From positions 1-64,000 of the forward strand of contig NZ_QRCT01000007.1 in assembly GCF_003363435.1 (NCBI RefSeq): a stretch of 64,000 nt of DNA, read 5' to 3'. This document shows, piece after piece, positions 1 to 64,000 of this stretch (position 1 is its first letter; each line of letters opens with the position of its first letter). The position numbers were made by a program, and so were the translations under genes. The notes beneath the pieces were generated by a model. That model did not search any database and was not told the origin of the DNA. It worked only from the letters and a program-made list of their open reading frames with translations. The stretch comes from Anaerosacchariphilus polymeriproducens (lineage in GTDB: Bacteria; Bacillota; Clostridia; Lachnospirales; Lachnospiraceae).

Positions 1-1
1 C

Positions 2-649
2 AAAGACAAAAGCCTTGTATCATATGAAACTTTAGAGTGGTCCGAAAATCAACAGTTAAGGTTAAATAATGCAGTAATAAAGAAGTTACAGTCAGAGAAA
101 AGAAGTTTTGAAGATGAGGTTAAGAACTATTTTATAAATAAACTGATTGATGTAACGGTTGGTGCGAAGCTAAATGAAAAGATTGACGAGATATTAAAAA
201 AATCTCCGGCAGGTGTGAGAATAGCCTATGAAGCTGCTACCATGGTTGTGGATATATCAAAACTTTATAATGAGATAGAGGCCCATAACAAGGGATTATC
301 ATTAAAGCAGGAAGAATTGAAAATAGGCTTTGCACTAGAAGCTCTTGGGATACGTTCCAGTATGATAGTTTCGAATTCTGGCGAAGTAACCATTACAAAG
401 GCAGATATGAATCCGGTGGAGACTAGAGCTAGGATTGCTTGGGCGAAGAAGATATTTAAAAAGTATAATACAAATAAAAAGTTGACATTTAATTTTACCA
501 CCTATTTGAATATTTATTATTATGGTATAGGTGATTATAACAGAGGGTGGAATAAATTATCTGATAAAGAACAAAATGAAATAAGAGAGAAGTTTAGAGA
601 TAGTGAAGATATAGATAATTTTAATGAGTTGTTTGGAGGTGAAGAATAG
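2..649 (+). CDS. Unrecognised protein, 5'-truncated by window edge
   Basis: The frame is open from base 2 with no stop, so this is the C-terminal 215 residues of a longer protein. The GTG at 215 lies inside the frame, has no ribosome site and is not a credible start. The visible part is charged and mostly helical in character, with no signal peptide or membrane segment and no motif I recognise. The stop codon overlaps the GTG start of the next gene by one base, so the two are almost certainly cotranscribed and perhaps translationally coupled. I cannot assign a function. The partner is an exported or membrane-anchored RCC1 propeller, which hints at a surface or secretion context, but this is only inference. 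Confidence 0.75.
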   Translation, partial: KDKSLVSYETLEWSENQQLRLNNAVIKKLQSEKRSFEDEVKNYFINKLIDVTVGAKLNEKIDEILKKSPAGVRIAYEAATMVVDISKLYNEIEAHNKGLSLKQEELKIGFALEALGIRSSMIVSNSGEVTITKADMNPVETRARIAWAKKIFKKYNTNKKLTFNFTTYLNIYYYGIGDYNRGWNKLSDKEQNEIREKFRDSEDIDNFNELFGGEE

Positions 650-1668
650 TGATAAAAAGAAAAGGAATTATGGGTTTTATAGTAGTACTGTTAATAATAG
701 GGATTGGTATAGGGATTGGCTTATCAATTAAACCAGAAAAAGAACCACCTTTAGAGCCGGTAGATAAAAAGCGAACAGAAATAGAGCCGTATCAAAACAT
801 AGTAGCAGTAGGTGCGTTACATATATTAGGGGTTAAGCCTGATGGGACTGTATACAGCTGGGGAGAAAATGAAGATGGTCAGTGCAATACTCAAAACTGG
901 ACTGACATAGTAGCGGTTAGTGCAAGTTGGCATGTTTCAGCAGGTTTAAAATCAGATGGAACTGTGGTAGCAACAGGTCTTAACGATTTAGGTCAGTGTG
1001 AAACAAGTGATTGGAGAGATATAATAGAAATTTCAGCAAGTGACACCCATATAATGGGTTTGAAGTCAGATGGAACTGTAGTAGCAACAGGGCGTGTTGA
1101 CCCCGAAGAAGGAGGGGGAGAAGAAACTATTCAAACAAGAAATGAAATGGTAAAGGTCTGGAAAGATATAAAACATGTGGTAGCTTCAAAAAGTGTTGCA
1201 ATTGGAATTAAGAAGGAGGGTACTACTATTTGGTCAGATTATGCTGCAGGTATGCCATATAAAAATAAGTTAGAAACAGGGGTCTATGAAGGCTGGAATG
1301 ATATAATAGAATTAAAAAGAGTAACTATGTATTGGATGGGATTAACTGCAGATGGAATAGTAAAATTACCAGATAAAATTGGAAATAAAACCGCAGAAGA
1401 ATGGAAAAATATTGTAGATATTGCTGCTGGAGAAGAACATTATGCAGGTTTAAAGTCCAATGGAACAGTTGTTGCTGCAGGATCAAATGAAGATAAACAG
1501 TGTGATGTAGAAAAATGGAAAAATATTTTAGCGATTTATGCAGGAGGATATACTACCATAGGATTAAAAGAAGACGGGACTCTAATTTTTTCTGGTGATT
1601 CTACAAAGACCATAACCGAAAATCCAGAACCGGGTCAGGTAGATCCAAGAGAATGGGATTTATTTTAA
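649..1668 (+). CDS. Membrane-anchored RCC1-like beta-propeller protein
   Basis: A 339-residue protein with an N-terminal hydrophobic segment (about residues 8-26) that acts as a signal anchor, followed by an RCC1-type repeat domain. I count seven copies of a unit with the pattern W-x-D/N-I ... G-L-K-x-D-G-T-V-x-x-x-G (for example GLKSDGTVVATG, GLKSNGTVVAAG), which fits one complete seven-bladed propeller. Several blades also carry a G/K-Q-C ... W segment. RCC1 propellers bind proteins or ligands; no catalytic residue is evident, so it is probably an extracytoplasmic binding protein. The GTG start has GGAGGTGA six bases upstream and overlaps the stop of the preceding gene. A bidirectional terminator follows. 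Confidence 0.8.
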   Translation: MIKRKGIMGFIVVLLIIGIGIGIGLSIKPEKEPPLEPVDKKRTEIEPYQNIVAVGALHILGVKPDGTVYSWGENEDGQCNTQNWTDIVAVSASWHVSAGLKSDGTVVATGLNDLGQCETSDWRDIIEISASDTHIMGLKSDGTVVATGRVDPEEGGGEETIQTRNEMVKVWKDIKHVVASKSVAIGIKKEGTTIWSDYAAGMPYKNKLETGVYEGWNDIIELKRVTMYWMGLTADGIVKLPDKIGNKTAEEWKNIVDIAAGEEHYAGLKSNGTVVAAGSNEDKQCDVEKWKNILAIYAGGYTTIGLKEDGTLIFSGDSTKTITENPEPGQVDPREWDLF

Positions 1669-1698
1669 TACAGATCTTTACAAGCTAAAAGCCACATA

Positions 1699-1745
1699 AA
1701 AAAGCTGTTGCCATGATAAAAATCATTTTGCAACAGCTTTTTTTT
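1699..1745. terminator. Bidirectional intrinsic terminator
   Basis: Inverted repeat AAAGCTGTTGC (1701-1711) / GCAACAGCTTT (1730-1740), with a T run on the right and an A run on the left. It can stop both the RCC1 gene on the plus strand and the HPr gene on the minus strand. Confidence 0.85.
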
Positions 1746-2001
1746 AAAGGTTTTCTTTCAAAAAAGACTCAAGTGATTCTGCAGCTTTTTCTTCATCGGC
1801 TCCATCACAAGTGATTGTTATAGTTTCACCGGTTTTTACACCTAAGCTCATAACTGCTAAGATTCTCTTTGCATCTGCTTCTTTATCTGCTTTTGCAATT
1901 GTAATTTTACAGGCAAAGGCAGCAGCAGCTTTTACAAATGTTCCGGCGGGTCTTGCATGGATTCCTTCTGGATCAGTAATTGTATAATCAAAGCTCCTCA
2001 T
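1744..2001 (-). CDS. HPr-family phosphocarrier lacking the Ser46 site
   Basis: An 85-residue HPr-fold protein, the usual HPr length. The active-site motif GIHARPAG with His15 and Arg17 is intact, so it can in principle accept phosphate from PEP-dependent enzyme I in the sugar phosphotransferase system. The regulatory helix normally reads K-S-I-M with Ser46, the target of HPr kinase; here it reads K-R-I-L, placing Arg at position 46. It is the reverse of Crh, which keeps Ser46 but loses His15. AAAGGAG lies a few bases before the ATG. It stands alone, sharing a terminator with the convergent RCC1 gene. A second classical HPr elsewhere in the genome would be expected if catabolite repression by P-Ser-HPr operates. 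Confidence 0.9.
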   Translation of the reverse strand: MRSFDYTITDPEGIHARPAGTFVKAAAAFACKITIAKADKEADAKRILAVMSLGVKTGETITITCDGADEEKAAESLESFLKENL

Positions 2002-2319
2002 TTTTTACACTCCTTTATATTTATTTAAGTATATTATATTATTAGTATACATTGACTAATTATAAAAGAGGATTTGCGTAGTGTCAACAAAATATGGCAT
2101 TTATATCATAAAAATTTAATGTAACCATATAAAATAGGAATATTGTTAATATATGATAAGGTTTAATAAAAAGAGAAATAAAATGTTAAATAATGACTAT
2201 AATAAAGAAAAAGGATTCTAAATATTATAATTTATTTTGATAAACTTAATAAAAAACAAAGACTTTTATGCTATAATAATCCTAAAATGTATAATTTACT
2301 AAAGAGAGGATATGGTATC
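2002..2319. other. Gene-free stretch between HPr and hydrolase genes
   Basis: Divergent intergenic region of 318 bases, very AT-rich. It holds the HPr ribosome site (AAAGGAG on the minus strand), the extended -10 box of the hydrolase gene at 2269-2277, and no other recognisable element. An in-frame ATG at 2287 exists but has no ribosome site. Confidence 0.6.
2269..2277 (+). promoter_or_regulatory. Extended -10 promoter of the hydrolase operon
   Basis: TGCTATAAT is a perfect extended -10 box about 43 bases before the chosen start of the alpha/beta hydrolase. No good -35 box is present at 16-18 bases, as expected for extended -10 promoters. Confidence 0.45.
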
Positions 2320-3270
2320 ATGGCGTATACAGAAGAGTTTTATTTCCCTTCAAGAGATGGGAGAACGAAGATACATGCCAAAAAATGGATTCCAGAGTCT
2401 GGTGAAATCAAAGCGGTACTTCAGATAGCACATGGTATGGTAGAACATATTGGACGATATGATGAATTTGCATCTTATTTAGCAGATAAGGGTTTTTTGG
2501 TAGTTGGAAATGACCATTTAGGGCATGGAGATTCCATCATTATTGAAAAAGACAGAGGTTTTTTTTGCGAAAATGATGGGACTACCGTTCTGGTTAGGGA
2601 CATGCATAGGCTTAAGAAGGTGATTCAAGAACAATATCCAGAGAAGCCTTATTTCCTTTTAGGACATAGTATGGGTTCATTTTTTACCAGAAAATATTTA
2701 ATAATGTATGGAAAAGGTATTCAGGGAGCTATTATAATGGGTACTGGTAATGAAACAGAATTACTTTTAAAATTAAGTAAGATGCTAACGAAACTTATTG
2801 CTTTTTTCAGAGGCTGGCATTACAGAAGTAAATTGGTAAATAAATTAGCGGTTGGAAATTTTGGAAAAAAATTTAAAATAGAGAAAGATCCAACAAAAAG
2901 CTGGTTTTCCAGAGATGAAGTTAATATAAAAGAATATAAAAAGGATCCTAAAAATAAATTTATTTTTACTGTGAACGCATATTATAATATGTTTGACACA
3001 ATTCAGTATATAAATCAAAAGTCCAACCTGAAAAAAATGCCGAAAGATTTACCAGTCTTTTTTGTATCAGGGCAGGATGATCCTGTTGGTAAATATGGTA
3101 AGGCCGTTATGGAAGTTTATGAGCAGTTCAGAATGCTTGGTATGACAGATATCATGTGGAAATTGTATAAAGATGACAGACACGAAATTCTTAATGAATT
3201 AGATAAGGAGCAAGTTTTCAAAGATATAGAATCTTGGCTGAATGTAAAAATTGCAGAAATAAACAAGTAA
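2320..3270 (+). CDS. Alpha/beta hydrolase, monoglyceride lipase-like
   Basis: A serine hydrolase of the alpha/beta fold (lysophospholipase / monoacylglycerol lipase group), 316 residues. The nucleophile elbow is GHSMG with Ser117; the oxyanion-loop motif HGMVEH lies at about 39-44; the acid is probably Asp in SGQDDPVG and the base His in DDRHEI near the C-terminus, so the triad looks complete. There is no signal peptide, so it should act in the cytoplasm or at the membrane face on acylglycerol-like esters. The ATG at 2320 is preferred because AGAGAGGA sits nine bases upstream; a longer reading from 2287 lacks a ribosome site. It is followed 19 bases later by a secreted DUF1002 protein and is probably cotranscribed with it. 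Confidence 0.85.
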   Translation: MAYTEEFYFPSRDGRTKIHAKKWIPESGEIKAVLQIAHGMVEHIGRYDEFASYLADKGFLVVGNDHLGHGDSIIIEKDRGFFCENDGTTVLVRDMHRLKKVIQEQYPEKPYFLLGHSMGSFFTRKYLIMYGKGIQGAIIMGTGNETELLLKLSKMLTKLIAFFRGWHYRSKLVNKLAVGNFGKKFKIEKDPTKSWFSRDEVNIKEYKKDPKNKFIFTVNAYYNMFDTIQYINQKSNLKKMPKDLPVFFVSGQDDPVGKYGKAVMEVYEQFRMLGMTDIMWKLYKDDRHEILNELDKEQVFKDIESWLNVKIAEINK

Positions 3271-3289
3271 CTAATTAATGGAGGAAGAA

Positions 3290-4201
3290 ATGAAGATGAA
3301 AAGATTTTTAGCAACTATAGTTTCAGTAGTTATGTTATTGATGTGTGGTACGACAGCATTTGCAGACGCACCTGATGTTACCATAAAGAAAGATGACAAG
3401 CCATACTTGGCATTAGGAAAGGATCTGACGGAAGAACAAAAGGATAAAGTGTTGAGCCTGATGGGGTTGACAGACACTGATTTAAAAAATTATGATGTAG
3501 TTTATGTAACAAATAAAGAAGAATATGATTACCTTGGATCTTATCTGGATTCTAGTGTAATTGGAGATAAAGCGTTATCTTCAGTTCTGGTAGTTCAGAG
3601 AGAAGCTGGAAATGGGATCAAGGTAACAACGAAAAATATTTCTTATTGTACAACAGGTATGTATCGAAATGCATTGATTACAGCCGGAATTACAGATGCA
3701 GATATTATTGTAGCAGGACCTTTTAAATTGTCAGGAACTGCAGCACTTGTAGGAGCTACGAAAGCCTATGAAGAAATGACAGGTGAAAATATTAGTAAAT
3801 CTAATGTTGATGCGGCAACGAATGAATTGGTAGTTACCGGTGAATTGGCAGAGACAGTTGGTGATAATGAAAAAGCAGAAGAATTAATAGCATATGTGAA
3901 ACAAGCAGTAGCAGCGAATAAAGATATATCTAAAGATGAAATATTAGAAGCGATCGATGAAGGGAGTAAGACTCTAGATATCGAATTAACAGAAGATGAT
4001 AAAGCTCAAATCGTAAGTTTAATGGACAAAATTAATCAGTTGGATATCGATGTAGATGCTTTAAAGGAACAGGCCAAATCTTTATATGATAAGTTAGGCG
4101 ATTTAAATCTTGATACAGATAAGCTGAAAGAATCTATGGGAGGAACACTTTCAAAAGTTTTTACAGCTATTGTAGAATTTATAAAAGGTTTGTTCGATTA
4201 A
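3290..4201 (+). CDS. Secreted DUF1002 family protein
   Basis: About 303 residues with a typical signal peptide (basic start, hydrophobic core, likely cleavage after AFA at about residue 26). The mature part matches the DUF1002 (YpuA-like) family of Firmicutes in its central region around ALSSVLVV, NISYCTTGMYRNALITAG and GPFKLSGTAALVGATKAYEEM, followed by a helical C-terminal part that ends in a short hydrophobic stretch. The biochemical role of the family is unknown. The ATG at 3290 has GGAGG five bases upstream; an ATG at 3296 is an alternative. It closes a two-gene unit with the hydrolase and is followed by a terminator. Confidence 0.8.
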   Translation: MKMKRFLATIVSVVMLLMCGTTAFADAPDVTIKKDDKPYLALGKDLTEEQKDKVLSLMGLTDTDLKNYDVVYVTNKEEYDYLGSYLDSSVIGDKALSSVLVVQREAGNGIKVTTKNISYCTTGMYRNALITAGITDADIIVAGPFKLSGTAALVGATKAYEEMTGENISKSNVDAATNELVVTGELAETVGDNEKAEELIAYVKQAVAANKDISKDEILEAIDEGSKTLDIELTEDDKAQIVSLMDKINQLDIDVDALKEQAKSLYDKLGDLNLDTDKLKESMGGTLSKVFTAIVEFIKGLFD

Positions 4202-4254
4202 ACAGATATTGGAATATTATGATTACATCTAGAAAAAATTAGGATTGCGAGATA

Positions 4255-4300
4255 TAATGAGACAAAGCAGTTGTCTGCTAGTCTCATTATTTTAATTTTT
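4255..4300 (+). terminator. Intrinsic terminator after DUF1002 gene
   Basis: AATGAGAC (4257-4264) pairs with GTCTCATT (4281-4288), with a weaker inner stem, followed by a T-rich run. Confidence 0.75.
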
Positions 4301-4379
4301 ATGAGATAATCCCCTGATGAATTACTATACGTATACCTCAAGGAAAGAGACAGAGATCAGATAAAGAGAGGATAATTTT

Positions 4380-5075
4380 ATGGATAAAGTTAGAATTCTT
4401 GTTGTAGATGACGATTTTGAAATTAGAGAAATTGTTAAAGTACTTTTGGAAAGTGAAGGATATGAGATTATAGAAGCTGCTGATGGTAAAGAAGTGATAG
4501 AAGTCATTGATGATTCTATTTCTCTCATTATTTTAGATGTTATGATGCCAGGCATGAACGGTTATGATGTATGTTCAAAAATTCGAAGGAAATCAACAGT
4601 ACCCATTTTATTTCTTACTGCCAAAACAAAGGATTCTGATTTAGAAACAGGATTTTTGTCAGGTGGAGATGACTATTTAGCAAAACCGTTTTCTTTTATT
4701 GAATTGGTTGCCAGAGTGAAAGGTCTGCTTCGCAGATATTATATTTATAAGGGAAAAGAACGGTCTTTGAATAATCAGGAAATCAGGATTGGAGATCTAT
4801 TAATTCATGAAGGGGCATCCGGCGTTACGAAAGGTCAGGAAGAGATTACTTTAACTAATATAGAATTCGGTATTTTGATGTTTCTTGTTAGAAATAAAAA
4901 TAAAGTCGTTACTACACAAGAAATATATGAAGCTGTTTGGAAAGAGCAGTATTTTTCATTTTCCAATAATACAGTAATGGTACATATTCGTAAACTAAGA
5001 GAAAAAATTGAAGATAACCCACATGAACCGATATATATAAAAACTGTTTGGGGAAAGGGGTATCGAATTGGGTAA
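4380..5075 (+). CDS. OmpR-family response regulator
   Basis: A 231-residue two-domain regulator. The receiver domain (about 1-120) has the acidic pocket VVDDD, phosphoacceptor Asp53 in LDVMMP, the conserved Thr in LFLTAKT and Lys in LAKPF. The winged-helix DNA-binding domain (about 135-231) ends in the typical TVWGKGYRIG. It should be phosphorylated by the kinase encoded next, whose TTG start overlaps this gene's stop by eight bases. AGAGAGG precedes the ATG. The target genes are unknown; the adjacent upstream DUF1002/hydrolase pair and the second two-component system are candidates. Confidence 0.93.
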   Translation: MDKVRILVVDDDFEIREIVKVLLESEGYEIIEAADGKEVIEVIDDSISLIILDVMMPGMNGYDVCSKIRRKSTVPILFLTAKTKDSDLETGFLSGGDDYLAKPFSFIELVARVKGLLRRYYIYKGKERSLNNQEIRIGDLLIHEGASGVTKGQEEITLTNIEFGILMFLVRNKNKVVTTQEIYEAVWKEQYFSFSNNTVMVHIRKLREKIEDNPHEPIYIKTVWGKGYRIG

Positions 5076-6405
5076 GTTCAGAAGTATTTGGAAAACGAAA
5101 TTAGGACTTAAGTTAATCGGCTGCTTAGTACTTTCATTTGGTATATCAGTTGCTTTTTATTTGGTTGCTGATAATGTCGGAGAATACTATATAAGCCATT
5201 ATCTTGATACTCCAGGTCATGAAAAGAAAAAAACAGATAAACTAATGATTAGATTCCAAAAGTTTGTTAGTGATAATAAGTTGACTATATATGATACCGA
5301 TTTAATTTATGATTGGATTGATAAACAAAAGAATATTGATATTTATTGTTCGGGAGAGACTGAAGTAATTGAAAAGATGTATCAACAGCAAGAGGCATAC
5401 GAAGGAAGTATTGTTTCAGGAACGTTATTTGATTATGGATTAAATTCTTATAAGATTGTGTTTGCTGATGCAACAGTATATTGTTATCCAATATGTTATG
5501 ATAATGCTCACTATTATAAAATTAAATTTGGAGTGGTCTTAGCATTAACATTAATCTGCTTTTTAAGCTGGTTTCTTATGTTTATTAGAAGAAGGATTTT
5601 TTATATCAGTCAGCTTGCAAATGATATGAAAATTCTAGAAAGTGGAAATCTAAAATTTCAAATTTCCCTGCCTGGTAATGACGAGTTAGCTTATTTAGCT
5701 AAAAGTATCGATGAAATGCGGTTATCGGTGATACAGAAAATGGAAAATGAGTCAAAGGCTATTCAGGCTAATCATGAATTAATAACAGCTATGTCTCATG
5801 ATCTTAGGACGCCGCTTACAAAACAAATCGGTTATCTGGATATTGTAGAATATGGTAAGTATAATGGTGAGAAACAATTGAAAGATTATATACATAGAGC
5901 AAGAAATAATGCGTATCAGATCAAGGAAATCTCGGATTGCCTTTTTCGATACTTTTTAGCATTTGATATGCAAAAAGGGGAACAGGAACCTGAAGTATTA
6001 AAAGGAGAAGATTCTATCAATCAGATTTTGACGGAACAGATTTATTATTTAGATAGTCAGGGGTATCAAGTGAAAACAGAATTGTTTTCACAGGGATATC
6101 AAATTTATATCAATGCGCAAGTATTATACAGAATTTTTGACAATATGTTTTCAAATATAAAAAAATATGCAGAAAAACAAAATCCGGTTCATGTTGACTG
6201 TGAACTTAAGGATGGGTTTGCCATTGTAGCAATTAAAAATACGATACGAAGGCATCAAAAGAAAGTGGAAAGTACAAAGATTGGCCATAAAATAACAGAA
6301 AAGTTATTAGAAGAAGCAGGAGGAAGTCTAATAATTGAAAAAACGCATGTCCACTATCTGGTAAAAATAATGATTCCAATTTATGAAATGAGAGCCGGCT
6401 ATTAG
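5068..6405 (+). CDS. Membrane sensor histidine kinase
   Basis: A 445-residue kinase with two membrane segments (about 13-34 and 152-172) flanking a roughly 115-residue extracellular sensor domain, then HAMP, a dimerisation/phosphoacceptor helix with His244 in AMSHDLRTPLT, and an ATPase domain. The N box (DNMFSNIKKYA) is present. The G1/G2 region is poor: instead of D-x-G-x-G and G-x-G-L-G it has IKNT and ESTKIGHKI, a form seen in some VanS-like kinases but further degraded here. The TTG start has AAAGGGG seven bases upstream and overlaps the regulator gene, indicating coupling. The stop codon lies inside the terminator hairpin. Confidence 0.88.
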   Translation: MGKFRSIWKTKLGLKLIGCLVLSFGISVAFYLVADNVGEYYISHYLDTPGHEKKKTDKLMIRFQKFVSDNKLTIYDTDLIYDWIDKQKNIDIYCSGETEVIEKMYQQQEAYEGSIVSGTLFDYGLNSYKIVFADATVYCYPICYDNAHYYKIKFGVVLALTLICFLSWFLMFIRRRIFYISQLANDMKILESGNLKFQISLPGNDELAYLAKSIDEMRLSVIQKMENESKAIQANHELITAMSHDLRTPLTKQIGYLDIVEYGKYNGEKQLKDYIHRARNNAYQIKEISDCLFRYFLAFDMQKGEQEPEVLKGEDSINQILTEQIYYLDSQGYQVKTELFSQGYQIYINAQVLYRIFDNMFSNIKKYAEKQNPVHVDCELKDGFAIVAIKNTIRRHQKKVESTKIGHKITEKLLEEAGGSLIIEKTHVHYLVKIMIPIYEMRAGY

Positions 6406-6420
6406 GAGCCGGTTTTTTTT
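6394..6420 (+). terminator. Intrinsic terminator overlapping the kinase stop codon
   Basis: CCGGCT (6395-6400) pairs with AGCCGG (6407-6412), followed by eight T. The kinase stop codon lies in the loop. Confidence 0.85.
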
Positions 6421-6491
6421 AAGGAAAAGTTAAGAATCAAAATTAACTATTATTAATACTTGTCTGTTAAGATATTTTAGGCCGAAACTTT

Positions 6492-6520
6492 TTGCAGGGA
6501 ATTCCAAGTTGGTGTATAAT
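6492..6520 (+). promoter_or_regulatory. Promoter of second two-component system
   Basis: TTGCAG (6492-6497), 17-base spacer, TATAAT (6515-6520). The predicted transcript would begin about 12 bases before the chosen ATG at 6539, leaving just enough room for the ribosome site GAGGTG. Confidence 0.55.
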
Positions 6521-6538
6521 GAAAGCGAGGTGATGAAA

Positions 6539-7231
6539 ATGCAAAACATATTAGTTTGTGATGATGATAAGGAAATTGTAGATGCGATAGAAATTTATTT
6601 ACAGCAGGAAGGATTTAACATTTTAAAAGCTTATGATGGAATTCAAGCTCTTGAAATGCTCAAAAGTAATGAGGTTCATTTATTGGTGATTGATGTAATG
6701 ATGCCAAAATTAGATGGTATTCGTGCAACTCTTAAGATTCGAGAAGAGAGTAGTATTCCGATTATTATTTTATCGGCGAAATCAGAAGATTCCGATAAAA
6801 TTTTAGGCTTAAATATTGGTGCAGATGATTATGTGACGAAACCTTTTAATCCGCTAGAATTAGTAGCAAGAGTAAAGTCTCAGTTACGTCGCTATACCCA
6901 GCTGGGAAACGTTATATCAGAAGAAAGCCAGACATTCCAAGTCGGAGGTCTGTTTATTAATGATGATCTGAAAGAAGTGACGGTAGATGGAGAACCCGTT
7001 AGAATGACACCGATAGAATATAACATTTTACTTTTATTAGTAAAGAATCAGGGTAAAGTTTTCTCAATTGACCAGATTTATGAGAACATATGGAATGAAG
7101 ATGCCATTGGAGCAGATAATACAGTAGCAGTACATATAAGACATATTAGAGAGAAAATTGAAATTAATCCAAGAGAACCGAGATATTTAAAGGTAGTTTG
7201 GGGGGTAGGTTATAAAATTGAGAAAGGCTAG
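6539..7231 (+). CDS. OmpR-family response regulator
   Basis: A 230-residue regulator: receiver domain with CDDD pocket, Asp52 in IDVMMP, Ser/Ala in ILSAKS and Lys in VTKPF, then a winged-helix domain ending in VVWGVGYKI. The ATG at 6539 sits six bases after GAGGTG; an in-frame ATG at 6533 is too close to that site and one further upstream falls in the promoter. It forms an operon with the large kinase that starts 10 bases after its stop. The first two-component system lies directly upstream but is separated by a terminator and a promoter, so the two are probably independently expressed. Confidence 0.92.
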   Translation: MQNILVCDDDKEIVDAIEIYLQQEGFNILKAYDGIQALEMLKSNEVHLLVIDVMMPKLDGIRATLKIREESSIPIIILSAKSEDSDKILGLNIGADDYVTKPFNPLELVARVKSQLRRYTQLGNVISEESQTFQVGGLFINDDLKEVTVDGEPVRMTPIEYNILLLLVKNQGKVFSIDQIYENIWNEDAIGADNTVAVHIRHIREKIEINPREPRYLKVVWGVGYKIEKG

Positions 7232-7241
7232 GTGAAAACTA

Positions 7242-9551
7242 GTGGAAAATAAAAGGTATGCCGGTGGATGGAAGATCATTGTACTTATTCTCCAGCAGAT
7301 TTTTATTATTACATTTATTATAAGTGGCTGTGTGGTTTCTTTGGCATTTCAACAAAATTATTTCTCTCAAGATATTTATGAGACTGAGTTTGTTAATACT
7401 CAGTTTTTTAGAGACGAATTGAATAATACCATGGGCGACTTGTTTAATTATCTACAGGGCCGCAGTAATTTTGAGACAGCTGGAGTATATGATGGAAAGA
7501 AAACGATTAACATTAAAGATTATTATGAGGATAATTCGAAACTTACCAGAAAGAATACCGGTTCTTTAAATTATTATTTAGCAGATCTTTTAGAATGGGC
7601 CAAAAAAGGAATCAAAGAAGAAGCACAGGCAATGGATCCTTCAGAAAACCTGTATTCTATTATTGAGGAAGAATTTCTACCGGAAGATGGAATGAGTTTA
7701 AAGGAACGATATCTGGATGTAGAAGATTATACTGGATATTTGGAAGCGGTAGGGTATTTAGAAGGCACTTTAGACAGGATTTTAAAAGATGTTACATCTT
7801 ACAAAAAAAGTGCTGGAGAATTTCAAGAAGGAAGTACGAACTTATCATATATTCTTGTAAATGAAGAAACGGGAATGCAATACGATAATATGGATTCTAC
7901 GCTAAAGACATTAAACATTGATATGGTAAACAATAAAAACGTAGATTCTGTTAAGGATAAAATGAAGAAATTAGGTGTTTTTTTGTTTTATGATGCACAT
8001 ACGCTGGTTTTTGATAGTAATATTGATAAAACATCCTCTTCGTTTTATGATTATATTGAAAGGTATTCATTTCTGGAGGGAAGCAATTATAAGATTTTAA
8101 TTGGAATAGATAAAAACTTCCCGATTAAAGATAATTTTGTAACAGTAAAAAGTGGTTATGAAAAATTGCAGCCATGGTTTATGCTGGGAGTCATTTTAGG
8201 AATCGCAAGTGTAGTAGGCTGTTTTCTATGCTTCGTTTATTTAACTTGTGCAGCAGGTAGAGTTTCCAGGGATTTAGATATCCATTTAAATTGGTTCGAT
8301 CATATTAAGACCGAGATAGCGGGGCTGATAATAACAATACCATTGTTAATACTTTCCGGTATCATATTTTCATTAACAGAGTTAGAATATAGATTTGAAT
8401 ACTTGATTACTTTTGGAGTTTTAATTTATATTTTTCACTGTCTGTTTATGTGTGGATATTTAAGCTTAGTAAGGCGTTTTAAAGCAAAAACGGTTTGGAA
8501 GAATTCTATATTTTATATGATATGTTATAATATTGTTTTGGTTTTTCGAAATCGAAAAGTGACCACAAAGGTATTTTTTACATATGGATTGATTTGTTTT
8601 ATCGCTTTAATATTAGCTGGAATCGGTTTTGGTAACGGAGATGGGACTTATATATTTCTACTATTAATTGAATTAATTACCGTAGGGATTTTCTTATTAA
8701 GAGAAACGGTTCAAAGAAAGAAAATAATGGAAGGCGTTGGTCAAATATCTAACGGTGACTTAAATTATAAACTTTTGGAGGATGAATTCCGAGGTGATAA
8801 CAAAGAACTTGCAAGAGCAATTAATAATATAGGAGATGGACTTAAGAATGCAGTCGATGCGAGTGTGAAAAATGAACGTTTGAAGACAGACTTGATTACA
8901 AATGTCTCGCATGACATTAAAACTCCCCTTACATCTATCATCAATTATGTAGATTTACTAAAGAGAGAAAATATTACGGATGAAAAAATATTAAATTATA
9001 TTAGTATTTTAGATTCCAAATCACAAAGATTAAAGCATTTAACAGAAGATTTGGTAGAAGCTTCAAAGATTAGCTCTGGAAATATTACTTTAGTTATGGA
9101 AAGAATTAATTTTAAAGAGTTAATTATACAGACAAGTGGAGAATTCAGCCAAAAGTTCGATTCGAGACAATTGATATTGGTACAAAGTTTACCGGATAAG
9201 TCAGTAATTATAAATGCAGATGGACGCAGGATTTGGAGAGTTATTGAGAATTTATATAATAATGTTGCCAAATATGCTATGGAAAATACAAGAGTGTATG
9301 CCGATCTTGAAGTTATCAAAGGGAAACAAGCCAGGTTTTCAATTAAAAACATTTCAGAGCAGCCTTTAAATATTCAGGCAGAAGAATTAACAGAAAGATT
9401 TATTCGTGGAGATGTATCAAGAAGTACGGAAGGCAGTGGTCTGGGCTTGTCAATTGCAAAAAATCTGACGGAATTGCAGCAGGGAATTTTCGAAATATAT
9501 TTAGACGGTGATTTGTTTAAAGTAACGATTGCGTTTCCGGTTGTTGAATAA
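7242..9551 (+). CDS. Large multi-membrane sensor histidine kinase
   Basis: A 769-residue kinase. One N-terminal membrane segment (about 13-34) is followed by a roughly 275-residue extracellular domain of unrecognised type, then a group of membrane helices between about 310 and 485, a HAMP-like linker, the phosphoacceptor His557 in NVSHDIKTPLTS and an ATPase domain with N box (IENLYNNVAKYA) and an intact G2 box EGSGLGLSIAK. The large outer domain plus multi-helix core suggests it senses an envelope or antibiotic-type signal, by analogy only. The GTG start has AGGTGA six bases upstream. Directly downstream is a palindrome that belongs to the next transcription unit. Confidence 0.9.
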   Translation: MENKRYAGGWKIIVLILQQIFIITFIISGCVVSLAFQQNYFSQDIYETEFVNTQFFRDELNNTMGDLFNYLQGRSNFETAGVYDGKKTINIKDYYEDNSKLTRKNTGSLNYYLADLLEWAKKGIKEEAQAMDPSENLYSIIEEEFLPEDGMSLKERYLDVEDYTGYLEAVGYLEGTLDRILKDVTSYKKSAGEFQEGSTNLSYILVNEETGMQYDNMDSTLKTLNIDMVNNKNVDSVKDKMKKLGVFLFYDAHTLVFDSNIDKTSSSFYDYIERYSFLEGSNYKILIGIDKNFPIKDNFVTVKSGYEKLQPWFMLGVILGIASVVGCFLCFVYLTCAAGRVSRDLDIHLNWFDHIKTEIAGLIITIPLLILSGIIFSLTELEYRFEYLITFGVLIYIFHCLFMCGYLSLVRRFKAKTVWKNSIFYMICYNIVLVFRNRKVTTKVFFTYGLICFIALILAGIGFGNGDGTYIFLLLIELITVGIFLLRETVQRKKIMEGVGQISNGDLNYKLLEDEFRGDNKELARAINNIGDGLKNAVDASVKNERLKTDLITNVSHDIKTPLTSIINYVDLLKRENITDEKILNYISILDSKSQRLKHLTEDLVEASKISSGNITLVMERINFKELIIQTSGEFSQKFDSRQLILVQSLPDKSVIINADGRRIWRVIENLYNNVAKYAMENTRVYADLEVIKGKQARFSIKNISEQPLNIQAEELTERFIRGDVSRSTEGSGLGLSIAKNLTELQQGIFEIYLDGDLFKVTIAFPVVE

Positions 9552-9628
9552 TTTGTAATAATTACAAATTTGACAGGTATTAATTTGTAAAAACTAATAT
9601 AGAAAAGAAACAGATAAATTGATATAAT
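9550..9628 (+). promoter_or_regulatory. Operator and promoter module of the amino-acid transporter
   Basis: Palindrome TTGTAA-N3-TTACAA at 9553-9567 (arms extend further to 9550 and 9570), then GAC at offset 5, AATTTGT at offset 15 and TATAG at offset 31, and an extended -10 TGATATAAT at 9620-9628. The same elements at the same offsets occur at 13354-13430 before the catabolic operon. The spacing fits an activator site upstream of a promoter lacking a good -35 box. The PucR protein encoded nearby is the natural candidate ligand; this is inference. Confidence 0.6.
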
Positions 9629-9650
9629 TCGGGTTAAATCAATTTAGATG

Positions 9651-9694
9651 GCAAGGAGGTCATTCCTGGAGAATGACCTTCTTGCTATTTTTTT
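9651..9694 (+). terminator. Leader terminator or attenuator before transporter gene
   Basis: A 15-base stem (9651-9665 with 9671-9685, one G-T pair) followed by T7. It lies only about 20 bases after the predicted transcription start and about 130 bases before the transporter ATG, so it would cut the transporter transcript unless read through. It could instead end the kinase transcript. Confidence 0.7.
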
Positions 9695-9821
9695 ACTTTT
9701 AAAGGAGCTCCATAAGTAAAGCCTAAAGTGTTCTATAAGAAAGTGCGCACAAAATGAAGAACATATTAATTTGATTTTTTGTTATTTAATAATTGAGGAG
9801 GAAGATGGAAGGAGAAATTCT

Positions 9822-11333
9822 ATGACATTTAAAAACAATAAAAAGTTTTATTCAGTATGGATACTACTAATATTGGTGTTAGCTTTCTTAAATGGTTGCG
9901 GAAAAAAGGAAAAACAGACAGAGCATGAGATTAAAAGCGTTAAAGATCTGGCTGGTGCAGTTATTGGTGTTCAGTTAGGGACTACTGGTGATATTTATGC
10001 TTCCGATTATGAGAAAGAGGGTGCTGTCATTGAAAGATTTACAAAAGGAGCAGATGCGGCACAAGCTCTAAAACAAGGAAAAGTGGATTGTATTATTATT
10101 GATCAACAACCTGCAAAAGCAATTACAGATAAAAACAGTGAGTTATCTATTTTAGACGAGGAATTTAAAAAAGAAGAATATGCTATCTGTATATCGAAAG
10201 ATAAAAGTAAGTTAAAAAATCAGATAAATGAAGTCATTGCTCAGCTGAAAAAGGATAAGACATTAAATAATATCATTAATAATTATATAGGGGATTCTAC
10301 CATAGGAAAATTTCCCTATCAATCACCTAAAGATGTAGAGCGTAATAATGGAACTTTAACAATTGCTACAAACGCTGCATTTGAACCATATGAATATATG
10401 GAGGATGGTGAAATTGTAGGGATAGATATCGACATTGCACAAGCGATAGCTGACAGACTAGGAATGAATCTGATTGTACAGAATATGGAGTATGATTCAA
10501 TCATTGGAGCGGTACAAAGTGGAAAAGCAGATGTTGGTGTAGCAGGGATGTCGATAACTGAGGACCGCTTGCGTAGTATAGATTTTACAGAACCATATAC
10601 AACAGCAACGCAAGTTATTATTGTATGTAAAAGTGGAAATTTAGTAGAAACCAGTATTTTGGATAGTATAAAGCTAAATTTTCTGAAGGATAACCGATGG
10701 AAGTATTTGACTGATGGCTTGCTTATGACCTTGCAGATAAGTTTCTTTGCTGTAATTATCGGTATCGTACTTGGCTTTATCATTGCAGTGATAAGAACTG
10801 CTTGTGATATGACAGGAAAAGGGAAAATCCTGAATTTTGTTTGTAAAACCTACTTAACGATAATTCGAGGGACACCCGCTATGGTACAGCTTTTAATAAT
10901 ATATTATGTTATTTTTTCATCCGTAGATGTAAATAAGCTTTTTACGGCATCAATTGCTTTCGGTCTTAATTCATCTGCCTATATTGCTGAAATTGTACGT
11001 TCGGGTATTATGTCTGTTGATAAAGGTCAGTTTGAAGCTGGTAGGAGTATCGGATTTAACTATATACAGACTATGTGGAATTTTATTTTGCCACAGGCAT
11101 TTAAGAATATTCTTCCGGCATTAGGAAATGAGTTTATTGTTTTATTAAAGGAAACGGCAATTTCCGGCTATATAGGAATTATGGATCTGACCCGTGGCGG
11201 GGATTTTATAAGGAGCCGTACATATGATGCATTTTTACCATTAATTGCAGTTGCAATTATATATCTAATTATCGTGATGTTTTTGACACATATAGTTTCT
11301 TGTATTGAAAGGAGGCTTCGAATCGATGTTTAA
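9822..11333 (+). CDS. Amino-acid ABC transporter: lipoprotein binding domain fused to permease
   Basis: A 503-residue polar amino-acid transporter subunit. It starts with a lipoprotein signal (lipobox LNGC, Cys26). The substrate-binding part is in an unusual order: residues 38-156 match the second half of an SBP_bac_3 domain ([19 protein letters not shown] ... NNYIG), and residues 176-272 match the first half ([16 protein letters not shown] ... VIIVCKSG). The permease follows (about 296-503) with the EAA-type loop [20 protein letters not shown]. The binding domain therefore looks circularly permuted. The ATG at 9822 has AAGGAG eight bases upstream and gives a proper lipoprotein signal. The ATPase gene overlaps the 3' end by eight bases. 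The gene is preceded by the shared operator and leader hairpin. Confidence 0.9.
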
Positions 11334-12090
11334 TTCAGAAAATGTTTTGATTCAGGTTGATAATCTACAGAAAAATTTTAAAAATATAAAAGTTTTGAAT
11401 GGTATCACTACGCAAATAAAAAAGGGAGAAGTCCTAGTAATTTTAGGACCTTCGGGATGTGGAAAGTCAACGTTTTTACGCTGTTTAAATCTGTTAGAGG
11501 AACCGACTGTTGGCAGTATATTTTTCAATGGTGATGAAATAACCGATATCAATACCGATATCAATAAACATCGTCAAAAAATGATGATGGTATTTCAACA
11601 CTTTAATTTGTTTCCTCATTTGACCATATTAGAGAACTTAATTGCAGGTCCGGTAAAACTTTTAAAAAAGAGTAAAGAGGAAGCAAAAGCAAAAGGAATC
11701 GAATTGTTAAAAAGAGTCGGATTGGAGGATAAAGCTATGGCCTATCCGAATCAACTTTCAGGAGGGCAAAAACAACGAGTTGCAATTTGCCGTGCTCTGG
11801 CTATGGAGCCGGAAGTCATATTATTTGATGAACCTACTTCAGCACTAGATCCTGAAATGGTAGGAGAAGTTTTAGAAGTGATGAAATCCCTTGCGAATGA
11901 AGGGATGACTATGATATGTGTGACCCATGAAATGGGTTTTGCCAGAATGATAGCTAATCGAATTATATTTTTATATGAAGGAGTCGTTGCAGAGGAAGGA
12001 ACACCTGAGGAAGTATTCGACCGTCCTAAAAATGAAAATTTGAAGGCATTTTTATCGAAAACGTTGAACCCTATTTTGTGTAGGACATAA
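11326..12090 (+). CDS. Amino-acid ABC transporter ATPase
   Basis: A 254-residue polar-amino-acid ABC ATPase (GlnQ/HisP type) with Walker [11 protein letters not shown]-loop [10 protein letters not shown], signature [10 protein letters not shown], Walker [13 protein letters not shown] and H-loop CVTHEMGF. It energises the fusion permease encoded immediately upstream. AAAGGAGG lies ten bases before the ATG at 11326, which overlaps the permease gene. The gene converges on pucR, with only seven bases between the two stop codons. Confidence 0.95.
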
Positions 12091-12097
12091 AATTATT

Positions 12098-13267
12098 CTA
12101 GTTATACTCATAATTCGTATCATGAATTGCCTTAATCATAAAAGTTGAAACGACCTCAAACTCGAAATCATTTTTACATCCAAGAATAGACTTAATTTTT
12201 TGAATCCGATAACGTATTGTATTTGGATGCTGGAAAAGTATTTTTGCAGTCGTATCAATCTGATGATTTTGAGAGACATATTGTTCAAGCGTTTGAATGA
12301 GACATTTTCCATGTTTGTTGTCATAATTTTTTAGTTTTTTATATTTCAGCTGCAGGTAATGAAAAGCATATCGATTTTCTTTGAGCGGAAGAATGATATT
12401 ATATATTCCAATATCGCCATACTTATCATAGTTTACATTATCTTTAGAAGAGGCATGAATCGTATACAAACTTTGGCGTATTGAAATATCAGCCTTGTTT
12501 ATAGGAAGAACCTGTTCTGTTACTCCTATATTGAACTGTTCGCGAACCAGAGATAAATCACGAATGATCCAGTGCCAATTGTTGAGTACCGTATCACTAT
12601 CCATTGGTTCTTTATAGTGATAAAGAAAGAGTAAGCCATTTTTATACTTCATACAGAAAAATTGATTGGTATTTTGAAGCTGGGATTTGCGGTAGAGTAA
12701 ATTGTTAAAGTCACGTCCAAAAGTGATAGAATCTATTGTGTCTTTGTATTCTAAATACATAGATGTTATATAACTATTAAATTCCATATTAACGTCCTTT
12801 ATAAAGGATGTTATGGCTTCCGGAGCAGGATTTTCTTTTAACAGTTGATCTAGATTCTTCTCATAATAATCAAACTGCCTGGTAGAGCGTATGTAATCAC
12901 TTATATTTAAGATAAGGTCCTCCATATAGATAGAGTGAAACAAAAAGATAGGAACCTTTTTATTGTCGGCAAGTGCAATGATTTCTTTCGGTAATTCCGT
13001 ATAATATACACTTTTTACTGCAATGGCACAAACACCTATATCCATAAGGCGAGAAAATGAGGATTGAATCAAATTGGGATTGTCTTTGGCATAAAAAAGC
13101 GAAGTGAGTACAAAATCACCTTCATGAAAACCAGAATAATTATGTTCAAATTCCTCGTATTCTAATATAACTACATTGGAAATATTACGATTTAACCCGG
13201 ATTCACCTGCAATAATAGTGAATTTTGAAAAGAAATCAAATTGAAAAAGTGATGCTACATTAAACAT
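12098..13267 (-). CDS. PucR-family transcriptional regulator
   Basis: A 389-residue PucR/CdaR-type regulator: N-terminal PucR domain (about 1-125, with the typical EGDFVLTS motif), a middle GGDEF-like linker region, and a C-terminal HTH_30 helix-turn-helix with the hallmark TAKILFQHPNTIRYRIQKI. Members activate catabolic operons, such as purine catabolism in Bacillus. Here it lies between a transporter and a divergently transcribed amino-acid catabolic operon, both preceded by the same palindrome, so it is the best candidate for their activator. The ATG has AGGAGGT five bases upstream. The inducer is unknown. Confidence 0.9.
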   Translation of the reverse strand: MFNVASLFQFDFFSKFTIIAGESGLNRNISNVVILEYEEFEHNYSGFHEGDFVLTSLFYAKDNPNLIQSSFSRLMDIGVCAIAVKSVYYTELPKEIIALADNKKVPIFLFHSIYMEDLILNISDYIRSTRQFDYYEKNLDQLLKENPAPEAITSFIKDVNMEFNSYITSMYLEYKDTIDSITFGRDFNNLLYRKSQLQNTNQFFCMKYKNGLLFLYHYKEPMDSDTVLNNWHWIIRDLSLVREQFNIGVTEQVLPINKADISIRQSLYTIHASSKDNVNYDKYGDIGIYNIILPLKENRYAFHYLQLKYKKLKNYDNKHGKCLIQTLEQYVSQNHQIDTTAKILFQHPNTIRYRIQKIKSILGCKNDFEFEVVSTFMIKAIHDTNYEYN

Positions 13268-13353
13268 AAAAAGACCTCCTAAATAATGTTATATTATATA
13301 AGATAAGGTTTTTAAATTCAACAAAAAGTTAGTTTATTCATAATTAATTAATA

Positions 13354-13430
13354 TTGTAAAAGTTACAAAGAGGACGGGGGTAAATTTGTTTCAGGTGCTA
13401 TAGTAAAGACAAAGATTTATCTGCTATTAT
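13354..13430 (+). promoter_or_regulatory. Operator and promoter module of the catabolic operon
   Basis: TTGTAA-N3-TTACAA at 13354-13368, GAC at offset 5, AATTTGT at 13383-13389, TATAG at 13399 and extended -10 boxes TGCTATAGT (13396-13404) and TGCTATTAT (13422-13430). It aligns without gaps to the transporter module for 46 bases after the palindrome (29 identities). There is no clear -35 box, which suggests activator dependence. It lies between divergent pucR and the M20 hydrolase gene. Confidence 0.6.
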
Positions 13431-13446
13431 ATTTTTATTAAGGCGA

Positions 13447-13482
13447 AGGTGCTTTTCATAGAAGACTATGAAAGGTGCTTTT
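13447..13482 (+). terminator. Leader hairpin before catabolic operon
   Basis: CTTTTCATAG pairs with CTATGAAAGG around an AAGA loop, followed by GTGC and a T6 run; an AAGGTGCTTTT direct repeat flanks it. It is a weaker terminator than the one at 9651 but occupies the same position relative to the promoter module. The T run ends about 40 bases before the ATG of the first gene. Confidence 0.45.
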
Positions 13483-13516
13483 TTAGTTTATATCATACAG
13501 GAAGAAGGAGGAAGTT

Positions 13517-15148
13517 ATGTATCAGGAAATGTTACAGTTGACAAAAGAGTTAGTTGGGATTCCCAGCGTAAATACAACTCCCGGTGAAAAAAAGATTGGA
13601 CAATTTATTGAAAACTATATTCGGGATATTCCTTATTTTAAAGAACACTCTGAACAGGTAATTGTTCAACCTTTGAAAGAAGATCCGCTGGAAAGGAGAA
13701 ATGTATTTGCGTTACTAATTGGGGAAAAGGAAAAGAAAGCAGATACGATTTTTTTTCATGGCCACACAGATACGGTTGGTATAGAAGATTATGCTTCGTT
13801 AGAAGCGTATGCATGTGATGTTGATGAACTTATGGAAAAACTCAAAGAGATTAAGCTGCCAATAGATGTTAAAGAAGATTTAGAATCGGGAGATTATATA
13901 TTTGGAAGAGGGGCCTTAGATATGAAAAGCGGAGATGCGGTATTTCTCACCTTACTGAAAGAATTTAGCCAAAAAGTAAATGAGTTATCCGGTAATATAT
14001 TGGTCTCTTTTAACCCAGTTGAGGAAAACCTTCATACCGGTATTTTAGAGGGAATACTTATTTTACATGAATTAAAAGAGAAATATGGATTAGTATATAA
14101 GCTTGCAATTAATAACGATTATATATGTCCATTGTATCCTGGGGACACCAAAAAATACGTTTATACAGGCGCGGTAGGAAAACTACTCCCATGTTTTTAT
14201 ATTCAAGGAAAAGAGACTCATGTGGGACAGTGTTTTGAAGGGTTTGATGCGGCAGCAGTTGCGGCAAAATTAGTAGAGAAGATTAATCTCAATACCGACT
14301 TTTGTGATGAGTTTAAAGGTGAATATACCCTACCTCCGGCAGTGCTGAAGATGAAAGATTTAAAAGAGTGGTATAATGTGCAGACCCCTAATGATGCGTT
14401 TGTTTATTTTAATTATTTTGTACATAATGCATCTATGGAATGCACAATCGATAAATTAAAAACCGCTGCCGCAGAAGTATTTGATGAAGTTCTGCAAATG
14501 TTACATAACAGATATAAAGATTACTGCAGATTGACAGGTCAAAAATATGAAAAACAGGATTATCAAACAGAGGTATTGACTTATCAGGAGTTACTAAGTC
14601 TGGTACAAAAGAATATGGGCTCTGAAGAATTAGAGAAGATTTTAAAAACTATGGCAGAAAAAGCCTTAAAAGATGGAATGGACAAAAGAGAAATTCCGAT
14701 ACCTTTGGTTCGCTTTCTTTTAAATCAGGCTAAGATAATGAATCCCGTAATTGTTCTTTTTTTTGCAGCACCTTTTTGTCCACATAATACGTTGCAAGAT
14801 AAAGAGGAGGAAATAGTCTCTGCTTTAAGAAATATCACAAAGAGGGTTGGCGAAAAATTCGAGGAATCTTATCAATTACAACGGTTTTTTCCAAGTCTTA
14901 CAGATAGCAGTTACCTTAAGATTGATGATGATGAAGAAGCAATTGAATTACTATGCAGGAACTTTCCTGAACAAAAGTTATTATACCCATTGCCGTTTCA
15001 TGAGATCAAATCGTTAAATATACCGGCTGTAAACTTTGGGGGCTATGGAAAGGATGCGCATAAGTGGTCAGAAAGAGTAAATATATCTTATACATTTCAA
15101 GTTCTTCCAGAACTGATAAAAGAAACTGTTGACTTTTATTTATCATAA
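13517..15148 (+). CDS. RocB-like M20 family metallo-hydrolase
   Basis: A 543-residue member of the M20 zinc hydrolases, closest in layout to the arginine-utilisation protein RocB. The metal-binding motifs are HGHTDTVG (about residue 81) and RGALDMKSGD, with the EE pair in NPVEENLH. It is longer than typical M20 peptidases, as RocB proteins are. It should act in the cytoplasm, hydrolysing an amide or peptide-type bond; the substrate of RocB itself is not established. AAGGAGGAAG precedes the ATG. First gene of a tightly spaced six-gene operon, 15 bases before the next gene. Confidence 0.85.
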   Translation: MYQEMLQLTKELVGIPSVNTTPGEKKIGQFIENYIRDIPYFKEHSEQVIVQPLKEDPLERRNVFALLIGEKEKKADTIFFHGHTDTVGIEDYASLEAYACDVDELMEKLKEIKLPIDVKEDLESGDYIFGRGALDMKSGDAVFLTLLKEFSQKVNELSGNILVSFNPVEENLHTGILEGILILHELKEKYGLVYKLAINNDYICPLYPGDTKKYVYTGAVGKLLPCFYIQGKETHVGQCFEGFDAAAVAAKLVEKINLNTDFCDEFKGEYTLPPAVLKMKDLKEWYNVQTPNDAFVYFNYFVHNASMECTIDKLKTAAAEVFDEVLQMLHNRYKDYCRLTGQKYEKQDYQTEVLTYQELLSLVQKNMGSEELEKILKTMAEKALKDGMDKREIPIPLVRFLLNQAKIMNPVIVLFFAAPFCPHNTLQDKEEEIVSALRNITKRVGEKFEESYQLQRFFPSLTDSSYLKIDDDEEAIELLCRNFPEQKLLYPLPFHEIKSLNIPAVNFGGYGKDAHKWSERVNISYTFQVLPELIKETVDFYLS

Positions 15149-15163
15149 CAAGGAGATTTAAAA

Positions 15164-16000
15164 ATGTTTGTTAGAAACGGAACGGCAAGGTTAAAAAGGG
15201 TTTTATTATCAAAACCGGAATACTTAAAACCTGCGCCAATTAATGAAATAGCGAAAAAATGGAAAAGCAGCGTATTAGACAGTGAGAAAATGTTAAGAGA
15301 ACATGAGGCATTAGTTAATGCCTACAAACAGGCAGGGGTAGAGATAGAATTTTTAGAAGCAGATCCCAAACGTCCAAATTCTGTATTTGCAAGAGACTTT
15401 GGAGGATGTGTGAAAGAAGGTTATATTTTAGGAAGATTTAAGCTTCCGATAAGAGAACTGGAACAGATTGATTATAAAAATAAGATGAAAATGCTTGAAA
15501 TACCAATGATTGCGCAAGTAAAGGAAGGTTGTTTTGAAGGGGGAGACTTTGCGTTTCTGAATGAAAAAACAATTGCTATTGGAATGGCTGACAGAAGCAA
15601 TGAGAGAGGAGTAGAAGAGATACAGAAACAGTTGTTACCTTATGGATATGATGTAATTCCAGTACCATTAAAGTCGGAGTATCTGCATTTGGACATGTGC
15701 TTTAATTTGGTTGATGACCATTTGGCTGTTGCATATAAAGAAGGCTTACCGGAATACTTTCAGAAGTATTTGAGGAAAATGGATATTAAGTTAGTCTGCG
15801 TTCCAGAAGAAACAATATTTTATCATAGTTGTAACCTGCAAAGTCTAGGCTGCCACAGAGTATTATCGTTAAAACATAATGAAGTCGTGAATGAAGCATT
15901 ATCCAAAGAGGGAATGGAAGTGATTCCGCTGGATATTACTGAAATTTTGAAAGCAGGAGGCGGGCCTCACTGTATGACTTTTCCATTATGGCGAGAATAG
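15164..16000 (+). CDS. Arginine deiminase / DDAH superfamily enzyme
   Basis: A 278-residue amidinotransferase-fold enzyme of dimethylarginine dimethylaminohydrolase size. The catalytic set is visible: Asp in SVFARDFG, acidic EGGD (125-128), His175 in YLHLD and nucleophilic Cys270 in GGGPHC near the C-terminus. It should hydrolyse a guanidino group (arginine, methylarginine or related) to a ureido group plus an amine. No ornithine carbamoyltransferase or carbamate kinase lies nearby, so this is not a standard arginine deiminase pathway. AAGGAG precedes the ATG. Second gene of the operon; its neighbours suggest that the product feeds transamination. Confidence 0.87.
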   Translation: MFVRNGTARLKRVLLSKPEYLKPAPINEIAKKWKSSVLDSEKMLREHEALVNAYKQAGVEIEFLEADPKRPNSVFARDFGGCVKEGYILGRFKLPIRELEQIDYKNKMKMLEIPMIAQVKEGCFEGGDFAFLNEKTIAIGMADRSNERGVEEIQKQLLPYGYDVIPVPLKSEYLHLDMCFNLVDDHLAVAYKEGLPEYFQKYLRKMDIKLVCVPEETIFYHSCNLQSLGCHRVLSLKHNEVVNEALSKEGMEVIPLDITEILKAGGGPHCMTFPLWRE

Positions 16001-16013
16001 AGGAGGTGATTTT

Positions 16014-17090
16014 ATGAGTAGTTATTTTTTGTGTGACGAATATAATGAAATGGAGCCATATGTTCCAGGTGAGCAGCCTAATGATAGGGAATATATAAAA
16101 CTAAATGCGAATGAATCTTCGTTCAAACCATCTGCAAAAGTACTTGAAGCAATATCAAATCAAGAAATTAATGGAATGAGTCATTATTCGGATCCTCATT
16201 GCATGGTATTAAGAGAAGCAATTGCAAAGGTATACAAGGTCAATACGGATCAGGTCTTTGTTGGGAACGGAGCAGATGAAGTCTTAGGTTTTCTGTTTTT
16301 GAGCTTTTTTAAGCCAGGAATGAAAGTATGTTTTCCTGATATTACCTACGATTTTTACAGAACATATGCAAAAACATATCGATTAGATATGCTTCAGATT
16401 CCATTAAAGGAAGACTTCACCATAGATGTTGATGATTATATTAAATCTGATCGGGATGTTATCCTTGCAAATCCTAATAACCCTACAGGAATAAGACTTT
16501 CAGTTGAAGAGATCGAACGTATCGTGGCAGCAAATAAGAAACGAATGGTAATTGTTGATGAGGCATATGTAGATTATGGTAATGAATCATGTGTATGTTT
16601 AGTTGATAAATATCCAAATCTTGTGGTTGTTCAGACTTTTTCTAAGTCCCGGAATATGGCTGGAGCAAGAATTGGTTATGCGATATCATCTAAGGATATT
16701 ATTGAAGATTTGAATAATATTAAATTTACTTTTAATCCTTATAATTTAAGTTCCCTGGCATTGGCGGCGGGAACTGCAGCTATCCAGGATACCGATTATC
16801 TTATCAAATGTATTCAGGAAGTTATTAAAAATAGGGAATATTTAGAAAAAGAATTGATTGAACTGGGATTTCAGTCAATTAATACACATACAAATTTTGT
16901 ATTTGTTACGCATCCATACATTTATGCTGGTTTGTTAGAAAAGGAATTAAAAAAAAGAGGAATATTAGTAAGACATTATTCTCAAGAACGAATTGATAAT
17001 TATTTAAGAATTACAATTGGTACAAAAGAAGAAATGGTGAAAGTAGTGAATGCGTTAACTGAAATTTTAAAATTTTTTAAAAAATCTTAG
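16014..17090 (+). CDS. HisC-like class I/II aminotransferase
   Basis: A 358-residue PLP enzyme of the histidinol-phosphate aminotransferase family. Visible landmarks are NANESSF near the N-terminus, NPNNPTG at about 153-159, DEAYVDY at about 182-188 and the PLP lysine Lys211 in TFSKSRNMAGARIGYA. There are no histidine biosynthesis genes here, so it more likely removes an alpha-amino group from an imported amino acid or its hydrolysis product, giving a 2-oxo acid for the 2-hydroxyacid dehydrogenase encoded 11 bases downstream. GAGGAGGTGA precedes the ATG. Substrate specificity cannot be read from sequence. Confidence 0.87.
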   Translation: MSSYFLCDEYNEMEPYVPGEQPNDREYIKLNANESSFKPSAKVLEAISNQEINGMSHYSDPHCMVLREAIAKVYKVNTDQVFVGNGADEVLGFLFLSFFKPGMKVCFPDITYDFYRTYAKTYRLDMLQIPLKEDFTIDVDDYIKSDRDVILANPNNPTGIRLSVEEIERIVAANKKRMVIVDEAYVDYGNESCVCLVDKYPNLVVVQTFSKSRNMAGARIGYAISSKDIIEDLNNIKFTFNPYNLSSLALAAGTAAIQDTDYLIKCIQEVIKNREYLEKELIELGFQSINTHTNFVFVTHPYIYAGLLEKELKKRGILVRHYSQERIDNYLRITIGTKEEMVKVVNALTEILKFFKKS

Positions 17091-17101
17091 AGGAGAGAAA
17101 A

Positions 17102-18076
17102 ATGAGAAAAATTGTAATTAGTGATACCCCGGAAGTAATGGAGAATGATTATAAAGTAATGTACCAAGCTATTTTAAATATTATACCGGATGCGGAAATT
17201 AAGTTGTATCCATATGAAGATGAAGAAGGATTAGTAAATGCACTAGAAAATGCAGAAGGTCTTCTTACTACCTTCCTTCCTATTAACCGAAAATTATTAC
17301 ATCAGACAAAGAGTCTGAAATGTGTATCGATTAGTGCGGCAGGTTATCAAAATGTAAATTTAGAAGATGCAAAGGAATTTGGAGTCGCAATTTGTCATAT
17401 TGCTGAATATTGTACGGATGAGGTAGCAGAACACACTTTGGCCTTTATGCTGGGATTAAACCGAAATCTGAAGTATTACGGCAATCGAATTGAGAAGGAT
17501 CATATATGGAGATATCATGAAATTGATGGAGGCAGACCATTAAAAGAGCAAACGCTTGCAATTTTTGGATTTGGTAAGATTGGGCAGGCGGTGGCAGTTC
17601 GAGCTAAAGCTTTTGGCATGAAAGTAATCGCCGTGGATCCATATTTATCAAAAGAAATTGCACAAAATCTTGATGTAATGTTAGTTGATAAAGAGCAGGC
17701 ATTAAGAGAAGCTGATATTATTTCAAATCATATGAATCTGACAGAAGAGAACTATCATTATTTCAATTTAGAAGCATTTGAAAAAATGAGAAAACATCCG
17801 TTTTTTATTAATGTAGGACGGGGAGGAAGTGTGAACGAAGCCGATTTGATAGAAGCTTTAGACAGAGAACTGATTAAAGGAGCAGGATTAGATGTATTGG
17901 AAGAGGAAGAACCGGTTCTAAAAGGACACCCAATCTTAAATCGGGATAATGTACTAATAACACCACATAGTGCATTTTACTCCGACACATCCTTCGAAAA
18001 ACATCGAAGAATCAGTGGTGAAAACTTAGCTTATTATTTAACTGGCAACAAGGAAAAAGTATTTGAACTAGTTTAG
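17102..18076 (+). CDS. D-isomer specific 2-hydroxyacid dehydrogenase
   Basis: A 324-residue NAD-dependent dehydrogenase. The Rossmann motif is GFGKIGQAV, the NAD-binding second part has INVGRGGSVNEADLI, and the catalytic His is in TPHSAF. It should interconvert a 2-oxo acid and a 2-hydroxy acid, and with the aminotransferase encoded just upstream it makes an amino acid to 2-hydroxyacid route of the kind used in reductive amino-acid fermentation. AGAGGAGAG precedes the ATG. Phosphoglycerate dehydrogenase is an alternative family label but there is no serine pathway context. Confidence 0.87.
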   Translation: MRKIVISDTPEVMENDYKVMYQAILNIIPDAEIKLYPYEDEEGLVNALENAEGLLTTFLPINRKLLHQTKSLKCVSISAAGYQNVNLEDAKEFGVAICHIAEYCTDEVAEHTLAFMLGLNRNLKYYGNRIEKDHIWRYHEIDGGRPLKEQTLAIFGFGKIGQAVAVRAKAFGMKVIAVDPYLSKEIAQNLDVMLVDKEQALREADIISNHMNLTEENYHYFNLEAFEKMRKHPFFINVGRGGSVNEADLIEALDRELIKGAGLDVLEEEEPVLKGHPILNRDNVLITPHSAFYSDTSFEKHRRISGENLAYYLTGNKEKVFELV

Positions 18077-18114
18077 TAGCTTATGAATTAAGAGAAAGAA
18101 TTGAGGAAGATCAC

Positions 18115-19281
18115 ATGAAAAGAATAGTTCTGAGTGGAAAGGCAATTGTAATAGGTCCGGATTCCCTAAAATACTTAAGACAGGTGGAGTGCAGGCACGC
18201 ATTTATTGTAACAGGCGGAAGTTCCATGGAAAAATCCGGTGTTATCAGAAGGGTTAAAAGATATCTTAAAGAATCTAATAGTAAAGTAACGGTATACTCG
18301 GGAATCAAAAAAAATCCGACCATTGATGAAGTAATGGAAGGGGTTGAATGTATGAAAAGAGAAACCCCGGATCTTGTATTGGCTATTGGCGGCGGTTCAG
18401 CAATGGATGCTGCCAAGGCAATGCTTTTATTTTATGAGTTTCCTGAATTAAATTTTGATAATGTTTTGTCACGGATACAAAAAGGATTAATTCCTAAAAA
18501 TCGGAAAACAGAATTAATCTGTGTGGCTACAACCTCTGGAACTGCTTCAGAAGTAACAAGAGGTACCGTGATAACAGATGCCAAAAAGGAGTTAAAGGTT
18601 CCAATCATGACAGATTGTTTAAGACCTGATATAGCAATTTTAGATCCGGTGCTTACAATGACTATGCCGTTTCATATCGCTGCGGAGACCGGAATGGACG
18701 CATTAACACATGCAATAGAGGCATATACCAATCACAATTTAGATGATTTTAATGAGGGGTTGTGCCGGGCAGCGATTGAAGGATTGATGCAATGGCTGCC
18801 GATATCTTGTACGGATGCAACACTGGAAAGCAGAGAAAAGGTACATAATTATCAGGCTATGGCTGGAATAGGTTTTGCTAATGTTGGACTTGGCATGGTG
18901 CATGGAATCGCACATTCTTACGGTGCTATATTTAATCTGGGACATGGTTTAGCGAATGCCATTATATTACCGTATGTTTTAGAATATAACAGAAGAAATA
19001 ATTTAGTTGCAGAGAAATTAGAAAACTTGTCTTACCATTGTAAATGTAATGATATTGTAGATAGTATAAGAAAGATGCGAGAAGAGCTTCAGATTCCAAA
19101 CTGTTTTTATGATGCGGGATTATCGGAAGAAGAGTATCTATCAAAATTTGATAAACTTGTAGAACATTCCATGTTGGGAGCCACGAAAGTAAATCCTGTA
19201 GAAGTGGACATAGAGGTAATGAAAGAAATGGTCGCACTTACCTATTACGGTAAGCCAGTAAATGATAAGGGAGTGGTTTGA
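18115..19281 (+). CDS. Iron-containing alcohol dehydrogenase
   Basis: A 388-residue group III alcohol dehydrogenase. It has the GGGSAMDAAK nucleotide motif, TTSGTASEVT, and the metal ligands Asp and His in DALTHAIEAY plus two His in MVHGIAHSYG and NLGHGLANA. Enzymes of this group reduce aldehydes or semialdehydes, including 4-hydroxybutyrate dehydrogenases. Its stop overlaps the start of the class III aminotransferase, which typically makes a semialdehyde, so the pair likely converts an omega-amino acid to an omega-hydroxy acid. TTGAGGAAG precedes the ATG. Confidence 0.88.
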   Translation: MKRIVLSGKAIVIGPDSLKYLRQVECRHAFIVTGGSSMEKSGVIRRVKRYLKESNSKVTVYSGIKKNPTIDEVMEGVECMKRETPDLVLAIGGGSAMDAAKAMLLFYEFPELNFDNVLSRIQKGLIPKNRKTELICVATTSGTASEVTRGTVITDAKKELKVPIMTDCLRPDIAILDPVLTMTMPFHIAAETGMDALTHAIEAYTNHNLDDFNEGLCRAAIEGLMQWLPISCTDATLESREKVHNYQAMAGIGFANVGLGMVHGIAHSYGAIFNLGHGLANAIILPYVLEYNRRNNLVAEKLENLSYHCKCNDIVDSIRKMREELQIPNCFYDAGLSEEEYLSKFDKLVEHSMLGATKVNPVEVDIEVMKEMVALTYYGKPVNDKGVV

Positions 19282-20558
19282 TGAAATCTATGTATGAGAG
19301 GGCAACAAAAGTAATGCCTCCTGTTGCGAACAGGGCTACAACGCTTGGAGTCATTAATTCTGAAGATTATTACTTATATACAGAGGATGGCAGAAAGATA
19401 TTGGATTTTGCCAGTGGTGTAGCAGTTAACAATTTGGGGAATAAGAATAAAAAAGTAGTGGAAGCAGTGAAAGAGCAGCTCAACACGATGATTCATGTTG
19501 GACATAATGTTGTATATTATGAATCTTATGTAGCTTTGGCAGAAAAGCTTGTTGAATTAACGGGCGGAGATACCATGGTATATTTCAGTAATTCCGGAGC
19601 AGAAGTGAATGAAGGTGCGTTGAAGTTAGCTAAATACATAACAGGGCGTCCAGGAATTATTTCCTTTAAAAATTCTTTTCATGGAAGGACAATAGGCTGT
19701 TGTTCCATAACAGGTTCCAGTTCCGCCTATCGGAAATATTATGAACCATTGATGCCGGGCGTTTATTGGGCAGATTATGCGAACTGCTATCGATGTCCAT
19801 TTGGAAAAGAGAAATGTCATTGTAATATGGAATGTTTAAAACAGTTTGATAGTATCTTCCATAAATTAATTGATCCGGCTTGTATTGCTGCAATGATCGT
19901 GGAACCGGTACAGGGAGAAGGGGGATATATTGTACCACCAAAAGAGTTTTTGCAAGGGTTAAGAAGGATTTGCGATAAACATGGTATACTTTTAATTTAT
20001 GATGAAATCCAGACGGGTATTGGCAGGACAGGAGAACTGTTTGCTTATCAGACGTTTGATGTAAAGCCAGACATTCTTACCTCTGCGAAAGCATTAAGCG
20101 GGGGAATTCCATTAGCAGCTTTAATTGCAAAGAAAGAATTTATGAGGAAGTGGCCTGCCGGTGCGCATGGTGGAACCTTTGGCGGAAATCCGCTTGCCTG
20201 TGCAGCAGCGTTGAAGACATTAGAAATTATTGAAGAAGAAAATCTATTAGATAATTGTAAGACTATGGGAAAATATCTCATGGAAAGCTTATATTCTTTA
20301 CAAGAAAAGTACACAGATATCATTGGGGAAGTACGGGGAATCGGCTTGATGTGTGGGATTGAATTTGTAGATGAACAAGGAAATCCCGATGGAGAACTAG
20401 CAAGTTATATAAAAAAGAAGGCATTAGAAGAAGGTCTTCTGCTACTGACCTGTGGAAGTGATCATAATGTAGTCCGTTTTATAGCACCATTAACAGTGAC
20501 AGAGAAAGAAATTGATCAGGCGGTGTTGATTATTGATAAGGTTATAGCTGAAAAATAA
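19281..20558 (+). CDS. Class III aminotransferase (GABA/ornithine type)
   Basis: A 425-residue PLP aminotransferase of the 4-aminobutyrate / ornithine / acetylornithine group. It has NSGAEVNEGALKLA, the Cys-rich NCYRCPFGKEKCHC segment found in several class III enzymes, the cofactor Asp in YDEIQTGIGRTG and the PLP lysine in TSAKALSGG. It likely takes a terminal amino group, producing a semialdehyde for the Fe-dehydrogenase encoded immediately upstream. The ATG at 19281 overlaps the preceding stop (TGATG) and has AAGGGAG six bases upstream. Last gene of the operon; no clear terminator follows. Confidence 0.9.
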   Translation: MKSMYERATKVMPPVANRATTLGVINSEDYYLYTEDGRKILDFASGVAVNNLGNKNKKVVEAVKEQLNTMIHVGHNVVYYESYVALAEKLVELTGGDTMVYFSNSGAEVNEGALKLAKYITGRPGIISFKNSFHGRTIGCCSITGSSSAYRKYYEPLMPGVYWADYANCYRCPFGKEKCHCNMECLKQFDSIFHKLIDPACIAAMIVEPVQGEGGYIVPPKEFLQGLRRICDKHGILLIYDEIQTGIGRTGELFAYQTFDVKPDILTSAKALSGGIPLAALIAKKEFMRKWPAGAHGGTFGGNPLACAAALKTLEIIEEENLLDNCKTMGKYLMESLYSLQEKYTDIIGEVRGIGLMCGIEFVDEQGNPDGELASYIKKKALEEGLLLLTCGSDHNVVRFIAPLTVTEKEIDQAVLIIDKVIAEK

Positions 20559-20583
20559 TGAAAGACGATAGTTTTACTTAGTC

Positions 20584-20611
20584 TTGACATACGAACAAAT
20601 ATTATGATAAT
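20584..20611 (+). promoter_or_regulatory. Promoter of DUF6506 gene
   Basis: Perfect TTGACA (20584-20589), 16-base spacer and GATAAT (20606-20611). It implies a leader of about 120 bases before the ATG at 20742. Confidence 0.55.
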
Positions 20612-20741
20612 GTGTGTAGAAATACATAAAAAATCATAAATAAGAACGGACAAGCAATCATATTTATTGTTTTTAATGTACCTTAAATAATCATATTTAA
20701 ATTTTGTCATAGTGACATTGAATTGAAAGGAAGGAATAAAT

Positions 20742-21044
20742 ATGAAACTTAAAGCAGCGTTTATGTTTATAGCTCCAGAAGCTAATCCCAAGAACCACAA
20801 AACAGTAGTAGATACCCCAAACGTATCATTAACTGTAGTAGGCGTTGATAATTATCAAGAAGCTGAAAAAGTAGCAATTGAATTAGCTGAGGAAGGCATT
20901 ACCGCAATAGAACTTTGTGCTGGATTCGGAATAGAAGGTACTGCAATAGTAAATAGAGCAGTAAAAGGGAAGGCAGTCATAGGTGCTGTTAGATTTGATA
21001 ATCATCCAGGTTTCAACTATAAAAGTGGAGATGAATTATTCTAA
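20742..21044 (+). CDS. DUF6506-type small protein
   Basis: A 100-residue cytoplasmic protein resembling the DUF6506 family, with conserved-looking segments FMFIAPEANP, GVDNYQEAE, GITAIELCAGFG and GAVRFDNHPG. The family has no assigned biochemical role as far as I know. It may form an alpha/beta sandwich with a conserved Cys-Gly motif. AAAGGAAGG precedes the ATG. It has its own promoter and terminator and lies between the amino-acid catabolic operon and the aconitase-like gene, which suggests but does not prove a metabolic link. Confidence 0.75.
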   Translation: MKLKAAFMFIAPEANPKNHKTVVDTPNVSLTVVGVDNYQEAEKVAIELAEEGITAIELCAGFGIEGTAIVNRAVKGKAVIGAVRFDNHPGFNYKSGDELF

Positions 21045-21082
21045 TACCTTATTAAAACTTATTAAGTTCTTAGTAATTTATA

Positions 21083-21137
21083 AAAGAGTGTTACTCATAA
21101 CTAATTTTTAGTTATGGGGCGATGCTCTTTTTCTTTA
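21083..21137 (+). terminator. Intrinsic terminator after DUF6506 gene
   Basis: AAAGAG (21083-21088) pairs with CTCTTT (21125-21130), with an inner CATAACT/AGTTATG stem and a T-rich tail. Confidence 0.7.
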
Positions 21138-21199
21138 TAAAAAATCATTTTTCCGCTGAGTCTTATGAAATCATAATGTACTGTTCTTTTTCGCCTTTA

Positions 21200-21229
21200 C
21201 TTGCAATATAGCGGATGTGCAAGTATAAT
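21200..21229 (+). promoter_or_regulatory. Promoter with embedded inverted repeat before hydratase gene
   Basis: TTGCAA (21201-21206), 17-base spacer, perfect TATAAT (21224-21229). An inverted repeat CTTGCA (21200-21205) and TGCAAG (21218-21223) spans the -35 box and abuts the -10 box. A repressor bound here would block the promoter. Confidence 0.6.
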
Positions 21230-21267
21230 ATAAAATTGATAATGAAAAAAACTAAGGAGGCCAATCA

Positions 21268-23550
21268 ATGAAATTATACCAAAGCGGTGCATATTTAATC
21301 AATGGTACCGAAATAATTCCAGATAGTCAAGATACACGGGCAGTTTTGCAAAGTAAGACAGGCAGTGCGCCAGCCCAAGAAGAGGCAGCTAAGAATACAA
21401 TTGCTTATCGTATTTTAGAGGACCATAATACTTCCGGTAATATGGAGAAACTAAAAATTAAATTTGATAAATTAACTTCACATGACATTACTTTTGTAGG
21501 AATCATACAAACAGCAAGAGCTTCCGGTTTGGAAAAATTCCCTGTTCCGTATGTTCTGACTAATTGTCATAATAGTTTGTGTGCAGTAGGCGGAACGATT
21601 AATGAGGATGATCATATGTATGGTCTGACTTGTGCAAAAAAATATGGCGGTGTCTATGTGCCTCCGCATCAAGCAGTCATTCACCAATATGCAAGGGAAA
21701 TGCTTGCCGGTGGTGGAAAAATGATTTTGGGCTCGGATAGTCATACCCGATATGGAGCCCTTGGAACCATGGCGATGGGTGAAGGTGGTCCCGAGTTAGT
21801 GAAACAGATATTATCTCAGACATATGATATTAATATGCCGAAGGTGGTAGGCGTTTATTTGACGGGAACACCAATGAAAGGTGTAGGGCCACAAGACGTT
21901 GCTCTTGCTATAATTGGAGAAGTTTTTGCAAATGGTTATGTAAATAATAAAGTTATGGAATTTGTTGGCCCTGGTGTTGCGAATTTAAGTGTTGATTTCC
22001 GTATCGGAGTTGACGTTATGACGACAGAGACCACATGTCTTTCCTCAATCTGGAAAACAGATGAAAAAGTGAAAGAATTTTATGAGATTCATGGAAGAGT
22101 AGAGGAATACGAAGAATTGAATCCTGGACAAGTTGCATATTATGATGGAATGATTGAGATTGATTTAAGCGAAATCAAACCAATGATTGCAATGCCATTC
22201 CATCCAAGTAATACGTATACGATTGAGGAACTTAATGCTAATCTGTTAGATATTTTGGATGAATGTGAAAAACGTGCTCTTACAAGTCTTGGAGATTCCG
22301 TAGAATTCTCATTAAAAGATAAAGTGAAGAATGGAAAACTATATGTAGATCAAGGTATTATTGCAGGATGTGCAGGTGGTGGATTTGAAAATATAGCGGC
22401 AGCAGCAGATATATTGAGAGGCGCAAGTATTGGACCCGACGAATTTACATTAAGTGTATATCCGGCAAGTACGCCAATCTACATGGAGTTAGTACGGGAT
22501 GGAGCGATTGCTGATTTGATGGCAACCGGTTCCGTTGTAAAGACTGCTTTCTGTGGACCATGTTTTGGTGCAGGTGATACTCCTTCCAATAATGCGTTCA
22601 GTATCCGTCATACGACAAGGAACTTTCCAAATCGTGAAGGATCTAAGTTACAAAATGGACAGATTTCTTCTGTTGCACTGATGGATGCACGTTCAATTGC
22701 TGCAACAGCTGCGAATAAAGGATATTTGACAGCAGCAACTGACATAGATGTTGAATATACGAACCCGAAATATTTCTTTGATAAAACAATATATCAAAAC
22801 CGTATTTATGACAGCAAAGGGGCAGCAGATGCTTCTGTTGATATTAAGTTTGGTCCGAACATTAAAGACTGGCCGGAAATGTCTCCTCTAGGAGATAATA
22901 TGGTATTAAAAGTAGTTTCCGAAATTCATGATCCTGTTACCACGACAGATGAATTGATTCCTTCTGGTGAAACATCTTCTTATCGTTCCAATCCACTTGG
23001 TCTTGCTGAGTTTACATTATCTCGTAGAGATCCGGCTTATGTAGGACGTGCCAAAGAAGTGCAATTAGCTGAAAAGGCTAGAGTTGCAGGAGAAAATCCA
23101 GGAGAAGCTTTTGAAGAAATTGTTCCTGTGATTGAAAAAATTAAAAAGCATAATTCAGAGATTACAAGTGAAAATATGTGTATAGGAAGTACCATTTTTG
23201 CTGTAAAACCAGGAGATGGTTCTGCGCGTGAACAGGCTGCATCTTGCCAAAAAGTACTTGGCGGCTGGGCAAACATCGCAAATGAATATGCAACAAAACG
23301 TTACCGTTCCAATCTAATCAACTGGGGTATGCTTCCATTTCTTATTGAAAAGGGAGAACTACCATTTAAGAATTCGGATTATATTTTTATTCCTGGAATA
23401 AGAAAAGCTGTTGAAAAGAAAGAGTCCGAACTAAAAGCTTATGTTGTAGGAGATACAATGAAAGAATTTACATTGAAGCTGGGTGAATTGACGGATGACG
23501 AAAGAGAAATTATATTAAGAGGATGCTTGATTAATTTTAATAAAAAATAA
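21268..23550 (+). CDS. Aconitase-family hydratase (YbhJ-like)
   Basis: A 760-residue aconitase-superfamily enzyme. Three likely [4Fe-4S] cysteines are seen, one in CAGGGFENI and two in [10 protein letters not shown]; the GSDSHTRYG motif binds substrate in the N-terminal part, and the C-terminal swivel-type domain follows. The cluster motifs differ from true aconitase (which has GSCTNS), placing it in the poorly characterised hydratase branch. It probably adds or removes water on a hydroxy di- or tricarboxylic acid, but the substrate is unknown. AAGGAGG precedes the ATG. Transcribed alone from its own promoter, with its own terminator; no citrate-cycle genes are near. Confidence 0.85.
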
Positions 23551-23556
23551 AGGATG

Positions 23557-23598
23557 GGAGTGCTGTGTAATGACTTAATGTCATGAAGCAGCACTTTT
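23557..23598 (+). terminator. Intrinsic terminator after hydratase gene
   Basis: AGTGCTG (23559-23565) pairs with CAGCACT (23589-23595), inner stem ATGAC/GTCAT, short T run. Confidence 0.75.
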
Positions 23599-24212
23599 AT
23601 ATTCTATATTAAAAAGCAAAGTTAAGTTAGAAGACTTAAATATTTTGAAAAAATAAAAAATATATTCAAAAAAGACAGTTTAAAACAATAACAGAAATAA
23701 ATAGTCGAAATTATAAATAAAATGACGGAAATAGAATTGACAATTAAAAGGATATCTGTTATATTATATTTGTAATTACAAAACATAAATTCCAAAAAAG
23801 GTACCGGGAATGGAAATAAGAGGTGAGTCCATTGGAAATGCAAGATTCTAGTATCATCAATATGAACGTGGTAGGGCATATGGATTTCCTGAAAATAAAG
23901 TTATTGAAAGCATATCCGTTTTAGAGTGAAAAATGATAAAGATAATCGAAGGATTAAGAATACGGATTTTTGAGTGTAAAAGATGTCATCATATTGAATA
24001 ATACCACATGATTTTTATGAAGAGAAGGAGTAGATTGTAGTCAGGAAATGTTTACAAGGATAACTTCGATTAATTCAATAAAGTTAATAAAATTAAATAT
24101 AAAAACTGCTGCAAAAGGTTTGCGGCAGTTTTTTAGGCTCAATTTCAATACATTCATTTAAGTTAAGACGGTTGTTGATTTAAGAATACAGAAAAAGTTC
24201 CGCTATGTATCA
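23599..24212. other. Gene-poor stretch with micro-ORFs, palindrome and a terminator
   Basis: About 610 bases without a convincing gene. It holds a palindrome TTTGTAATTACAAA (23769-23782), a 30-codon frame from TTG 23832 to 23924 preceded by AGAGGTGA six bases upstream, a 22-codon frame 23933-24001 ending in a C-x2-C-H-H motif, and a strong terminator at 24101-24137. Ribosome site plus terminator suggest that something is transcribed here, either a small peptide gene, a small RNA or the remnant of a decayed gene. Confidence 0.45.
24101..24137 (+). terminator. Intrinsic terminator in gene-poor region
   Basis: Stem of AAAACTGC-type arms (24101 region with 24121-24134) containing CTGCTGCAAA and TTTGCGGCAG, then T6. 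It is the end of an unidentified plus-strand transcript. Confidence 0.7.
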
Positions 24213-24968
24213 TTAGTCAAACACACGAAAATCACCATTTTCCGGAATCCAAATAAATTCTTGATATCCTTCATTTAAAACCGCTTTCTTTAAGTCTTCC
24301 CGAGTCAGTCGACAGTGATTCCAGGCCTCCATGTGAATTGCACAAAAGATAGAATTAGTCATAAGCTTACATATTTTCATTATATCGTTTGTGCTCAGGG
24401 TGATGGCTCTACCGAGCGAAAATTTGGCTTCTCCACAATATCCAACAATAACTTTTGGTTGATGTAATGTAATAATTTCGGAAATACAAGGGAAAAAGAC
24501 AGTATCACCAGTAATATATACCGCAGGTTCATTTGCAGATTTTAAAATAAAACCAGAAGAAGGTCCCATTGTGGCACCGATAGCTCCATGTCCGTGCTTG
24601 GCTTTCGTTCGAATAAATTCAATTCCTTCAAAGGAAAAAGTCTCTTTGATTTCATGTATCTTCGTAAAATTATGGGATCTTAATTTTTTTACATCTTCTG
24701 TTTGACAAAGCATGGGCTTATCTTTTGGTAAGGCCAAGATTGCGGCTTCATCAAAATGATCCCGGTGGGTGTGGGTGAGAAGTATCATATCACAATCTGT
24801 TAAACTTTCCAAAGATAGAGGAAGTGGAACTAAGGGATTTAGTGTATGATTTGGCACATTTTTAATGGGCGCGAGTGTGTTCGCTTGACTGAACATAGGA
24901 TCGACCAGAATTTTTTTGCCGTTATAATATATCAAATGGGTTGCATGTCGTATTAATTGAATCTTCAT
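24213..24968 (-). CDS. MBL-fold metal-dependent hydrolase (UlaG-like)
   Basis: A 251-residue metallo-beta-lactamase-fold protein. The metal motif HTHRDHFD is at about residues 66-73; further ligands are likely His in KHGHGAIG, Asp in ITGDTVF and His in AIHMEAWNH. It resembles the UlaG/YycJ-like group of cytoplasmic hydrolases with lactone or phosphodiester substrates, and the actual substrate is unknown. AAGGAGG lies nine bases before the ATG. It is divergently transcribed from an Lrp-type regulator, which may control it. Confidence 0.85.
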   Translation of the reverse strand: MKIQLIRHATHLIYYNGKKILVDPMFSQANTLAPIKNVPNHTLNPLVPLPLSLESLTDCDMILLTHTHRDHFDEAAILALPKDKPMLCQTEDVKKLRSHNFTKIHEIKETFSFEGIEFIRTKAKHGHGAIGATMGPSSGFILKSANEPAVYITGDTVFFPCISEIITLHQPKVIVGYCGEAKFSLGRAITLSTNDIMKICKLMTNSIFCAIHMEAWNHCRLTREDLKKAVLNEGYQEFIWIPENGDFRVFD

Positions 24969-25096
24969 TAGTTTGTTCCTCCTTGATGATTGTCGTAAGT
25001 TTTTGTTTGTGCTATATTTATTTTAACAAAAAATTCACTTGATAGGTTCAAGATATTAGGAAGTAGAACTTGATTTATGAAAGGATTTGCAAAGTT

Positions 25097-25510
25097 ATGC
25101 TTGATTCAACAGATTTTAAAATATTAGAAATACTGCAAAAGTATGGACGTATGCAATGGAAGGAAGTTGGTAAATACGTTCATATGAGTGGCCAGGCTGT
25201 AAAAAATCGTATTCAATCAATGGAAAATTTAGGGATTATAGAGGGATATACAGTAAAAGTAAATCTAGAAAAAATGGGAAATAAGATGGAAGCTTTTGTT
25301 ATGGTTTTCATGAAATCGACGGATCATATTGGCTTCAGAAGATTTCTTAAAGCAAATGCATCTGTTTTAGAGGCTTGCCGTATTAGTGGTGAAGGATGCT
25401 ATATACTTAAAGTACAAGTAGAGAGTTATCAGCATTTGAACCAATTTTTAGATGAATTATTGATTTGGGCAAATTATAAAGTTAATATTACAATTGAAAG
25501 AGTTATATAG
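25097..25510 (+). CDS. Lrp/AsnC family transcriptional regulator
   Basis: A 137-residue Lrp-type regulator: N-terminal helix-turn-helix (about 1-60, LDSTDFKILEILQKYGR ... KNRIQSMENLGII) and a C-terminal RAM domain that binds amino acids and drives oligomerisation. The start MLDSTDFKIL is the family-typical beginning; AAAGGA lies 12 bases upstream, a little far, and a TTG at 25070 is an alternative. It is divergent from the MBL hydrolase gene across a 128-base region, the usual place for autoregulation and control of the neighbour. Confidence 0.9.
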   Translation: MLDSTDFKILEILQKYGRMQWKEVGKYVHMSGQAVKNRIQSMENLGIIEGYTVKVNLEKMGNKMEAFVMVFMKSTDHIGFRRFLKANASVLEACRISGEGCYILKVQVESYQHLNQFLDELLIWANYKVNITIERVI

Positions 25511-25536
25511 GAAATGCAGCAGAATTAAAAGAAAAT

Positions 25537-25573
25537 CTATTGATACTTCGGTACATCAATAGGTTCTTTTTTT
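25537..25573 (+). terminator. Intrinsic terminator after Lrp gene
   Basis: CTATTGAT (25537-25544) pairs with ATCAATAG (25555-25562) around a TTCG tetraloop, followed by a T run. Confidence 0.8.
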
Positions 25574-25597
25574 GAGTCTAATTAAATAAGATAGTTT

Positions 25598-25626
25598 TTG
25601 ACAAGTATTTTTCAATATGTTAAACT
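25598..25626 (+). promoter_or_regulatory. Promoter of the TPR/AAA-glgB operon
   Basis: Perfect TTGACA (25598-25603), 17-base spacer and extended -10 TGT-TAAACT (25618-25626). Leader of about 90 bases to the GTG start. Confidence 0.6.
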
Positions 25627-25722
25627 TATTACGTAATTATATCTAAAATTGGGGGTATTTTACCCTTAAAATAAATCGTAAATAAAAATGAAAAGGAAAC
25701 ATAAACTTTAGAGGTGAGATAA

Positions 25723-28245
25723 GTGGATAAATACGAATTCCGGATAAAACTTGAGCAGATTCAAAAATTGAAAGAAAATGAAGATTACCAAGCCGCTGCA
25801 GCGATTGCAGATACCGTTGACTGGAGAAAAGCAAAAAGCGTTTCTGAACTTTGTAATATTAGTGATATTTATGAAAAAGTTGGAAAATATGAAGAAAGTA
25901 AAGATATACTGATGTTAGCTTATGACCGTTCTCCTTTAGGAAGAATGATTGTTTACCGGTTAGCTGAAAATGCGATTCATTTAGGAAATTTTGAAGAAGC
26001 AAAAGAGTATTATGAAGATTTTATAGAAGTGGCACCAAGAGACTCCATGAAATATGTTTTGAGATATAAGATTGCGAAAGGAACCAGAAAATCTTTATCA
26101 GAGCTGATTGTTATTCTGGAAAGACTTCGCGATATGGAATATTCTGATGAATGGGCTTATGAGCTGGCTTATTTATATCATAAGGCAGGAATGGTACAGG
26201 CATGTGTTCAGGAATGTAATGACATTATTTTATGGTTCGGTGAAGGTAAATATGTTCAGAAAGCTATGGAGTTGAAAATGATTTATGAACCTCTGACACC
26301 GGAACAAATGGATAAGTTTGAAAACAAAAAGAGTGTAGAAAACTTATATGAAATGAATAAAAAAGCCGGAAATATTTTATCTGAGAAGAATGGAAAAAAC
26401 CTCCGAAGTATGTCTCCTGAACGTTTTAATACAATGAATCTTCAGGCAGAATTAGCCAAAGAGATGAAACAGATTATGCATGCGACGGAAGCAGGGGCAG
26501 TATCAAGCTCTATGAATCATATTAAAAAACTAGTAAATGGAAGTAATATTCCAGAGCTTCAGAAGACACAGGAAATTTGGAAACAGCGGGAAGAGAAAGA
26601 AGCACAGGAAATGAAAAAACATGAGGATAAGCTTAATAGAAATGACTATAAAGGAAAACCAACTGATAGGACTCAGAGAGACTATAAAGAAAACGTAAAC
26701 AGATTAGGAGATAATAATGTTAAGAATTCTTTTAATACTGATTTCCGTGAAATGCTTGCTGAAGATACAGATGGGCAGATTAGTCTTTATGTACCGGAAG
26801 AACCTATGGTTGAAAAGCAGATAACAGGTCAGATGAGTATTGAGGATATTCTGGCTGAGTGGGAAAAGACCAAAAAAGCTGCGGAAGAAGCGATTGCTAT
26901 TGCAGAGCAAAGACGTTTGGAAGAGGCCAAAAGTAAAGCCTTGCAGCAGGCAGAGGATATTATGGGTTGTTTGACTGATTACATTCCTCAGATACCTGAA
27001 GAACCTCTTGAAGAGGAGACTGAAAAAGAGATTGTTGATGAAGAGAATGAAGTGCTGAAAGAAGAATTAGCAGCTGAAGAGTCAATATCGGATGATTTGG
27101 AATCGGAAGTTGAAGCTTTGTTAACAGTAGACGAAGAACCATTTCAGGAAGAAGTTGATGATCAATTAACTGAGAAGTTACCTTTAAATGAATTACAGGC
27201 AATCATATCTGAATCAGAACAAGAAATCGAAGAGGAAAATAAGGAACCGGAAGAAGAAAAATCAGACCAAGAAGAGTTGATCACAAATCAACAGGAAGAT
27301 GTTCCTCAGGATATGGAAGAAAATAAAAAAATAGAGTCACTATTCTCACCAAAGAAAAATGATGACAGTAACTCAAAGAATAATGATAAAGAAGAATACA
27401 AAAAGAGAAAGAAACACAAGAAATCTTCAAAGAAAGTTAATAAGACTGACAATATGGCAGGTTCACGAGAAAGACAAAATGAGTTGACGGAAGAGCAGAG
27501 AAAAATTTTCACTTATTTTGCACATGTTCGTGAAATGGAAGAACAAATATGTGATGTGTTATATCATGTGCATATTTTCAGAGCTCAAGATACAACATCT
27601 AATAGTGGAAATATTTTGATATCCGGAGAGTCGGGTATGGGAAAAACTACATTAGCTACAGATATTGTGAAGGCGATTCAAAAGGACAAAAATGAAAATA
27701 CCGGTAAAGTCGGGAAAGTGAAAGGTACAGTTTTAAATAAAAAAGATATAGAAGCTACTTTCAGAAAGATGGCAGGCGGTTATTTAATTATTGAAAAAGC
27801 AGGTGATTTAGAAGCAGATACATTAATGAAAATGTCAGCTGCTATGGAAAAGGATACAGATAATTTATTAGTAATCATGGAAGATGATGAAGCTTCATTG
27901 AAAAAATTGCTCGAATTAAATAATAAATTCACCCAAAAATTTACTGAAAGGATACAGATTCCTATTTTAAACAATGATGAGCTTGTTGCATTCGGAAGAG
28001 CATATGCAAATGAATTAGCATATGATTTGGATGAAATGGGAACATTAGCACTCTACAATCGGATTGGAAGTGTTGAGAAGCTGGATGTTGCAACTACTTT
28101 AATAGAAGTAAAAGAGATTATCGATGAGGCAATTTCTAATTCAGAAAAAGGCCGTATGAAGAAATTGGCAGATATTTTACTCTCCAGAAGATATAATGAA
28201 GAGGATTACGTAATTTTACGGGAAAAAGATTTTGGTGATTTCTAA
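25723..28245 (+). CDS. TPR protein with acidic linker and C-terminal AAA-like domain
   Basis: An 840-residue cytoplasmic protein in three parts: N-terminal TPR-like helical repeats (about 1-190), a long charged linker (about 200-590) very rich in Glu, and a C-terminal P-loop domain with Walker A GESGMGKTT (635-643). The Walker B equivalent reads LIIEKAG (688-694) where AAA proteins normally have hhhhDE, so the hydrolysis Glu is replaced by Lys. The domain resembles the SpoVK/CbbX AAA group. The GTG start has GAGGTGA upstream. It is transcribed with glgB, starting 27 bases after its stop. Function unknown; an adaptor or scaffold is plausible. Confidence 0.8.
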   Translation: MDKYEFRIKLEQIQKLKENEDYQAAAAIADTVDWRKAKSVSELCNISDIYEKVGKYEESKDILMLAYDRSPLGRMIVYRLAENAIHLGNFEEAKEYYEDFIEVAPRDSMKYVLRYKIAKGTRKSLSELIVILERLRDMEYSDEWAYELAYLYHKAGMVQACVQECNDIILWFGEGKYVQKAMELKMIYEPLTPEQMDKFENKKSVENLYEMNKKAGNILSEKNGKNLRSMSPERFNTMNLQAELAKEMKQIMHATEAGAVSSSMNHIKKLVNGSNIPELQKTQEIWKQREEKEAQEMKKHEDKLNRNDYKGKPTDRTQRDYKENVNRLGDNNVKNSFNTDFREMLAEDTDGQISLYVPEEPMVEKQITGQMSIEDILAEWEKTKKAAEEAIAIAEQRRLEEAKSKALQQAEDIMGCLTDYIPQIPEEPLEEETEKEIVDEENEVLKEELAAEESISDDLESEVEALLTVDEEPFQEEVDDQLTEKLPLNELQAIISESEQEIEEENKEPEEEKSDQEELITNQQEDVPQDMEENKKIESLFSPKKNDDSNSKNNDKEEYKKRKKHKKSSKKVNKTDNMAGSRERQNELTEEQRKIFTYFAHVREMEEQICDVLYHVHIFRAQDTTSNSGNILISGESGMGKTTLATDIVKAIQKDKNENTGKVGKVKGTVLNKKDIEATFRKMAGGYLIIEKAGDLEADTLMKMSAAMEKDTDNLLVIMEDDEASLKKLLELNNKFTQKFTERIQIPILNNDELVAFGRAYANELAYDLDEMGTLALYNRIGSVEKLDVATTLIEVKEIIDEAISNSEKGRMKKLADILLSRRYNEEDYVILREKDFGDF

Positions 28246-28272
28246 AATAAAATAGCAAAGGTGGTGTTACTT

Positions 28273-30240
28273 ATGGCAAAAACATCAGATTTAGAAGTGT
28301 CAGAAGTAAAAAGAGCCAGAAAGACAAAAAGTACCCCTCAGGTAAAAACAGAAGAATTAGGTGGTTTTTCTGAATTGGATATGTATTTGTTCGGACAAGG
28401 AACACATTATGATATCTATAAGAAACTGGGGGCACATCCGATAAAGGAAGGAGATGTGCCGGGAGTACGATTTGCTGTATGGGCACCAAATGCAAAGAGA
28501 GTAAGTGTAATAGGTGATTTTAATAATTGGGATTTTCATAAGAATCCTATGAAGCGCCTTGAACCCATGGGAATTTACGAGTTATTCATTCCTAATGTTT
28601 CCGAAGGGGCTATGTATAAATACCAGATAGAAACAAAAGATGGTGAACTGTTATACAAAACTGATCCATATGGGAATTCAGCCGAGTTAAGACCGGGAAA
28701 TGCTTCCGTTGTTGCCGATATTGAGGGATTTAAGTGGACGGATACTATATGGATGAAAAAAAGGGCACAAAATGGACTTGATCATCAGCCAATCGCAATA
28801 TATGAAGTACATCCTGGTTCATGGAAACGTCATTTAGGACGGTGCGGAGATGATAGTTTATATAATTATCGTGAGTTTGCTCATTCATTGACGGAGTATG
28901 TGCACGAAATGGGCTATACTCATGTTGAATTAATGGGAATTTTGGAATATCCGTATGACGGATCATGGGGGTATCAGGTGACCGGCTACTATGCACCGAC
29001 TTCGCGATATGGTTCACCTCAGGATTTTATGTATTTAGTAAATTATCTGCATAGAAATAAAATAGGAATTATTTTAGATTGGGTACCAGCACATTTTCCG
29101 AAGGATTCTCATGGATTGGCAGAGTTTGATGGCACAAGTTTATATGAATATGAAGATCCAAAAAAAGGGGAACATCCTGATTGGGGAACTAAGATTTTTG
29201 ATTATGGAAAAAATGAGGTCAGAAACTTTTTGATTGGCAGTGCTCTTTTATGGATAGAGCATTATCATATTGATGGGTTGAGAGTAGATGCAGTTGCATC
29301 TATGTTATATTTAGATTATGGAAAACAAGATGGACAATGGATTGCAAATAAATATGGTGGAAATCAAAACCTGGAAGCGATAGACTTTTTCAAGCATATT
29401 AATACTTTGATAACCGGAAGAAATAATGGTGTCATGATGATAGCAGAAGAATCTACTGCATGGCCTAAGGTTACGGGCAGGGCCGAAGAGGAAGGTTTGC
29501 ATTTTACATATAAGTGGAATATGGGATGGATGCATGACTTCTTAGATTATATGAAATTAGATCCTTATTTTAGAAAGGATAATCATCATAAAATGACTTT
29601 TGCCATGAGCTACAATTATAGTGAAAAGTATATTTTGGTCTTATCACATGACGAAGTGGTACATTTAAAATGTTCTATGTTGAATAAGATGCCTGGTGAA
29701 GAAGATGAAAAGTTTGCAAATCTGAAAGTAGCATATGCTTTCATGATAGCGCATCCGGGAAAAAAATTATTATTTATGGGTCAGGACTTTGCGCAGCTTC
29801 GTGAATGGAATGAAGATAGAGAACTTGATTGGTTTCTACTAGCAAATAGTGAGCACCAACAGTTACAAGGATTCATGAGAAGTCTATTAAAGTTATATAA
29901 GAAATATCCTGCAATGTATGAATTGGACCATGAGCCCAGTGGGTTTGAATGGATCAATGCAAATGACAGTTATAGAAGCATTTTTAGCTTTATCCGAAAG
30001 TCATCTACAGGCAGGAATAATTTATTATTTGTATTTAATTTTACGCCGGTAGCAAGAAACGATTATCGGGTAGGGGTGCCAAAACTTAAAAATTACAAAT
30101 TGATTTTAGATAATACTTCACAAGATATAAATGTTGAATCGGCTAAGATTTATAAATCGGTGAAACAAGAATGTGACGGTAGAGAATATTCAATTGGATA
30201 CGAACTGCCGGCATATGGTATAGGTGTATTTCTATTTTAA
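28273..30240 (+). CDS. glgB: 1,4-alpha-glucan branching enzyme
   Basis: A 655-residue GH13 enzyme that makes alpha-1,6 branches in glycogen. It has an N-terminal CBM48 domain (about 35-130), then the catalytic barrel with DWVPAHFP, nucleophile Asp in GLRVDAVASM, acid/base Glu in MIAEESTAWP and the transition-state Asp in LSHDEVVH, and a C-terminal beta domain. Length is normal. AAAGGTGGTG lies six bases before the ATG at 28273; a GTG at 28261 falls inside that ribosome site. No other glycogen gene is near, and its only operon partner is the TPR/AAA protein. Confidence 0.95.
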   Translation: MAKTSDLEVSEVKRARKTKSTPQVKTEELGGFSELDMYLFGQGTHYDIYKKLGAHPIKEGDVPGVRFAVWAPNAKRVSVIGDFNNWDFHKNPMKRLEPMGIYELFIPNVSEGAMYKYQIETKDGELLYKTDPYGNSAELRPGNASVVADIEGFKWTDTIWMKKRAQNGLDHQPIAIYEVHPGSWKRHLGRCGDDSLYNYREFAHSLTEYVHEMGYTHVELMGILEYPYDGSWGYQVTGYYAPTSRYGSPQDFMYLVNYLHRNKIGIILDWVPAHFPKDSHGLAEFDGTSLYEYEDPKKGEHPDWGTKIFDYGKNEVRNFLIGSALLWIEHYHIDGLRVDAVASMLYLDYGKQDGQWIANKYGGNQNLEAIDFFKHINTLITGRNNGVMMIAEESTAWPKVTGRAEEEGLHFTYKWNMGWMHDFLDYMKLDPYFRKDNHHKMTFAMSYNYSEKYILVLSHDEVVHLKCSMLNKMPGEEDEKFANLKVAYAFMIAHPGKKLLFMGQDFAQLREWNEDRELDWFLLANSEHQQLQGFMRSLLKLYKKYPAMYELDHEPSGFEWINANDSYRSIFSFIRKSSTGRNNLLFVFNFTPVARNDYRVGVPKLKNYKLILDNTSQDINVESAKIYKSVKQECDGREYSIGYELPAYGIGVFLF

Positions 30241-30280
30241 AATAAGGGCTGTTTACTATTTAGTAAGCAGCTTATTTTTT
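30241..30280 (+). terminator. Intrinsic terminator after glgB
   Basis: AATAAG (30241-30246) pairs with CTTATT (30271-30276) through further GCTG/CAGC pairing, then a T run. Confidence 0.85.
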
Positions 30281-30285
30281 GTTGT

Positions 30286-30312
30286 TAAGAAATCTGTGAA
30301 ATCTGTCGAAAT
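30286..30312 (+). promoter_or_regulatory. Flagellar sigma (SigD/FliA)-like promoter
   Basis: TAAG (30286-30289), exactly 15 bases, GTCGAAAT (30305-30312), against the Bacillus SigD consensus TAAA-N15-GCCGATAT. Nine of 12 positions agree. It lies about 57 bases before the large flagellar-associated gene. Confidence 0.45.
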
Positions 30313-30368
30313 AGATATCAAATACTTTAATATCTAAATTATAAAAGTAAGTGAACGGAGAGGATTCA

Positions 30369-33300
30369 ATGAAAATAGATTACCAGAATGCCAACGATGT
30401 GATAATTCAAAATAATGGGAATGAATTATGGAAAAATGTTAGTAGTACGATACAAAAATCAGAACAGAATACGATAAAAGAAAATGAGAGTTATCAAATT
30501 TTGCATAGTGAAGAGGATAGAGGTATTTTTGAGGCTATTGATTCTAAAACTGAGATACAGGAGTATGCTCAATTAGATGAGATTCAACAGATAAAAAAGC
30601 AAGTTGAGACGATCACGAATACGACAAGTGTAAAAGATTGTGAAAAGATGAATGAGGAAGGGAAATCCTTATATGATACAGAAATAGAGGAGATTGTAAC
30701 CGTAGTTGATAAAATAAAAATAGCAATGGCGCAATCAAAAGATTATCAAAACTATGGAGATGAGTTAAATGCTCAAACGATAGAAGGAGTGATCGGTAAT
30801 AGTGCAATCGCAAATAGCCTGGCTTCAAAGTTCGAAGAAAGTGATATCCCTGCAACACAGGAAAACATAAAGGATTCACAGGAGACAATTAATCAGGCTG
30901 AAAAATTAGAACCCTTAACATCTGCTAATATTCAATATATGATGCGTAATCAATTGAAACCTACAGTTGGTAATCTGTATAAAGCTAAATATTCCGGTAG
31001 TGTAGAATATCAAAATCCTCAAGCAGATAAAATAAACTGGAAGGATCTTCAGGGGTCAATGGAAGAAGTTATTCAAGAGGCGGGATTTGAAGTTAATCAA
31101 GAAAATATAGAAGATGCCAAATGGATGATCGAGAGCGGGATTCCATTAACAAAAGAGTCTTACGAACAGTTAAAAGAATTAGAGAATATTAAACTGCCAA
31201 TTCCTGCAGAAAATATAATGGATGGTATTGTAAGCGCAATAGAGGATGGGAAAAGGCCGCAAGATGCTAACGTTGCTAAAACATTAGGAATACTAGAGCA
31301 AGGGAAGCAGATTCTTGATATAGTAAATAACGTTACAACGAATCAAATAAGTGAATTAATAGAACAAAATAGTCCGCTAACATTGGAAGCGTTCGGACGG
31401 ATTCAAAATCAAAAAGAAGGGCAGGATATAAATGGAGTACAAAATACCTCAAATCAAGATGAGCCTGCACTACTTACTGCTGCAAGACAATTAGAGGAAA
31501 TACGATTAAAAATGACATTAGATTCAGTGGTTCAGATGTCTCGACAAGGGATTCAAGTAGAGACGCAAGAATTGGAGCAGTTAGTGGAACATTTAAGAAC
31601 AATAGAAAGACAAGCCTATGAGAATGTATTTACACGTCATCAGGTAGAACCTACAGAAGAAAATCTGCAGCTCTATCAACAAACCACGAATGCAGTAGAG
31701 TTTATTAAAGAAGTGCCGTCTTTTGTGTTGGGAAGAGATATTCCTTTTACTGTAAAGCATATTAGCGAAAAAGGCAGCGATATAAAGGCAGTTTTGCAAA
31801 AAGCAAATGAAACTTATGAGACCTTAATGACTGCACCTAGAGCAGATATGGGAGATTCTATACAGAAAGCATTTCAGAATGTAGATGAAATTTTAAAAGA
31901 TTTAGGGTTAGATATTACTCAGAATAACTGTAGGGCTGTAAAGATTTTAGGTTATAACCATATGGATATTACGGAAGAATCTATAATGCAGATAAAAGAA
32001 AAAGACATTCAGGCTCAAAAATTAATGAAAAATCTAACGCCTACTGTAACGTTACAACTGATTCGAAAAGGAATCAATCCTCTAGAAACTGATATTGCGG
32101 AATTAAATAAAATTGTAGATGAGATTAAAAAAGAATCAGGGATAGGACAAGAAGAAAAGTTTAGTTCTTATCTGCATAAATTGGAACAAAACAATGAGAT
32201 TACCCCAGAAGAAAGAAGTTCCTATATAGGAATATATCGCTTACTGAATCAGGTAGAAAAGACGGATGGAGCCGCAGTAGGAGCATTGTTGAATCAAGGG
32301 GCTGAAATCACGTTGAAGAATTTGATGATGAGTGTAAGAACATTGAAAAGCCAAGGAATAAATGTTGAAATAAATGATCAGTTTGGCAATCTGGAACAAT
32401 TGAACGTAGAAGGAACGAATATAATAAATCAAATTGAAACGGCTTATTATTCACAGTTAGTAGAAAATACTTTAGAGGTCATTACACCGGAAAAACTAAA
32501 AACTGTTGTAAATGAACAGGGTAGTTTCGAGGTAGTAGAAGATATGCCTTTTGAAATTTTTTCTCAAGAAATTCAAAAAGTTCAAGAAGAAAAAGAAATA
32601 AAACAAAGCTTTTATAAAGCGCAGTTGGAGGAGTTTTCCCAAATCAAAAGCATGGAAGATGATGTAATTAAAATGCTTAATGATTATGATATTCCGGTAA
32701 CAATGGATCATTTACTTGCCGCTGAGTCTGTACTTAAGGGAAAAGGAAAAGCGTATAAAAAGTTATTTGAAGAAGCAAAAAAAGAGAATGACTTATCTGA
32801 TGTAATATTAGAAACGTTCAAACGATTTGCGGAAGATTTATCGACACCAGAGGATATGGCAAAAGCACAAAACGATTTAGCCGAGACAGCTGAGAATGTA
32901 ATGAAGGGAATGCTTGCGGAGGCAGAAGTGACAAGTGTTGATATTCGGGAAATGAAACTCGCATGTCAAGAAATTCAAATAGGGACAAATCTAGTAAAAG
33001 ACGAGCAATATGCTATTCCAATATTGGTTGGAGACGATGTATCTGTTATGAATTTAAAAATTGTACGTGGGGAAGAAGAAAAAGGAACGATATCCATTTC
33101 TATGGAACTTGATAAAATAGGAAAAATTGCAGTCAAGTTACTAGTGTCACAAAAAAGTATAACAGGCCATATCGCATCACAGCAAGAAGAAATCCTAAAT
33201 CATTTTAAAAACTTTGAAACGAACCTATCCAAAGAAATAGAAGGAGAACCTGAGATAGAGATAAATTATGTATCAAGCGGTATCATTAAATCGAATTCTT

Positions 33301-33422
33301 ATCAAAAGCCGGTTCTTCAAAGAGATGGAAAAGAAGAAAATGAGCTTCAAACAGTTAAACTATATCAAGTAGCTAAAGCCTTTGTAACAAATATCCAAAA
33401 GATGTTTTCAGAAATTAGTTAA
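30369..33422 (+). CDS. Very large FliK-like / DUF6240-type flagellar-associated protein
   Basis: A 1017-residue, acidic, almost entirely helical protein without signal peptide or membrane segment. It contains many degenerate repeats of a helical unit with the pattern polar-T-x-E-N/S-I/L followed by a residue pair such as SGIPLT or LGYNHMDIT. The C-terminal part (about 890-990) has ISMELDKIGKIAVKLLV followed by VTGHI-type residues and a hydrophobic helix, resembling the FliK hook-length-control C-terminal domain. It resembles what I know as the DUF6240 proteins of Clostridia. Position directly before flagellin and under a SigD-like promoter supports a flagellar role, perhaps as hook ruler or secretion-switch protein. 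GGAGAGG precedes the ATG at 30369. Confidence 0.65.
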   Translation: MKIDYQNANDVIIQNNGNELWKNVSSTIQKSEQNTIKENESYQILHSEEDRGIFEAIDSKTEIQEYAQLDEIQQIKKQVETITNTTSVKDCEKMNEEGKSLYDTEIEEIVTVVDKIKIAMAQSKDYQNYGDELNAQTIEGVIGNSAIANSLASKFEESDIPATQENIKDSQETINQAEKLEPLTSANIQYMMRNQLKPTVGNLYKAKYSGSVEYQNPQADKINWKDLQGSMEEVIQEAGFEVNQENIEDAKWMIESGIPLTKESYEQLKELENIKLPIPAENIMDGIVSAIEDGKRPQDANVAKTLGILEQGKQILDIVNNVTTNQISELIEQNSPLTLEAFGRIQNQKEGQDINGVQNTSNQDEPALLTAARQLEEIRLKMTLDSVVQMSRQGIQVETQELEQLVEHLRTIERQAYENVFTRHQVEPTEENLQLYQQTTNAVEFIKEVPSFVLGRDIPFTVKHISEKGSDIKAVLQKANETYETLMTAPRADMGDSIQKAFQNVDEILKDLGLDITQNNCRAVKILGYNHMDITEESIMQIKEKDIQAQKLMKNLTPTVTLQLIRKGINPLETDIAELNKIVDEIKKESGIGQEEKFSSYLHKLEQNNEITPEERSSYIGIYRLLNQVEKTDGAAVGALLNQGAEITLKNLMMSVRTLKSQGINVEINDQFGNLEQLNVEGTNIINQIETAYYSQLVENTLEVITPEKLKTVVNEQGSFEVVEDMPFEIFSQEIQKVQEEKEIKQSFYKAQLEEFSQIKSMEDDVIKMLNDYDIPVTMDHLLAAESVLKGKGKAYKKLFEEAKKENDLSDVILETFKRFAEDLSTPEDMAKAQNDLAETAENVMKGMLAEAEVTSVDIREMKLACQEIQIGTNLVKDEQYAIPILVGDDVSVMNLKIVRGEEEKGTISISMELDKIGKIAVKLLVSQKSITGHIASQQEEILNHFKNFETNLSKEIEGEPEIEINYVSSGIIKSNSYQKPVLQRDGKEENELQTVKLYQVAKAFVTNIQKMFSEIS

Positions 33423-33446
33423 TAAAATTAAAAAAAATACCGATAT
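33419..33446 (+). promoter_or_regulatory. Flagellar sigma-like promoter of flagellin
   Basis: ACCGATAT (33439-33446) matches the SigD -10 consensus GCCGATAT at seven of eight positions; a TTAA at 33419-33422 lies 16 bases upstream as a weak -35. The 5' leader would be about 20 bases. Confidence 0.5.
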
Positions 33447-33474
33447 ACATAGCAGATGAAAGTGAGGTAATGAA

Positions 33475-35001
33475 ATGAAAATTAATCACAACATGTCAGC
33501 AATTATTGCAAATAGAGAATTATTGAAAACAGAAGATAAATTAACACAGTCATTAGAAAGACTTTCTTCAGGTCTCAAAATAAATCATGCCAAGGATAAT
33601 CCTGCCGGAATGGCTATCGCAAATAAAATGGACGCGCAAATTAACGGACTCAGTAAAGCTTCCACCAATGCGCAAGATGGAATCTCAGTCATTGAAACAG
33701 CTGAGGGTGCACTGTCTGAGGTGACTTCAATTATCCAAAGGATGCGGGAATTAGCGGTCCAGGCGGCTAATGGAACCAATACAACGGAAGATATGGAAGC
33801 CATTCAAAAAGAAGTGGATAATTTGTCCAAAGAAATTGACCGAATTTCCAAAGATACCGAATTTAATAAAAAAACATTGCTGGATGGCAGTTTAGATCAA
33901 AAAGCTTATATTGCACAAACAGAAGCTAAAGTTACCTATTTTAGTAATAGTGTAAGTGCACAAGAATATGGCTTGACGATTGTAAGTGATGCCAGACAGG
34001 CTGTTTATGTCGGAGATAATTCAGATGCAGGTCAAGGTAATATTTTGGCAGCTCAGGAGGGTAATATCTACATAAATGGTGTGACGGTAAGTATAGAAGA
34101 AGGAGATAACTCCGCTGTAGTTTATGAAAAAATCAGAAGTGCAGCCGAACAGGCTGATGTTACTTTGATTTCTGTTTCTGCAATTCCGGGAACGATTTAT
34201 GGAACAGATTCAGATTATGCGGGATATACACCGGAAAGTTTTACATATGGAAATAGATTGGTATTTGTTTCAGAAGATTATGGTTCCAAAGCAAGTGTTC
34301 AGATTAGTTGTGATAATGCAGCATTAGCAAGTGCGCTTGGATTGCAGACCACACAAACTGAGGTAAGAGGGATTGATGTAGATGCAGAATTTACTTTGGA
34401 TGCAGGAGAATATATCGGATATGAAAATACAGCAGTTATTACTTCTGATGGAATGAATGTAACAGTAACAGACAGAAATGGGTTTGAAATGAATGTTAAA
34501 GTAAAACCTGGTATGGCACAGACTGTATTTGTTGATATGGCCGGAACAACGCCTGGTTCTGTGACACCGGGAACTTCAGAAGATCTAATAATTGATGTAA
34601 AAGATATTGGAAGTATGACTTTACAAATTGGTGCAAATGAAGGCCAGATTATGGAAGTAAGAATACCGGATATGTCCCTTGAAGGATTAGAACTTAATAA
34701 TTTAAATTATAGCAGTGATGCAGGTCTTGAAAAGGCAATTACTGCACTTGATAAAGCATTAAGTAAAGTATCTTCTGTAAGATCACAATTAGGAGCTTAT
34801 CAGAATCGTTTAGACCATGCAATAGCTAGTTTGGATACATCAGAACTGAATATGACATCAGCTCTATCACGTATTGAAGATGTAGATATGGCAGAAGAAA
34901 TGTCAAATTATACGCAATATAATGTTTTGTCACAGGCGGCAACTTCTGTGCTTGCCCAAGCGAATGATAAACCACAACAAGTTTTACAATTACTGCAATA
35001 G
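33475..35001 (+). CDS. Flagellin
   Basis: A 508-residue flagellin, the filament subunit. The conserved N-terminal D0/D1 region (MKINHNMSAIIANRELLKT ... SSGLKINHAKDNPAGMAIANK) and C-terminal D1/D0 region (ALSRIEDVDMAEEMSNYTQ ... VLAQAN) are intact and enclose a variable centre of about 270 residues. The segment QRMRELAVQ at 88-96 matches the D1 site contacted by the host receptor TLR5. GTGAGGTAATG-type ribosome site precedes the ATG. It is followed directly by its export chaperone gene fliS. No signal peptide, as expected for type III export. Confidence 0.97.
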   Translation: MKINHNMSAIIANRELLKTEDKLTQSLERLSSGLKINHAKDNPAGMAIANKMDAQINGLSKASTNAQDGISVIETAEGALSEVTSIIQRMRELAVQAANGTNTTEDMEAIQKEVDNLSKEIDRISKDTEFNKKTLLDGSLDQKAYIAQTEAKVTYFSNSVSAQEYGLTIVSDARQAVYVGDNSDAGQGNILAAQEGNIYINGVTVSIEEGDNSAVVYEKIRSAAEQADVTLISVSAIPGTIYGTDSDYAGYTPESFTYGNRLVFVSEDYGSKASVQISCDNAALASALGLQTTQTEVRGIDVDAEFTLDAGEYIGYENTAVITSDGMNVTVTDRNGFEMNVKVKPGMAQTVFVDMAGTTPGSVTPGTSEDLIIDVKDIGSMTLQIGANEGQIMEVRIPDMSLEGLELNNLNYSSDAGLEKAITALDKALSKVSSVRSQLGAYQNRLDHAIASLDTSELNMTSALSRIEDVDMAEEMSNYTQYNVLSQAATSVLAQANDKPQQVLQLLQ

Positions 35002-35016
35002 TTGGGAGATTCGCAT

Positions 35017-35493
35017 ATGAAGAAAGAAAAAATTCAAGAATATACTTTGCGTATTTCACAAAGTAACCGAACTCAGTTAGTTGTAGTTATCTATGATATA
35101 TTATTGACTTATTTATCAGAGGCGGAAGATGCAGATGCCAAAGAAGATAAAAATGAATTCCGTTACGCAGTAAGAAAAGCACAGCCATTTGTTACGGAGT
35201 TGATGAGTGCATTAAATTTTCAATACGAGATTTCCTATGAGCTGATGCGATTATATCTTTATGTGAATCGTTCTCTTGCATTAAGTTTAATAAAAAACGA
35301 CAGCAGTGAATTAAAAGGACCAAAGATTGTAATTAAAAATTTAAGAAAGGCATTTGAAGAAATTAGCAGAAAAGATTCCTCCCAGCCGTTAATGAAAAAT
35401 ACTCAACAGATATACGCAGGACTGACTTATGGTAAAGGCTGTTTAAAAGAATTTTCTAATATGCAGGGAGAAAATCGGGGATTTCTAGCTTAA
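35017..35493 (+). CDS. fliS: Flagellin export chaperone FliS
   Basis: A 158-residue helical protein of the FliS family, which binds the C-terminus of unpolymerised flagellin and prevents premature assembly. The recognisable N-terminal part is YTLRISQSNRTQLVVVIYDILLTYL and the length is slightly above the usual 125-135 residues. The ATG at 35017 has GGGAG about nine bases upstream. It begins 15 bases after the flagellin stop, so the two are coexpressed. Its 3' end overlaps the convergent DUF2508 gene by nine bases. Confidence 0.85.
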   Translation: MKKEKIQEYTLRISQSNRTQLVVVIYDILLTYLSEAEDADAKEDKNEFRYAVRKAQPFVTELMSALNFQYEISYELMRLYLYVNRSLALSLIKNDSSELKGPKIVIKNLRKAFEEISRKDSSQPLMKNTQQIYAGLTYGKGCLKEFSNMQGENRGFLA

Positions 35494-35694
35494 TTCCTTC
35501 GCGCAGCGTAATAAAAATTTATAACGCTTTTGAACAGCGTTAACTTCATAAATTGAAGAATCAATTAAATCTGGATCAATTACATTTTGAAATTTAGCAT
35601 AGGCCGAATCCAATTCGCACTTGGTTTCGGCTAATTCTTTTAGAATTATATTCAGTTGCGTTGTTCTTGGGTCTTTTTTGCGCATAAAATCCAT
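35485..35694 (-). CDS. DUF2508 family protein (YaaL-like)
   Basis: A 69-residue cytoplasmic protein matching DUF2508: ILKELAETKCELDSAYAKF and DPDLIDSSIYEVNAVQKRY are family-typical. In Bacilli the relative YaaL is encoded near recR, but no such neighbour exists here. AAGGAAGAA lies six bases before the ATG on the minus strand. It overlaps the end of fliS on the opposite strand. Role unknown. Confidence 0.85.
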   Translation of the reverse strand: MDFMRKKDPRTTQLNIILKELAETKCELDSAYAKFQNVIDPDLIDSSIYEVNAVQKRYKFLLRCAKELS

Positions 35695-36012
35695 AGAATT
35701 CTTCCTTCTTTCTTGATCTTTTTAATAGTATAAGCAGGATAATTAACTACTATACCCAAAATTAGAATAAAATGGATATTATTTTAAAATATTTATAGGA
35801 TAGCAGTAAATTGGGTATAAAATAATGTTTTAAAGATATAGAATAAAAAAATAAAATTTGGGGATAGACAAATCAATAATTCTGTTTTATAATCTTAACT
35901 ACAACATAGAGCCGGCGAATTATGTTGAAAATCTATTATATTTTTATTTATCTAACTGCAATTTCTTGCAGAAAAATCCCAAAGAAAATTCTCCAGTAAA
36001 GGAGGTGATAAT
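35695..36012. other. Gene-free stretch upstream of the Tad operon
   Basis: 318 AT-rich bases between the divergent DUF2508 and CpaE-like genes. It carries the Tad promoter (35865-35893) and a leader of about 110 bases with no strong hairpin. Nothing else recognised. Confidence 0.6.
35865..35893 (+). promoter_or_regulatory. Promoter of the Tad pilus operon
   Basis: TAGACA (35865-35870), 17-base spacer and perfect TATAAT (35888-35893), about 120 bases before the first Tad gene. Confidence 0.6.
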
Positions 36013-36987
36013 TTGAAAAAGGGCATTTTTGCCATTTGCGATTCAGAAATCGATTACGTTTATCGGTTAGTGGATTATTTAGAATCACAAATTTCCCAAA
36101 GATTTCAACTACATACTTTTAGTAGTGTTAATAAATTAGTTGACTATTGTAATAATAATTCATTAGAGATTTTGTTAGTATCTAACCAATTATTAGATAG
36201 TTGGATTCAGCAGATCAATATAAAAAACCTTATTATAATGTCTGAAGGTACAATAAAAGCAGAATACCAGAATTATTTAACAATTTATAAATATCAATCA
36301 GCGCAAGAAATGTTTCGACAAATAATGTTATATTATGCCCAAAATGAAAAAGAAGATAAGTCAAATAGTGAACTGAAATATAAGGAAAATTATAATTTTA
36401 TTGGATTTTATTCTCCATGGAATGAAGAACTTCAGACTTTGTTGGCAATGAGTTATGGTGAATTATCTGGAATGGAAAAAAGTACATTATATTTAAATTT
36501 AAAAGGATATCATGGATTTTCCCAAATAATGCAAAGATCTTTCCAACGTGATATTAGCGATTTATTTTATTATTTCAAAATCAAAGAAGAAAAATTTACT
36601 AATTATTTTGATAGTATAATTTGTAAAACAAGTAATTTAGAATACATTCCACCTGTAGAAAACCCAATGGATCTGAAAGAAATCACATTAACAGAGTGGT
36701 TAGATATGTTAAACAAAATAAGTCTTATGACGAAGTATGAAACAATTATTCTAGATATTTCAGACGAAATAGATGAAAGTTTGAAGTTGCTGGAAATATG
36801 TAATAAAATTTATGTTCCTATTAAAGAGAGTAATTATAAGGGAGGAAAAATGGAGCAATTTGACAAAGTATTAAATGCAATAGATAAGCAAAAAATTCAA
36901 ATGAAAATAGAAAAGGTGAGTATATTAAAAAGCTCAATAGAAGAAGCAGCTTTTAAAATATTTAGTAATAAAAAGGAGGTAGAATAA
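36013..36987 (+). CDS. CpaE/TadZ-like protein lacking the P-loop
   Basis: A 324-residue protein at the head of the Tad operon, the usual place for CpaE/TadZ. The N-terminal 110 residues look like an atypical receiver-type domain; the rest follows the MinD/ParA fold, including LYLNLKGYHG and DISDLFYYF. Where functional relatives have K-G-G-x-G-K-T, the sequence reads FYSPWNEELQTLL, so the ATP-binding lysine is missing. CpaE/TadZ proteins localise the pilus machine at the pole; this one may do so without ATP. TTG start, with GGAGGTGA a few bases upstream. It leads directly into cpaF. Confidence 0.72.
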   Translation: MKKGIFAICDSEIDYVYRLVDYLESQISQRFQLHTFSSVNKLVDYCNNNSLEILLVSNQLLDSWIQQINIKNLIIMSEGTIKAEYQNYLTIYKYQSAQEMFRQIMLYYAQNEKEDKSNSELKYKENYNFIGFYSPWNEELQTLLAMSYGELSGMEKSTLYLNLKGYHGFSQIMQRSFQRDISDLFYYFKIKEEKFTNYFDSIICKTSNLEYIPPVENPMDLKEITLTEWLDMLNKISLMTKYETIILDISDEIDESLKLLEICNKIYVPIKESNYKGGKMEQFDKVLNAIDKQKIQMKIEKVSILKSSIEEAAFKIFSNKKEVE

Positions 36988-36988
36988 A

Positions 36989-38149
36989 ATTAGCTTAGCC
37001 CAAATTTTGAAAAGCAAAGTTGTGAGCCAGCTAGACATAACAAAGGAACTTACAGATCAAGAAATACAAGAGAAAATAGATAATTTAATTATTCAACAGG
37101 GAAAAGAAACTTATCTTTCTCTGGGAGAAAAAGAAAGCTTAAGCCGAGAAGTTTTTAACTCTCTTAGAAGGCTTGATATTTTGCAGGAATTAATCGAAGA
37201 TCCAGGAATTTCTGAAATAATGGTAAATGGTACAGAGAACATTTTTATAGAAAAGCGGGGTGAGATATTTCAATGGCATAAGAAGTTTGATTCCTACAAA
37301 AAATTAGAAGATATGATTCAACAAGTGGTATCAAAATCTAATAGGAGAATAAATGATGCGAATCCAATTGCTGATGCCAGATTACAAAATGGAGAAAGAG
37401 TAAATATTGTTCTTTACCCCATAGCTTTAAACGGTCCTATAATAACCATACGAAAATTTCCCAAAAAAGTAATTACGATGAAAGAATTGATTCACGTACA
37501 TACTCTTACACAAGAAGTGGCAGAATTTCTTAAATATCTAGTGGTGCAAGGATATAACATTTTTATTAGTGGAGGAACAAGTTCCGGCAAAACCACTTTC
37601 CTTAATGCACTGTCTGAATTTATCCCATTAAATGAACGAATTATTACAATTGAAGATTCTGCAGAACTGCAGATTGTTAATCATCCGAATTTAGTTCGTC
37701 TGGAAGCCAGAACAGCTAGCATAGAAGGTAATTATGAGATTACTATTAGGGATTTGATTCGCACGAGTTTAAGAATGCGGCCGGATCGCTTAATCGTTGG
37801 TGAAGTAAGGGGTGGAGAAGCGCTTGATATGCTTCAAGCCATGAATACCGGACATGACGGTTCTTTATCTACGGGACACAGTAATAGTACAAAGGATATG
37901 ATAAGCAGATTAGAGACTATGGTTCTAATGGGTACGGAGATTCCTTTGGAAGCCGTCAAAAGACAGATTTCTGCAGGAATTGATATTATTCTTCATTTAG
38001 AACGTATGAAGGATGGGAGCAGGAAGGTTGTAGAAATTTCGGAGATAGGAGAAGTAAGGGAAGGAGAAGTTCAATTGTTTCAACTCTTTACAAGAGAAAA
38101 TAAGAAAGCTGAATTAAGACGATGCAAAGATTTGAAAAGAAAGAGATAG
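36989..38149 (+). CDS. Tad pilus assembly ATPase CpaF/TadA (probable ATT start)
   Basis: A type II/IV secretion ATPase of the CpaF group that powers pilus assembly at the inner face of the membrane. Walker A is SGGTSSGKTTF, followed by the Asp box and Walker B region RPDRLIVGEVRGGEALDML and the His box TGHDGSLSTGHSNS. A perfect AAAGGAGGT at 36972-36980 is eight bases before ATT at 36989, whereas the first conventional start, TTG 37007, is 26 bases away and has no ribosome site of its own. I therefore place the start at ATT 36989 (386 residues); with TTG it would be 380. Starts one base after the preceding stop. Confidence 0.85.
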   Translation: MSLAQILKSKVVSQLDITKELTDQEIQEKIDNLIIQQGKETYLSLGEKESLSREVFNSLRRLDILQELIEDPGISEIMVNGTENIFIEKRGEIFQWHKKFDSYKKLEDMIQQVVSKSNRRINDANPIADARLQNGERVNIVLYPIALNGPIITIRKFPKKVITMKELIHVHTLTQEVAEFLKYLVVQGYNIFISGGTSSGKTTFLNALSEFIPLNERIITIEDSAELQIVNHPNLVRLEARTASIEGNYEITIRDLIRTSLRMRPDRLIVGEVRGGEALDMLQAMNTGHDGSLSTGHSNSTKDMISRLETMVLMGTEIPLEAVKRQISAGIDIILHLERMKDGSRKVVEISEIGEVREGEVQLFQLFTRENKKAELRRCKDLKRKR

Positions 38150-38156
38150 AGAACAA

Positions 38157-38903
38157 ATGAAGAAAATTGATTATTTAAATTACAAATTTTCTAAAAGAGA
38201 ATGGATTTTTTATATACTGCAGGCACTTTCAATAATTATTACCATATGTTACTTGTTTTATTCGTCAATTTTAATTTACCCGCTTTTTCTTCCGTTTATA
38301 TTTTGGTTTCTTAAAGAGAAAAAGCGGACTCTGGTAAAAAAAAGAAAACAAGTTTTCTGTCTGCAGTTCAGAGATGGAATTTATGCTGTGTCGGGAGCGT
38401 TATGTGTTGGATACTCAATTGAAAATGCATGGAAAGAAGCATATGAAGATATGATAAAACTTTATGGTGCTGAGGAGATGGTTACTTACGAATTTAGATT
38501 AATAAATCATCAAATAAATATGAATATACCGATTGAAGATATAATTGATGATTTGGGGAAGCGTACTCAACTTGAGGATATCATTAGTTTTTCAGATATT
38601 TTTCACGTTTCTAAAAAAACAGGAGGTGATATGGTTCAGATTATCAAATCCACAGCTGAAGTAATTGCTGATAAAGCAGAAATCGAAAAAGATATTCAAA
38701 CAATATTAGCTGGAAAACAATTAGAATTCAAAGCTATGTTTGGCATTCCATTTATAATCATACTTTTTATAAAATTAACTACTCATGATTACTTTGCACC
38801 TGTGTATGGGAATGTTTTAGGAATCGTAGTTATGACAGTTTGTCTAGGTTTATATGCGGCTGCAATCTGGATAGGAAAAAAATTAGTCGAGATAGAGGTG
38901 TGA
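38157..38903 (+). CDS. Tad pilus platform protein TadB-like
   Basis: A 248-residue type II secretion F-family membrane protein. Two hydrophobic segments near the N-terminus (about 17-50) and two at the C-terminus (about 195-240) flank the cytoplasmic GspF-like domain, with a typical FSDIFHVSKKTGGDMVQII region. Together with the following TadC it forms the inner-membrane platform driven by CpaF. The ATG is seven bases after the cpaF stop with only a weak ribosome site, so translation is probably coupled. Confidence 0.85.
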   Translation: MKKIDYLNYKFSKREWIFYILQALSIIITICYLFYSSILIYPLFLPFIFWFLKEKKRTLVKKRKQVFCLQFRDGIYAVSGALCVGYSIENAWKEAYEDMIKLYGAEEMVTYEFRLINHQINMNIPIEDIIDDLGKRTQLEDIISFSDIFHVSKKTGGDMVQIIKSTAEVIADKAEIEKDIQTILAGKQLEFKAMFGIPFIIILFIKLTTHDYFAPVYGNVLGIVVMTVCLGLYAAAIWIGKKLVEIEV

Positions 38904-38905
38904 AA

Positions 38906-40333
38906 ATGTTTATTCATATTTTTATATTTATAGTTTTTTTAATAGGAATCCTTTGTGGTTTAAAACGAAATTATAAAGGAGGTCTGTTTTGTAAAATTGC
39001 ATGGATAATTATGGAGGTACTTAACAAATGTGGTTGTATGAAGGCTGTAGGGAGAAGGGTTAAAAAAAGTTTACAATTACTTTTTCCTGACATAGATTCA
39101 GATTATAAACTTAAAGAGTTTTATTTTGAAAGCTTAAAAATGGTTTTAATCATTTTATTTATAGGTAATTTTGTAGGTTTGTTTGTTCAACTTACTGGTA
39201 ATGAGAGCTCGGTTACAAATGGGTATTTAATTAGAAATTCATATGGAAAAGGAGAAAGAACAGAAAATCTAATTGCAGATATTGAGGGAGAGAAAGATGA
39301 AAAAAAAGTAGACGTAACAGTTTCAGAAAGGCAGTTTTCCAAGGATGAAGTAGAAAAAATATTTCAACTTGCAAAGAAAGAGGTGGAGCATAAATTCTTA
39401 AATAAAAATAAGAGTGTAGATCGAGTAGTTGAAAAAGTAGATTTAGTCAAAAAAGCTTATAAAGGACTAGTTGACGTTGAATGGGAAATAACGCCATTTG
39501 GGTTAATAGATTATACTGGCAGGATAGTAAAAAAAGATATATCTAAGAAAGGAGAATTAGGTAAAGTAACAGCTCATCTACAATATTTTGAAAATGAATA
39601 TTTCTATACATTCTATATTAAAATCTTTCCCGCTGTTAACTCTCAACTTAGCATATTGGAAAAATTAGAAATGCAGATAAAAGAAAAAAATAAAGAAACC
39701 ATAACTAATCCCAAAATTAAGCTGCCTTTGTCAATTAATAATCGTGCAATTACTTGGAAAAGAAGAAAAAAATATATAAATATATGGATTATTATTTTAT
39801 CCACTGTAATTTCTATAGGAATTATTTTAAAAAGAATCCGAGATTTAAAAGACATGGTAAAAGAAAGAGAAAAACAGATGCTTATTGATTACTCTAGAGT
39901 GGTAACTAAATTATTATTATTATTGGAAGCTGGAGCACCGGTATCACAGGCTTGGACAAGAATAGTCTTTGATTATAAAAAACAAAAAGAGGGAGGAATT
40001 ATTAAGTATAGATATATTTATGAGGAAATGCTGATTACTTATTATGAAATAAGAGACGGCTATACGGAGATAGAAGCGCTTGAAAGATTTGGACGTAGGT
40101 GTAGAGTTCAAAAATATTTAAAATTAAGTGGAATTTTAGTACAGAATATACGTCAGGGGACCAAAGAAATAAAAAGGCTGTTGCAAAACGAAATGAATCA
40201 AGCGTTAGAAGAACGTAAGAGCATGGCTCGGAAGCTGGGTGAAGAAGCAGGTACGAAATTATTATTACCGATGATGATGCTGCTAATAGTAGTACTAATT
40301 ATAGTTGCAGTACCGGCTTTTTGGGCTCTGTAA
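38906..40333 (+). CDS. TadC-like platform protein with inserted soluble domain
   Basis: A 475-residue membrane protein, clearly longer than the usual TadC of about 300. It has an N-terminal membrane segment, a second at about 78-95, a charged soluble domain of about 150 residues (VTVSERQFSKDEVEKIF ... FYIKIFPAV), a third membrane segment (about 293-312), a GspF-type domain (LLEAGAPVSQAW ... RQGTKEIKRLL) and a C-terminal membrane helix. The soluble part may face outside and contact pilin or wall. The ATG at 38906 lies five bases after GAGGTG; an in-frame earlier start at 38840 would run inside tadB and is not favoured. Confidence 0.8.
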   Translation: MFIHIFIFIVFLIGILCGLKRNYKGGLFCKIAWIIMEVLNKCGCMKAVGRRVKKSLQLLFPDIDSDYKLKEFYFESLKMVLIILFIGNFVGLFVQLTGNESSVTNGYLIRNSYGKGERTENLIADIEGEKDEKKVDVTVSERQFSKDEVEKIFQLAKKEVEHKFLNKNKSVDRVVEKVDLVKKAYKGLVDVEWEITPFGLIDYTGRIVKKDISKKGELGKVTAHLQYFENEYFYTFYIKIFPAVNSQLSILEKLEMQIKEKNKETITNPKIKLPLSINNRAITWKRRKKYINIWIIILSTVISIGIILKRIRDLKDMVKEREKQMLIDYSRVVTKLLLLLEAGAPVSQAWTRIVFDYKKQKEGGIIKYRYIYEEMLITYYEIRDGYTEIEALERFGRRCRVQKYLKLSGILVQNIRQGTKEIKRLLQNEMNQALEERKSMARKLGEEAGTKLLLPMMMLLIVVLIIVAVPAFWAL

Positions 40334-40350
40334 GAGATAGGAGGATTTTG

Positions 40351-40515
40351 ATGAAGTTATTAAAAAAGTTAAAAGAAGAGGATGGAGTAGGGGCTATTGA
40401 AGTGATTTTAATATTAGTAGTACTGATCAGTTTGGTTATTATATTTAAAAGTAATATTCAAGCCTTAATGGGGTCGATATTTGAAAAGATTCAAAGCCAG
40501 AGTGGAACGATTTAA
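40351..40515 (+). CDS. Flp-type (type IVb) prepilin
   Basis: A 54-residue Flp1-like prepilin. A short charged leader ends in EEDG, followed by VGAIEVILILVVLISLVII, so cleavage after this Gly would put Glu at position +5 as in type IVb pilins. The hydrophobic helix forms the fibre core. GGAGG lies six bases before the ATG at 40351. It is the probable major structural pilin of the operon and the substrate of the prepilin peptidase encoded downstream. Confidence 0.85.
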   Translation: MKLLKKLKEEDGVGAIEVILILVVLISLVIIFKSNIQALMGSIFEKIQSQSGTI

Positions 40516-41956
40516 GCTTAATAATTTGAAGGGTAGCATTACTGTATTTTTAACATTTACTTTATTTTGTTTATGCAGCCTTATATGTCTGACGATTGAA
40601 TCTGCCAGGCTATATGGATTAAAGGTGCAGGCGATAAACTCCTTAGATTTAGGTTTATATTCCGTTTTTGGAGAGTATAATAAAGAAATTCTGGAAAATT
40701 ATGATTTGTTTTACATAGATAGTGCCTATGGTGAAGAATACAGGAAGGAGAAGTTAGAAAGAAGATTAAAAGAGTATATGGACTTTAATTTAAACCCGAT
40801 GAAGGAGTCGAATGAAAAAGCATTTTTAGATTTGTGGCAAATTAGGATAGGGAATTGCAACATTACAAAACGGATTTGTGCAACAGATCAAAATGGAATT
40901 AGTTTTCGGAACCAGGCAATAGAATATATAGGTAGAAAGTTTAAGTTAGAGGATAAAATGAAAATACTTGATAATATTAAGAAGTCAAAAGAATTAAGTT
41001 TTCCGGATTTAAGAAATAAACTTGAGCAAATTATTAGATTAATTAGAAACGGAGCAGAGAACGACCCTCTGCTCCCGGCTGCTCAATTAATTGGAAATAA
41101 GGTACTATCTATCGTAAAAAATCAAGAATTTTCTACAAAAATAATTGATTTAAATAAAACATTATCGAATAGAAATCTAAATATATTCAATAAAGAACAA
41201 AGGGGCAATGAGACGGGAGAGGATGAAGAAACAATATGGCAGGGTTACCTGCTAGAAAAGTTTAAATCATATTTAGACCAGGAAAAAAGTAATTCTAAAA
41301 GAATATCAAATTCGGCACTAGATTATGAGTTAGAGTATATCTTATTTGGTCAAAGTAGTGATATCAAAAATCTAGAATTAGTAATTGAGCAGATATTTCA
41401 AATTCGGTTAGAGAAAAATTTAACCTATCTAAAAAACAGTACTGAAAAAATGAATGAAATGGATAATTTTATTGCAAATTTGGCAATAGAATCATTGAAT
41501 CTTTTTCCAGAGAACATGACAAAAGAATCAATAATTCTTTTGTGGTCATATGGTGAAAGTTTAAATGACATATATCAGTTAATACAGGGAAATAAAGTTG
41601 TTTTTGATAAGACGGATAATACTTGGAGAATGGATTTAAATGATTTGTTAAATTTACCAGTAAGCATTAAAAAGGAAGAGACATCCGATGAAATTGGTTT
41701 CAGTTATAGGGATTATCTTCAAATCTTACTTTATTTAAATCGCTCCACTAACCAAAATATTAGAAGCTTAGATCTAATTGAAGAAAACATAAGAATGAAT
41801 TCTGATAATAAAAGCATTCAAATCAATAATTTTGTTGAAGCTGTATATGTAAATTGCGAATTTCAGGGAGAACATATATTTCTGCAAATGCCTTTTCAAA
41901 AAATGCTATTTAAAAAGGACTACTATTTTAAAAAGGAGAGAGGTTATACTTATTGA
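40481..41956 (+). CDS. DUF5702-type pseudopilin-like protein
   Basis: About 491 residues with the segment LKGSITVFLTFTLFCLCSLICLTIESARL near the N-terminus, typical of DUF5702 proteins in Clostridia Tad loci, followed by a long, hydrophilic, mostly helical extracellular part. Such proteins look like minor pilins or wall-facing accessory subunits. The start is uncertain: TTG 40481 overlaps the prepilin gene by 35 bases and has no good ribosome site; GTG 40502 is an alternative. Translation is probably coupled to the pilin gene. Confidence 0.72.
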   Translation: MKRFKARVERFKLNNLKGSITVFLTFTLFCLCSLICLTIESARLYGLKVQAINSLDLGLYSVFGEYNKEILENYDLFYIDSAYGEEYRKEKLERRLKEYMDFNLNPMKESNEKAFLDLWQIRIGNCNITKRICATDQNGISFRNQAIEYIGRKFKLEDKMKILDNIKKSKELSFPDLRNKLEQIIRLIRNGAENDPLLPAAQLIGNKVLSIVKNQEFSTKIIDLNKTLSNRNLNIFNKEQRGNETGEDEETIWQGYLLEKFKSYLDQEKSNSKRISNSALDYELEYILFGQSSDIKNLELVIEQIFQIRLEKNLTYLKNSTEKMNEMDNFIANLAIESLNLFPENMTKESIILLWSYGESLNDIYQLIQGNKVVFDKTDNTWRMDLNDLLNLPVSIKKEETSDEIGFSYRDYLQILLYLNRSTNQNIRSLDLIEENIRMNSDNKSIQINNFVEAVYVNCEFQGEHIFLQMPFQKMLFKKDYYFKKERGYTY

Positions 41957-41970
41957 AATTAAGGAGGTTT

Positions 41971-42843
41971 ATGAGGGTGTCTCACATTAAATTAATGAAA
42001 AAAATAAAACAAAAATCTCTCTGTAAATCTGATTCAAAAATTAAATCGAAATATATTGATATGTTAAGTGAGGCATCCTCATGGATATCTTTTAGAAGAA
42101 TAGCAGGGAGTTTTTCTGTTGAAGCGGCATTGGTATTACCTCTATTTTTATGGTTTGTAATAACACTATTTTATTTTTTCATATTTATTAATATTCAAGG
42201 TGATATTACTTTGGGAATGTCAAAAGTTTGCAAGGAACTGGGACAGTATCAATTCTGTCAGGAAGAATACTCGAATTATTTCACAGAAAATTACGTTAAA
42301 GAATCAATATTATGTGAAATAAAGAAGAGTAAATTCAATAATAGTTGTATTAAAGATGGACTAAGTGGTATTAATTGTAAATTAGATAATATAAACAAAA
42401 ATAGAATTGATATTTTATTAAAATACAATTTTCACGTACCAGTACCTCTATTTGATCTGGCGAAATGGCCGGTTGTTCAAAGGAGTTATGTTCATAGTTG
42501 GACAGGCTTTGATAAGAATGAAACGAATAAAAATCAAGAGGAAACGGTATATATTACCGAAGATGGAAGTGCATATCATAAATATCGTTCTTGTGCTTAT
42601 TTGGATTTAAATATACGGAGTGTTGAAATGAAAGATATCAGTAAAATAAGGAATAAGAGTGGAAGGAAATATCTACCGTGTGAAAAGTGTGTAAAAAGTA
42701 AGCAGTGTAAAATTGTATATATAACTGATTGGGGAGATAAATATCATACCTCTTTAAATTGTAGTGGATTGAAAAGGACCGTGTATGCAGTACCGATTTC
42801 TCAAGTAGGAAATCGGCATAAATGCCCTAAATGTTGGAAATAG
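41971..42843 (+). CDS. TadE-like protein with C-terminal Cys-rich repeats
   Basis: About 290 residues. A TadE-type segment GSFSVEAALVLPLFLWFVI lies at about residues 46-66. The C-terminal third carries two similar units of the form VYIT-x-D/W-G-x-x-YH-x-x-x-x-C followed by PCEKC or CPKC, which look like two small metal or disulphide modules. It is a likely minor pilus component exposed outside. The ATG at 41971 is three bases after AAGGAGG; GTG 41977 (nine bases) and TTG 41953 (before the ribosome site) are alternatives. Preceded closely by the DUF5702 gene. Confidence 0.75.
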   Translation: MRVSHIKLMKKIKQKSLCKSDSKIKSKYIDMLSEASSWISFRRIAGSFSVEAALVLPLFLWFVITLFYFFIFINIQGDITLGMSKVCKELGQYQFCQEEYSNYFTENYVKESILCEIKKSKFNNSCIKDGLSGINCKLDNINKNRIDILLKYNFHVPVPLFDLAKWPVVQRSYVHSWTGFDKNETNKNQEETVYITEDGSAYHKYRSCAYLDLNIRSVEMKDISKIRNKSGRKYLPCEKCVKSKQCKIVYITDWGDKYHTSLNCSGLKRTVYAVPISQVGNRHKCPKCWK

Positions 42844-42856
42844 AAAGAAGGTGGTA

Positions 42857-43276
42857 GTGATTATAACAAAAGGAATTCTAATAATATTACTTGTTATATG
42901 TTCAATTGAAGATATAAGAAAAAAAGTAGTTCATCTTCCAACAGTATTCTGTTTTAGTATTGTAGGTTTATTACTACAATATTATCAAAGAAATGAAAAT
43001 ATTTGGTCAATACTTGGAGGAATGGGAATAGGGGTGTTTGTATTATTTTTAAGTTATATAACTAAAGGAGGGGTAGGAAATGGTGATGGTATTTTATTAA
43101 TAACTACAGGAATCTATTTAGGTTTAAAGAATAATCTACTTCTGTTTATAATAGCTGTCTTTGGAGTATCTGTTTGGGCGTTTCTTTTAGTGATAATTAA
43201 AAAAATATCATATAGAAATGAAATTCCTTTTATACCTTTTATGCTGTCTGCTTATATGGGAATGTTGTTTATATGA
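42857..43276 (+). CDS. Prepilin peptidase (A24 family, TadV/CpaA-like)
   Basis: A small A24 aspartic peptidase of about 139 residues that cleaves Flp-type prepilins at the membrane. The two catalytic Asp are in SIEDIRKK near the N-terminus and in GVGNGDGI in the middle, with four to six membrane helices. It lacks the N-terminal methylase domain, as usual for TadV. GTG 42857 is chosen, with GAAGG about five bases upstream; GTG 42851 overlaps that site. Its stop overlaps the next ATG (ATGA). Confidence 0.85.
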   Translation: MIITKGILIILLVICSIEDIRKKVVHLPTVFCFSIVGLLLQYYQRNENIWSILGGMGIGVFVLFLSYITKGGVGNGDGILLITTGIYLGLKNNLLLFIIAVFGVSVWAFLLVIIKKISYRNEIPFIPFMLSAYMGMLFI

Positions 43277-43476
43277 AAATTAAAGCAAGTTTTACTGTTG
43301 AGGCGAGTATGCTAATGCCAATAATAATGGTAATTATCATGTCGCTGATCTCTTACAATTTTTACTTACATAATTATTCCATTGAAAGGTCTAAAATGCT
43401 TATGTTAGAAATTATGAACGAGGAAAGTGAAAAACAATTAGACGTCAAACAGTTTATTCGCCAAAAAAGATATTGA
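43273..43476 (+). CDS. Small TadE/TadF-like pseudopilin
   Basis: A 67-residue protein whose N-terminus KASFTVEASMLMPIIMVII is the TadE-type anchor, here with almost no outer domain. The start overlaps the stop of the peptidase gene by four bases, indicating coupling. It may be a minor pilin or the anchor half of a split TadE-like protein. Confidence 0.75.
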   Translation: MKIKASFTVEASMLMPIIMVIIMSLISYNFYLHNYSIERSKMLMLEIMNEESEKQLDVKQFIRQKRY

Positions 43477-43501
43477 AATAAAAAATTAAGGGAGGTTAAT
43501 T

Positions 43502-44224
43502 GTGGAATTAGAGTTGGAGTATAAAAATGACTTATCTGAATGTAGTTTTACTTTAAATGAAAAAAATTATATTAATAACCCATACAAATTAATTATGTTA
43601 GAAAAGAATCAAATTCCTGGATTACTACCAGTTAGAATTTTATTAGTAGATCAATATACGCAGTTTCGTTACAATGTTAAAAACAAAAATACATTAGCAA
43701 GTGAATTAAAAAAACATAAGGTTTCATACGATATGTTAGAAAAACTTCGGAAAGGTTTATTAAATATAGCGCAATGCTTATCAGAATATTTGTTGGATAT
43801 AGGGGATTTAATAATAAATATTGACTTTATTTATATTGAATACGAAACAAAAAATGTTTTTTTCTGCTATTTTCCGGGTAATAAGGTAGATTCTACTATA
43901 GAAATTAGAAACTTAATGGAGTTAATTATCAAAGAGATAGATCATACAGATGAAAAAGCAATGTTCTTAGGTTATCAAATGTATGACTTGGTAACGAAAA
44001 CAAACTTTATTTTACAGGATTTGTTAATGCTTATTCCGTCAGATAAGAATCAAGATCATTTAAAGCCGAAAAGTGAATCAAAAGTGAAAAAAGAAGAGGT
44101 AGAATATTTAAATAATTATAAAAGAAATATAAAATTCATTGTAAAATTTATTGTTACTAGTATAATTGTTTTTGTAAGCATTTTGTTTTATTTAGTTATC
44201 AGGGGAGTACCCAATATTTTGTAA
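43502..44224 (+). CDS. DUF6382-type protein ending in a membrane helix
   Basis: A 240-residue protein resembling the DUF6382 domain that is usually fused to a C-terminal FHA domain in Tad loci of Clostridia. Residues 1-180 are cytoplasmic (LSECSFTLNEKNYI, GLLPVRILLVDQYTQFRYNV); one membrane helix lies near the C-terminus (about 211-232), and the protein ends there, so no FHA domain is present. The GTG start has AGGGAGG about six bases upstream. It may anchor a signalling or assembly factor to the membrane. Confidence 0.72.
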   Translation: MELELEYKNDLSECSFTLNEKNYINNPYKLIMLEKNQIPGLLPVRILLVDQYTQFRYNVKNKNTLASELKKHKVSYDMLEKLRKGLLNIAQCLSEYLLDIGDLIINIDFIYIEYETKNVFFCYFPGNKVDSTIEIRNLMELIIKEIDHTDEKAMFLGYQMYDLVTKTNFILQDLLMLIPSDKNQDHLKPKSESKVKKEEVEYLNNYKRNIKFIVKFIVTSIIVFVSILFYLVIRGVPNIL

Positions 44225-44236
44225 GGAAGTTAAACT

Positions 44237-45259
44237 ATGAATATACTGCAATTAAAATCGATACTAGTAAACAATGGATATGAATATGTAGAAGAAATCA
44301 AACCTAAAGAGATAAGTGTTTTTTACCAAGGACTAATGGATAAAGAGTTAGTAATATTAGTGTTAAACCTTGATATGGATACGAATTTGTTAGGAGAGAA
44401 TTTTACGAAGCTTCAAAAAAATATAAAAAGTATTTTTCAAACAGAAAAAGAAATTCAACTATTTTCGGTTATATTTACAAGTGAAGTTAAAAGGGTACAT
44501 GATAATTTATGCGATTGTGAGAACTATTGGATTTATGATACCCAGAATAAAAAAACAATTATATATGAAAATCAGCCTGCCAACTTTTATGGTCTATATG
44601 AATTACTAGAAAATGATCATAATATGGAAAATATTTATGGAGCAGAAAAAAGAGATAGGAAAAAATATAAGAAGCCTATTGTTACTATAGGACTAATCGT
44701 GTTAAATATTATATTCTTTACTCTATTGGAATTATTAGGCTGCACAGAAGATTCAAGCTTTATGGCACATTATGGAGCATTGTTTGTGCCTTATGTGTTA
44801 GAAGGAAATCAATATTTTCGTTTCATTACATCTATGTTTATGCACTTTGGTATAAATCATTTGTTTAATAATATGATAATGCTTTTCTGCCTTGGAGAGA
44901 TTTTAGAGAAACAAATTGGCAAAGTCTCATTTCTTACTGTATATTTGTTATCCGGTATAGGTGCAAACATAATCTCCTTTTGGTATTATTTAAAAGGAGA
45001 TGAACTGGTGGTATCCGCAGGAGCCTCTGGAGCTATTTTTGGTATATTAGGTTCACTTTTGGTTGTAGTTGTTATGAATAAGGGCAAGTTAGAGTCTATA
45101 ACTACATTGAGATTAATATTTATGATATGTTTAAGCCTTTATTTGGGCTATAGAGATATTAATACAAATAACGCTGCACATATTGGTGGACTGTTATTTG
45201 GAATTATATTAGGAATTATTCTGAGTATGATTATAGTTTTTAAGAGGAAAAAGAAATAG
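44237..45259 (+). CDS. Rhomboid family intramembrane serine protease
   Basis: A 340-residue protein: a soluble N-terminal domain of about 145 residues, then a rhomboid core with six or seven membrane helices. The catalytic Ser264 is in AGASGAIFG and His315 in NAAHIGG; HFGINHLFNNM marks the helix with the conserved His/Asn residues. It cleaves membrane-anchored substrates within or near the bilayer. As the last gene of the Tad operon, 12 bases after DUF6382, it may process one of the TadE-like or DUF5702 proteins; this is inference. AAGGAAG precedes the ATG. Confidence 0.9.
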   Translation: MNILQLKSILVNNGYEYVEEIKPKEISVFYQGLMDKELVILVLNLDMDTNLLGENFTKLQKNIKSIFQTEKEIQLFSVIFTSEVKRVHDNLCDCENYWIYDTQNKKTIIYENQPANFYGLYELLENDHNMENIYGAEKRDRKKYKKPIVTIGLIVLNIIFFTLLELLGCTEDSSFMAHYGALFVPYVLEGNQYFRFITSMFMHFGINHLFNNMIMLFCLGEILEKQIGKVSFLTVYLLSGIGANIISFWYYLKGDELVVSAGASGAIFGILGSLLVVVVMNKGKLESITTLRLIFMICLSLYLGYRDINTNNAAHIGGLLFGIILGIILSMIIVFKRKKK

Positions 45260-45322
45260 TACTTGCTCATTTTCTTGGGATATACTAAAATTAATTAGAA
45301 TAATTATCAGAGAGGTATGAAA

Positions 45323-46321
45323 ATGAATATAAACATTTATTATGGTGGCAGAGGTTTATTAGATGATCCAACATTATATGTTTTAAACAAAATACAAGAA
45401 GTCTTAGAAGAGTTACGTGTGACGGTCAAAAGATATAATTTGTTCGAGCAAAAGCATGAGATTGCAACGCTTCCCCAAACTCTAAAAGAGGCAGATGGAA
45501 TCGTACTGGCTACTACTATTGAATGGTACGGTATTGGAGGATATATGCAGCAATTTCTTGATGCATGCTGGTTGTATGGTGATAAAGAAAAAATAGCCAC
45601 ATTGTACATGCAGCCCATTGTAATGTCCACTACTTACGGAGAGAGAGAAGGTAGATTAACGTTATCAAATGCATGGGAAATGCTTGGTGGAATGCCATGC
45701 GAAGGTCTATGTGGTTATGTTGATGATCTAGTACATTTCGAATTAAATAAAGATTATACTGATATTATAGAAAAGAAAGCTGAGAATCTATATCGTTCCA
45801 TATCACAAAAAGTTAAATGGCTGCCAACTAGTAATCAAGCTGTGAAGAAAACTGTTTTGCGTACCCAGCCGATAGAACTGACTCCCCAAGAAAGTGAACA
45901 GCTATCTAAATATGTCTCTGATGATGATTATGTTAAAAAACAAAAAGAAGATATAGAAGAACTAGCACATTTATTTAAAGGATTGATGAAACAAGAAAAA
46001 GTGGATACAGAAATGGAGTATATCATGAGTTTAGAAAAACACTTTGTTCCACAAGAGGATTTTAAGGCAAGTTATTTGTTTATGATAGAAGAGAAAAAGA
46101 AACCATTAATAATAGAAGTCAATGATGGTGACTTAAATTGTTATTATGGTCATGAAGAAGAAGTAGATGTTATTACAAAATTAAAAGCAGATGTTTTAGA
46201 AAATATTCTTACCGGAAGAATGACATTTCAAAGGGCATTTATGACAGGGGAAATGACTGCAAAGGGAAATTTTAAAACATTAAGAATGTTAGATAAGATT
46301 TTTGTGTTCAATGAGTTATAA
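45323..46321 (+). CDS. Flavodoxin-like / SCP2 sterol-binding domain fusion
   Basis: About 332 residues. The N-terminal 165 residues look like an NADPH-dependent FMN reductase / flavodoxin-fold domain (NIYYGGRGLLDDPTLYVL, ADGIVLATTIEWYGIGG, VMSTTYGE). After a linker, residues 235-332 resemble the SCP2 lipid-binding fold (LIIEVNDGDLNCYYGHEEEVD ... ILTGRMTFQRAFMTGEMTAKGNFK). The combination suggests a flavoprotein acting on a hydrophobic substrate. ATG 45323 is seven bases after AGAGAGG; ATG 45317 is too close to it. It converges on the orphan kinase gene with eight bases between stops. Confidence 0.75.
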   Translation: MNINIYYGGRGLLDDPTLYVLNKIQEVLEELRVTVKRYNLFEQKHEIATLPQTLKEADGIVLATTIEWYGIGGYMQQFLDACWLYGDKEKIATLYMQPIVMSTTYGEREGRLTLSNAWEMLGGMPCEGLCGYVDDLVHFELNKDYTDIIEKKAENLYRSISQKVKWLPTSNQAVKKTVLRTQPIELTPQESEQLSKYVSDDDYVKKQKEDIEELAHLFKGLMKQEKVDTEMEYIMSLEKHFVPQEDFKASYLFMIEEKKKPLIIEVNDGDLNCYYGHEEEVDVITKLKADVLENILTGRMTFQRAFMTGEMTAKGNFKTLRMLDKIFVFNEL

Positions 46322-46329
46322 CTAATATA

Positions 46330-47070
46330 TCAAACACTTGAATTTATGGGAAGTAAAATGGTAAAACTAGTTCCGGCATCTTTTCGGGTAGAAAAGGTAA
46401 TAGAACCACGATGTTGAGTTATAATTTTATGTGCATGAGAAAGTCCAATGCCTGTTCCGTTCTTTTTGGTAGTGACAAATAACTCAAAGATTTTATCCTC
46501 GTAAGCACTTGGAATTCCACAACCATTATCAATAACTTCTATCTTTGCATATTCATTTTCTAAAGATAAAATTATAGATACCTTCCCTTCTTTATCTAAA
46601 GCTTCAATTGCGTTATTGATTAGTGATATTAATACCTGACGAATTTTTAATGAATCACAAGTAACTGTTGGGTAATTTTGGTTCATGCATCTATATGAAA
46701 TAGTATATGACTTTTTTGATAGAATTACCTGATAAGAAGCCACGAGCTTAGATATAAGTAAATCAAGATTAACTTGACTATAATCTAAAGTTGTAAATTT
46801 TGCATGTGTTGTAACCTCAACTAATAAATCATTAAGGGATTTTATATCTTCTTGAATTAAATCCCAATATTTAAAATCCTTAACTTGTGGATGTTTCGTT
46901 TCGATTAATTGTAGTGAACTTTTTAATAGTGTTAAAGGTGTACGTAATTCGTGTGAGATTGATGATAGAACATAAGTATGATAATTCATTAATTTTTCGA
47001 CAGAATTTCGAAATTCAATATTTTCTTTCATCAAATTTTCAATTTTGGCAAAATCCGTATGATCTAGCAA
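46330..47070 (-). CDS. Orphan soluble histidine kinase
   Basis: A 246-residue kinase consisting only of a dimerisation/phosphoacceptor domain (His40 in SISHELRTPLT) and a complete ATPase domain (N box INNAIEAL, G1 DNGCGIP, G2 KNGTGIGLSHAH). There is no membrane segment, no sensor domain beyond 30 residues, and no response-regulator gene next to it. Such orphan kinases in Clostridia often feed Spo0A-type phosphotransfer, which cannot be tested here. It starts with TTG, with AAAGGAGG seven bases upstream, so the start is well supported. Confidence 0.88.
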   Translation of the reverse strand: MLDHTDFAKIENLMKENIEFRNSVEKLMNYHTYVLSSISHELRTPLTLLKSSLQLIETKHPQVKDFKYWDLIQEDIKSLNDLLVEVTTHAKFTTLDYSQVNLDLLISKLVASYQVILSKKSYTISYRCMNQNYPTVTCDSLKIRQVLISLINNAIEALDKEGKVSIILSLENEYAKIEVIDNGCGIPSAYEDKIFELFVTTKKNGTGIGLSHAHKIITQHRGSITFSTRKDAGTSFTILLPINSSV

Positions 47071-47237
47071 AATAGTTCCTCCTTTCTAGATTAATTGGAT
47101 CGATTTAGGGAATATAATCTAAATGTAACCCTTCATAAGTGTAACATTTGTTATTTAAAATAGCAATTCAATTATTCCAACAAAATATGACAAATAGTTT
47201 AGGAATAGAAAATATAATGGAAAGAGGTAGAAGTTTA

Positions 47238-47651
47238 ATGAAAGATTGTAATTGTATTTTTTGTAAAATTGCCAATGGTGAGATTCCGACTAAGGCATTA
47301 TACGAGGATGAAAAATTTATAGTAATTTTAGATCGTGGTCCCGCTTCGCGAGGACATGCATTGTTATTACCGAAAAATCATTATACAAGTTTATATGAGC
47401 TTCCTGATGATATAGCATCTCAAGCATTGGTACTTGCAAAAAAAATGGCAATCAAAATGACACGAGTATTAAAATGTGATGGATTTAATATACTACAGAA
47501 TAATGGAGCAGTTGCCGGTCAATCTGTATTTCATTTTCATATGCATTTAATTCCTAGATATCTAGGTGATGAACATTTGAAAATCGGTTGGAATCCAGGA
47601 GAAATCAGTGAAGAAGAGATAGATGATTTGGTTCGATTAATTAAAGAGTAA
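47238..47651 (+). CDS. HIT family nucleotide-binding protein
   Basis: A 137-residue histidine-triad hydrolase of the Hint type. The N-terminal Cys pair CIFC likely binds zinc, and the catalytic triad is HFHMH (99-103). It hydrolyses nucleoside phosphoramidates or dinucleoside polyphosphates in the cytoplasm. The ATG at 47238 has AAAGAGGT eight bases upstream and gives the family-typical start; a longer reading from 47148 has no support. Monocistronic, divergent from the orphan kinase, with a shared terminator with murG. Confidence 0.93.
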   Translation: MKDCNCIFCKIANGEIPTKALYEDEKFIVILDRGPASRGHALLLPKNHYTSLYELPDDIASQALVLAKKMAIKMTRVLKCDGFNILQNNGAVAGQSVFHFHMHLIPRYLGDEHLKIGWNPGEISEEEIDDLVRLIKE

Positions 47652-47656
47652 GTATT

Positions 47657-47703
47657 GTAAAAGAGTTAGAAAGTAGTAATTTACTTCCTTCTGACTCTTT
47701 TAC
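47657..47703. terminator. Bidirectional terminator between HIT gene and murG
   Basis: Long stem GTAAAAGAGTTAGAAAG (47657 on) with CTTCTGACTCTTTTAC (to 47703), A-rich and T-rich flanks on both sides, between convergent genes. Confidence 0.85.
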
Positions 47704-47718
47704 TAATTTGGATCTGTT

Positions 47719-48789
47719 CTAATTTTCTTTTGTAATATTATTGATTAACTGTAATATTGTTTCTATAGAGTTCATTTGACTACTGGCTTCCATGGCGGCA
47801 ATATATTTTTGCCGATTTTTATATACATCTTTAATTGCATCTAGTAATTTAAGATTGCTAAGGGACTCTTCTTGCATTACATAACTAAAGCCTTGACTTT
47901 CAAAAGAATTTGCATTTAATATTTGATCTCCTCGACTAGCGTTTGCGGATAGAGGAATTAAAATATTCGGTTTATGAAGGGCTAAAAGTTCATAAATAGC
48001 ATTAGCACCGGCACGTGAGATAACTAAATCTGCTAAAGCAAATAAGTCATTTAATTCTTTTCTTACATACTCAAACTGAATATAGCCTTCGTAATGGTCA
48101 AAGCTTGGTTCTAATTTGCCTTTTCCGCAAAGGTGAATTACTTGATATTCTTTTAACAGTTCGGGTAAAACTCCTCTTATAGTTTCATTGATAATAGCAG
48201 CACCTGAACTACCACCTATTACTAATAAGGTTGGTTTATTTGATGTGAATTGGCAAAACTCTAGTGCTCTAAGTTTGTTACCCGAAAGTAGTTCTTTTCT
48301 AATCGGAGAACCTGTTAGTACCGCTTTTTCTTTGGGTAAATAATCTAAGGTTTCCGGAAAGTTACAGCAGACTTTTGTTGCGCTGGGAATACAAATCTTA
48401 TTTGCCAAACCTGGTGTTAAATCAGATTCATGTATAATAATTGGAATCTTTGCTCTTTTAGCTGCTAATACAACGGGAACGGCAACAAATCCACCTTTAG
48501 AAAAAATAACATTTGGTTTCAATGATTTCATGAGTTTCAGTGCTTGAGCATAACCTCTCAATACTTTAAATGGATCAATTAAATTTTTTACATCAAAGTA
48601 TCTTCTTAATTTTCCAGAAGAAATTCCATAATAGGGAATGTCAAATTCTTCAATTAGTTTTTTTTCGATACCATTGTAGGAACCAATATAGTGGATGTCA
48701 AACCCCATTTCGGTTAAACCTGGTATTAGCGCGATGTTCGGCGTCACATGTCCTGCGGTCCCGCCGCCAGTTAATATGATTCGTTTCAT
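47719..48789 (-). CDS. murG: Undecaprenyl-PP-MurNAc-pentapeptide GlcNAc transferase
   Basis: A 356-residue GT28 enzyme that adds GlcNAc to lipid I to make lipid II on the inner face of the membrane. The N-terminal loop TGGGTAGHVTPN, HESDLTPGLANK, and the UDP-GlcNAc-binding region VIGGSSGAAIIN and SRAGANAIYELL are intact. It stands alone rather than in a division-and-cell-wall cluster. TATGGAGG precedes the ATG and a good promoter lies upstream. Confidence 0.96.
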   Translation of the reverse strand: MKRIILTGGGTAGHVTPNIALIPGLTEMGFDIHYIGSYNGIEKKLIEEFDIPYYGISSGKLRRYFDVKNLIDPFKVLRGYAQALKLMKSLKPNVIFSKGGFVAVPVVLAAKRAKIPIIIHESDLTPGLANKICIPSATKVCCNFPETLDYLPKEKAVLTGSPIRKELLSGNKLRALEFCQFTSNKPTLLVIGGSSGAAIINETIRGVLPELLKEYQVIHLCGKGKLEPSFDHYEGYIQFEYVRKELNDLFALADLVISRAGANAIYELLALHKPNILIPLSANASRGDQILNANSFESQGFSYVMQEESLSNLKLLDAIKDVYKNRQKYIAAMEASSQMNSIETILQLINNITKEN

Positions 48790-48843
48790 TTTTCAATAAT
48801 CCTCCATACATATGTATAAAATCACTAGTAAAATATCTAAATT

Positions 48844-48871
48844 ATTATATCTATACATATAAAGAGCTCAA
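48844..48871 (-). promoter_or_regulatory. Promoter of murG
   Basis: On the minus strand: TTGAGC (48871-48866), 16-base spacer, TATAAT (48849-48844), about 55 bases before the murG start. Confidence 0.5.
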
Positions 48872-49047
48872 GAATGCTCCTTTTGCTTTATTGATTATAA
48901 CAAATAAGTTTGAATTATTCTAGGATAAATATTTTGAAATATAAAAAACTCTCTTAAAAAATATATTTTTTCTGTATTTTAAGAAAGGATAAGACAAAAT
49001 TCTCATTAAAATGTTGAAAATAAGGGATTACTTTTATTGGATTTATC

Positions 49048-49076
49048 TTTTCAAAAGGCTTGTCCTTCGTTATAAT
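49048..49076 (+). promoter_or_regulatory. Promoter of the 49142 membrane protein gene
   Basis: TTTTCA (49048-49053), 17-base spacer, perfect TATAAT (49071-49076). A nine-base inverted repeat flanks the -10 region. Confidence 0.5.
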
Positions 49077-49141
49077 ACAAATAATTCTATTAAAAATATA
49101 AGGACAAGTTAGTTCATGTAAATGCAGAAAGGGGTATGAAA

Positions 49142-49786
49142 ATGAAGTTGTTATTAAGTGAAGAGGTATTTTCACGTATTCTGATAGGGATTTTAGGACT
49201 TGGAATTGTGTGCAAAATATGGTGGACATTTTTATACTTAAGATTAGTAAAAGAAACAGATAATATGAACAAAACAAAAAGTACTCAACTGAGGGCGCTT
49301 ATGCTACAGTTTGAAAAGAAATACCAGATAAAAAAGGGAATACAAAACATTGAACTTTTTGTAGACAAGCATGTAAATCAAATGAAAGTTTGTGGTTTTC
49401 ATATGCAAAATGCAAATAGAATTTCCCTTAGTCTTGCAATGATTAGTTTGATATTTTCCTGTGTCTGTGGATGGTGGTCATATCGCGGAAATGGTCAAAT
49501 TGTACAAGCATTACAGTATTTAATTGAAGGAGTCCTTATAGCTTTAATTTTGTGTGGGATACATTTTATATATGATTTTGATAATCAGCGTGAAAATATT
49601 ATAGTGAATATACAAGAATATTTGGAAAATGTATTTATTAATAAGTTGGAAATTAATAATCGTCAAGTTGTTATGACAGAGAAGGACAAATCTGATTCAA
49701 TAGAAACGGAGGAAACGGATAAAACGATTGAAAATTTAGAAGAAAGCATGTTATTTAAAGAATTATTAGAAGAAATCTTTCCTTGA
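49142..49786 (+). CDS. Unrecognised membrane protein
   Basis: A 214-residue protein with three predicted membrane segments (about 11-32, 101-118 and 124-146), a cytoplasmic helical loop between the first two, and an acidic C-terminal tail rich in Glu. I do not recognise the family. ATG 49142 is seven bases after AAAGGGG; the ATG at 49136 is too close. It has its own promoter and a hairpin after it, so it appears monocistronic. Confidence 0.75.
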   Translation: MKLLLSEEVFSRILIGILGLGIVCKIWWTFLYLRLVKETDNMNKTKSTQLRALMLQFEKKYQIKKGIQNIELFVDKHVNQMKVCGFHMQNANRISLSLAMISLIFSCVCGWWSYRGNGQIVQALQYLIEGVLIALILCGIHFIYDFDNQRENIIVNIQEYLENVFINKLEINNRQVVMTEKDKSDSIETEETDKTIENLEESMLFKELLEEIFP

Positions 49787-49789
49787 ATT

Positions 49790-49833
49790 AAAGGACCTAG
49801 AAGTATTTTTAAAATACAACTAGGTCTTTATAC
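49790..49833 (+). terminator. Hairpin terminator after 49142 gene
   Basis: AGGACCTAG pairs with CTAGGTCTT through an internal AGTATTTT/AAAATAC stem (49791-49829); the tail is only moderately T-rich. Confidence 0.6.
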
Positions 49834-49885
49834 ATAAAAAATCTCATTTTACTCACACTAAAACTTAATAAAGAAAGAGATTAAA

Positions 49886-50581
49886 ATGAGAGGACAAGTA
49901 AAGAAATGGATGAAAAATAAACGCTTATCTTTTGTATATATTATATTAATACTGCTTGTAATATATGTTGCAATTGACCAATTTTTAAATGAAAATTATG
50001 AAAACGTATTTTTATGTGTTTTAACAATGCTATTGTTTTCGATACCTAGTTTTATAGAGAAAAAGATTAAAGTAATGTTACCAGGTGCCTTAGAAGTTCT
50101 TATACTTCTATTTATTTTTGCGGCCGAAATACTGGGTGAGATCAATTCTTATTATGCAATGTTTCCTCATTGGGACGATATGCTTCATACAATTAATGGT
50201 TTTTTAGCAGCTGCGATAGGATTTTCCTTAATTGATATCTTAAATCAAAATGAGAGATTTATGATTACATTGTCTCCATTTTTTGTTGCAGTATTTGCGT
50301 TTTGTTTTTCTATGACAATAGGAGTGTTGTGGGAGTTCTTTGAATATGGTATGGATCAGCTCTTTGGGTTGGATATGCAAAAAGACACCTTATTAACTAA
50401 GGTGCCTTATATAGATATAGGCTTAATTGATACGATGACAGATTTAATTGTTAATTTTATTGGTGCGGTTACATTTTCTGTTTTTGGTTACCTTTATGTC
50501 AAAAACAGAGGGAAAGGAAAATTTGTCAATAAATTTATCCCCAAATTTATTAATAGTAAAAAAGATTCTAAAAAAGACTAA
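49886..50581 (+). CDS. DUF2238 / YjdF-like membrane protein
   Basis: A 231-residue protein with five or six membrane helices. The segment HWDDMLHTINGFLAAAIGFSLID, with Asp and His inside a membrane helix, and IGVLWEFFEYGMDQLFG are characteristic of the YjdF/DUF2238 group of unknown function. The C-terminus is strongly basic. It begins with ATG after GAAAGAGATTAAA, a weak ribosome site. It converges on the small minus-strand gene that ends six bases downstream. Confidence 0.78.
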   Translation: MRGQVKKWMKNKRLSFVYIILILLVIYVAIDQFLNENYENVFLCVLTMLLFSIPSFIEKKIKVMLPGALEVLILLFIFAAEILGEINSYYAMFPHWDDMLHTINGFLAAAIGFSLIDILNQNERFMITLSPFFVAVFAFCFSMTIGVLWEFFEYGMDQLFGLDMQKDTLLTKVPYIDIGLIDTMTDLIVNFIGAVTFSVFGYLYVKNRGKGKFVNKFIPKFINSKKDSKKD

Positions 50582-50587
50582 GTTAAG

Positions 50588-50857
50588 TCAAAAATCTTCA
50601 TCTATGACTTGAATTTCAAGATAATCAAAATCAATTTCCTCAATAAAATTGTCCTTTGTAAATCGTGTCTTAGAAATACGTTTAAATTCATTGATATTTG
50701 AATCCAGCCATAGAGGATTCTCTAGATCAAAAGCAAGACAAATCTCTGTCAATGATTTAAACACTTTATGAGTTCTGGTATCATCAGAATCGTTTGTGAT
50801 TACGATATCTTTCAGCAAATGATTATTTTTAAAGAGTTTGGCCCAAATTCGAAACAT
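50588..50857 (-). CDS. Conserved small protein of unknown function
   Basis: An 89-residue cytoplasmic protein. It has the look of a conserved Clostridia family (FRIWAKLFKNNHLLKD, DTRTHKVFKSLTEIC, TRFTKDNFIEEIDFDYLE), but I know no assigned function or domain name for it. AAAGGAAATG lies about 11 bases before the ATG. It is short, acidic at the C-terminus and has no membrane segment. Confidence 0.75.
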   Translation of the reverse strand: MFRIWAKLFKNNHLLKDIVITNDSDDTRTHKVFKSLTEICLAFDLENPLWLDSNINEFKRISKTRFTKDNFIEEIDFDYLEIQVIDEDF

Positions 50858-51012
50858 GATATATCATTTCCTTTCTATTTATGGTTTTCATTTAATTAAC
50901 GTTCACTAATTTCTATAGAATGTTCTCAAGAAAAATCTTTTGGTAGTATATCACGAATTTAGAGTTTTCACAATGAAGAGTTTATATGTTAATTTAGAAT
51001 AAAAATGATTAT

Positions 51013-51047
51013 AAGGGAAGTAAGTATATACTTAGTTTCCTTTTTAA
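51013..51047 (+). terminator. Orphan plus-strand terminator
   Basis: AAGGGAA-type arm pairs with TTTCCTT through TAAGTAT/ATACTTA (51014-51043), followed by a T run. The gene to its left is on the other strand. Confidence 0.65.
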
Positions 51048-51117
51048 TTTATAGAATTAAATTTCCTTAAGTTTTCGTTCTTTATAAAATGTTAAGATGG
51101 TCGTAGAAATTGCAATA

Positions 51118-51145
51118 TTGACTAATCAGTACTATATGGTAAAAT
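51118..51145 (+). promoter_or_regulatory. Promoter of NiaR gene
   Basis: TTGACT (51118-51123), 16-base spacer, TAAAAT (51140-51145). Confidence 0.55.
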
Positions 51146-51246
51146 ATGCGAATAGTATAATTTTGCTAGGGAAAATTGTTTAAAATAAAAATTGGTTGTT
51201 CTGATATATGAGAAATATATAGTTTAGACAAGTTTGGAGGTTGAGT

Positions 51247-51765
51247 ATGGACGGAGATGCACGGAGAGAAAAAATACTAGGATTACTAGAAAATAGCGAA
51301 GAACCTGTATCAGGGAAAGAGTTGGCGAGTAAAATGGGAGTTAGCCGACAGGTCATCGTACAGGACGTGGCTTTGCTTAGAGCAGTCAATAAAAATATAT
51401 TAGCTACCAACAAAGGTTATATGATGTATGGCGTATCAACAGAACTTAAAACCGCAAAAAAATCATTTAAAGTATTGCATAAAACAGAAGAAATCCAAGA
51501 CGAATTATATTGTATCGTTGATCTGGGAGGAAAAGTACTGGATGTTGTTGTAGAACATAAAATATACGGGCAGATAAACGTAGACTTTATGGTTGAGAAC
51601 CGACAAGATGTAGATGATTTTATAGACAAAATGGTTAAGTACAATAGTAAGGCATTAAAAGAATTAACAGCTGGTGTTCATTTCCACACAGTTGAAGCAA
51701 AAGATGAAGAAACTTTAATGCAGATAGAAGAAAAACTAATAGAGAAGGGATATTTAATAAAGTAA
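51247..51765 (+). CDS. NiaR-type nicotinate-responsive repressor
   Basis: A 171-residue regulator with an N-terminal HTH_11 winged helix (about 5-55, REKILGLLENSEEPVSGKELASKMGVSRQVIVQDV) and a C-terminal 3H domain. The 3H histidines are visible at about His76 (LHKTEEI), His101 (VEHKIYG) and His139/His141 (GVHFHTV). In Firmicutes this family senses nicotinic acid and represses NAD synthesis and niacin uptake genes. No such gene is in the window, so its targets are elsewhere. ATG 51247 lies six bases after GGAGG. Confidence 0.9.
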   Translation: MDGDARREKILGLLENSEEPVSGKELASKMGVSRQVIVQDVALLRAVNKNILATNKGYMMYGVSTELKTAKKSFKVLHKTEEIQDELYCIVDLGGKVLDVVVEHKIYGQINVDFMVENRQDVDDFIDKMVKYNSKALKELTAGVHFHTVEAKDEETLMQIEEKLIEKGYLIK

Positions 51766-51852
51766 AATATATCATTCTTTTGGTTAAAAAAACTAGAAAA
51801 TATTAACATTATATAAAAATTTTGATAAAATTGCCCAAAAAATAGAATGATA

Positions 51853-51861
51853 TGATATAAT
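51853..51861 (+). promoter_or_regulatory. Extended -10 promoter of alarmone synthetase gene
   Basis: TGATATAAT, perfect extended -10, with TTGCCC 19 bases upstream as a poor -35; about 68 bases before the ATG. Confidence 0.45.
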
Positions 51862-51928
51862 ATAAAAGAATAAAAATGAATATTAAGTTTAAAGATTACT
51901 GAGTATTCGACTAGAAGGATGTGGGGCA

Positions 51929-52609
51929 ATGCAGTTTCCAGTTAAGTTGTATGAGGATGTGGATAGTTGGAAAACTATTATATTTTTATATAATTCAGCT
52001 TTAAAAGAAGTAAATACAAAACTCGAAATATTAAATGATGAATTTCAACATGTACATCAATATAATCCGATCGAACATATAAAATCCAGAATAAAATCAG
52101 CGGAAAGTATTGTTAAAAAATTAAAACGTAACGGTCATGAATCTACAATTGAAAATATGGTCGAGTATGTTAATGATATTGCGGGGATACGTGTTACCTG
52201 TTCATTTACAGCAGATATATATCGTATTGCTGAAATGATAGGAAAGCAAAGTGATTTAAAAGTACTTTCTATAAAGGATTATATTAAATACCCGAAAGAA
52301 AGTGGCTATAAAAGCTATCATATGCTGGTAGCAGTTCCGATTTATTTGTCAGACAGCGTGGTAGATACAAAAGTTGAGATTCAAATACGAACAATTGCAA
52401 TGGACTTTTGGGCGAGTCTGGAACATAAAATATATTACAAATTTGAAGGAAATGCACCTGATTACATAAGCCGTGATTTAAAAGAGTGTGCGGAAATTGT
52501 ATCGATGTTAGATGCAAAGATGTTATCTCTAAATGAAGCAATAAAGAAAAGTAGTCAGGAACAAATTGTTAGTAATGAAGATAAAACAAATTTCTGGAAT
52601 CAAGATTAA
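51929..52609 (+). CDS. Small alarmone synthetase (RelQ/YjbM-like GTP pyrophosphokinase)
   Basis: A 226-residue single-domain (p)ppGpp synthetase. The RelA/SpoT synthetase motifs are seen: RIKSAESIVKKLKR, DIAGIRVTCSF, YIKYPKESGYKSYHM and the catalytic VEIQIRTIAMDFWASLEHK. There is no hydrolase, TGS or ACT domain, so it makes alarmone from GTP/GDP and ATP in response to expression level or allosteric ligand rather than ribosome stalling. Length fits the RelQ group. Monocistronic, with its own promoter and terminator. Confidence 0.93.
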   Translation: MQFPVKLYEDVDSWKTIIFLYNSALKEVNTKLEILNDEFQHVHQYNPIEHIKSRIKSAESIVKKLKRNGHESTIENMVEYVNDIAGIRVTCSFTADIYRIAEMIGKQSDLKVLSIKDYIKYPKESGYKSYHMLVAVPIYLSDSVVDTKVEIQIRTIAMDFWASLEHKIYYKFEGNAPDYISRDLKECAEIVSMLDAKMLSLNEAIKKSSQEQIVSNEDKTNFWNQD

Positions 52610-52612
52610 TGT

Positions 52613-52645
52613 ATAAGAAGGACTCGAAAGGTTCCTTCTTATTTA
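52613..52645 (+). terminator. Intrinsic terminator after alarmone synthetase gene
   Basis: ATAAGAAGGA (52613-52622) pairs with TCCTTCTTAT (52633-52642), T-rich tail. Confidence 0.75.
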
Positions 52646-52805
52646 ATGTAAAATAATGGAAAAAAGGCATAACGAGGAGTGCCTCGATATCATAGATACC
52701 GAGGCTATTATGAAAAAATATAAATATGTGTAAAAATCAACGATCAACACATATTCCGAATCAATTTTAAGTATAACAATGCTTTATGAATAAAATATGA
52801 ACCAC

Positions 52806-52834
52806 TAGTAAAATAACTGTGAAAATGCTAAAAT
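52806..52834 (+). promoter_or_regulatory. Upstream tandem promoter P1 of coiled-coil gene
   Basis: TAGTAA (52806-52811), 17-base spacer, extended -10 TGCTAAAAT (52826-52834). Confidence 0.5.
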
Positions 52835-52884
52835 ATGGGTGAATGTTAGAAAAAACAGACAATTTTTGGTGGAAATTTAAACAG

Positions 52885-52913
52885 TTGTAAAAATCACCAG
52901 AAAGTGCTAAAAT
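52885..52913 (+). promoter_or_regulatory. Downstream tandem promoter P2 of coiled-coil gene
   Basis: TTGTAA (52885-52890), 17-base spacer, extended -10 TGCTAAAAT (52905-52913). The same 11-mer TGCTAAAATAT occurs in P1, 79 bases upstream. Confidence 0.6.
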
Positions 52914-52965
52914 ATAACCATTAGATTTGATTTTTTAAGCCATATTTTACTTTGAGGAGGAAATA

Positions 52966-54123
52966 ATGAGCGTAAATGGTTTTAAAAAGCTACTTATGGC
53001 TAGGAATAGCCAATATTATAATGATAAGCAAAAGAAGGCGAGGGCAAAAAAATTGAACAGTGAAAATGTAAAAAATTATTCAACAGAGGTCGAAGAAATG
53101 AACCCATTACTTCAACAAATTGAGTTGCTGAAAGCAAAGGCAATGGAGTGGCAGGAAGAGATTAAGAATCAAGATGAAAATGTTAGATTAATCGAACAAA
53201 TTGCACAATTGGAGGAAATTTCAAGACGTTTGGAGTCTCAGATTAGACAATTGGATTCAGCTGATGGCAGAATTGCTGAGCAGACTCATCAGATTGGTAA
53301 AAAAATCGCTTATCAGATGGGCCAAATCACAGATAGATTTGATGATTTGGAACGTGGTTTGAGTCGTGATCTAAATGAGAGCTTTGCAGAGATGCTTGAA
53401 AAAATTGATACAGAATCAGCTGATGAGATTAACCGTAGTACAAGTTTAGAAAGCGAAGAAAAACTTGAACAGGTGAAAGCAGAGCTGCTTAGCAAAATAG
53501 ACAGAGCATTCTCAACTCAGACAATACCTGCGACAAGTGAAAAAATCGATCAATTAAAAGCAGATATTTTTGCAAGAATGGATCGAGAGCTTCTTAATAA
53601 AACTACACCAGTCACTGAACAAAAATTAGAAGAAGTGAAGGTAGAATTGTTCTCTAGAATCGATCGTATTTTGTTAGAAAGGGATAATACAGAATACGAT
53701 AAGAAATTAGAAATACTTAAATTAGAAATTACAGAAAAAATTGACCGCGTTATAAGTGCAATTCAGGCTTCAGGAAATGATATTAAATTAGATGAAATGA
53801 AATTAGAAGTTCTACGGAAAATTGATTTGCTGGCAAGTCAAGAAGAATCCAAAGGAACCGATGAGAAACTGGAGGAACTTAAAACAGAAATTTTTGAGCA
53901 TGTGCATAAAGAGTGTGTGAAACAATATCGAAATATTCAGCTGCTTTTTGATGAAGCGTCAAACGGAAAAGATAATAACGCAGAAACAGGAGAACTTCAA
54001 AAAGAAGTAAAATCTAGTGCTAAGTTGATAAGATATTCGTTTGGAATAGGTTTATTAAATTTTGTTATTTTATTGGCATATATTTTAATGCAAATCGGTA
54101 TTATTCCGGGATTCGTACAATAA
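52966..54123 (+). CDS. Tail-anchored coiled-coil protein with 27-residue repeats
   Basis: A 385-residue cytoplasmic helical protein anchored by one C-terminal membrane helix (about 358-378). Residues 45-150 form a coiled coil. From residue 166 there are five consecutive units of exactly 27 residues plus a sixth partial one, each starting with the pattern K-L/I-E/D-x-x-K-x-E-L/I-x-x-K/R-I-D-R. The unit starts are residues 166, 193, 220, 247, 274 and 301. I know no family for it. It could be a membrane-tethered spacer, a scaffold or a division-related protein; nothing in the neighbourhood decides. GAGGAGG precedes the ATG. Two tandem promoters drive it. Confidence 0.78.
   Translation: MSVNGFKKLLMARNSQYYNDKQKKARAKKLNSENVKNYSTEVEEMNPLLQQIELLKAKAMEWQEEIKNQDENVRLIEQIAQLEEISRRLESQIRQLDSADGRIAEQTHQIGKKIAYQMGQITDRFDDLERGLSRDLNESFAEMLEKIDTESADEINRSTSLESEEKLEQVKAELLSKIDRAFSTQTIPATSEKIDQLKADIFARMDRELLNKTTPVTEQKLEEVKVELFSRIDRILLERDNTEYDKKLEILKLEITEKIDRVISAIQASGNDIKLDEMKLEVLRKIDLLASQEESKGTDEKLEELKTEIFEHVHKECVKQYRNIQLLFDEASNGKDNNAETGELQKEVKSSAKLIRYSFGIGLLNFVILLAYILMQIGIIPGFVQ
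53461..53920 (+). repeat. Six in-gene repeats of 81 bases (27 codons)
   Basis: Unit starts at 53461, 53542, 53623, 53704, 53785 and 53866, all in frame. The repeats are diverged at DNA level but exact in length, so they are an old duplication under structural constraint and not a recent slippage tract. Confidence 0.8.
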
Positions 54124-54191
54124 TAAAATTAGAATGTATTTTTGTTGCAAAATGAGGGATATATAAGAGTATAATATAATGAGGTGAAAAT

Positions 54192-55112
54192 ATGGCTGAA
54201 GAATTAAACTTAAAAGAAGAATCAATGCAGGATTATGAAAAAGAAATTAATGACTCATTTAAAAAGGTAATAGAAGGAGATGTATTAAAAGGAGTTGTGA
54301 TAAGTGTTACTGATACAGAAGTAACACTTGATCTGGGTTATTATACTGATGGTATCATAAAAGTAGAAGATTTTAGTGATGATCCGGATTTCGCTGTGAA
54401 AGAGCAAGTAACAACCGGTGATGTATTGGAAGCAACAGTGATTGCGGTTGATGATGGACAGGGACATATTTTGTTATCCAAAAAAGAAGCAAACAGAGTA
54501 CTGGCATGGGATAAATTAAGAAGTCTTATGGAAGAAGAAGCCAAGATTACAGTAAAAATACAGGGTGTTGTGAAAGCTGGTGTAATAACTTATGTAGAAG
54601 GTATAAGAGCCTTTGTTCCTGCTTCTCAGCTATCTCTTGGATATGTAGAAGATTTAGAAGAATGGTTATTAAAAGAGATTGAGGTTAAAATTATTACCGT
54701 AGATGAAGGCAGACAAAAACTAATTTTATCAGCAAAAGAAATTTTAAAGGAAGAAGCTGAAAAAGAACGAAAGAATAAAATTTCAAATTTACAAGTAGGT
54801 CTTGTGGCAGAGGGAATCGTCGATACGATAAAACCTTATGGAGCATTTGTACAGTTAGAAAATGGACTGACAGGTTTATTACATGTTTCACAAATTTGTG
54901 CGAAAAGAATAAAAACACCTTGGGAAATTTTAAAAGAAGGCCAAAAAATTACGGTGAAAGTCACAGATATGAAAGATGGAAAACTTAGTCTTAGTATGAA
55001 AGCACTTCAAGATGTGACAGATAGTAATAGAAAAGAAGAAATTTATGAACTCGAAGAAACTGAAGAAATTGGGACTTGTTTAGGGGATTTATTTAAGAAT
55101 ATTAAACTGTAA
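54192..55112 (+). CDS. S1-domain RNA-binding protein (RpsA-like)
   Basis: A 306-residue protein with three S1 (OB-fold) domains at about 27-100, 115-187 and 200-272; the third is the most canonical (GIVDTIKPYGAFVQLENGLTGLLHVSQI). An acidic C-terminal tail follows. Low-GC Gram-positive S1-like proteins bind mRNA and may assist translation or RNA decay, although the classical ribosomal S1 has six domains. GAGGTGAAAAT precedes the ATG. It follows the coiled-coil gene by about 70 bases without a terminator. Confidence 0.88.
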   Translation: MAEELNLKEESMQDYEKEINDSFKKVIEGDVLKGVVISVTDTEVTLDLGYYTDGIIKVEDFSDDPDFAVKEQVTTGDVLEATVIAVDDGQGHILLSKKEANRVLAWDKLRSLMEEEAKITVKIQGVVKAGVITYVEGIRAFVPASQLSLGYVEDLEEWLLKEIEVKIITVDEGRQKLILSAKEILKEEAEKERKNKISNLQVGLVAEGIVDTIKPYGAFVQLENGLTGLLHVSQICAKRIKTPWEILKEGQKITVKVTDMKDGKLSLSMKALQDVTDSNRKEEIYELEETEEIGTCLGDLFKNIKL

Positions 55113-55177
55113 AGAGATGCATAATAAAATTAGGGGTTATATACAAAGTGATAAATGTTTCATGAAGGAGGATACGA

Positions 55178-55795
55178 TTGAAAAAGCAAATTTGGAAACC
55201 GGGTAACATGTTGTATCCTTTGCCATCTGTTATGGTTAGTTGTGCAGACAAATCGGGTAATAAGAATATATTGACAGTTGCATGGACGGGAACCATATGT
55301 ACAAATCCTCCTATGCTTTATATTTCGGTCAGACCAGAAAGATATTCTTATCATATGATAAAACAGACAGAACAATTTGTGGTGAATCTTACTACGAAAA
55401 AGCTGGTTCGTGCTGCAGATTTCTGTGGTGTTAAATCTGGTAAGAATATAGATAAGTTTAAAGAAATGAAGCTTACAGCAGCATCTGCAGATAAGTTGGA
55501 ATATGCTCCAATTATTGCAGAATCTCCTGTTAATATTGAATGTAAAGTAACGGAATTAAAAGAGCTTGGCTCTCATCATATGTTCATTGCTGAAGTTGTA
55601 TCGGTACAAGTCAGCGAGGAATATATGAATAAAAATAATAAGTTTGAGTTGAATCAATCAGATTTAGTGGCTTATTCTCATGGAGAATATTTTGTATTAG
55701 AAAAAAGTCTAGGTAATTTTGGATACAGCATACGCAAAAATACAATAAAATCCAAAAAAGTCAGAAAGAAAGGATTAAGAAAGAAAAATTCATAA
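55178..55795 (+). CDS. Flavin reductase family protein
   Basis: A 205-residue FMN-binding split-barrel protein of the flavin reductase-like group, with NILTVAWTGTICTNPPMLYISV and FVVNLTTKKL as family landmarks. Members bind FMN and act as reductases or as flavoproteins of unknown role. The C-terminal tail is very basic (KSKKVRKKGLRKK). It starts with TTG, with AAGGAGG six bases upstream. The last six bases overlap the convergent Pol IV gene. Confidence 0.88.
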   Translation: MKKQIWKPGNMLYPLPSVMVSCADKSGNKNILTVAWTGTICTNPPMLYISVRPERYSYHMIKQTEQFVVNLTTKKLVRAADFCGVKSGKNIDKFKEMKLTAASADKLEYAPIIAESPVNIECKVTELKELGSHHMFIAEVVSVQVSEEYMNKNNKFELNQSDLVAYSHGEYFVLEKSLGNFGYSIRKNTIKSKKVRKKGLRKKNS

Positions 55796-56974
55796 CTGAC
55801 TTCCACGAATAATGGAATTCTTACCGTAGCGTGTTCGAATTTCATCTAATGCTTTATCTAAATTTTTATTTTTTTGACTGTTACTATTTATTTCAAATAA
55901 ATTCAACTGTGTTGGCTCAGATTCAGATACTAATTTTGAGGTCCGAATTCCTAACAGACGAATGGGAATACCGTCCCATAATTCGTTGAATAGAATACAG
56001 GATTTTTGATAAATATCTTGATTTGTGTTGACTGGAACAGTTAATTGCATTTGATGAGAGACTGAGATGAAAGTGTTATATTTAATTTCCACACTTATCA
56101 TACAAGCTGATTGTTTTCTGTCACGAAGCCTTTTTCCTACCTTTTCTGCAAGGTTCAATAAAATGGGTTTTACTTCCTGATAGGTTTCAATGTCTTTAGG
56201 AAGTGTGGTAGAATTTCCAATTCCTTTTAACTCTGCACTTTGGGTATTTACAGGAGTTTCATCAATTCCATTGGCATATTCCCAAATTAGGCGGCCATGA
56301 CTTTTTAAGTGGGAGGATAGCAGAGTCACATTGGATTCTGCAAGATCTCCTATCGTTTGAATTTCTAATTTTTGTAATGTTGTTAATGTTGATTTTCCGA
56401 CCATATATAACTCTTTAACAGGAAGAGGCCAAAGCTTGGCAGGAATTTCTTCAGGATACAATGTGTGGACTAAATTAGGTTTTTTAAAATCAGATGCCAT
56501 CTTGGCTAATAACTTATTTGTTGAAATTCCTATGTTTACTGTAAATCCTAATTTTTCAAATACAGTGTCTTTTATTATTTCTGCAGCATTTATAGCGGAT
56601 GGATATTGATGAAGCAAGGAAGTAAAATCCATATAACACTCATCAATGCTGGCTTGTTCAATATCCGGATTAAAAGTATACAATAGCTGCATGAGCCGGG
56701 TACTGTAATCTTTATATAATTGATGATTAGGTGCTTCGATTATTAAATTGGGGCATTTTTTTATTGCATTTGAAATAGGTTCACCGGTTTCTATTTGATA
56801 AGCTTTTGCTGGTATTGATTTTGCTAATACAATACCATGACGATTCGCTTGATTACCGCCAATGATGGAGGGGATTTTTCTTAGATCAATGGAGTCTTCA
56901 GATTTTAGTTTTTCTATTGCGCTCCAACTTAAAAAAGCGGAATTAACATCAATGTGAAAAATGGTACGTTCCAT
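55790..56974 (-). CDS. dinB: Y-family DNA polymerase IV
   Basis: A 394-residue translesion polymerase. The catalytic carboxylates are in FHIDVNSAFLSW and ASIDECYMD; the helix-hairpin-helix region around MVGKSTLTTLQKLEIQTIGDLA and a little-finger domain follow. The C-terminal end lacks an obvious QxxLF beta-clamp motif, but QLNLFE near residue 368 fits one (Q-L-N-L-F). GGAGA precedes the ATG on the minus strand. It is alone in its transcription unit and converges on the flavin reductase gene. No LexA box was identified with confidence. Confidence 0.92.
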   Translation of the reverse strand: MERTIFHIDVNSAFLSWSAIEKLKSEDSIDLRKIPSIIGGNQANRHGIVLAKSIPAKAYQIETGEPISNAIKKCPNLIIEAPNHQLYKDYSTRLMQLLYTFNPDIEQASIDECYMDFTSLLHQYPSAINAAEIIKDTVFEKLGFTVNIGISTNKLLAKMASDFKKPNLVHTLYPEEIPAKLWPLPVKELYMVGKSTLTTLQKLEIQTIGDLAESNVTLLSSHLKSHGRLIWEYANGIDETPVNTQSAELKGIGNSTTLPKDIETYQEVKPILLNLAEKVGKRLRDRKQSACMISVEIKYNTFISVSHQMQLTVPVNTNQDIYQKSCILFNELWDGIPIRLLGIRTSKLVSESEPTQLNLFEINSNSQKNKNLDKALDEIRTRYGKNSIIRGSQL

Positions 56975-57165
56975 AATTATTCTCCAATTATCTGCATTCG
57001 GGGATCGTTATAAAGGTTGAAAAACATATGTTTGTTTTATGCTGTGTAATTCATTATATATGAAATGAAACAATTTATCTAGTAAAAAATTAATTTACAA
57101 ATGATAAGTTTATGTTATAATAGAGAATAGGTTATTTTGATTAATTCTAAAATTCGAGGTGTGTG

Positions 57166-58458
57166 ATGGAACAGTATATTATAAAAGGTGGCAATCCGTT
57201 AAGTGGAGAAGTTGAAATAGGTGGTGCAAAAAATGCAGCGTTAGGGATTTTGGCAGCATCAATTATGACTGATGAAACTGTAATTATAGATAATTTGCCA
57301 GATGTAAGAGATATTAATGTTTTGCTTCAAGCTATAGAAGGAATTGGAGCAAAAGTTGAAAGAATTAACCAGCATTCTGTTAAAATAAATGGTTCACAGA
57401 TTGGTGATTTAAATATTGAATATGAATATATTAAGAAAATTAGAGCGTCGTATTATTTATTGGGAGCACTTTTAGGGAAATACAATAGAGCAGAAGTAGC
57501 TTTGCCCGGCGGCTGCAATATTGGAAGCAGACCAATAGATCAGCATTTAAAAGGTTTTCGTGCATTAGGTGCACAGGTAGATATTGAACATGGAAAAATT
57601 GTTGCAGAAGCAAAAAAGCTAGTCGGCAACCATATATATTTAGATGTAGTAACAGTTGGAGCGACAATAAATATTATGATGGCTGCTGCTATGGCAGAAG
57701 GTACCACCATAATTGAAAATGCTGCAAAAGAGCCGCATATCGTAGATGTAGCGAACTTTTTAAACAGTATGGGTGCGAATATTAAAGGTGCAGGTACGGA
57801 TATTATTCGTATTAAAGGAGTAGAGAAACTGCATAAAACAGAATATTCCATAATACCGGATCAAATTGAAGCTGGAACATTTATGTTTGCAGCAGCAGCG
57901 ACTGGCGGAAATGTTGTTGTAAAAAATGTTATACCAAAGCATTTAGAGGCGACAAGTGCGAAGTTGATGGAAATAGGTTGTGAAATTGAAGAATTTGATG
58001 ATTCTGTACGAGTAAAGGCGCCATTGAAATTGCAGCATACGCATGTTAAAACATTACCATATCCAGGTTTTCCGACCGACATGCAGCCACAGATTACAGT
58101 TACATTAGGTTTGGCGGAAGGAATAAGTATAGTAACTGAAAGTATTTTTGAAAATCGATTTAAATATGTAGATGAAATGGCAAGAATGGGAGCTCAGATT
58201 AAGGTAGAGGGGAACTCGGCTATTATTGATGGAGTTTCTCAATATACAGGTGCAAAAGTCAGCGCACCGGATTTAAGAGCTGGTGCAGCTCTCGTAATTG
58301 CAGGACTTGCAGCAGATGGAATTACAGAAGTAGAAGATATCGTTTATATAGAGCGTGGCTATGAAGATTTTGAAGGAAAGTTAAAGAAATTGGGAGCGCA
58401 GATTGCAAAGGTATCAACTGAAAAAGAGATTACAAAGTTCAAATTAAAAGTATCTTAG
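57166..58458 (+). CDS. murA: UDP-N-acetylglucosamine 1-carboxyvinyltransferase
   Basis: A 430-residue enzyme that transfers enolpyruvate from PEP to UDP-GlcNAc, the first step of peptidoglycan precursor synthesis in the cytoplasm. The catalytic loop is LPGGCNIGSRPID with Cys117, the fosfomycin target residue; Asp in the FPTDMQPQ motif is also present. Length is normal. ATG 57166 is chosen, about four bases after CGAGGTG; GTG 57163 is an alternative. Many Firmicutes have two murA paralogues; which of the two this is cannot be told from here. Confidence 0.95.
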   Translation: MEQYIIKGGNPLSGEVEIGGAKNAALGILAASIMTDETVIIDNLPDVRDINVLLQAIEGIGAKVERINQHSVKINGSQIGDLNIEYEYIKKIRASYYLLGALLGKYNRAEVALPGGCNIGSRPIDQHLKGFRALGAQVDIEHGKIVAEAKKLVGNHIYLDVVTVGATINIMMAAAMAEGTTIIENAAKEPHIVDVANFLNSMGANIKGAGTDIIRIKGVEKLHKTEYSIIPDQIEAGTFMFAAAATGGNVVVKNVIPKHLEATSAKLMEIGCEIEEFDDSVRVKAPLKLQHTHVKTLPYPGFPTDMQPQITVTLGLAEGISIVTESIFENRFKYVDEMARMGAQIKVEGNSAIIDGVSQYTGAKVSAPDLRAGAALVIAGLAADGITEVEDIVYIERGYEDFEGKLKKLGAQIAKVSTEKEITKFKLKVS

Positions 58459-58465
58459 TGATCAG

Positions 58466-58512
58466 GGTGTCAAAAGTTCTTTTAGCTTTATATAAAAAGA
58501 ACTTTTGACACT
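58466..58512 (+). terminator. Long hairpin after murA
   Basis: GGTGTCAAAAGTTCTTTT (58466-58483) pairs with the arm 58495-58512 over 18 positions, with one G-T pair. No strict U run follows, so it may be a terminator of low efficiency or an RNA 3' end stabiliser. Confidence 0.55.
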
Positions 58513-58574
58513 CTGCTTCATAAATAAGTTCAATATATATGGAAAGTGTTTTCATTACTTGTAATAATTAGTGC

Positions 58575-58603
58575 TTGACGAATTATATAATTTAGTGTAT
58601 TTT
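58575..58603 (+). promoter_or_regulatory. Promoter of the SAM riboswitch and metK
   Basis: TTGACG (58575-58580), 17-base spacer, TATTTT (58598-58603); transcription would start about 30 bases before the aptamer. Confidence 0.5.
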
Positions 58604-58638
58604 AAATTTAGTAAATAAAATTTCATATTGCAACATTT

Positions 58639-58780
58639 CTCTTATTCAGAGTGGTGGAGATACAAAGGATCTATGAAACCACGGCAACCCCAGATATGGA
58701 AGGTGCCAGCCTGAGCGAGTCATCGAACAATAAGAGGGTTTGATAGTTTTATAATCGAGTCCGCTTAAGCGGATTTTTTT
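58639..58780 (+). promoter_or_regulatory. SAM-I (S-box) riboswitch controlling metK
   Basis: Aptamer 58639-58736: P1 pairs CTCTTA (58639-58644) with TAAGAG (58731-58736); the conserved GATC-ATGAAACC-type core, GGCAACC (58683-58689) and AAGGTGCCA are present. The expression platform is the terminator TCCGCTTAAGCGGA (58760-58773) with T7. SAM binding stabilises the aptamer and allows the terminator, reducing expression of metK when SAM is abundant. Confidence 0.95.
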
Positions 58781-58940
58781 AATTATAGGAGGTTTTTTTC
58801 CATAAGAGGTCGCCCAACCCGCTCGGACGAGCCGAGCTAGAGAAATATGGTTCTGTAAATCAGAATCAGTATTTAATGTGTCTTATGAAATAAATACTTT
58901 ACGATAACTGTTGTTAGTCTAAATTCAAGGAGGAAAAAAG

Positions 58941-60131
58941 ATGGAAAAATTATTGTTTACTTCAGAATCTGTAACAGAAGGTCATCCAGATAAATTGTGT
59001 GATGCAGTTTCTGATGCCATATTAGATGCTTTAATGGCCCAGGACCCTATGAGTCGTGTTGCATGTGAAACATGTACCAGTACAGGTTTCGTAATGGTTA
59101 CAGGTGAAATTACAACAAAAGCCAACATTGACATTACCAATATTGTACGTGAAACAGTCAAAGAAATTGGATATACGGATTCTGCATTTGGTTTTGATGG
59201 AAATACCTGTGCTGTTATGGTAGCTCTTGACAAGCAGTCAGCGGATATTGCCATGGGTGTAGATAAGGCATTGGAAGCAAAAGAAAATAAATTATCAGAT
59301 GAGCAGATAGAAGCAATAGGTGCCGGAGATCAGGGAATGATGTTCGGATTTGCATCTAATGAGACAGAAGATTTTATGCCATACCCAATTAGTCTTGCTC
59401 ATAAATTAGCATTACAATTGACGAAGGTACGTAAAGATGGTACTTTGAAATATCTCAGACCGGATGGGAAAACTCAAGTTTCAGTGGAATATGATGAAAA
59501 CGGAAGACCAAAACGTCTGGAAGCAGTCGTGCTTTCAACGCAACATGATCCGGATATAACCCAGGATCAAATTCATAAAGATATTAAAAAACATGTATTT
59601 GATGAAATCTTACCGGAAGATATGGTGGATGAACATACAAAATTTTACGTAAATCCAACAGGACGTTTCGTAATAGGAGGTCCAAATGGTGATAGTGGCC
59701 TGACAGGTCGAAAAATAATAGTTGATACTTATGGTGGTTATGCTCGACATGGTGGAGGAGCTTTTTCCGGTAAAGACTGCACAAAAGTGGATCGTTCAGC
59801 AGCTTATGCAGCAAGGTATGTTGCCAAAAATATAGTGGCAGCCGGTCTGGCTGATAAGTGCGAAATTCAGCTTGCTTATGCAATTGGAGTGGCGCAGCCG
59901 ATGTCAGTTATGGTAGATACATTTGGAACCGGAAAAGTTTCTGATCAAAAATTAGTAGAAATCATCCGTGAGAATTTTGATCTTCGTCCTGCAGGAATTA
60001 TTCATATGTTAAATCTTCGCAGACCGATTTATAAGCAGACAGCAGCATATGGTCACTTCGGACGAAATGATTTAAATCTTCCTTGGGAAGCGGTAGATAA
60101 AGCCGATGATTTAAAAAAATATTTAGGATAA
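58941..60131 (+). CDS. metK: S-adenosylmethionine synthetase
   Basis: A 396-residue methionine adenosyltransferase making SAM from methionine and ATP. Family signatures [12 protein letters not shown] and [19 protein letters not shown] are intact, as is the N-terminal [14 protein letters not shown]. Length is typical. AAGGAGG precedes the ATG. Expression is under the SAM-I riboswitch immediately upstream, and a terminator follows. Confidence 0.98.
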
Positions 60132-60137
60132 ATGGAT

Positions 60138-60198
60138 AAAAAGGGACATTGTTGTATTTTTGCTTAATTATAAATTTTACAACAGTCCCTTTTATTTT
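60138..60198 (+). terminator. Intrinsic terminator after metK
   Basis: AAAAGGGAC (60139-60147) pairs with GTCCCTTTT (60185-60193), inner GTTGTA/TACAAC stem, T-rich end. Confidence 0.8.
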
Positions 60199-60411
60199 GT
60201 ATAATAGTAAAAAGTATCTATACAAGAGCATCAAGATATGATAATGTATTAACAGTGAATTGATAGAGTTTTTCTTACAATGAACTGTAAAAATGACATC
60301 GAAATCTAATCCAGTAGATTAATATTCTTTCGGAGCAGATAGAAGGAACATAGTTAGACAATAGGAAAATCAATAGTATGGTTTTTCTGATTGTACTATT
60401 TGTGTATATTT

Positions 60412-60438
60412 AACTGCTGGAGAGAGGCAGTTTTTTTA
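60412..60438 (+). terminator. Leader terminator before hyd genes
   Basis: AACTGC (60412-60417) pairs with GCAGTT (60427-60432), followed by T7, ending 33 bases before the first ATG. No upstream gene remains for it to terminate after the metK terminator. Confidence 0.7.
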
Positions 60439-60470
60439 TTTTATAAAAAGAAGGAAGATGGAGAGAGGAT

Positions 60471-60719
60471 ATGGAGACAAGGGTAGCTTTAATTGGAATT
60501 ATTGTGGAAAATTTGGAGTGTGTAAAAGAACTAAATGACATTTTACATGAGTATTGTCAATTTATTATAGGGAGAATGGGTTTGCCTTATAGTAAACGGG
60601 ATATTTCAATTATCAGTGTTGCGATTGACGCGCCCAATTCCACTATAAATGCATTATCAGGAAAGATAGGAAAACTTCAAGGAGTAAGCGTTCGAACGAT
60701 CTACTCAAAAGTTGGTTAA
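60471..60719 (+). CDS. TM1266-type iron-only hydrogenase system regulator
   Basis: An 82-residue protein of the small TM1266-like family with an ACT/NikR-like ferredoxin fold, found with hydrogenase maturation genes. MRVALIGIIVE-type beginning and GRMGLPY and GKLQGVSVRTIYSK are family-typical. It has no DNA-binding domain of its own, so regulator is a contextual label. GAGAGG precedes the ATG. It is followed by hydE after 13 bases. Confidence 0.85.
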   Translation: METRVALIGIIVENLECVKELNDILHEYCQFIIGRMGLPYSKRDISIISVAIDAPNSTINALSGKIGKLQGVSVRTIYSKVG

Positions 60720-60732
60720 TGTGAGGTAAAAT

Positions 60733-61779
60733 ATGCAAATAGAAGAATTAATGATAAAATTAGAGAATCAAAAATGGCTCGAAAAAGCAGAGTGGATTCA
60801 ATTAATTGAAGGAAGGACAGAGCAGACGAGTCAGTTTTTATTTGAACGTGCAAGGGAAATACGAAATAGGTATTATGGAAATGAAATTTATGTTCGTGGT
60901 CTGATCGAGTTTACTAATTATTGTAAAAATGATTGCTTTTACTGTGGGATACGAAAAAGTAATCAAGATGCAATACGGTATCGGCTTTCATTGGAAGAAA
61001 TTATGGAGTGTTGTGCTACCGGATATGCTTTGGGATTCCGTACTTTTGTATTGCAAGGAGGCGAAGACCCCTATTATTCAAAAAATAGAATGGTTGAAAT
61101 TATTAGTACGATTCGGAAACAATATGAAGATTGTGCCATAACCCTCTCCATTGGAGAAAAGGATTATGATGAGTATAAAGCATATTATCAAGCAGGTGCC
61201 GACCGATATTTACTGAGACATGAAACAGCAGATGAAACTCACTATCAAAGTCTCCATCCCCAAAGCTTATCTCTAGAAAATAGAAAAAAGTGTCTTTGGG
61301 ATTTGAAAGAAATAGGATTTCAGGTAGGGACCGGTTTTATGATAGGTTCACCAAATCAGACATCACAATCATTGGCCAGAGATATGATGTTTATTAGTGA
61401 ATTAAAACCTCATATGATTGGAATCGGTCCTTTTATTTCTCATCATAAAACACCTTTTTCAGATGAGATAAATGGTACTTTAGAAGAAACTCTTTATTTT
61501 ATTGGATTACTAAGGTTGTTGAGACCGGGTTGTTTGATTCCTGCTACTACAGCACTAGGTACTATTGATCCAAGAGGCAGGGAAAAAGGGATACAGGCTG
61601 GCGCAAATGTTGTGATGCCGAACTTATCACCAGTCTCTGTCAGGAAAAAATACGATTTATATGATAATAAAATATGTACCGGGGATGAAGCGGCAGAATG
61701 TCGGAATTGTCTGACCCAAAGGATGCAGAATATAGGTCATCAAATTGTAATATCAAGAGGCGATTATAAAGGAGAGTAA
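60733..61779 (+). CDS. hydE: [FeFe]-hydrogenase maturation radical SAM protein HydE
   Basis: A 348-residue radical SAM enzyme of H-cluster assembly, which helps build the bridging dithiolate ligand. The radical SAM motif is NYCKNDCFYC (C-x3-C-x2-C, about residues 63-70), and a secondary cluster site C-TGDEAAE-C-RN-C lies near the C-terminus. Length is normal. GTGAGGT precedes the ATG. It lies between the TM1266-like gene and hydG. Confidence 0.96.
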   Translation: MQIEELMIKLENQKWLEKAEWIQLIEGRTEQTSQFLFERAREIRNRYYGNEIYVRGLIEFTNYCKNDCFYCGIRKSNQDAIRYRLSLEEIMECCATGYALGFRTFVLQGGEDPYYSKNRMVEIISTIRKQYEDCAITLSIGEKDYDEYKAYYQAGADRYLLRHETADETHYQSLHPQSLSLENRKKCLWDLKEIGFQVGTGFMIGSPNQTSQSLARDMMFISELKPHMIGIGPFISHHKTPFSDEINGTLEETLYFIGLLRLLRPGCLIPATTALGTIDPRGREKGIQAGANVVMPNLSPVSVRKKYDLYDNKICTGDEAAECRNCLTQRMQNIGHQIVISRGDYKGE

Positions 61780-61782
61780 ATT

Positions 61783-63201
61783 ATGTATAATGTAATGTCA
61801 CCAAAGGCAGAAGAGTTTATCAGTCATGAGGAAATAATTGAAACACTTGCTTATGCAAAAAAGAATAAGAAAAATCTTGAACTTATAGAAGAGATCTTAA
61901 AAAAAGCAAGGTTAAAAAAAGGGCTGAGTCACAGAGAGGCAGCAGTGCTGTTGGAGTGTGAGATAAATGAGAAAAATGAAGAGATCTTTCAGCTGGCGAA
62001 AGAAATTAAAGAGGATTTTTATGGGAATCGTATTGTAATGTTTGCACCATTGTATCTATCTAATTATTGTGTAAATGGCTGTGTTTACTGCCCTTATCAT
62101 TTACAGAATACTCACATTGCAAGAAAAAAATTAAGTCAGGATGAGATTAGAAATGAAGTGATTGCACTTCAGGATTTGGGTCATAAGAGATTGGCGCTCG
62201 AGGCCGGTGAACATCCGACAGAGAATCCAATTGAGTATATATTAGAAAGCATAGAGACAATTTACAGTATTAAACATAAAAATGGTGCAATACGTAGAGT
62301 TAATGTAAATATTGCAGCGACTTCGGTAGAAGATTATAGAAAATTAAGAGATATTGGTATAGGTACGTATATACTTTTCCAAGAGACATATAACAAAGAA
62401 AGCTACCAAGCCCTTCATCCATCAGGGCCAAAGAGTGATTATGCATACCATACAGAAGCCATGGATCGTGCTATGGAAGGTGGAATTGATGATGTGGGAT
62501 TAGGCGTTTTATTTGGCTTAAATTTATATCGTTATGATTTTGTTGGACTGCTAATGCATGCAGAACATTTAGAAAGTTATAAGGGTGTTGGACCTCATAC
62601 AATTAGTGTGCCAAGGCTTAGAAAAGCAGACGATATTGATCCGGATGACTTTGATAATGGAATTGATGACAAGACCTTTGAAAAGATCGTTGCATGTTTA
62701 AGAATTACAGTTCCATATACGGGAATGATCGTTTCTACGAGAGAGAGTCAAAAATGCCGTGAAAGACTATTGAAATTGGGAGTATCTCAACTTAGTGGAG
62801 GTTCTAAGACCAGCGTGGGAGGATATGCAGAACCCGAATTAGAAGAGGAAAATTCGCAGCAGTTTGATGTGAGTGATACAAGAACTTTAGATGAAGTAAT
62901 AGATTGGCTTATCAGCATGGGACATATTCCAAGTTTTTGTACAGCATGCTATCGAGAAGGCAGAACAGGAGACAGATTTATGAGCTTGCTTAAAAGCGGA
63001 CAAATTGCAAATTGCTGTCAGCCTAATGCTTTGATGACATTAAAAGAATATTTAGTAGATTATGCATCAGAAGAAACCAAGGAAAAGGGAGAGCAACTAA
63101 TATTAAAAGAAATTGAGAAGGTTCCAAGTGAGAAAGTAAAAGCAATCGTGAAAGAAAACCTGGTTAAGATAAGTCAGGGTAAGAGAGATTTTAGATTCTG
63201 A
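61783..63201 (+). CDS. hydG: [FeFe]-hydrogenase maturation tyrosine lyase HydG
   Basis: A 472-residue radical SAM tyrosine lyase that produces the CO and CN ligands of the H-cluster. Motif NYCVNGCVYC for the SAM cluster, and a C-terminal C-x2-C-x22-C site (CTAC ... CC) for the second cluster, are intact. Relatives ThiH lack this C-terminal extension. Starts three bases after the hydE stop with GGAGAG upstream. Confidence 0.96.
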   Translation: MYNVMSPKAEEFISHEEIIETLAYAKKNKKNLELIEEILKKARLKKGLSHREAAVLLECEINEKNEEIFQLAKEIKEDFYGNRIVMFAPLYLSNYCVNGCVYCPYHLQNTHIARKKLSQDEIRNEVIALQDLGHKRLALEAGEHPTENPIEYILESIETIYSIKHKNGAIRRVNVNIAATSVEDYRKLRDIGIGTYILFQETYNKESYQALHPSGPKSDYAYHTEAMDRAMEGGIDDVGLGVLFGLNLYRYDFVGLLMHAEHLESYKGVGPHTISVPRLRKADDIDPDDFDNGIDDKTFEKIVACLRITVPYTGMIVSTRESQKCRERLLKLGVSQLSGGSKTSVGGYAEPELEEENSQQFDVSDTRTLDEVIDWLISMGHIPSFCTACYREGRTGDRFMSLLKSGQIANCCQPNALMTLKEYLVDYASEETKEKGEQLILKEIEKVPSEKVKAIVKENLVKISQGKRDFRF

Positions 63202-63219
63202 CAATAAGGAGGAATAGAG

Positions 63220-64000
63220 ATGAGTTTAAATAGTACCCCGAAAGCAGATAGAGTCCATATTGGAATATTTGGTAAAAGAAATGCGGGAAAGTCAAGTTTA
63301 ATCAACGCGATAACAAATCAAGATCTTGCAATAGTTTCAGCGATAAAGGGAACTACAACGGACCCTGTTTACAAAGCTATGGAAATTCTACCCCTTGGTC
63401 CTGTTGTTGTTATTGATACGCCCGGTCTGGATGATACAGGAGAATTGGGAGAACTTAGAATAGAAAAGAGTTTTCAAGTATTAAATCAAACCGATATAGG
63501 TGTATTAATTATAGATTTTGGAAATGAAGTAACAGAAATTGAAGAAAAGCTTGTTCGATTGTTTATTGAGAAGAAGATTCCTTATATTATAGTTGTAAAT
63601 AAAGCAGAGGAAAAAACAGATTTACAGTTAGAACAAGTAAGAAAGATGCTAATAGCAAAGTTTAGTCAATTTGAAGAAGAAGCAGGAGAAAATATTTTAT
63701 TTGTCAGTGCTAAAAATAAAGAAGGAATTTTTGAATTAAAAGAATTTTTAGGGAAACATGTGATTAAGGATAATAAAGAACAACCTTTAGTAGGAGACTT
63801 GATCCAAGCAAATGATCTAGTGATTTTAGTGGTACCTATAGATTCGGCTGCCCCCAAAGGAAGATTGATATTACCACAACAACAAGTAGTGAGAGATGTT
63901 TTAGATCATAATGGAATCGCAGTAGTCTGTCAGGAGACAAATTTGAGTGAGACGATAGAGAGTCTTGGTAGAAGGCCCAAAATAGTAATTACAGACAGTC
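63220..64000 (+). CDS. hydF: [FeFe]-hydrogenase maturation GTPase HydF, 3'-truncated
   Basis: The first 260 residues of the HydF scaffold, which carries the assembled 2Fe subcluster to the hydrogenase. The GTPase domain has G1 GKRNAGKSSL, G3 DTPGLD and G4 NKAE, followed by the start of the dimerisation domain (GDLIQANDLVILVVPIDSAAPKGRLI). The frame is open to the window edge, so the metal-cluster domain with its cysteines is outside. AAGGAGG precedes the ATG by eight bases. Confidence 0.95.
   Translation, partial: MSLNSTPKADRVHIGIFGKRNAGKSSLINAITNQDLAIVSAIKGTTTDPVYKAMEILPLGPVVVIDTPGLDDTGELGELRIEKSFQVLNQTDIGVLIIDFGNEVTEIEEKLVRLFIEKKIPYIIVVNKAEEKTDLQLEQVRKMLIAKFSQFEEEAGENILFVSAKNKEGIFELKEFLGKHVIKDNKEQPLVGDLIQANDLVILVVPIDSAAPKGRLILPQQQVVRDVLDHNGIAVVCQETNLSETIESLGRRPKIVITDS

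Follow-up and report, generated by a model that had tools for sequence, protein, structure and literature searches.

A conserved gene cluster pairing a short guanidino deiminase with an M20 metallo-hydrolase, and its possible role in scavenging arginine nitrogen

In the arginine transaminase (ATA) pathway of Pseudomonas, the alpha-amine of arginine is removed to give 2-oxoarginine, which is decarboxylated. The roc system for arginine catabolism in Bacillus includes RocB, as well as RocD of the class III aminotransferase superfamily, and the keto and aldehyde forms of ornithine undergo ring closure. In this study, an operon resembling these systems in part was analyzed in Anaerosacchariphilus polymeriproducens, within a window of 64,000 nucleotides (the whole stretch of DNA examined, from contig NZ_QRCT01000007.1). 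The ORF list and family searches showed six intact co-directional ORFs at 13517-20558, spaced by 15, 13, 11 and 38 bp, with a 4 bp overlap in the final pair. All six matched the enzyme families listed in an earlier note, which had taken 12098-20558 as the operon; the first ORF of that range proved to be a PucR-type regulator on the minus strand, and the ABC transporter at 9771-12090 lies outside it. The features are as follows.

9771..11333, plus strand: amino-acid ABC transporter, fusion of substrate-binding domain and permease (NCBIfam matches in permuted order)
11305..12090, plus strand: ABC transporter ATPase, GlnQ/TcyN type (family match, neighbourhood conservation)
12098..13267, minus strand: PucR-type transcriptional regulator, divergent from the operon (PF07905 63.5 bits, PF13556 48.7 bits)
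13354..13368, no strand: palindrome TTGTAA-N3-TTACAA, possible operator (read by eye)
13440..13482, plus strand: leader attenuator (hairpin and terminator, conserved in relatives)
13517..15148, plus strand: M20 metallo-hydrolase, RocB type, proposed ureido-group hydrolase (PF01546)
15164..16000, plus strand: short ADI-fold guanidino deiminase (PF19420, PF02274)
16014..17090, plus strand: HisC-like class I/II aminotransferase, proposed alpha-aminotransferase (family matches)
17102..18076, plus strand: D-2-hydroxyacid dehydrogenase, proposed 2-oxo acid reduction (PF02826 178.8 bits, PF00389 62.0 bits)
18115..19281, plus strand: Fe-containing alcohol dehydrogenase (Fe-ADH), proposed 5-aldehyde reduction (PF00465, PF25137)
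19278..20558, plus strand: class III aminotransferase (AT3), proposed omega-aminotransferase (PF00202; PRK08117 603.4 bits, cut-off 574)

The deiminase has the ADI/DDAH fold, scoring above cut-off with both PF19420 (134.4 bits) and PF02274 (93.6 bits). FxRD (D78), EGGD (125-128), HLD (H175, D177) and C270 are invariant across 36 deiminase sequences and align with ADI 4bof; apart from the two-aspartate criterion given below, we take them to be the ADI catalytic and guanidine-binding set. R97 and R144 are also invariant; each has an Arg counterpart in the alignment with DDAH-1 (2c6z), and they presumably bind the substrate carboxylate. The enzyme is only 278 aa long, compared with 408 positions in the ArcA model, and it fell below the cut-offs of the ArcA equivalog TIGR01078 (81.2 vs 489.1 bits), the DDAH equivalogs NF045659 (83.1/300), NF045660 (65.4/340) and NF045658 (48.1/450), and the arginine dihydrolase model NF052232 (48.7 vs 450). 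The nearest solved fold was ArgZ-type 6juz (Z 32.4, rmsd 2.1, 262 aligned, 22% identity), tied with ADI 4bof (Z 32.0). An ArgZ-type dihydrolase was rejected, since it needs Asn at FxR(D/N): ArgZ shows FTAN there, with a presumed functional role for N71, while D78 is invariant in the 36 sequences. The best NCBIfam match was DiMArgaseDdahMtb, and the protein behind this model is probably Rv2323c of M. tuberculosis. According to a passage of PMC9007349, both aspartates are kept in guanidino enzymes and replaced by asparagines in a putative citrullinase; both are kept here, so a ureido product would be expected. The earlier proposal of a guanidino amino acid operon is supported.

The M20 protein matched PF01546 with 34.0 bits (cut-off 24.6), and H83, D85, D135, E169, E170, D201 and H515, which we take to be metal-site residues, are invariant in 30 M20 sequences. 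Its model is structurally nearest to DapE 5vo3 (Z 28.7, rmsd 3.6, 372 aligned). The earlier description as a RocB-like hydrolase held for the M20 family; the RocB name is our assumption, and annotated plasmid records name the relatives 'M20/M25/M40 family metallo-hydrolase'. Among the records listed in literature searches, none assigned a reaction to RocB-type M20 enzymes. In loci L169, L194 and L168, the deiminase homologues (36, 43 and 49% identical, retaining FARD or NTRD and HLD) adjoin an ornithine carbamoyltransferase (OTC; 384, 348 and 395 bits, cut-off 280.85), L168 and L169 also carry carbamate kinase (422 and 415 bits, cut-off 358.25), and no M20 gene was seen in any of the three. 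This replacement suggests that the M20 enzyme may hydrolyze the ureido group, converting a 5-ureido to a 5-amino compound with release of CO2 and NH3. The association does not bind the M20 gene to this deiminase: of the genomes that carry it, 3 of 9 in the family and 48 of 64 in the phylum had no ADI-fold match at the levels used.

Gene neighbourhoods were counted within 8 kb of the deiminase in 55 relatives, of which 36 had enough flank. The M20 gene was found in 36/36 well-flanked relatives and 48/55 overall, so the genes do co-occur in other genomes, a point on which the earlier note had staked its proposal. Among 200 family genomes, 6 had the ADI-fold enzyme (E 1e-20) and 9 had the M20 gene (E 1e-30), the 6 being a subset of the 9 (hypergeometric 1e-9), which exceeds chance. 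The transporter, whose binding domain is circularly permuted when its domain order is compared with relatives, was also frequent (binding protein/permease 30/36, ATPase 29/36), and PF03547-type carriers, candidate exporters, occurred in 13/36. Cultured hosts include Pseudobutyrivibrio, Butyrivibrio, Roseburia, Ligilactobacillus ruminis and Liquorilactobacillus.

At the alpha end, a HisC-like gene of either lineage lies near the deiminase in 31 of the 36 well-flanked relatives. The operon copy passes the curated HisC cut-off (TIGR01141, 308.6 vs 276.55 bits) and would therefore be labelled HisC by automatic annotation; since a second gene also exceeds this cut-off (294.1 bits) and HisD is encoded elsewhere in the genome, histidine synthesis need not rely on it. 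The hydroxyacid dehydrogenase was near the deiminase in 23/36 and was not found within 8 kb in the other 13 at the homology threshold, although L055 and L057, both among the 13, do have a copy whose divergence puts it below that threshold. The omega end is accessory, with AT3 in 16/55 relatives and a clear Fe-ADH in 2/55. ALDH or Fe-ADH above thresholds occurred in 15 relatives with AT3 and in 0 without (n=55); L043 has a weak Fe-ADH homologue under threshold (33%, 96 bits, opposite strand) and no AT3. ALDH or AFOR (aldehyde:ferredoxin oxidoreductase) adjoins the same class III aminotransferase in relatives, aldehyde dehydrogenase replacing the reductase in lactobacilli, and in L156 and L157 M20 and AT3 lie beside AFOR-type genes with the deiminase absent. 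Such coupling of AT3 to alcohol dehydrogenase, ALDH or AFOR suggests that its product would be an aldehyde. The aminotransferase/reductase gene pairs are present at both ends, consistent with the two amino-to-hydroxy conversions that had been predicted.

A homologue of the PucR-type regulator was found in 12/36 well-flanked relatives, and the TTGTAA/TTACAA half-sites recur, by eye, in the leaders of L020, L064 and L044. The operon leader contains a mini-hairpin with a hexaloop (13440-13455), whose 3' arm lies inside the 5' arm of the terminator (13445-13482). Hairpin and G4 are present in 10/10 alignment rows, chosen for these features, and A1 of the hexaloop in 8/10 of them, with G in the window and L064. 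A model trained on this leader and those of relatives matched six genome places besides the operon itself, two of them at the nif operon (binomial 8e-5, for a span picked post hoc), one weakly (E 3.4). In ANTAR target RNAs, one hexaloop hairpin (P2, with A at 1 and G at 4) overlaps a terminator, and by the criterion in a passage of PMC3369931 a further one (P1, again with A1 and G4) lies upstream of it. The operon leader is without this first hairpin of the canonical target, and P1 was seen in 2/16 leaders vs 3.5 expected from shuffles. The leader common with nif, together with the PucR-type regulator, points to nitrogen acquisition, and the operon may be under nitrogen control.

The sequence itself shows which genes are present, how far they are conserved, the catalytic motifs, the gene replacements and the conserved leader. 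On these we propose, at roughly even chances, that arginine, or a guanidino amino acid close to it, is scavenged for its nitrogen by stepwise hydrolysis and deamination. No family model names any of its steps in searches of the operon proteins; we infer every substrate and product, the excreted product, the nitrogen control and the step order, the last by chemical reasoning. In the likeliest order, arginine imported by the ABC transporter would be converted by the HisC-like aminotransferase to 2-oxoarginine, which the hydroxyacid dehydrogenase would reduce to 2-hydroxyarginine (argininate). The deiminase would then yield 2-hydroxy-5-ureidovalerate and NH3, and the M20 enzyme 5-amino-2-hydroxyvalerate, CO2 and NH3. 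AT3 would form the 5-aldehyde, and Fe-ADH would reduce it to 2,5-dihydroxyvalerate for excretion. With glutamate recycled, the net reaction would be Arg + 4 H2O -> 2,5-dihydroxyvalerate + CO2 + 4 NH3, redox-neutral and with no ATP. In many relatives the core alone is seen (deiminase, M20, alpha-aminotransferase and hydroxyacid dehydrogenase); there the route would end at 5-amino-2-hydroxyvalerate with three nitrogens released. Converting the alpha-amine to a hydroxyl first would block ring closure, so that the deiminase, M20 enzyme and omega-aminotransferase could remove all four nitrogens. It is possible rather than probable that this is an undescribed redox-neutral arginine route running wholly via 2-hydroxy intermediates, which strips all four nitrogens, excretes the carbon (2,5-dihydroxyvalerate with Fe-ADH, 2-hydroxyglutarate with ALDH/AFOR, 5-amino-2-hydroxyvalerate with the core), is induced on nitrogen limitation by the nif-shared leader attenuator, and makes or consumes gut 2-oxoarginine and argininate.

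We consider it rather unlikely that the guanidine end is processed first, the deiminase giving citrulline and M20 giving ornithine, whose two ends would then be modified (by reduction of glutamate semialdehyde and loss of the alpha-amine) to reach the same or similar products via amino acids. The OTC in L168, L169 and L194 passes the ornithine carbamoyltransferase cut-off, which suits citrulline and ornithine, and a passage of PMC4569260 describes Rv2323c as needed for M. tuberculosis growth with arginine as nitrogen source, with carbon reaching proline. However, most loci without AT3 retain the alpha-end pair. When 17 genomes were searched with AT3, it was missing from the locus in 14; 3 of these had no match at 1e-60, 9 had only matches of 33-46% identity, and 2 had a close AT3 (57, 60%) elsewhere. 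Genes for a LarA-type racemase and an Ldh_2 dehydrogenase, also present at L169, fit hydroxy acids, and free ornithine's keto and aldehyde forms would be lost to the ring closure.

It is improbable that another guanidino compound (homoarginine, canavanine, methylarginines or free 2-hydroxyarginine) is the substrate. Neither the chain length nor the alpha substituent is settled by sequence, and no alpha-aminotransferase was among the ORFs seen in L169; but the deiminase here lacks the DDAH-type residues, having N72, R77 and HLD where DDAH alignments have Asp, Glu and HLK, and OTC-type partners fit a five-carbon backbone. The earlier note had envisaged a fermentation in which NADH is disposed of at each end; we regard this as very unlikely, whether energy-yielding or electron-disposing. 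The operon has two reductase-type dehydrogenases, its hosts are largely fermentative groups (Lachnospiraceae, Selenomonadales, Lactobacillaceae), and the reductases would consume NADH if alanine or another amino acid were the nitrogen sink, as with pyruvate as amino acceptor and alanine excreted. Against this, the pairs are redox-neutral if amino groups return via glutamate dehydrogenase, no ATP-forming enzyme was found among the operon families, we propose hydrolysis of the carbamoyl group in preference to phosphorolysis, lactobacilli carry ALDH in place of the reductase, and the leader is common with nif. 

Several observations count against our main proposal. Outside the operon, the genome carries an OTC (442.8 bits, over cut-off) and a gene resembling carbamate kinase (326.7 bits, below its cut-off of 358.25), so that a classical deiminase route could operate in trans; their reported absence holds for the operon and fails for the genome. 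Also on this side are the HisC-level score of the alpha-aminotransferase, the relatives with no hydroxyacid dehydrogenase found nearby, the M20 genes with no ADI-fold match, the weak Fe-ADH homologue of L043, the weakness of one nif match and the lack of the first ANTAR hairpin.

The proposed nitrogen stripping, with carbon discarded as hydroxy acid, would be undescribed and, from the cluster's distribution, common to many gut and fermentation bacteria. Arginine is very nitrogen-rich, and the host may be affected when gut bacteria degrade it. Passages of PMC7407581 and PMC10376357 give measurements of 2-oxoarginine and argininate in the faeces of cats and the serum of dogs, and argininic acid is among the uremic retention solutes in a passage of PMC8745165, where the enzymes tabulated for it are general ones, e.g. 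arginine-pyruvate transaminase and arginine-tRNA ligase. No dedicated bacterial enzyme set was among the records listed in our literature searches. The cluster offers candidate genes in cultured bacteria and, if the proposal is true, a source for some unexplained gut metabolites. It also suggests a function for RocB-type M20 enzymes, warns that the alpha-aminotransferase of such clusters will be annotated HisC, and, through the nif-shared leader, would couple the use of arginine to nitrogen limitation in an organism that probably fixes nitrogen.

Compared with known systems, the operon pathway would begin like the ATA pathway, with alpha-amine removal to 2-oxoarginine, but has a hydroxyacid dehydrogenase and no decarboxylase among its families. 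It shares with roc an M20 protein of presumed RocB type and a class III aminotransferase, whereas arginase and pyrroline-carboxylate dehydrogenase are not among its families. ArgZ/AgrE arginine dihydrolase provides the nearest solved fold, but has Asn at the position of D78. The putative citrullinase CtlX shares the PF02274 fold and arginine-family substrates, but has FPNN and HTN in place of FxRD and HLD (a passage of PMC9007349), and for the operon we assign the citrullinase-like step to M20, an unrelated enzyme. The ADI (ArcABC) system is similar in fold and in the FxRD, EGGD, HLD and Cys motifs for guanidine deimination, and three deiminase homologues stand beside an OTC, two of them also with carbamate kinase. 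The operon enzyme is short, however, and far under the ArcA cut-off, alpha-end enzymes are added, and an M20 hydrolase takes the position of OTC and carbamate kinase, copies of which lie elsewhere in the genome, so that the operon route would form no ATP.

The six genes that the earlier note had described were all present as stated, closely packed on the plus strand and flanked by the neighbours given below.

Genes of the operon and its neighbourhood
9771-12090, amino-acid ABC transporter, just past the PucR-type gene
12098-13267, PucR-type regulator, divergent from the operon
13517-15148, plus strand, RocB-type M20 hydrolase (M20 enzyme)
15164-16000, plus strand, short ADI-fold enzyme (deiminase)
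16014-17090, plus strand, HisC-like aminotransferase
17102-18076, plus strand, D-2-hydroxyacid dehydrogenase
18115-19281, plus strand, Fe-ADH
19278-20558, plus strand, class III aminotransferase (AT3)
20742-21044, DUF6506 gene, downstream of the operon
21268-23550, aconitase-family hydratase, downstream of the operon

Neither of the two downstream genes was recovered as a cluster member in the comparison of relatives' loci. The host genome (G000) comprises 3.81 Mb in 50 contigs, and no second ADI-family gene was found in it at the sensitivity used. The transporter protein at 9771-11333 carries a circularly permuted substrate-binding domain, with the C-terminal half followed by the N-terminal half and then by the permease; among the 18 relatives matching both halves, the permuted order was seen in two (L013:7675-8478 and L064:10899-11459) and the usual order in the other 16.

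A single scan of genome_contigs with the ADI-fold protein found 55 loci at 42 to 73% identity, in Lachnospiraceae, other Clostridia, Selenomonadales/Veillonellaceae, an Erysipelotrichaceae and Lactobacillaceae. Genes were scored by tblastn with thresholds of our own choice and an 8 kb limit, and some absences may reflect divergence or distance. Nineteen loci had less than 6 kb on one side; in the 36 well-flanked loci, where 6 kb or more is available on either side, the M20 gene lay within 8 kb of the deiminase gene in every case, accompanied by a HisC-like aminotransferase of either lineage in 31, an ABC ATPase in 29, a hydroxyacid dehydrogenase in 23 and AT3 in 15.

In a family sample of 200 genomes, the ADI fold (E 1e-20) was found in six and the M20 gene (E 1e-30) in nine, and all six ADI-fold genomes carried both. 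In three of these six (G031, G069 and G082) the ADI-fold protein shares no more than about 29 to 30% identity with that of the window and retains FTRD or FARD together with HLD; even so, its gene lies no further than about 6 kb from the M20 gene, with ABC transporter genes nearby. Two of the three also encode Fe-ADH and AT3, at 59 to 75% identity. In a phylum sample of 398 genomes, the M20 gene (E 1e-40) was present in 64 and the ADI fold (E 1e-15) in 27, with both in 16 as counted by eye (hypergeometric 1e-7). Thirteen of these pairs were far apart or on separate contigs and three were within about 3 kb; in two of these three (G225, G246) the ADI fold is distant and our own pattern did not detect HLD, so the phylum sample supports a genome-level association only. 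The M20 gene occurred without this deiminase in three of the nine family genomes and in 48 of the 64 phylum-sample genomes carrying it.

The predicted structure of the deiminase was confident (pLDDT 93.4) and fitted ArgZ (6juz; Z 32.4, rmsd 2.1, 262 aligned) and ADI (4bof; Z 32.0, rmsd 2.1, 272 aligned) equally well. FxRD, EGGD, HLD and C270 were invariant across 36 deiminase sequences. Price and colleagues (PMC9007349) state that members acting on guanidino groups have aspartate at two positions (FTRD, HLD), where a putative citrullinase carries asparagine. In the alignment ArgZ has Asn at the first of these positions, whereas the deiminase has Asp. Since both guanidino aspartates are kept, the window enzyme is expected, from its sequence, to be a deiminase that leaves a ureido group. 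Assignments as DDAH, as an ArgZ-type dihydrolase and as the citrullinase CtlX were each ruled out by motifs and family cut-offs. Two arginines, R97 and R144, showed no variation either; in DDAH-1 (2c6z) each is matched by an Arg, and we take these residues to bind the substrate carboxylate. The alpha substituent of the substrate (amine, ketone or hydroxyl) cannot be read from the deiminase sequence.

The M20 enzyme was modelled with a pLDDT of 94.5, and its nearest structure was DapE (5vo3), a deacylase (Z 28.7, rmsd 3.6, 372 aligned); a PDB sequence search gave no match at E 0.01. Its presumed metal-site residues were invariant in 30 sequences. The best functional evidence for this enzyme is gene replacement. 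Three loci with a deiminase homologue, L168 (49% identical), L194 (43%) and L169 (36%), had no M20 gene in view; all three have OTC above the curated cut-off, and L168 and L169 have carbamate kinase too. The genomes of the latter two (G227 and G220) gave no M20 match at 1e-40, and in L194 the gap where the kinase might be expected holds no ORF of at least 60 aa wholly inside it. OTC together with carbamate kinase strips off a carbamoyl group by phosphorolysis, so hydrolysis of that group is a plausible role for the M20 enzyme. L194 is an Enterococcus mundtii plasmid typed as conjugative, on which the short deiminase (8989-9843) is found with a PucR-type regulator, OTC and a YfcC transporter. 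In L096, a distant M20/RocB-type gene (7473-8585, 24% identical) adjoins a protein with ArgZ-like C-terminal domains (8591-10351).

At the alpha end, two distant HisC-like lineages, one clostridial and one lactobacillar, occupy the same slot. In a tree of 26 rows, a chosen subset of both sets, the lactobacillar copies formed a single starred group remote from the rest; the other set was not recovered as a clade, and the second HisC of G000 fell inside it on a long branch. L169 encodes a LarA-type 2-hydroxyacid racemase (PF09861 159.7, cut-off 23.3; best equivalog 277.9 bits, below its cut-off of 500) and an Ldh_2 dehydrogenase (PF02615 457 bits, cut-off 38.8), which together support hydroxy acids as intermediates.

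At the omega end, AT3 was found in 16 of the 55 loci and a clear Fe-ADH in two, and the Fe-ADH/AT3 half is an uncommon but recurrent partner. Fe-ADH is present in the window, in L040 and L050, and in the family genomes G031, G069 and G104, and in 13 lactobacillar loci its place is taken by a succinate-semialdehyde-dehydrogenase-like ALDH. With thresholds set by us, ALDH or Fe-ADH was scored in 15 loci with AT3 and in none without; L043, which lacks AT3, does have on the opposite strand a Fe-ADH homologue that scores weakly (96 bits). In G560 and G310, with no deiminase alongside, the M20 gene stands beside AT3 (58 and 60%, respectively) and a gene of the aldehyde:ferredoxin oxidoreductase type, called by Pfam for G560 and by NCBIfam below cut-off for both. 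One aminotransferase is found beside three unrelated aldehyde enzymes, which suggests that the product of the M20 enzyme is converted by AT3 to an aldehyde. AT3 was also searched for in 17 whole genomes from which the loci come, 14 of them without AT3 in the locus; in L056 and L014 little else of the cluster was visible. Among the 14, G597 and G610 had a close AT3 elsewhere (60 and 57%), in nine the only matches were 33 to 46% identical and may represent enzymes of the acetylornithine type, and G598, G601 and G608 gave no match genome-wide at 1e-60. A cytidylate-kinase-like gene lies inside two Fe-ADH-type clusters (L091:12163-12798, PF13189; L092:8440-9117, by eye). L094 (1160-9202) has AT3, the M20 gene and Fe-ADH beside an amidohydrolase, an APH-type kinase and a second class III aminotransferase, with no deiminase, and is possibly the omega module applied to another ureido or amide substrate.

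The proposed core route would convert Arg + 3 H2O to 5-amino-2-hydroxyvalerate + CO2 + 3 NH3, the endpoint expected in core-only organisms, and the full route would convert Arg + 4 H2O to 2,5-dihydroxyvalerate + CO2 + 4 NH3. On chemical reasoning, if the alpha-amine is lost ahead of the release of the delta-nitrogen, the keto and aldehyde forms would escape ring closure. The earlier note had read the operon as a possible undescribed guanidino/amino-acid fermentation. Its observation was confirmed, and its interpretation is supported in part. Both net equations balance in C, H, N and O with no oxidant needed, and if glutamate dehydrogenase recycles the glutamate, net NADH use would be zero; we therefore prefer nitrogen mining to fermentation. 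The deiminase assignment and its coupling to the M20 enzyme are firmer than the order of steps and the products, and for the full pathway we consider the chances evenly balanced. The novelty likely lies in the gene combination and the hydroxy-acid route, not in a new protein family; among the literature matches listed, in which subscription journals are thinly covered, no description of the cluster or of the proposed end products in bacteria was found.

The 249-base gap 5' of the operon contains a terminator-like hairpin (13445-13482), and a small hairpin with a loop of six bases overlaps its 5' arm; the two use common bases and are mutually exclusive. A scan for this hairpin pair in the 55 loci and window 9001-21500 (954,958 bases) gave 22 matches, 16 of them directly 5' of the cluster's first enzyme or transporter gene and two more (L029, L061) directly 5' of its PucR-type gene, as counted by eye. 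Covariation scores in a ten-row alignment were 0.772 for the terminator (0.275 shuffled) and 0.550 for the mini-hairpin (0.185 shuffled), with two-sided changes keeping the pairing in both; all ten rows came from the scan demanding both hairpins, so the pairing figures, unlike the placement, are partly due to selection. The whole leader folded no better than shuffles (z -0.88), and Rfam gave no riboswitch match at E up to 1 in 9500-21300. With a covariance model, 32 of 57 rows entered the placement test (E up to 0.0083, minus three opposite-strand echoes), and 22 of these lay directly 5' of a cluster gene by script, 13 of the 22 being training rows or near-copies. A match in L091 (6077-6116), outside the script's database, is directly 5' of an M20 match starting at about 6155. 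The Pseudobutyrivibrio/Butyrivibrio operons of L016 (8316-8366), L018, L019, L023, L062 and L066 have two attenuators, one 5' of the transporter and a second, found by the covariance model, 5' of the M20 gene.

Besides the operon itself, a training row, the covariance model matched six places in G000 at E up to 5. Two of them fall inside the nif operon, one (E 0.0012) in the nifK-nifE interval and the other (E 3.4) ahead of nifH, with a binomial chance of 8e-5 for a span chosen afterwards. G000 (contig C34, L193:4364-16983) carries mod-like genes by eye and this nif operon, in which nifH, nifK and nifE score over curated cut-offs, so that the host, judged by its genes, is probably a diazotroph. 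ANTAR targets are described in PMC3369931 as two such hairpins, mostly before nitrogen genes including those of nitrogenase. The first hairpin of this canonical pair is missing here: it was present in two of 16 leaders against 3.5 expected, with L029 (of the 17 listed) and five further scan matches left out. We therefore call the predicted leader ANTAR-P2-like, not an ANTAR target.
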